Below, one piece after another: positions 1 through 14,774 of a stretch of DNA of 14,774 bases. Source of the stretch: an uncultured beta proteobacterium (lineage in GTDB: Bacteria; Pseudomonadota; Gammaproteobacteria; Burkholderiales; Rhodocyclaceae); NCBI GenBank assembly GCA_903910495.1, contig CAIVZW010000201.1, positions 1 through 14,774 of the forward strand. Reading direction: 5' to 3'. The notes beneath the pieces are model-generated. The model was not told the DNA's origin and did no database searches. It worked only from the letters and a program-made list of their open reading frames with translations. Each line of letters starts with the position of its first letter. Within the stretch, counting starts at the first letter, position 1. A program made the translations under genes and the position numbers.

Positions 1-130
1 GCAGTTGGCCACCGTCGTCCACGATACTGATGCACTCTGCCTTGTTCATTGCCACCGCCTTCGCGACTGCCGCATCGATCATCTTCATCGCACCGACATA
101 GGTCAGCCGAAGGTGTTTGTCTACGTTCAT
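1..130 (-). CDS. GlcG/HbpS-like (DUF336) protein, partial 5' end
   Basis: Only the first 43 codons are visible; the gene continues beyond the left edge. The translation begins MNVDKHLRLTYVGAM and continues with a helix rich in Ala and Lys, then the segment CISIVDDGGQL. This is the usual start of the GlcG/HbpS (PF03928, 'haem-degrading') family: Leu-Thr, an alpha helix, then a strand ending V-D-x-G-G. Family members bind haem or corrinoid, or are accessory proteins in glycolate, propanediol and amidohydrolase clusters; the role here is unknown. The ATG at 130-128 is preferred over an in-frame ATG at 145-143 because a GGAGAG ribosome site sits about 6 nt upstream of it. The gene follows the amidohydrolase stop by 20 nt, so the two are almost certainly one operon. 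Confidence 0.78.
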   Translation of the reverse strand, partial: MNVDKHLRLTYVGAMKMIDAAVAKAVAMNKAECISIVDDGGQL

Positions 131-150
131 TATTGCGCTCTCCATAAAAA

Positions 151-1266
151 CTACGCTTTCGCTTCGGCAATTACACAGACCAGGTTGGCGCCGGGGGGGC
201 CCTGATGCTCGGCGCCGGCCGACGCGAGAAACATTGTGTCGCCGACGATTGTCGCCACGATGGCATGGGCGACTGCCTTGGCCTGAATGCCGCTGAACGG
301 CGCCAGAAAGTCGGAATGCAGGACATGGCGGCGGCCCCGCACATTTGTCACGTAGTCTGCACCAGCATTCACCAGTACCCCGGCGATGCGCTCACGATCA
401 GCATCTACCACCACGCCGTCCTTGAGTTCGAGGCCCGCTTGCGCAAAAGCGCTGCGCGCGCCAGCAATATCAAGCTGATCTTGCATCACTCCATGTGCAG
501 CAATCATCCGGCCAGGAGCGCCATGGACATTGCCGATCACGAGCACGCGGCACGCTACCTGTTCCCCTCCCGCCGACGTCGACGCTACGGAAGAAAACAG
601 TGACTTATCGACGTTGATCATGCCGTCCGTGAGTTTGCCACGTTCGACCTCGCCGGTTGCCACCGCGACGCCAAGCGCACAGGCACCTTTAGCCAGCGAC
701 GACGCTACGACCGGATTGCCATTGACAACCTTCTTGCCACGCTTCTCGGCGTCCGCGATGCGTGCGGGTGTCATTGCCGGACATTTGACTTCGACGCACT
801 CAATCTGGGAAGAATCGGTGATACCGGCGTCTTGCATGGCCGTACGCACGGCCTCAGTGACAAGGTCTACCTCAACCATGGTGCCGTATTCTTCGGGCAG
901 CAGAGGGCGCGAACTGGCAACGCCAAGTGCGAGGCGCTTGCCCTTCCCCGACGCGTTACAAGGTTGCTTGATGAACAGGTTGATGTGCGGGGACATGATG
1001 CCGCCTACTCCGCCGATCATCATCATCGGGATCTTGGCGAACACTTCCGCGCGGGAAATTTGCAGTCGCTCAGACAGCAGAACTTCCATAGCCAACGTGG
1101 CATAGCCCCGGGCATACGGATCGCCCTCGGTTTGCTCCATGATTGCGACAACATGCGCGGGATCAACCGTTTTGTTGTCGAACAGTGCAGCAACCCCGGA
1201 CACATCGCCAGGGGAACTCATAGCCACACGAATAACCGTGCATTCAAATTGTAAATCCGGGGACAT
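151..1266 (-). CDS. Ring-opening amidohydrolase, barbiturase/cyanuric acid hydrolase family
   Basis: A 371-residue protein matching the length and three-repeat layout of the AtzD/barbiturase family, which hydrolyses cyclic imides (cyanurate to carboxybiuret, barbiturate to ureidomalonate) in the cytoplasm. Visible landmarks are SSPGDVSG (17-24), the unit-1 segment EQTEGDP (44-50), IGGVGGIMSPH (84-94), VKCPAMTPA (160-168), SVASTSAGGE (226-235), RGRRHVLHSD (310-319) and the C-terminal ASAGAEHQGPPG (348-359). Compared with AtzD as I recall it, the central Lys-Ser dyad (K161, S231) is intact, but the unit-1 Lys and Ser are Q45 and I84 and the unit-3 Lys is N300. The substrate may therefore not be barbiturate or cyanurate. 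An ATG nine bases upstream (1275) abuts the AGGAG ribosome site, so the second ATG at 1266 (9 nt spacing) is taken. It is divergent from the AllG/FdrA cassette, which suggests it feeds a ureido acid to it. Family call firm; substrate unknown. Confidence 0.88.
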   Translation of the reverse strand: MSPDLQFECTVIRVAMSSPGDVSGVAALFDNKTVDPAHVVAIMEQTEGDPYARGYATLAMEVLLSERLQISRAEVFAKIPMMMIGGVGGIMSPHINLFIKQPCNASGKGKRLALGVASSRPLLPEEYGTMVEVDLVTEAVRTAMQDAGITDSSQIECVEVKCPAMTPARIADAEKRGKKVVNGNPVVASSLAKGACALGVAVATGEVERGKLTDGMINVDKSLFSSVASTSAGGEQVACRVLVIGNVHGAPGRMIAAHGVMQDQLDIAGARSAFAQAGLELKDGVVVDADRERIAGVLVNAGADYVTNVRGRRHVLHSDFLAPFSGIQAKAVAHAIVATIVGDTMFLASAGAEHQGPPGANLVCVIAEAKA

Positions 1267-1275
1267 GCTAATCAT

Positions 1276-1312
1276 CTCCTTTCACTGATTGCAGGAGGCA
1301 AAGACGGCCTCC
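1276..1312 (-). promoter_or_regulatory. Leader hairpin with alternative pairing to the ribosome site
   Basis: In the minus-strand leader, GGAGGC (1312-1307) can pair with GCCTCC (1299-1294) around a 7-nt loop. The 3' arm overlaps CTCCT (1297-1293), which is complementary to the AGGAG ribosome site (1280-1276) of the amidohydrolase with a 12-nt loop. The two pairings exclude each other, as in a translational switch. The pairings are seen in the sequence; the regulatory role is inferred. Confidence 0.35.
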
Positions 1313-1496
1313 AAACGCTTCTTTGGCTCGCGGGGGCGGCGCAGAATGAGGACGACCTGAATTTAGGTGCATATTTGGTACTCGCTTTCAGTCGTGATGT
1401 AAAAATACTGATGCAGCTTTATTTAGTAATTTTTCCAACGGCCATCGGAACTGGCGAAGGGGAAGTGCGCTTCTTATTCAGCATCAGTCAAGGCGT

Positions 1497-1525
1497 ATTT
1501 TATTAATACAATTATTACTTGTCAA
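1497..1525 (-). promoter_or_regulatory. Sigma70 promoter for the amidohydrolase operon
   Basis: Read on the minus strand, a perfect TTGACA (-35, 1525-1520) is followed after 17 bp by TAAAAT (-10, 1502-1497). Transcription would begin near 1490, giving a leader of about 225 nt before the amidohydrolase start codon. This is the best-matched promoter in the window. Confidence 0.6.
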
Positions 1526-1553
1526 GAAAATAATATGGCGATTTCGGATGGGT

Positions 1554-1605
1554 CAGCCAAATAGAAGCAGTACCGTGTTGCGCTTGCCCATGATCCAGCC
1601 AAATA
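1554..1605. repeat. Direct repeat CAGCCAAATA, 42 bp apart
   Basis: The 10-mer CAGCCAAATA occurs at 1554-1563 and 1596-1605. The start-to-start distance of 42 bp is about four helical turns. Both copies lie upstream of the -35 box of the minus-strand promoter, where activator sites would be expected. No regulator gene is in the window. Confidence 0.35.
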
Positions 1606-1667
1606 AGGCTGGAAGATTCTGGCAACCCCTTGAAAGGGACAGGGGTCACCGGAGGAATCAGGGCTGG
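1595..1667. other. Cluster of nested inverted repeats in the divergent gap
   Basis: CCAGCC (1595-1600) can pair with GGCTGG at 1607-1612 (6-nt loop) or with a second GGCTGG at 1662-1667. Between them ACCCC (1625-1629) pairs with GGGGT (1642-1646), and CCCTT (1627-1631) with AAGGG (1634-1638). It does not match any riboswitch class I can recall. It may be a REP-like or insertion remnant, an operator region or a structured leader for the plus-strand genes. Confidence 0.3.
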
Positions 1668-1870
1668 TAAACTGTTAGTAACTTACTGATTTAAATATAA
1701 TTTTAGATCTTATACATAGCACCGCATAAAAGACCTCTTCGTGAAACCTGTTGATTACTTTGCTTTCTGAAGAATGGCGAATATGGTGATCGGACCGGAC
1801 CATGCCGAATGCCCTCTTGCGACAGAACCAACCCAAATGCACATATCAACAAGAGATAAGTAATAATTTG

Positions 1871-1900
1871 TTGACTACAGTAGGCACGCCGAAGTAAACT
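1871..1900 (+). promoter_or_regulatory. Possible sigma70 promoter for cassette A
   Basis: TTGACT (1871-1876) and TAAACT (1895-1900) are separated by 18 bp. Each matches the sigma70 consensus only partly, so this is a weak candidate. It is the only candidate seen between the divergent genes in the plus orientation; it would give a leader of about 160 nt for the AllG-type gene at 2070. Confidence 0.25.
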
Positions 1901-1901
1901 T

Positions 1902-2018
1902 ATGAATGCACCTCGCTCGCTGATGCTTTCTAACGTGAGTAAAGCAATAGCCGTGATACTTGCCTTCATTCTGAGTTTCTGGGGCCTGTTAGAAGTCGTT
2001 TCGCGGCTTCTCGTATAG
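1902..2018 (+). CDS. Possible 38-residue membrane peptide or gene remnant
   Basis: The frame starts MNAPRSLMLSNVSKA and then has one clear hydrophobic helix (residues about 15-31), ending EVVSRLLV before a TAG. The helix followed by Arg resembles the N-terminal helix of transporter subunits (ABC-type permeases or TRAP DctQ), so this may be the stump of a lost transporter gene rather than a functional peptide. No good ribosome site is seen, and the weak promoter box at 1895-1900 lies directly before its ATG. It ends at the edge of the tandem duplication. Confidence 0.22.
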   Translation: MNAPRSLMLSNVSKAIAVILAFILSFWGLLEVVSRLLV

Positions 2019-2092
2019 GGGAATCTTGACACATGAGAGCAACTAACAAACTTTCAAGGGAATCTTGACATGAGAGCAGCTAACAAACTTTC
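2019..2092 (+). repeat. Tandem duplication over the AllG-type start codon
   Basis: The segment 2019-2055 is repeated at 2058-2092, differing by a 2-nt deletion (ACAC to AC) and one A-to-G change. Each copy holds a GGGAATCTTGAC leader and an ATG followed by Arg-Ala. The upstream copy (ATG at 2033) codes for only 11 residues and stops with TGA at 2066-2068, one base before the real ATG at 2070. The near identity suggests a recent duplication. Confidence 0.85.
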
Positions 2093-3305
2093 GGTTGAGC
2101 GCATGCTCGCTTCGAACCCCGTGCTTGTCGATATCATTCCGGCCCACGAAGCGATGCCTGGGCTCAGAAAGAATCTCTTCTTGCATGCCGGTCCACCAAT
2201 CAAATTCAAAGACATGTGTGAGCCGATGCGCGGGTCCGTAATATGTGCCGCGCTTCACGAAGGCCTTGCATCGACACCCGAAGAGGCAATCGAACTTGTC
2301 GAAAATGGCGGGATAGAGTTCGATCCCTGCCACGCCCATAAAGCCGTAGGTCCGATGACGGGGCTTACTACGTATTCCATGCCGGTATGGGTCATTGAGG
2401 ATAGAAACACCGGGCAGCGCGCTTACAGCAACGTGTCTGAAGGTCAGGGGGTTGGCCTGCGCTTTGGTGAATACGGTCAGAAAACACTCGATCGGCTCGA
2501 CTGGATCGAGCAAACGGCCGCTCCCATTTTTCAAAAAGTTATAAAGGATCTGGGGGGCGTGGATCTGGCGCCGCTCATCGGCCAGGGCCTCGCCATGGGC
2601 GATGAATTCCACATGCGGAATCTGGCCAGCACGGCGCTGCTCATCAAGTTGATGGCTCCTGCGATCATCAGACATGCGGGCAAGCATGCCGAAGACATTA
2701 TGCGTTTCATAGCAGTGGGCAACGATCAGTTCTTCCTGACCATCGTCATGGCAGCGATGAAACTTGCAGCCGATGCCGGTGACGGGGTGAAGGGTTCCTC
2801 TGTCGTCACGGCAATCGCAAGAAATGGCGTTGAAGTCGGCATCAGGATTTCCGGGCTGCCTGGCAGGTGGTTCACAGCACCCGCCCCCATGGTTGAAGGG
2901 CTTTATTTTCCGGGTCGAACTGCAGCGGATGCCAACCCGGATCTCGGAGATTCAGCCATCATGGAGGTCGGCGGTCTGGGCGGGTGCGCCATGCTTGCCG
3001 CTCCTGCTATCGTCCGTTTCGTGGGTGCAGCAAGTGTCGATGTGGCTTGGAAAACGACCGAGAATATGTATCGGATCACTCTGACGGAAAATCCCAAGTA
3101 TCAAATCCCGATACTGGATTTTAAAGGCGTGCCTTACTGCATTGATGCCGCGCTGGTTGTCGAAACAGATATCACCCCGATCCTCAACACCGCAATCGCT
3201 TCAAACAAGGCCGGAGTTGGCATGGTAGGCGCGGGCATGTCTACCGTACCCATGGAGCCGTTCAAGGCGGCATTGTTGGCTCTTGCCGAAGATCTGAATA
3301 TCTAG
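2070..3305 (+). CDS. ylbE: AllG/YlbE-type DUF1116 protein, cassette A
   Basis: A 411-residue cytosolic protein of the DUF1116 family, close in length to E. coli YlbE/AllG, which together with FdrA/AllF and YlbF/AllH is reported to form oxamate carbamoyltransferase (oxalurate + Pi to oxamate + carbamoyl phosphate). Conserved segments seen: PAHEAMPGL (24-32), HAGPP (39-43), EPMRGS (51-56), PCHAHKAVGPMTG (86-98), LAMGDEFHMRN (174-184), ARNGVEVGIR, WFTAPAPMVEGLYFPG, DANPDLGDSA and a Gly-rich C-terminal segment. AGGGA lies 8 nt before the ATG at 2070. It lacks the roughly 70-residue N-terminal domain found in the cassette B paralog; that domain is encoded separately at 4975. The gene lies ahead of its FdrA-type partner, the reverse of cassette B. 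It may use a ureido acid other than oxalurate, since it faces the amidohydrolase operon. Family firm, substrate inferred. Confidence 0.87.
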   Translation: MRAANKLSVERMLASNPVLVDIIPAHEAMPGLRKNLFLHAGPPIKFKDMCEPMRGSVICAALHEGLASTPEEAIELVENGGIEFDPCHAHKAVGPMTGLTTYSMPVWVIEDRNTGQRAYSNVSEGQGVGLRFGEYGQKTLDRLDWIEQTAAPIFQKVIKDLGGVDLAPLIGQGLAMGDEFHMRNLASTALLIKLMAPAIIRHAGKHAEDIMRFIAVGNDQFFLTIVMAAMKLAADAGDGVKGSSVVTAIARNGVEVGIRISGLPGRWFTAPAPMVEGLYFPGRTAADANPDLGDSAIMEVGGLGGCAMLAAPAIVRFVGAASVDVAWKTTENMYRITLTENPKYQIPILDFKGVPYCIDAALVVETDITPILNTAIASNKAGVGMVGAGMSTVPMEPFKAALLALAEDLNI

Positions 3306-3336
3306 CAGACATCTAGGCGCTTACGAAACACTGATC

Positions 3337-3350
3337 TTGTTCACGAACAA
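3337..3350. promoter_or_regulatory. Palindrome upstream of FdrA-type gene A
   Basis: TTGTTC-AC-GAACAA is a perfect palindrome with 6-bp arms in the 113-bp gap between the AllG-type and FdrA-type genes. It is compatible with an operator or a short hairpin and has no T-tract. Confidence 0.35.
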
Positions 3351-3372
3351 TACCGAAGTGAGTTTCCTGATA

Positions 3373-3394
3373 TTTACGTGGAATTATGCGTAAA
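3373..3394. promoter_or_regulatory. Inverted repeat TTTACG-N10-CGTAAA
   Basis: Perfect 6-bp arms at 3373-3378 and 3389-3394 are separated by 10 bp and lie just upstream of the FdrA-type ribosome site. The arm spacing suits a dimeric regulator. Function is inferred. Confidence 0.3.
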
Positions 3395-3418
3395 CGATAG
3401 ACCTGAACGGAGATGATT

Positions 3419-4963
3419 ATGCTGAAAAACGTTGTAAGGAAGAACAGTTATTATGACTCCGCGACACTGATGCTGGTTAGCAGCAAGGTGGCGCAGCAAG
3501 TGCGTGGTTCTAAGAACATCGCAGTTCTGATGGCGACCGAAATGAACAAGGAGCTCATGCGCGGCGCGGGGCTGCTGAATGAGGATGGAGAGGCGGCCGC
3601 CCCCAACGATCTGATATTCGCCGTTCGGTCTGATACCGTGGAAGAGATTGAAGCTGCGATCGCCTCCGCCGTCGAAATCCTCGAGAAGAAAAACACCGAG
3701 AGGGCTTCTCGCAACGAGGGTCGTAACTACAAGACGACTCAGGAGGCTCTGAGCGCGCTTGGTGGCGCCGATATTGCGGTCATATCTCTTCCTGGGGCCT
3801 TTGCACATTTCGAGGCGAAACGCCTTCTGAATGCGGGCGTCAACATATTGATGTTCTCGGACAATGTGTCGCTTGAGAATGAGAATATGCTTAAGGATCT
3901 GGCTCTTGAAAAGAATCTGCTGATGATGGGGCCGGACTGTGGCACGGCTGTCATCAATGGCGTGGGCCTCGGCTTCTCCAACAAGGTGAAGCCCGGGTGC
4001 GTAGGCATCGTGGCTGCATCCGGCACCGGTCTGCAGGAGGTCATGACGCTGGTAAGCAATTTTGGTGGCGGGATCAGTCAAGCGCTCGGCACCGGCGGCC
4101 GCGATGTGAAAGAGGAAGTCGGCGGCAAGATGATGCTTCACTGCATCGATATGCTGGAGGCCGACCCACGGACCGAAATCATCGTGATCGTATCAAAGCC
4201 CCCTGCCCCGTCGGTCACAGCAAAGCTCTCCGAGCGCATTAAAAAGCTGTCAAAACCGGTTGTGGCTTGCCTGCTGGGTGATACCTCCAACCTTCTTGGC
4301 GATACCCGTTGTTATGTTGCGCACACTCTGACAGAGACTGCGCAAATCTGTCTCGATCTTGTGGTCGGAAAAGGCGCGACCATACCATCGCGTGGCGACG
4401 AAAACGAGGTGGTCCGGAAGGTCAAGGAGGGATTGAGTGGATCGCAGAAATACATCCGCGGTTTGTACTGCGGCGGAACGCTCTCTTATGAGACGCAGCT
4501 CATCATTCGGAATGCATTGGGAGCTGTCTATTCCAACGCGCCCTTGAACTATGATTTCAAGCTTCACGATTCGCAGTTTTCTCGTGAACACACCGTACTG
4601 GACTTGGGTGAGGATGAGTTTACGGTCGGACAACCGCACCCGATGATCGAGCCTTCGTTGCGCCGTGAGCGCTTGCTTCGAGAAGCACTTGATCCAAGCG
4701 TGGCAGTTATCGCTTTGGATATATACATTGGCTACGGATCTCACGATGAAGCCGGCAAGCTTTTGGCCGAGCACGTAACCGAAGCCCGTGAGCTTCTTGC
4801 CAGAGAGGGCAGGTCTGTAGGTTTCTTTGCCAGGATCTGCGGTAGCTTTGAAGACTACCAAGGCTATGAAACCCAGAAAGAGATCCTGGAAGCTGCAGGC
4901 ATCACTGTCTTTGAAACCAACGAGCAGTGCGCACGTGCTGCGGTTGCTGTCGTTTCACAATAA
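3419..4963 (+). CDS. fdrA: FdrA/AllF-type protein, cassette A
   Basis: A 514-residue protein of the FdrA family, built like the alpha subunit of succinyl-CoA synthetase (N-terminal Rossmann-type domain, then a ligase-like domain). It is predicted to be the AllF-type subunit of a ureido-acid carbamoyltransferase. Visible motifs: MFSDNVSLE (145-153), GPDCGT (171-176), GIVAASGTGLQE (196-207), GTGGRD (224-229), SKPPAPS (259-265), RGLYCGGTL (347-355), LGEDEFTVGQPHPMI (396-410) and DIYIGYGSHDEA (434-445). An ATG at 3413 overlaps its own ribosome site, so the second ATG at 3419 (GGAG, 6 nt spacing) is preferred. E. coli FdrA is about 40 residues longer; the missing C-terminal piece matches the separate gene that begins 11 nt downstream. 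The exact substrate is unknown. Confidence 0.88.
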   Translation: MLKNVVRKNSYYDSATLMLVSSKVAQQVRGSKNIAVLMATEMNKELMRGAGLLNEDGEAAAPNDLIFAVRSDTVEEIEAAIASAVEILEKKNTERASRNEGRNYKTTQEALSALGGADIAVISLPGAFAHFEAKRLLNAGVNILMFSDNVSLENENMLKDLALEKNLLMMGPDCGTAVINGVGLGFSNKVKPGCVGIVAASGTGLQEVMTLVSNFGGGISQALGTGGRDVKEEVGGKMMLHCIDMLEADPRTEIIVIVSKPPAPSVTAKLSERIKKLSKPVVACLLGDTSNLLGDTRCYVAHTLTETAQICLDLVVGKGATIPSRGDENEVVRKVKEGLSGSQKYIRGLYCGGTLSYETQLIIRNALGAVYSNAPLNYDFKLHDSQFSREHTVLDLGEDEFTVGQPHPMIEPSLRRERLLREALDPSVAVIALDIYIGYGSHDEAGKLLAEHVTEARELLAREGRSVGFFARICGSFEDYQGYETQKEILEAAGITVFETNEQCARAAVAVVSQ

Positions 4964-4974
4964 GGAGGAGGCCA

Positions 4975-5151
4975 ATGGAAAAGAGCCCGTTGTTCGACAA
5001 GAGTAAGCTCAAGATAATCAATCTCGGTCTGGAAGTACTTAACAACGCAGTCAACATGCAGGGCTCCCAGGGCGTCCATGTAGATTGGCGTCCGCCTGCT
5101 GGCGGTAATCTGCGCCTGATAGAGATCATTGAGCGCCTGAAGGAGATGTGA
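4975..5151 (+). CDS. Stand-alone FdrA C-terminal domain protein (58 aa)
   Basis: A small gene with a very strong ribosome site (AAGGAGGAG) overlapping the stop codon of the FdrA-type gene and 4 nt from the ATG, so real translation is likely. The protein has an IINLGLEVL helix, then GVHVDWRPPAGG (33-44), then a closing helix LRLIEIIERLKEM. The same domain, with IHLDWQPPAHG, forms the N terminus of the cassette B AllG-type protein (7058), and as I recall E. coli FdrA carries it at its C terminus (HYQWSPVAGGNKK). Small 'fdrA domain proteins' of this kind also exist elsewhere. It is probably a subunit or linker of the carbamoyltransferase complex; its chemistry is unknown. It ends directly before IS-derived sequence, but its length fits a natural end. 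Confidence 0.82.
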   Translation: MEKSPLFDKSKLKIINLGLEVLNNAVNMQGSQGVHVDWRPPAGGNLRLIEIIERLKEM

Positions 5152-5179
5152 ACCGCCAGAGTCACTGAGGTCCGCACCT

Positions 5180-5289
5180 ATGAGACAAATACGTCACTCG
5201 GTTGAAGAAAAGATACGCATTGTTTTGGATGGGCTTCGAGGCCAGGACAGAAACCGGCAGAAGAACCAGGCATCCCGATCTATGACTGG
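5180..5289 (+). pseudogene. IS3-family transposase orfA remnant
   Basis: From the ATG at 5180 the frame reads MRQIRHSVEEKIRIVLDGLR, the typical N terminus of an IS3-family OrfA (helix-turn-helix, 'EEKIRIVLEGLRGE'). The homology then breaks off; after a frame change near 5248 it seems to continue as AEEPGIPIYDW, resembling the 'AELCRREGI...YYxW' part of the same protein. No orfB, right end or target-site duplication is seen. It is a dead fragment marking a past insertion or rearrangement between the two cassettes. Confidence 0.6.
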
Positions 5290-5397
5290 GTTTCCGTTTG
5301 TGTCTGGAAATCAATGCTTGTCGCGGGTGTGGATCCAAGTGGGGTGAAGGGCTGGGGTCGCTTGTTTTCGCTCATTTAAGACAGCAGATCGCCCAGC

Positions 5398-5424
5398 AAT
5401 CATGCGGATTGTAGGCATGATTTT
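5398..5424. other. 8-bp inverted repeat, possible weak terminator or operator
   Basis: AATCATGC (5398-5405) and GCATGATT (5415-5422) are perfect inverted repeats around a 9-nt loop, followed by two more T residues. The stem is short and not GC-rich for a terminator; an operator upstream of cassette B is equally possible. Confidence 0.3.
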
Positions 5425-5486
5425 GTCGTCCAATCTGGCGACTGCTGAGTAATTCAATAAAGCTATTAAATCATATCGAGGTACTC

Positions 5487-7058
5487 ATGTTGGCGATAAA
5501 AGTTTTAGTAATGCCGGACACCTATCGGGATTCAGTCTTCCTGATGAAGTTGTCGGGACTGGCGCGTGAAGAAAGTGGTGCTCTTCAGGTCTCGGCCATG
5601 ATGGGTACGGCGAGAAACAAGGATCTGTTCATTCAATCCGGACTGTCGACGCCGGAGGTTGAGGCAGCCAGACCCGATGATCTGATCGTGTCCGTGCAAG
5701 CCGAAGCGACGGAAATCGACAGCGCACTGGACGTGGTCAAGAACCTGCTTGAAGCCGCGCCTTCCAGGAAGAAATCAGGCAACGGTACTTTGGCTTCGGT
5801 ACCCCAGACAATCGATCAGGCTCTTGCAGCCGACAAGGATCTCAATCTGGCGCTGATCAGCGTGGCCGGAGATTATGCCCGCTATGAGGCTGCTCAGGCG
5901 CTACGTGCCGGGCTTGATGTCATGCTCTACAGTGACAACATTTCCACCGCCGATGAACTTGCATTGAAAACTTTGGCGGTACGGAAAAAACGCCTGGTCA
6001 TGGGACCGGACTGCGGCACGGCGATTATCAATGGGGTGCCGCTGGCTTTTGCAAATACTATCCGGCGCGGCTCGATAGGGCTGATCGCTGCTTCGGGAAC
6101 CGGCTTGCAGGAAGTGGCCTGCCTGCTGGATCGATTCGGGGTCGGACTCAGCCAGGCCTACGGCACCGGCGGGCGTGACATGAAGGATGCCATCGGCGGC
6201 ATCACGACGCTGACCGCTCTTGATCGCTTGCTGGAAGATCCGAATACCCAATTTATTGGGATATTGGGCAAACCGCCCGGCGAAAAGACACGGCAAAAAC
6301 TGCTGGAGCGGATCAAGGGTATCCAAAAACCCGTCGCTGTGCACTTTGTGGGAACGACAGATTATTCGCCTGAAGATGCGGCGGGCATCGGGCACGGCGG
6401 AGATCTTACAGCCTTTGCCCTATTGTTGGCCAGGCAGGTCGATAGCTCTGTTAACGCCGAAAATGTGCTCGGATCATTGCCAGCCATTCCTCAAGGCAAA
6501 AAAGGCTTTTTGCGTGGTCTGTTCAGCGGTGGCACCCTGTGCCAGGAAGCGGCCGAGCTGGCAGCGCCTGTTTTGCAAAAGAACCTTTATTCCAACCTTT
6601 CAGTGGCCGGCTATGCGTCCCTCTCGGCGTCCGAGCCGAGCCGTGGAAACGCTTTCTGGGATTTTGGCGACGATGCTTTCACGGTCGGCCGTCCTCACCC
6701 CATGATGGCGCCAGAACTGCGCATGGAGCGCCTGGTGCGCGAACTCCTCGATCCTGAAGTCAGTGTTGTTTTGCTTGATATCGTCATTGGTTACGGTGCT
6801 GCGACGGACCAGGCCGAACTGGTGGTCGAGGCGTTGCGTAAAGCCGATCGGCAATCGCACGGCAAGAGCCGTGAAAAAGTTGTTGTGGCCAGCGTTTGCG
6901 GAACGGAAGGGGATGTGCCTTCACGCTCGATGCAGGCGAGAATCTTGTTCGAGGACGGAGTAATCGTGCCAGGAAGCAACGCCCAGGCGGTGCTTTGGGC
7001 CGCACACACCGCCGCAGAAAAGGCACACAGTATCGAAACTGCCGGAAAGGGATATTAA
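5487..7058 (+). CDS. allF: FdrA/AllF-type subunit, oxamate carbamoyltransferase-like (cassette B)
   Basis: A 523-residue FdrA-family protein. Motifs match the family: SAMMGTARNK (36-45), YSDNIS (148-153), GPDCGT (173-178), GLIAASGTGLQE (198-209), GTGGRD (226-231), then RGLFSGGTL, FGDDAFTVGRPHPMM and DIVIGYGAATD. With AllG and AllH it is expected to catalyse phosphorolysis of a ureido acid (oxalurate in E. coli) to an amide acid plus carbamoyl phosphate in the cytosol. GAGGT precedes the ATG by 5 nt. It is the first gene of a five-gene set, and its stop TAA overlaps the next start (TAATG), implying coupled translation and a complex. Like its cassette A paralog it lacks the C-terminal small domain seen in E. 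coli FdrA; here that domain is fused to the next protein. The two paralogs share motifs but differ widely between them, so they are not a recent duplication. Confidence 0.88.
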   Translation: MLAIKVLVMPDTYRDSVFLMKLSGLAREESGALQVSAMMGTARNKDLFIQSGLSTPEVEAARPDDLIVSVQAEATEIDSALDVVKNLLEAAPSRKKSGNGTLASVPQTIDQALAADKDLNLALISVAGDYARYEAAQALRAGLDVMLYSDNISTADELALKTLAVRKKRLVMGPDCGTAIINGVPLAFANTIRRGSIGLIAASGTGLQEVACLLDRFGVGLSQAYGTGGRDMKDAIGGITTLTALDRLLEDPNTQFIGILGKPPGEKTRQKLLERIKGIQKPVAVHFVGTTDYSPEDAAGIGHGGDLTAFALLLARQVDSSVNAENVLGSLPAIPQGKKGFLRGLFSGGTLCQEAAELAAPVLQKNLYSNLSVAGYASLSASEPSRGNAFWDFGDDAFTVGRPHPMMAPELRMERLVRELLDPEVSVVLLDIVIGYGAATDQAELVVEALRKADRQSHGKSREKVVVASVCGTEGDVPSRSMQARILFEDGVIVPGSNAQAVLWAAHTAAEKAHSIETAGKGY

Positions 7059-8482
7059 TGACTACGAATGCCCCACACGTGCTGGCCTTGGGTGTTGATG
7101 CCTTTATCGCAGTGCTTGAAGAGACTGGCACTCCGTATATCCATCTGGACTGGCAACCGCCGGCTCACGGCGATACCGATCTGATAGGACTCCTGTTCCG
7201 GCTTGAGACGCAACTTGTCAATGAGGCCGGTGAATCCCTGATTGACCTCGCCAATGCCGAAGCTTTCCGTCGTCTCAAATCGGGTCAGCCGGTACTCAAG
7301 CGGGTACGGCCGGCGCACGAATGTCTGCCGGGCTTGACCAAAACCACGATCAACCACGCCGGTCCGCCGGTGCGCTGGGAAGAGATGTGCGGCCCAATGC
7401 GTGGCGCGTATATCGGAGCGCTCAAATACGAAGGTCTGGCCACGACCGACGCTGAAGCCGAGGCTTTGATGGCTTCGGGAAAGATCAGTTACGGCCCCAA
7501 TCATGCCCACGGCGCGGTCGCCCCGATGACGGGCATGATCTCCTATTCGATGCCCTTGTTTGAAGTCGAGAACGAGGCTTTCGGCAATAAGGCATACTGC
7601 CCGATCAATGAAGGCATTGGCCAAGTCATGCGTTTCGGTGCCAACGGCCCGGAAGTGATCGAGCGTCTGCACTGGCTCGAGAAGGTACTCGCCCCCGCCA
7701 TTGACGCCACTTTGGTGGCAACCGGCGGAGTGAACCTGAAAAACATCATGGCGCAATCCCTGGCGATGGGTGACGAGATGCACCAGCGCAACGTGGCGTC
7801 CAGTCTTCTCTTCTACAAGTCGATTGCCGTCGAACTGGCCAAGGTTATCGCACCGATGCCAGGCGGGCATGAAATTGTGAGTTTCCTGGTTGCTAAAAAC
7901 GAACAATTTTTCCTTAATCTGGCGATGGCGGCATGCAAGTCGCTCACCGATCCTCTGCGGAACATTCCTTACAGCACAGTGATCACGGCCATGAGCCGCA
8001 ACGGTGTCGACTTCGGCGTCAATATCAGTGCGCTAGGCGATGCCTGGTTTACTGCCCCTTGCCTGCTGCCCGAAGCGCTGTACTTCCCCGGATATACGGA
8101 GGCTGACGCCAATCCGGACATGGGCGACTCGGCGATTGTCGAATGCTGCGGGATCGGCGGTTTTGCCATGGGTTCGGCACCGGCAGTCGTGCGCTTTGTT
8201 GGCGCCGGTGGCCTGGAGGACGCACAACGCTACTCGGAAAACATGGCACGTATCACCGTGGGCACGAACAACGATCTCGCCATGCCGACCATGGATTTTG
8301 CCGGCGTGTCTCAGGGCATTGATATCCGCAAGGTTGTGGCAACGGGCATCTTGCCGGTGATCAATACGGGTGTTGCGCACCGCCTGCCCGGTGTCGGTCA
8401 AGTCGGTGCGGGGATTGTGACGCCGCCGATGTCCGTCATGACGCAGGCATTGGAAGCCTTTGCTGTGAAGTATGGCGTATGA
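7058..8482 (+). CDS. allG: AllG/YlbE-type DUF1116 protein with fused N-terminal FdrA small domain
   Basis: A 474-residue protein. Residues about 8-50 (LGVDAF, then IHLDWQPPAHG at 28-38) are the same small domain encoded alone at 4975. Residues from about 68 on are a full DUF1116 protein: RPAHECLPGL (84-93), HAGPP (100-104), GPMRGA (112-117), then NHAHGAVAPMTG, NEGIGQVMRFGA, LAMGDEMHQRN, SRNGVDFGV, WFTAPCLLPEALYFPG and DANPDMGDSA. The NEGIG-x-VMRFGA stretch is closer to E. coli AllG, as recalled, than the cassette A copy is, which supports an oxamate carbamoyltransferase role. The ATG shares a base with the upstream stop (TAATG), with AAGGGA as ribosome site. The stop overlaps the permease start (ATGA). 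The fusion is unlike both E. coli and cassette A. Confidence 0.88.
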   Translation: MTTNAPHVLALGVDAFIAVLEETGTPYIHLDWQPPAHGDTDLIGLLFRLETQLVNEAGESLIDLANAEAFRRLKSGQPVLKRVRPAHECLPGLTKTTINHAGPPVRWEEMCGPMRGAYIGALKYEGLATTDAEAEALMASGKISYGPNHAHGAVAPMTGMISYSMPLFEVENEAFGNKAYCPINEGIGQVMRFGANGPEVIERLHWLEKVLAPAIDATLVATGGVNLKNIMAQSLAMGDEMHQRNVASSLLFYKSIAVELAKVIAPMPGGHEIVSFLVAKNEQFFLNLAMAACKSLTDPLRNIPYSTVITAMSRNGVDFGVNISALGDAWFTAPCLLPEALYFPGYTEADANPDMGDSAIVECCGIGGFAMGSAPAVVRFVGAGGLEDAQRYSENMARITVGTNNDLAMPTMDFAGVSQGIDIRKVVATGILPVINTGVAHRLPGVGQVGAGIVTPPMSVMTQALEAFAVKYGV

Positions 8483-10074
8483 ATCTACCGGTTGACTTTG
8501 TCACATGGACGGGAGCAGGGCTTCCCATCGCTCTGCTCCTTTATTTGCTTGTGTGGCGACACTGGTCGGCGGTTCGGGCCGCCGTGGCCGGGGCTGTTGC
8601 GGCCATGCTGGTGGCCTTTCTTCTGTATCGTTCGCCGTTTTCCTTGATCGGTGTGGAAATCGCCAAAGGCGTCTGGAACAGCCTGTCGATCATCGCCGTA
8701 ATTCTCCCCGCTATTCTTATCTATGAGGTTAGTAACGAAGTGGGTGGCTTCTCAGCGATCCAGCGCGATCTGACCCGGCTGATTCCCGACAAGCTCTTGC
8801 AGATTCTTGCTTTGGGTTGGTGTTTTGCCAGTTTCTTGCAAGGACCCTCAGGCTTTGGTGTACCGATTGCCGTGACTGCGCCGCTGCTCATCGGCATCGG
8901 CGTCAGGCCGTTCTGGGCCGTATTGGTGCCATTGATGGCACATGCCTGGGCCAATACCTTTGGCACGCTGGCCCTAGCCTGGGAGGCCCTTGTCCAGCAG
9001 ACATCGCTGGGTAGCGACACTGTGGCTTACTGGCAAGCGGCCTGGTGGACGGGCATTCTTACCGGCTTACTTTGCCTGCTTGCCGGCAGCATTATCTGCT
9101 GGCAATACCGGGGTTTTGCAGGATTGCGCCGGGGTTGGCCTGCCGTGCTGATTCTGGGTGGCATTCAGGCCGGAGGACAGCTGCTCCTCAGCCAGATCAC
9201 ACCGACGCTATGTGCCCTGATTCCGGCAACACTGGCTCTGGGAGCAGTCTTTGTGCTGGCACGCTTGCCTCGCTACGCGACGCCTGAAACCGGTTCTCCA
9301 AGCCCGATGCTAATGGAAGAAAGCCGGCTTGCTCAGGTTCCCGTGTCAATGAGTCTGCATGAGGCCTTGCTGCCGTACTACATCCTGGTCGGCATTTCTG
9401 TCTTCGTATTGTTGACGCCGCCCGTCACCGAAGTGCTCGGCGCATGGAAGATGAGCGTTTCCTTTCCCGCAACTATGACCGGTTTCGGTTTTGTCAACAA
9501 GGCCCAGACCGCCTATGGGCCGGTGACCTGGCTGACCCATTCCGGCTTCTTCCTTCTGCTCGCCGCCGTACTGTCGGGGGCCTATTTCTCCTTTAAGGGC
9601 TTGATTCGCGAAGGTGGTTTGATGCGCATTGCGGGAAATACCCTTAAAAAGTCGGTTCCAGCGGTGGTCTCCGTGGTTTTTCTTCTGGCCATGAGCAAAG
9701 TCATGAGCGGTAGCGGGCAGGTCGAGGTTCTGGCCAGGGGAACCGCCGCCGCGACGGGCAATTACTACGCTTTTCTGGCGCCTCTGGTCGGCACTCTGGG
9801 TGCCTTCATGTCCTCAAGCAACGTGAGTTCCAACATCCTGTTCGGTCAATTCCAGGAGTCCATGGCACATCTGACGGGAAAGAGTGTGGTAGTCATCCTT
9901 GCGGCACAGACCAGCGGGGCTGCGATCGGCACGATGTTCTCGCCGTCCAAGGTGCTACTCGGAACCACGACTGCCGGCATTATCGGTCAAGAAGGGGCGA
10001 TCATCAAAAAACTGCTCGGCATAGCCTTGCTTGCTGCAGCGATCATGGGCACCATTAGTTTCATCTTCACGTAA
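8479..10074 (+). CDS. LldP/LctP-family permease, predicted small 2-oxo/amide acid transporter
   Basis: A 531-residue inner-membrane protein with about 12-14 hydrophobic helices. Family signatures of the lactate permease family (TC 2.A.14) are seen: FLQGPSGFGVPIAVTAPLL, then AHAWANTFGTLALAWEAL, and near the C terminus SSSNVSSNILFGQFQ followed by QTSGAAIGTMFSPSKVLLG. Known members move L-lactate, D-lactate and glycolate with protons. It starts inside the AllG stop codon (ATGA overlap), so it is co-translated with the carbamoyltransferase genes. Oxamate (H2N-CO-COOH) is an isostere of pyruvate and lactate, so transport of oxamate or a ureido acid is a reasonable inference; lactate uptake is the alternative. 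Confidence 0.85.
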   Translation: MNLPVDFVTWTGAGLPIALLLYLLVWRHWSAVRAAVAGAVAAMLVAFLLYRSPFSLIGVEIAKGVWNSLSIIAVILPAILIYEVSNEVGGFSAIQRDLTRLIPDKLLQILALGWCFASFLQGPSGFGVPIAVTAPLLIGIGVRPFWAVLVPLMAHAWANTFGTLALAWEALVQQTSLGSDTVAYWQAAWWTGILTGLLCLLAGSIICWQYRGFAGLRRGWPAVLILGGIQAGGQLLLSQITPTLCALIPATLALGAVFVLARLPRYATPETGSPSPMLMEESRLAQVPVSMSLHEALLPYYILVGISVFVLLTPPVTEVLGAWKMSVSFPATMTGFGFVNKAQTAYGPVTWLTHSGFFLLLAAVLSGAYFSFKGLIREGGLMRIAGNTLKKSVPAVVSVVFLLAMSKVMSGSGQVEVLARGTAAATGNYYAFLAPLVGTLGAFMSSSNVSSNILFGQFQESMAHLTGKSVVVILAAQTSGAAIGTMFSPSKVLLGTTTAGIIGQEGAIIKKLLGIALLAAAIMGTISFIFT

Positions 10075-10081
10075 TTCGGGA

Positions 10082-10252
10082 GCGGCAATTAATCCATTCT
10101 TTTGGTTATCCAATGAGCAGGGACGTACTCCGCTTTCACTGATCGCACTGCTGGCTTCGGCACCCTTGCTTGGACACCCCGAATACGATCTGGGCATGAG
10201 CACCTGTCTTGGTTGGAACCTGCTTGCCGTATCGCTGATCCTGCCGCTGTAG
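10082..10252 (+). pseudogene. Possible C-terminal remnant of a membrane protein
   Basis: Between permease and kinase, one frame is open to a TAG at 10250-10252 and reads NPFFWLSNEQGRTPLSLIAL, then a Gly-His-Pro-Glu turn and a second hydrophobic helix WNLLAVSLILPL. Its codon use looks like coding sequence, but no start codon or ribosome site opens it (the only upstream ATG lies inside the permease gene). It may be the tail of a deleted transporter gene. I cannot name the family. Confidence 0.3.
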
Positions 10253-10307
10253 TCGCGGATAAAAGCAATTTTTTAGTAAACCAAACAATATAGAACTGGA
10301 GCTGGCT

Positions 10308-11267
10308 ATGAGTGGAAATGCAAGAACCCGACCCCTAGTAGTGGTCGCTGTAGGCGGCAATGCGCTCCTGCGCGAAAACCAAAAGGGAACCATCGCCGAG
10401 CAGGCTGCCAATGTCGAAGACTGTTCAGATCAACTCATCAAGATCATCGACGCAGGTTTTCAATTGGTGCTGACACACGGCAACGGGCCCCAGGTCGGAC
10501 TGATCATGTTGCGTGACTCCTATCCCGGCGCCGTTATTCCGCCGATGCCACTTTACATTTACAGCGCTGAGTCGCAAGGACAGATCGGTTTCCAACTCAT
10601 GAACGGCCTGTCCAACCGGCTTGCCCTCAAGGGAATAGAGGATGCCGTGGCCACGGTCCTAACACGCGTTGTCGTCGACATCAACGATCAGGGCTTTAAG
10701 AAACCAACAAAGCCGGTTGGGCCGTTTTACAGCGTTGAAGTCATTGATGCCTTGTCAAAGGTTTTTGGCTTTGCCTATATCGAAGACAGCGGTCGTGGCT
10801 ATCGCAAGGTGGTAGCTTCACCAAAACCCCAGGAGATCGTTGAAATTGGCCTGATTCGCGACATTCTGGCGTCCGGGCGTTCGCTCATCGCGGCAGGGGG
10901 TGGCGGTATCCCTGTCATCCGTAAGGAAAACGGTGTTCTGGAAGGCGTTGACGCTGTCATCGACAAGGACCTTTCTTCCGCCATTCTGGCCGAGCAGGTT
11001 GGGGCCGAGGTACTGATGATCTTGACCGGGGTTGAGCAGGTGGCAGTTAACTTTGGCAAACCCGATATGCGTAAACTCGGCGAAATATCCCTGAAGGAGG
11101 CAAAACGCTATTATGCTGAGGGGCATTTCCCGCCCGGAAGCATGGGGCCAAAAATGTCGGCGGCAATCAATTTTGTTGAGCGAAGCGGCGGCAAGGCAAT
11201 CATCACGAGCTTGGAAAAAGCCACGGAAGCCCTGACGGGCCTGACCGGAACCACAATCCGGCCCTAA
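10308..11267 (+). CDS. arcC: Carbamate kinase, catabolic
   Basis: A 319-residue kinase of the amino-acid kinase fold catalysing carbamoyl phosphate + ADP to carbamate (to NH3 and CO2) + ATP. Diagnostic segments: VVAVGGNALLREN near the N terminus, THGNGPQVG, GRGYRKVVASPKP, AAGGGGIPV, DAVIDKDLSSAILAEQ, MILTGVEQVAVNFGKP and PPGSMGPKMSAAINF. Length is normal for ArcC/YbcF. GGAG lies 7 nt before the ATG. In E. coli the corresponding kinase gene (ybcF/allK) stands beside allFGH, and the same grouping here says the carbamoyl phosphate comes from AllFGH rather than from citrulline; no arginine deiminase genes are seen. It is the ATP-yielding step for one and perhaps both cassettes. Confidence 0.93.
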   Translation: MSGNARTRPLVVVAVGGNALLRENQKGTIAEQAANVEDCSDQLIKIIDAGFQLVLTHGNGPQVGLIMLRDSYPGAVIPPMPLYIYSAESQGQIGFQLMNGLSNRLALKGIEDAVATVLTRVVVDINDQGFKKPTKPVGPFYSVEVIDALSKVFGFAYIEDSGRGYRKVVASPKPQEIVEIGLIRDILASGRSLIAAGGGGIPVIRKENGVLEGVDAVIDKDLSSAILAEQVGAEVLMILTGVEQVAVNFGKPDMRKLGEISLKEAKRYYAEGHFPPGSMGPKMSAAINFVERSGGKAIITSLEKATEALTGLTGTTIRP

Positions 11268-11351
11268 CGGGCATGGCTGAGGAGCCACCCCAAATTATGA
11301 AATACGAAGGCTTGCCCGTTTCCCTCACCCCCGACCCCTTGCGTTGGCAGA

Positions 11352-12317
11352 ATGACCGAAATGTCATCCTCCGATCCACTAAATGCCGCCTTCGTTAACG
11401 GGGCCTCACCTTTGCGCCGAATCGTTCTGGGTCGTAGCATTGACGCGGCGTTCTTGCGGGTGCTGGAGGCGCGGTCTTTCAACGGCCGGGTGCACAGCGT
11501 ATTCACTCGCGTGGTTAACATCGAATGCACAACCGGCAAACTTTTCACGCTTGCCGGATCGGGGTTGGATAACGCGCCAAACACAGCCATCGTTGGTGTC
11601 ACAGACTTTGACGCCTGCGACATCGCAGTGAACGATCCAGTGGCGGCGACAAAAGGGGAGCTGCGCGTTGGTGACGGCGTCGTCGTGCATTGGACAGCGG
11701 CGTCAATTTGGCGAGCACAACTTCCACGATATGCGGATGCGGACGGAAACCTGCAAGCTCGATTGGATTGGGTTCAGTCATATCTGGTGCGCAACGGTGC
11801 GCAAGGCGGTTTTGTCGGTCAGGCCCCGTCCGATAACGCGTTCGCACGCCAGATGGGCATCACACTCAAACATCGATCCGGCTCACTATTGGATGCTCTT
11901 GAGCGGATGCACATGAGCACTGCCTGCCAACACGCAAAATCGATGATCGGCCTCGGCCCGGGTCTGACGCCTGCCGGCGACGATTTCCTTGTCGGTTTGT
12001 TCGCGGTACTGAACTTGCGTGGCAGCCCATGCTGCGGCTGGCTGGCTGGCGGCAAGGATGTGCTTTTGCATGCTGAACAATTGACCAATGCAATTAGCTT
12101 GGCGGCCTTGGTCGCCGCCGCGAACGGCCAAGTGCGTGAGACGATCTCGCGGCTTATCGAAACCTTGATATGTGGGACGCTCGCAACGCTAACCGAATCG
12201 CTGGACCGTGTGCTGGCCATCGGAAGCACATCAGGTTCCGACTTGGTCGCAGGCATACTGGCGGGCCTGAAACTCAACTTGCGGATCGAAGCAATCGGAT
12301 CAAGCAATTCACCGTGA
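11352..12317 (+). CDS. allH: AllH/YlbF-type DUF2877 protein
   Basis: A 321-residue DUF2877 protein, the third component reported for E. coli oxamate carbamoyltransferase. The hallmark GLGPGLTPAGDDFLVGLFAV lies in the second half (from about residue 200), followed by a helical segment and the closing motif GSTSGSDLVAGILAGL. It is somewhat longer than E. coli YlbF. The ATG at 11352 has only a weak upstream GGCAG; an in-frame ATG at 11361 is an alternative start, and the frame is closed by a TGA at 11298-11300. It is the last gene of cassette B, 84 bp after the kinase. It is the only DUF2877 gene in the window, so either both AllFG pairs share it or cassette A works without it. Confidence 0.85.
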   Translation: MTEMSSSDPLNAAFVNGASPLRRIVLGRSIDAAFLRVLEARSFNGRVHSVFTRVVNIECTTGKLFTLAGSGLDNAPNTAIVGVTDFDACDIAVNDPVAATKGELRVGDGVVVHWTAASIWRAQLPRYADADGNLQARLDWVQSYLVRNGAQGGFVGQAPSDNAFARQMGITLKHRSGSLLDALERMHMSTACQHAKSMIGLGPGLTPAGDDFLVGLFAVLNLRGSPCCGWLAGGKDVLLHAEQLTNAISLAALVAAANGQVRETISRLIETLICGTLATLTESLDRVLAIGSTSGSDLVAGILAGLKLNLRIEAIGSSNSP

Positions 12318-12737
12318 CAAGAACCGGCTACCACCTGCAATCAACGCATCTTGCGAGGTAATGCCGTTCAGTTAAGGCTCTTTTTTCAAATATTTGACGG
12401 TATAACGTTTTGGCAGGGCTTTAGCGACACGGGGGCATTGACGCCCCGCCGTTTTTCCACGATGGCGAACTGAAGCCGGAAGTTGTGGGGGTAATCGCAG
12501 GGAACGGGGAGTTTTCCTGACGCCATCCCGGCGGAGCAGATTATAAAAGGCGGCCTGAGTTGAAAACCGTGTCCAGAAAATACGAGCCGGTACACACCGT
12601 GATGATATAGAATGCGCTGGAAATTCAGCATGCATTTTCCCGACAGCCAGCATGGGAGATTTTGACTGAATCAAGCCCCTTTTGCTGTCATAAGAGAATG
12701 GACTCATACCGGTGTGCAAGTTCCAGACGATTCCACC
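12318..12737. other. Gap between cassette B and hypF
   Basis: About 420 bp without a supported gene. It begins with a weak 3-bp GCC/GGC stem before six T residues (12363-12386) and has a better hairpin at 12432-12456. Minus-strand frames run through it into the antisense of hypF but show no recognisable family. TTGACT at 12662-12667 could be a -35 box for hypF, but no convincing -10 follows at normal spacing. Confidence 0.5.
12432..12456 (+). terminator. Possible intrinsic terminator after cassette B
   Basis: GGGGC (12432-12436) and GCCCC (12443-12447) form a GC-rich stem with a 6-nt loop, then GCCG and five T residues. The 4-nt gap between stem and T-tract makes it imperfect. It lies about 115 bp after the AllH stop. 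Confidence 0.35.
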
Positions 12738-14774
12738 ATGATTTGCCAGCGCATCAGGCTCAACGGCGTGGTTCAGGGTGTCGGTTTCCGCCCTCTCGTC
12801 TTGCGCCTGGCCAATGAACTCAAGCTGACGGGCTGGGTGCGCAACGATGCCAAGGGCGTTGAAATTGAAGCCTGCGGCACCTCCATAAACGTGGAACTGC
12901 TGATTCAACGCCTGCGCAATGAAGCACCGCCCCTGGCCAGAGTCGATGCAATTACCTCGCGCTATACTGATTCGGTCTCCGTCTCCAAGGACTTTTTCAT
13001 TCTCGACAGCCGCGGCGGGCGAGCGACAACAATGATCGGGCAGGATACGGCCATTTGCCGCGAATGCCTGAACGACATGTTCGACCCGGACAGTCGCCGC
13101 TGGCGCTATGCCTTTACCAGTTGCGGCCATTGCGGTCCGCGCTATACGATCTGCCACGGTCTTCCCTTCGACCGGGAGCGTACCAGCCTCAAATCCTTTG
13201 CCATGTGCAACAAGTGCCAGTCGGAATACCGGCGACCGGAAGACCGGCGCTTGCATGCCGAAGGTAACTGCTGCCCAAAGTGCGGGCCGCAACTTTCACT
13301 TCTCGACGCAAAGGGGGAGACGATCACTGGTGATGCCATTGCCAATGCGTTGGCCCTGCTCAATCAGGGAAAGATCGTCGCCATCAAGGGGCCGGGTGGC
13401 TTCCATCTGGTCTGCGATGCGCACAATCCGGCAGCGCTCGCCCTGATGCGGGAGCGCAAGCGGCGTCATCTGAAGCCATTCCCCGTCATGTTCGCCAATG
13501 CGCTGTCGTCTACAACCTACGTCCAGGTCAGTGTAGGCGAGCCCGGTCTGCTTAATCTGCCGGAACGGCCGATCATCCTGCTGAAAAAACGCAAGAGCTG
13601 CGACGCCGCACTACCCGGCGTGGCGCCAGGGCTTCCGTGGCTGGGCGTCATGCTGCCCTTTTCCCCGATCTATTACCTGCTTTTCCATGAAGCGGCGGGA
13701 CGGCCGTCGGGTACGGGCTGGCTCGACAAAGCACAGACTCTGGCACTGCTGATCAGCAGCGCCAATCCGAGTCGGGAACCGCCGGCCATCGACAACGATG
13801 AAGCCTTGCTCCGGCTGGCCGGAATGGCCGACGGTTTTCTCTTGCACAATCGCGATATCGTTACCCGCTGCGACGACAGTATTGCCTTTTCCGGTCTTGG
13901 CGGCCTGCAACTGATCCGCCGTGCCCGTGGTTACGCTCCGCGGGCCGTGAAGTTACTGAATGCCGGACCACCGATTCTTGCCGTCGGCGGACCGGTCAAT
14001 AACACCGTGTGCATCACACGCGGCAACGAAGCCTTCGTTTCGCAGCATATCGGCGATCTTTCAAATGCCGCCGCCAGTGCTTTCTTTGAAGAAACGATCG
14101 CGCATCTGCTCAAGATGCTCGATACCGGGCCGGCACTGATTGCCCATGACCTCTACGGCGATACGCATGCAACGCGATTTGCGGCTGACTTCGCTCTCCA
14201 GCGGGGCATACCAACACTCGGCGTACAGCACCACCATGCACATATTGCGGCCGTACTCGCCGAGCATCACATCAGCGGAGCGGTTGTTTCACTGGCGCTC
14301 GACGGCGGTGAAACGGGAACGGACGGCACGGTATGGGGCGGCGAGTTGCTGCGCGTAGACGGCGCTCTTTTCGAGCGACTTGGCCATATTGCACCGTTCA
14401 AACTCGTTGGCGATAAAAACGAGTCCCGAACTCCATGGCGTCTGGCCGCGGCCGTCCTTCATGCACTCGGGCGCGGGGGTGAAATTGAAACCCGTTTCGC
14501 CGATCAGCCCACGGCTGCCTTGGTTGCACAGCATCTGGCCTCCGGGAGCGATTGTCAGGAATCGTCAAGCATGGGGCGTTTGTTCGATGCAGCCGCCGCT
14601 CTTCTGGGCATCAATCGGGTAACGGTGTTCACGGGTCAGGCCGGATTGCAACTGGAGGGAATGGCCGAACACTTTGGCGAAGCGAATCCTCTGCAGGATG
14701 GCTGGAGAATCAAAGATGGGCAGCTTGATCTGCTGCCGCTCTTTTCGGTGCTTGCCGACGAGAGGAACGCAGAA
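12738..14774 (+). CDS. hypF: Carbamoyltransferase HypF, [NiFe] hydrogenase maturation (partial)
   Basis: The frame is open from the ATG at 12738 to the right edge, 679 codons; full HypF is about 750, so only the C-terminal tail is missing. Domains in order: acylphosphatase with VQGVGFRPL (12-20); two zinc-finger pairs C107/C110-C129/C132 and C157/C160-C179/C182; a YrdC-like domain with IKGPGGFHLVCDA; and a Kae1-like domain with the metal-binding HHHAH at 498-502. HypF uses carbamoyl phosphate and ATP to carbamoylate the HypE C-terminal Cys, the source of the cyanide ligands of [NiFe] hydrogenase. A GTG at 12714 is an in-frame alternative start. It is probably the first gene of a hydrogenase cluster to the right; the gap and candidate terminator argue against co-transcription with the kinase operon, though both use carbamoyl phosphate. 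Confidence 0.93.
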   Translation, partial: MICQRIRLNGVVQGVGFRPLVLRLANELKLTGWVRNDAKGVEIEACGTSINVELLIQRLRNEAPPLARVDAITSRYTDSVSVSKDFFILDSRGGRATTMIGQDTAICRECLNDMFDPDSRRWRYAFTSCGHCGPRYTICHGLPFDRERTSLKSFAMCNKCQSEYRRPEDRRLHAEGNCCPKCGPQLSLLDAKGETITGDAIANALALLNQGKIVAIKGPGGFHLVCDAHNPAALALMRERKRRHLKPFPVMFANALSSTTYVQVSVGEPGLLNLPERPIILLKKRKSCDAALPGVAPGLPWLGVMLPFSPIYYLLFHEAAGRPSGTGWLDKAQTLALLISSANPSREPPAIDNDEALLRLAGMADGFLLHNRDIVTRCDDSIAFSGLGGLQLIRRARGYAPRAVKLLNAGPPILAVGGPVNNTVCITRGNEAFVSQHIGDLSNAAASAFFEETIAHLLKMLDTGPALIAHDLYGDTHATRFAADFALQRGIPTLGVQHHHAHIAAVLAEHHISGAVVSLALDGGETGTDGTVWGGELLRVDGALFERLGHIAPFKLVGDKNESRTPWRLAAAVLHALGRGGEIETRFADQPTAALVAQHLASGSDCQESSSMGRLFDAAAALLGINRVTVFTGQAGLQLEGMAEHFGEANPLQDGWRIKDGQLDLLPLFSVLADERNAE

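Follow-up and report, generated by a model that had tools for sequence, protein, structure and literature searches.

Known systems for ring opening and carbamoyl transfer

The closest described relatives of the locus are two gene clusters of E. coli. These are allFGHK, which encodes oxamic transcarbamylase and a catabolic carbamate kinase, and yahEFGIJ, whose products are listed in the record as putative, DUF-only or family-level. Both hold AllF, AllG, AllH and a kinase in one cluster, as does the stretch of DNA analysed here (the window, 14,774 nucleotides from an uncultured beta proteobacterium). No AtzD-family gene, and thus no ring-opening hydrolase of this type, was found in either E. coli region, whereas the window has one. 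The presence of AllFG alone therefore does not imply a ring-opening pathway. The window also differs in having two AllFG sets, one of them with its small module as a separate gene. Its carbamate kinase, AllH and both AllF proteins resemble the yah proteins more than the all proteins, while both AllG proteins are closer to AllG.

A second system is the purine-degradation cluster of Rubrobacter, in which Barba et al. (2013) describe allantoinase, ureidoglycine carbamoyltransferase and carbamate kinase together and assay the phosphorolysis of allantoate (PMC4016543). It resembles the window in that a kinase gene accompanies those for ring opening and for phosphorolysis to carbamoyl phosphate. It differs in that its allantoinase and ATCase-like transferase are not of the window's families, and in that its substrate is known. 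An earlier note on this DNA had regarded such phosphorolytic logic as undescribed, a claim that has to be withdrawn, since the Rubrobacter cluster follows the same logic with unrelated enzymes.

A third comparison is offered by comammox Nitrospira and ammonia-oxidising archaea, which carry allFGH and allK beside genes for acyl-urea compounds such as biuret and triuret (PMC12625717). Unlike the window, they have a hydrolytic biuret route beside allFGHK, and the authors report that atzD was not found in their nitrifier genomes. Although that paper names both families, no paper among the open-licence matches listed joins an AtzD-family hydrolase with AllFG in its title or abstract.

Organization of the locus

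The candidate ring-opening enzyme is encoded on the minus strand (151..1275). It is a cyclic amide hydrolase of the AtzD/TrzD/barbiturase family, from the “QTEGD” clade, and matches PF09663 over its full length (366 bits, residues 14-370). Downstream of it, the window edge cuts the start of an HbpS/GlcG-like gene (2..145, minus strand), for which the PF03928 match is weak and partial (20.7 bits, below the cut-off of 25). This family adjoins the amidohydrolase in the related loci L001-L004, L007 and L020, with a full-length gene (109 bits) in L007.

All further genes lie on the plus strand. AllG1 (DUF1116; 2070..3305; PF06545, 272 bits) is a short form without the small N-terminal module. It is 44% identical to E. 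coli AllG over the full length. A truncated gene was considered and ruled out, since the protein aligns to full-length E. coli AllG and the missing module is a separate gene. Next comes AllF1 (FdrA; 3413..4963; NF004760, 454 bits, cut-off 433), which is 43% identical to E. coli YahF. The stand-alone small module follows as a 58-residue “HVDW” protein (4975..5151, stop included), recognized by motif and alignment; its gene is preceded by the sequence AAGGAGGAGG. By the same evidence, E. coli AllF carries the module at its C-terminus, and YahG and AllG2 carry it at their N-termini. For instance, residues 9-51 of AllG2 align with this C-terminal part of AllF (E=5e-5). The small-module HMM matches the window copy partly by construction, as this copy is one of its seven seeds. 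The idea that the stand-alone module is a new family was rejected, for it has 34 stand-alone homologues, four of them already named “fdrA domain protein” by their source.

The second set consists of AllF2 (FdrA; 5487..7058; NF004760, 434 bits, cut-off 433) and AllG2 (DUF1116; 7058..8482; PF06545, 272.5 bits), the latter being the long form, whose N-terminus contains the small module. The two genes overlap as TAATG, and AllG2 in turn overlaps by four bases (ATGA) with the gene for an LctP-family permease (8479..10074; PF02652, 271 bits), a family found in L007 too. The carbamate kinase (10308..11267) passes the arcC equivalog cut-off (TIGR00746, 367 vs 358 bits) and is 47% identical to E. coli YahI. 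AllH (DUF2877; 11352..12317; PF11392, 88 bits) is 28% identical to YahE and 25% to E. coli AllH. The AllFGH subunit set is complete, with two AllF, two AllG and a single AllH for the two sets.

An Rfam search of the window returned no RNA family at the gathering threshold. HypF was ruled out as a component of the system and is taken as a mere neighbour, because none of the 34 related loci has a HypF match. The earlier note had placed an amidohydrolase, two FdrA/DUF1116 pairs, a DUF2877 protein and a carbamate kinase in one locus, and all of these are present; it overlooked the permease and the 58-codon small-module gene.

Conservation of the neighbourhood

Related loci were found by two short conserved peptides. 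The resulting 34 loci are not a full census, and several lie on short contigs (e.g. L009, L023, L026, L028 and L032). Counts over the 34 genomes come from relatives that are not independent, so that Fisher values are descriptive only.

AllG is present in 24 of the 34 genomes with an amidohydrolase relative. In 20 of these 24 it lies within 10 kb of an AtzD-family gene, mostly at 0.4-3 kb, where about 0.2 would be expected by chance given copy number and genome size. The linkage spans Proteobacteria, Bacillota, Rokubacteria and Binatia/Deltaproteobacteria. Conserved adjacency had been proposed as a check by the earlier note, and it is borne out. Four genomes (G018, G019, G023 and G024) have AllG on a different contig from the amidohydrolase. 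Genes for ring opening, carbamoyltransferase and carbamate kinase occur within about 14 kb on one contig in the window, G002, G007 and G012. The class survey took in G003 and G007, the linkage of both being known beforehand. YahJ-like amidohydrolases are also found near the amidohydrolase in seven loci (L001, L002, L012, L021, L025, L027 and L034).

Linkage occurs on two well-supported clades of the amidohydrolase tree. The AllG tree, in which the window AllG1 is a flagged long branch, implies at least five gains or losses of the “linked” label. Together these trees suggest that the pairing was probably assembled more than once. On the AllF tree the label is unclustered, with 176 of 500 shuffles as low.

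One alternative is that AllFG, AllH and the kinase serve an oxalurate- or allantoin-type purine route, the amidohydrolase belonging to a separate pathway captured alongside. AllFGH with carbamate kinase is indeed known for oxalurate (PMC11326118), and G003 and G004 have their second AllG, together with AllH, on a contig separate from that of the amidohydrolase. Likewise, the AllFG sets of the window fall apart from those next to its nearest amidohydrolase relatives (L001-L007), and are most like those of a Clostridiaceae: AllF2 and AllG2 are sister to the second AllF and the second AllG of locus L012, each with support 100/100. Against this speak the close linkage in several phyla and the other amide hydrolases at loci that lack a nearby AllG. 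Of these 16 loci, nine have an amidase, CN-hydrolase or FmdA-type gene within 6 kb (families picked after viewing the loci); of the 18 loci with AllG nearby, none does. The contrast becomes 9/16 against 1/18 if the isochorismatase family is counted, because the AllG-linked locus L003 has such a hydrolase 4.3 kb from the amidohydrolase. AllH, moreover, is found in 14 of the 24 AllG genomes and a full-length carbamate kinase match in 13, while the 10 genomes without AllG have neither. Separate pathways are thus an unlikely explanation.

Slightly less likely still is that AllFG does something other than phosphorolysis to the ring-opened product (it might hydrolyse it, transfer an acyl group or act as a ligase), with the carbamate kinase incidental. 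AllF does carry a CoA-ligase domain. The histidine in the alpha-subunit loop of succinyl-CoA synthetase acts as a phosphohistidine. In the AllF proteins aligned this loop has no counterpart (SucD being compared without its last residues), consistent with a reaction that ends at the acyl phosphate. The genome counts point both ways. A full-length kinase match, a line of our own drawn between 329 and 37 bits, was not found in 11 of the 24 AllG genomes, including all six Binatia/Deltaproteobacteria, and AllH was not found in 10. For instance, the chromosome-level Binatia genomes G021 and G025 have AllG 0.4 kb from the amidohydrolase, yet neither a kinase match nor AllH. Linked genes therefore need not imply that ATP is formed or that the enzyme depends on AllH. 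On the other side, the kinase (329-420 bits in the 13 genomes, six of them over the curated cut-off) and AllH are confined to AllG genomes; the kinase shares a cluster with AllG in the window, L007 and G002; and one biochemically known member is a transcarbamylase, whose activity was measured in the reverse direction (PMC11326118). The earlier note's suggestion of energy conserved as ATP fares accordingly: it suits the six AllG genomes of the window type, all of which have carbamate kinase, but not the 11 AllG genomes without a match.

All 7 systems of the window type with AllG, the window itself and six genomes, have AllG in two or more copies. So do 6 of the 18 other AllG genomes, and such copy numbers are not peculiar to the window type, though they would suit the doubly phosphorolytic pathway described below.

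The amidohydrolase and the proposed pathway

The predicted structure of the window amidohydrolase (mean pLDDT 89) has the Toblerone fold and resembles both cyanuric acid amidohydrolase (CAH) and barbiturase structures. Its best PDB match is the CAH of Moorella (6bup, TM 0.89). Likeness to the AtzD/TrzD CAHs (about 40% identity) and barbiturase includes Ser234-Lys164-Glu238 and Arg56. S234, K164 and E238 are invariant across 34 aligned rows; in the Azorhizobium CAH, the absolutely conserved dyad and glutamate are Ser226/Lys156/Glu230 (PMC4051656).

The window enzyme differs from these proteins in forming a separate clade (support 100/100, in a tree with unsettled bootstrap and flagged long branches, from which fragment L032 was left out). 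It also has a four-residue deletion after TEGD, and Lys 195, Lys 325 and Ala 345 in AtzD numbering, an assignment based on landmarks and a visually determined offset (window K164 was taken as K162 from its motif). Two of the three Ser-Lys dyads are broken, with K42 replaced by Q48, S85 by I87 and K296 by N303, although the domain-C serine S352 is kept. In the QTEGD clade only the domain-B dyad (S234/K164, with E238) is intact. By comparison, K42, S85 and K296 are kept in the five structure sequences compared (four CAH chains and one barbiturase), and the barbiturase structure 5hwe keeps all three dyads in the alignment. Changing the equivalent residues in the Azorhizobium CAH costs about 10^4- to 10^8-fold, and S79A, the equivalent of S85, about 10^8-fold (PMC4051656). 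Because of these changes, cyanurate and barbiturate, two of the substrates that the earlier note had considered, are unlikely. The published barbiturase signature is N195/H321/K325/V345/S or A346 with all three dyads (PMC3758960); the window has K/S/K/A/G at these positions and two broken dyads.

That the enzyme is a CAH or barbiturase feeding biuret or ureidomalonate to AllFG is very improbable. In its favour, the enzyme shares family and fold with them; relatives carrying Arg195 have amidases in their vicinity and, at L006, a biuret amidohydrolase that exceeds the NCBIfam cut-off; and the Alphaproteobacterium G156 has a gene with canonical CAH motifs 3.7 kb from AllG with AllF between. The lost dyad residues and a score under the NCBIfam CAH equivalog cut-off (NF052395, 313 vs 360 bits) speak against it.

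Among the QTEGD-clade genomes, AllG, AllH and carbamate kinase occur in 6 of the 7 with Lys195 and in none of the 7 with Arg195. The Lys195 relative L020/G020 has none of the three. Plasmid relatives of the amidohydrolase amount to 132 records, all less than 60% identical. The Frankia structure 5hy0, titled “orotic acid hydrolase” in the PDB, ranks behind the CAHs and barbiturase by sequence similarity to the window enzyme. One group V enzyme of the family is reported to be inactive on both cyanurate and barbiturate (PMC3758960). Peat et al. (2013) describe the dyad residues as conserved in all 68 homologues then known (PMC3758960), which speaks against the window clade being this group.

The gene content, the linkage across phyla, the co-occurrence and the active-site differences are direct observations. 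Their best reading, which we place just on the probable side, is ring opening followed by phosphorolysis to carbamoyl phosphate and formation of ATP. We infer every reaction, as well as the substrate and the part played by each AllFG set. The starting compound would be a cyclic ureide, whose ring contains an N-CO-N group. Using its one remaining dyad, Ser234-Lys164, the amidohydrolase would open this ring and release a linear acid that ends in a carbamoyl (ureido) group. AllF and AllG, together with the small module and (going by E. coli) AllH, may then cleave the carbamoyl group with phosphate to yield carbamoyl phosphate and an amide or amine. Finally, carbamate kinase would transfer the phosphate to ADP, giving ATP. 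The two AllFG sets probably act on two different carbamoylated intermediates, and the LctP-type permease may carry a pathway carboxylate in or out.

A more specific and rather doubtful version is a doubly phosphorolytic pathway. Here the orphan Toblerone-fold clade would open a cyclic ureide other than cyanurate or barbiturate. Two distinct AllFG enzymes would then take off two carbamoyl groups one after the other as carbamoyl phosphate, yielding two ATP per ring.

Taken as a whole, the interpretation of the earlier note is partly supported. Judging by its genes, the stretch probably encodes a ring-opening pathway in which part of the energy is recovered as ATP. The logic of ring opening, carbamoyltransferase and kinase was already known, but the enzyme families used here differ. 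The genes of oxamic transcarbamylase were identified only in 2024, and they are now tied to a distinct amidohydrolase clade. This link limits the search for a substrate to rings whose opening yields carbamoyl-N acids, and offers a concrete assay readout, carbamoyl phosphate from the product. If the proposal is true, these bacteria would conserve as ATP some of the energy lost when ureides are degraded hydrolytically, and yahEFGIJ of E. coli would belong to the same group of systems.

Gene layout and the ring-opening enzyme

Ten genes of the window are relevant to the locus. The AtzD/TrzD-family amidohydrolase lies on the minus strand (151-1275), as does an HbpS-like gene of which only the start is present (2-145). 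The plus strand carries AllG1, AllF1, a small gene, AllF2, AllG2, an LctP-type permease, carbamate kinase and AllH. AllF2 and AllG2 overlap in TAATG, and AllG2 and the permease gene in ATGA. The small gene (4975-5151 including the stop, 58 codons) begins 11 bases downstream of AllF1 and is preceded by AAGGAGGAGG. The genes listed in the earlier note are present, but its list was incomplete, overlooking for instance the small gene and the permease. HypF starts 420 bases beyond AllH on the plus strand and runs past the window edge (12738-14774). It is a hydrogenase maturation carbamoyltransferase that consumes carbamoyl phosphate, and has no match in the 34 related loci. By eye, a short stretch between the small gene and AllF2 (about 5180-5310) resembles the beginning of OrfA of an IS3-type transposase, and an imperfect tandem repeat (~35 bases, about 2020-2080) spans the start of AllG1 and the region upstream of it.

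The fold and family of the amidohydrolase are clear. As a cyanuric acid hydrolase it is atypical, with two of the three Ser-Lys dyads broken. Only the central dyad is intact (K164 and S234, with E238). In place of AtzD K42, S85 and K296 the window enzyme has Q48, I87 and N303. The serine of domain C is retained (S352), and a four-residue gap follows TEGD. These dyad changes and the deletion mark a clade, here called QTEGD, that comprises the window and 14 loci (100/100 support) and is distinct in the tree from cyanuric acid hydrolases, barbiturase and the Rokubacteria/Binatia clade. One homologue, P0101, joins a canonical KTEGNG N-terminal part to a QTEGD-type remainder, and either arose as a natural chimera or reflects an assembly error.

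Cho et al. 2014 (PMC4051656) describe family-wide conservation only for the central dyad, the proposed nucleophile, and a Bacillus subgroup with lysine at the arginine matching AtzD 195. For the enzyme of that study on cyanurate, they give losses of ~10^8-fold for S79A and S333A each, and of ~10^4-fold for lysine changes. Taken with these costly dyad mutations, the kept central dyad suggests that the window enzyme should be active, but on a ring other than cyanurate. That ring is probably less symmetrical.

Linkage of AllFG with AtzD-family genes

Scanning genome contigs yielded 34 loci that hold a relative of the amidohydrolase. At 18 of them AllG is no more than 10 kb from the amidohydrolase, within the reach of the contigs. 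AllG is present in 24 of the 34 genomes, and 20 of these 24 have an AllG and an AtzD-family gene no more than 10 kb apart, against an expectation of ~0.2 genomes from copy number and genome size. The earlier note had proposed that the enzyme's ureido acid is phosphorolysed by AllFG, and had asked whether the two are conserved neighbours; this linkage answers that they are. In two of the 20 genomes (G013 and G032) the linkage runs through another copy or fragment rather than the fetched locus, and in four genomes (G018, G019, G023 and G024) AllG is on a different contig from the amidohydrolase. The second AtzD-family copy of G013, adjoining AllG (G013:C122:23854-24971), looks broken, with one internal stop and two split matches.

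In this set, AllH and full-length matches to carbamate kinase occur only alongside AllG. Fourteen of the 24 AllG genomes have AllH, against none of the 10 lacking AllG; for the kinase match (329-420 bits, exceeding the curated cut-off in 6 genomes) the counts are 13/24 and 0/10. Among 14 well-known control genomes, PF09663 occurs in none and AllG in E. coli only. Six Rokubacteria loci (L014, L016, L017, L022, L031 and L033) combine AllG and an AtzD-family gene with a CoxL/XDH-type molybdenum subunit, and AllF is visible at five of the six; this grouping is perhaps an oxidative nucleobase route.

Of 385 Alphaproteobacteria sampled, 22 have PF09663, 37 have AllG and seven have both. Three of the seven are linked: G003 and G007, which are of QTEGD type and whose linkage was known beforehand, and G156, the sole linked genome out of 20 with other PF09663 types. 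PF09663 and AllG are on separate contigs in G136, G162, G191 and G331. At least two AllG copies, fragments counted, occur in 10 of the 37 AllG genomes, including G003 and G007. In G156, a divergently oriented gene with canonical cyanuric-acid-hydrolase motifs adjoins AllF and AllG (locus L066, contig C268), so that AllFG may also pair with a true cyanurate hydrolase.

Possible phosphorolytic and hydrolytic second steps

Within the QTEGD clade, the residue at AtzD place 195 is lysine at L001-L004, L007, L012 and L020, and arginine at L005, L006, L008-L011 and L029. The window enzyme has lysine here as well (K196); the gene at L007, from Rhodoplanes serenus DSM 18633, is 82% identical to it. AllG lies within 10 kb at six of these seven Lys195 loci, and the six genomes concerned each carry two or more copies of AllG as well as AllH and carbamate kinase; in the seventh, L020, all three families are absent from the genome (G020). 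At least two AllG copies are also found in 6 of the 18 remaining AllG genomes of the 34-genome set.

The Arg195 loci form a single clade (support 100/99), and AllG, AllH and a full-length carbamate kinase match are found in none of their seven genomes. Their neighbours are a luciferase-type monooxygenase (6/7), an NMT1-type transporter (6/7), a GatA-type amidase (5/7) and an isochorismatase-family hydrolase (4/7), which at L006 is a biuret amidohydrolase above its cut-off. At L006, L008, L010 and L029 the Arg195 hydrolase is clustered with an NMT1-type ABC transporter, the amidase, the monooxygenase and the isochorismatase-family (biuret hydrolase-like) gene. These clusters are a possible hydrolytic sister pathway.

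Across all 34 loci, with hydrolase families picked after inspecting the loci, an amidase/CN-hydrolase/FmdA-type gene lies within 6 kb at 9 of 16 loci without nearby AllG and at 0 of 18 with it; at L002 and L021 such a gene is farther than 8 kb. Adding the isochorismatase family gives 9/16 and 1/18, the one being L003. On these post hoc families, it looks as if a hydrolytic second step replaces the phosphorolytic one at loci without nearby AllG.

Proposed chemistry and AllFG lineages

E. coli AllFGH converts oxalurate and phosphate to oxamate and carbamoyl phosphate, as assayed in reverse (PMC11326118). AllF residues 106-292 resemble the alpha chain of succinyl-CoA synthetase. The loop of that chain which carries the phosphohistidine has no counterpart in eight aligned AllF proteins, in an alignment that is gap-rich there, so the AllF/AllG reaction would be expected to end at the acyl phosphate, carbamoyl phosphate. 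Carbamate kinase would then consume it. Oxamate is chemically similar to pyruvate and lactate, so the LctP-type permease, whose gene is coupled to that of AllG2, may carry an oxamate-like acid out or a carboxylate substrate in.

Neighbours of some relatives point to a nucleobase-like or hydantoin-like ring. They include cytosine-deaminase-like YahJ-type amidohydrolases, CoxL/XDH-type molybdenum subunits, a uracil/xanthine permease (L027), Bmp-type binding proteins (L002, L027), a PucR regulator (L012) and hydantoinase B (L007, L021, L025).

The earlier note predicted a pathway ending in ATP. Each of the six genomes that share the window's type and bear AllG has carbamate kinase. ATP recovery does not accompany the linkage in general, since 11 of the 24 AllG genomes have no full-length carbamate kinase match; AllH is missing from 10. 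Both are absent from all six Binatia/Deltaproteobacteria genomes (G021, G025, G026, G028, G032 and G034), although only 0.4-0.6 kb separates AllG from the amidohydrolase there. Nor is the logic of a phosphorolytic route from ring opening new. Barba et al. 2013 (PMC4016543) report a Rubrobacter cluster of allantoinase, carbamoyltransferase and carbamate kinase, with phosphorolysis of allantoate assayed; such logic is therefore already on record for other enzyme families. Among the matches listed from the open-licence literature, no title or abstract joins an AtzD-family enzyme with FdrA/AllFG or carbamate kinase.

About 60 residues at the start of AllG2 are missing from AllG1. The E. coli homologues of this segment are the last 50 residues of AllF and the N-terminus of YahG. 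It is a separate frame directly upstream of AllG in L001, L002 and L007, whereas at L003, L012 and most other matches it belongs to the frame of AllG itself. As the AllG1 set has it as a separate gene and AllG2 at its N-terminus, both AllFG sets of the window have the module. The module model was seeded with seven sequences, the window's copies included, and rebuilt with its own first matches, whose E-values thus hold partly by construction; it has no match for L004, L022, L027 or the second AllG of L007. Stand-alone copies elsewhere number 34 matches, four of them named 'fdrA domain protein'. The small module is a component of the system that can change its place.

Of the two E. coli sets, the yah proteins (YahI, YahE and YahF) are the nearer to the window's kinase, AllH and both AllF proteins, whereas AllG1 and AllG2 are nearer to AllG. 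In the AllF tree the linked label is unclustered (176 of 500 shuffles as low). AllF2 and AllG2 are each sister to their counterpart in the second set at L012, a Clostridiaceae locus (both 100/100). With weaker support, the window's first set is placed near the first set of that locus: AllG1, a flagged long branch, at 89/57, and AllF1 at 90/91 in a group including YahF. The AllG proteins beside the window's closest amidohydrolase relatives form a group of their own, which excludes those of the window. One type of amidohydrolase is paired in these trees with differing AllFG lineages, which argues for function and not for shared descent of one cluster.
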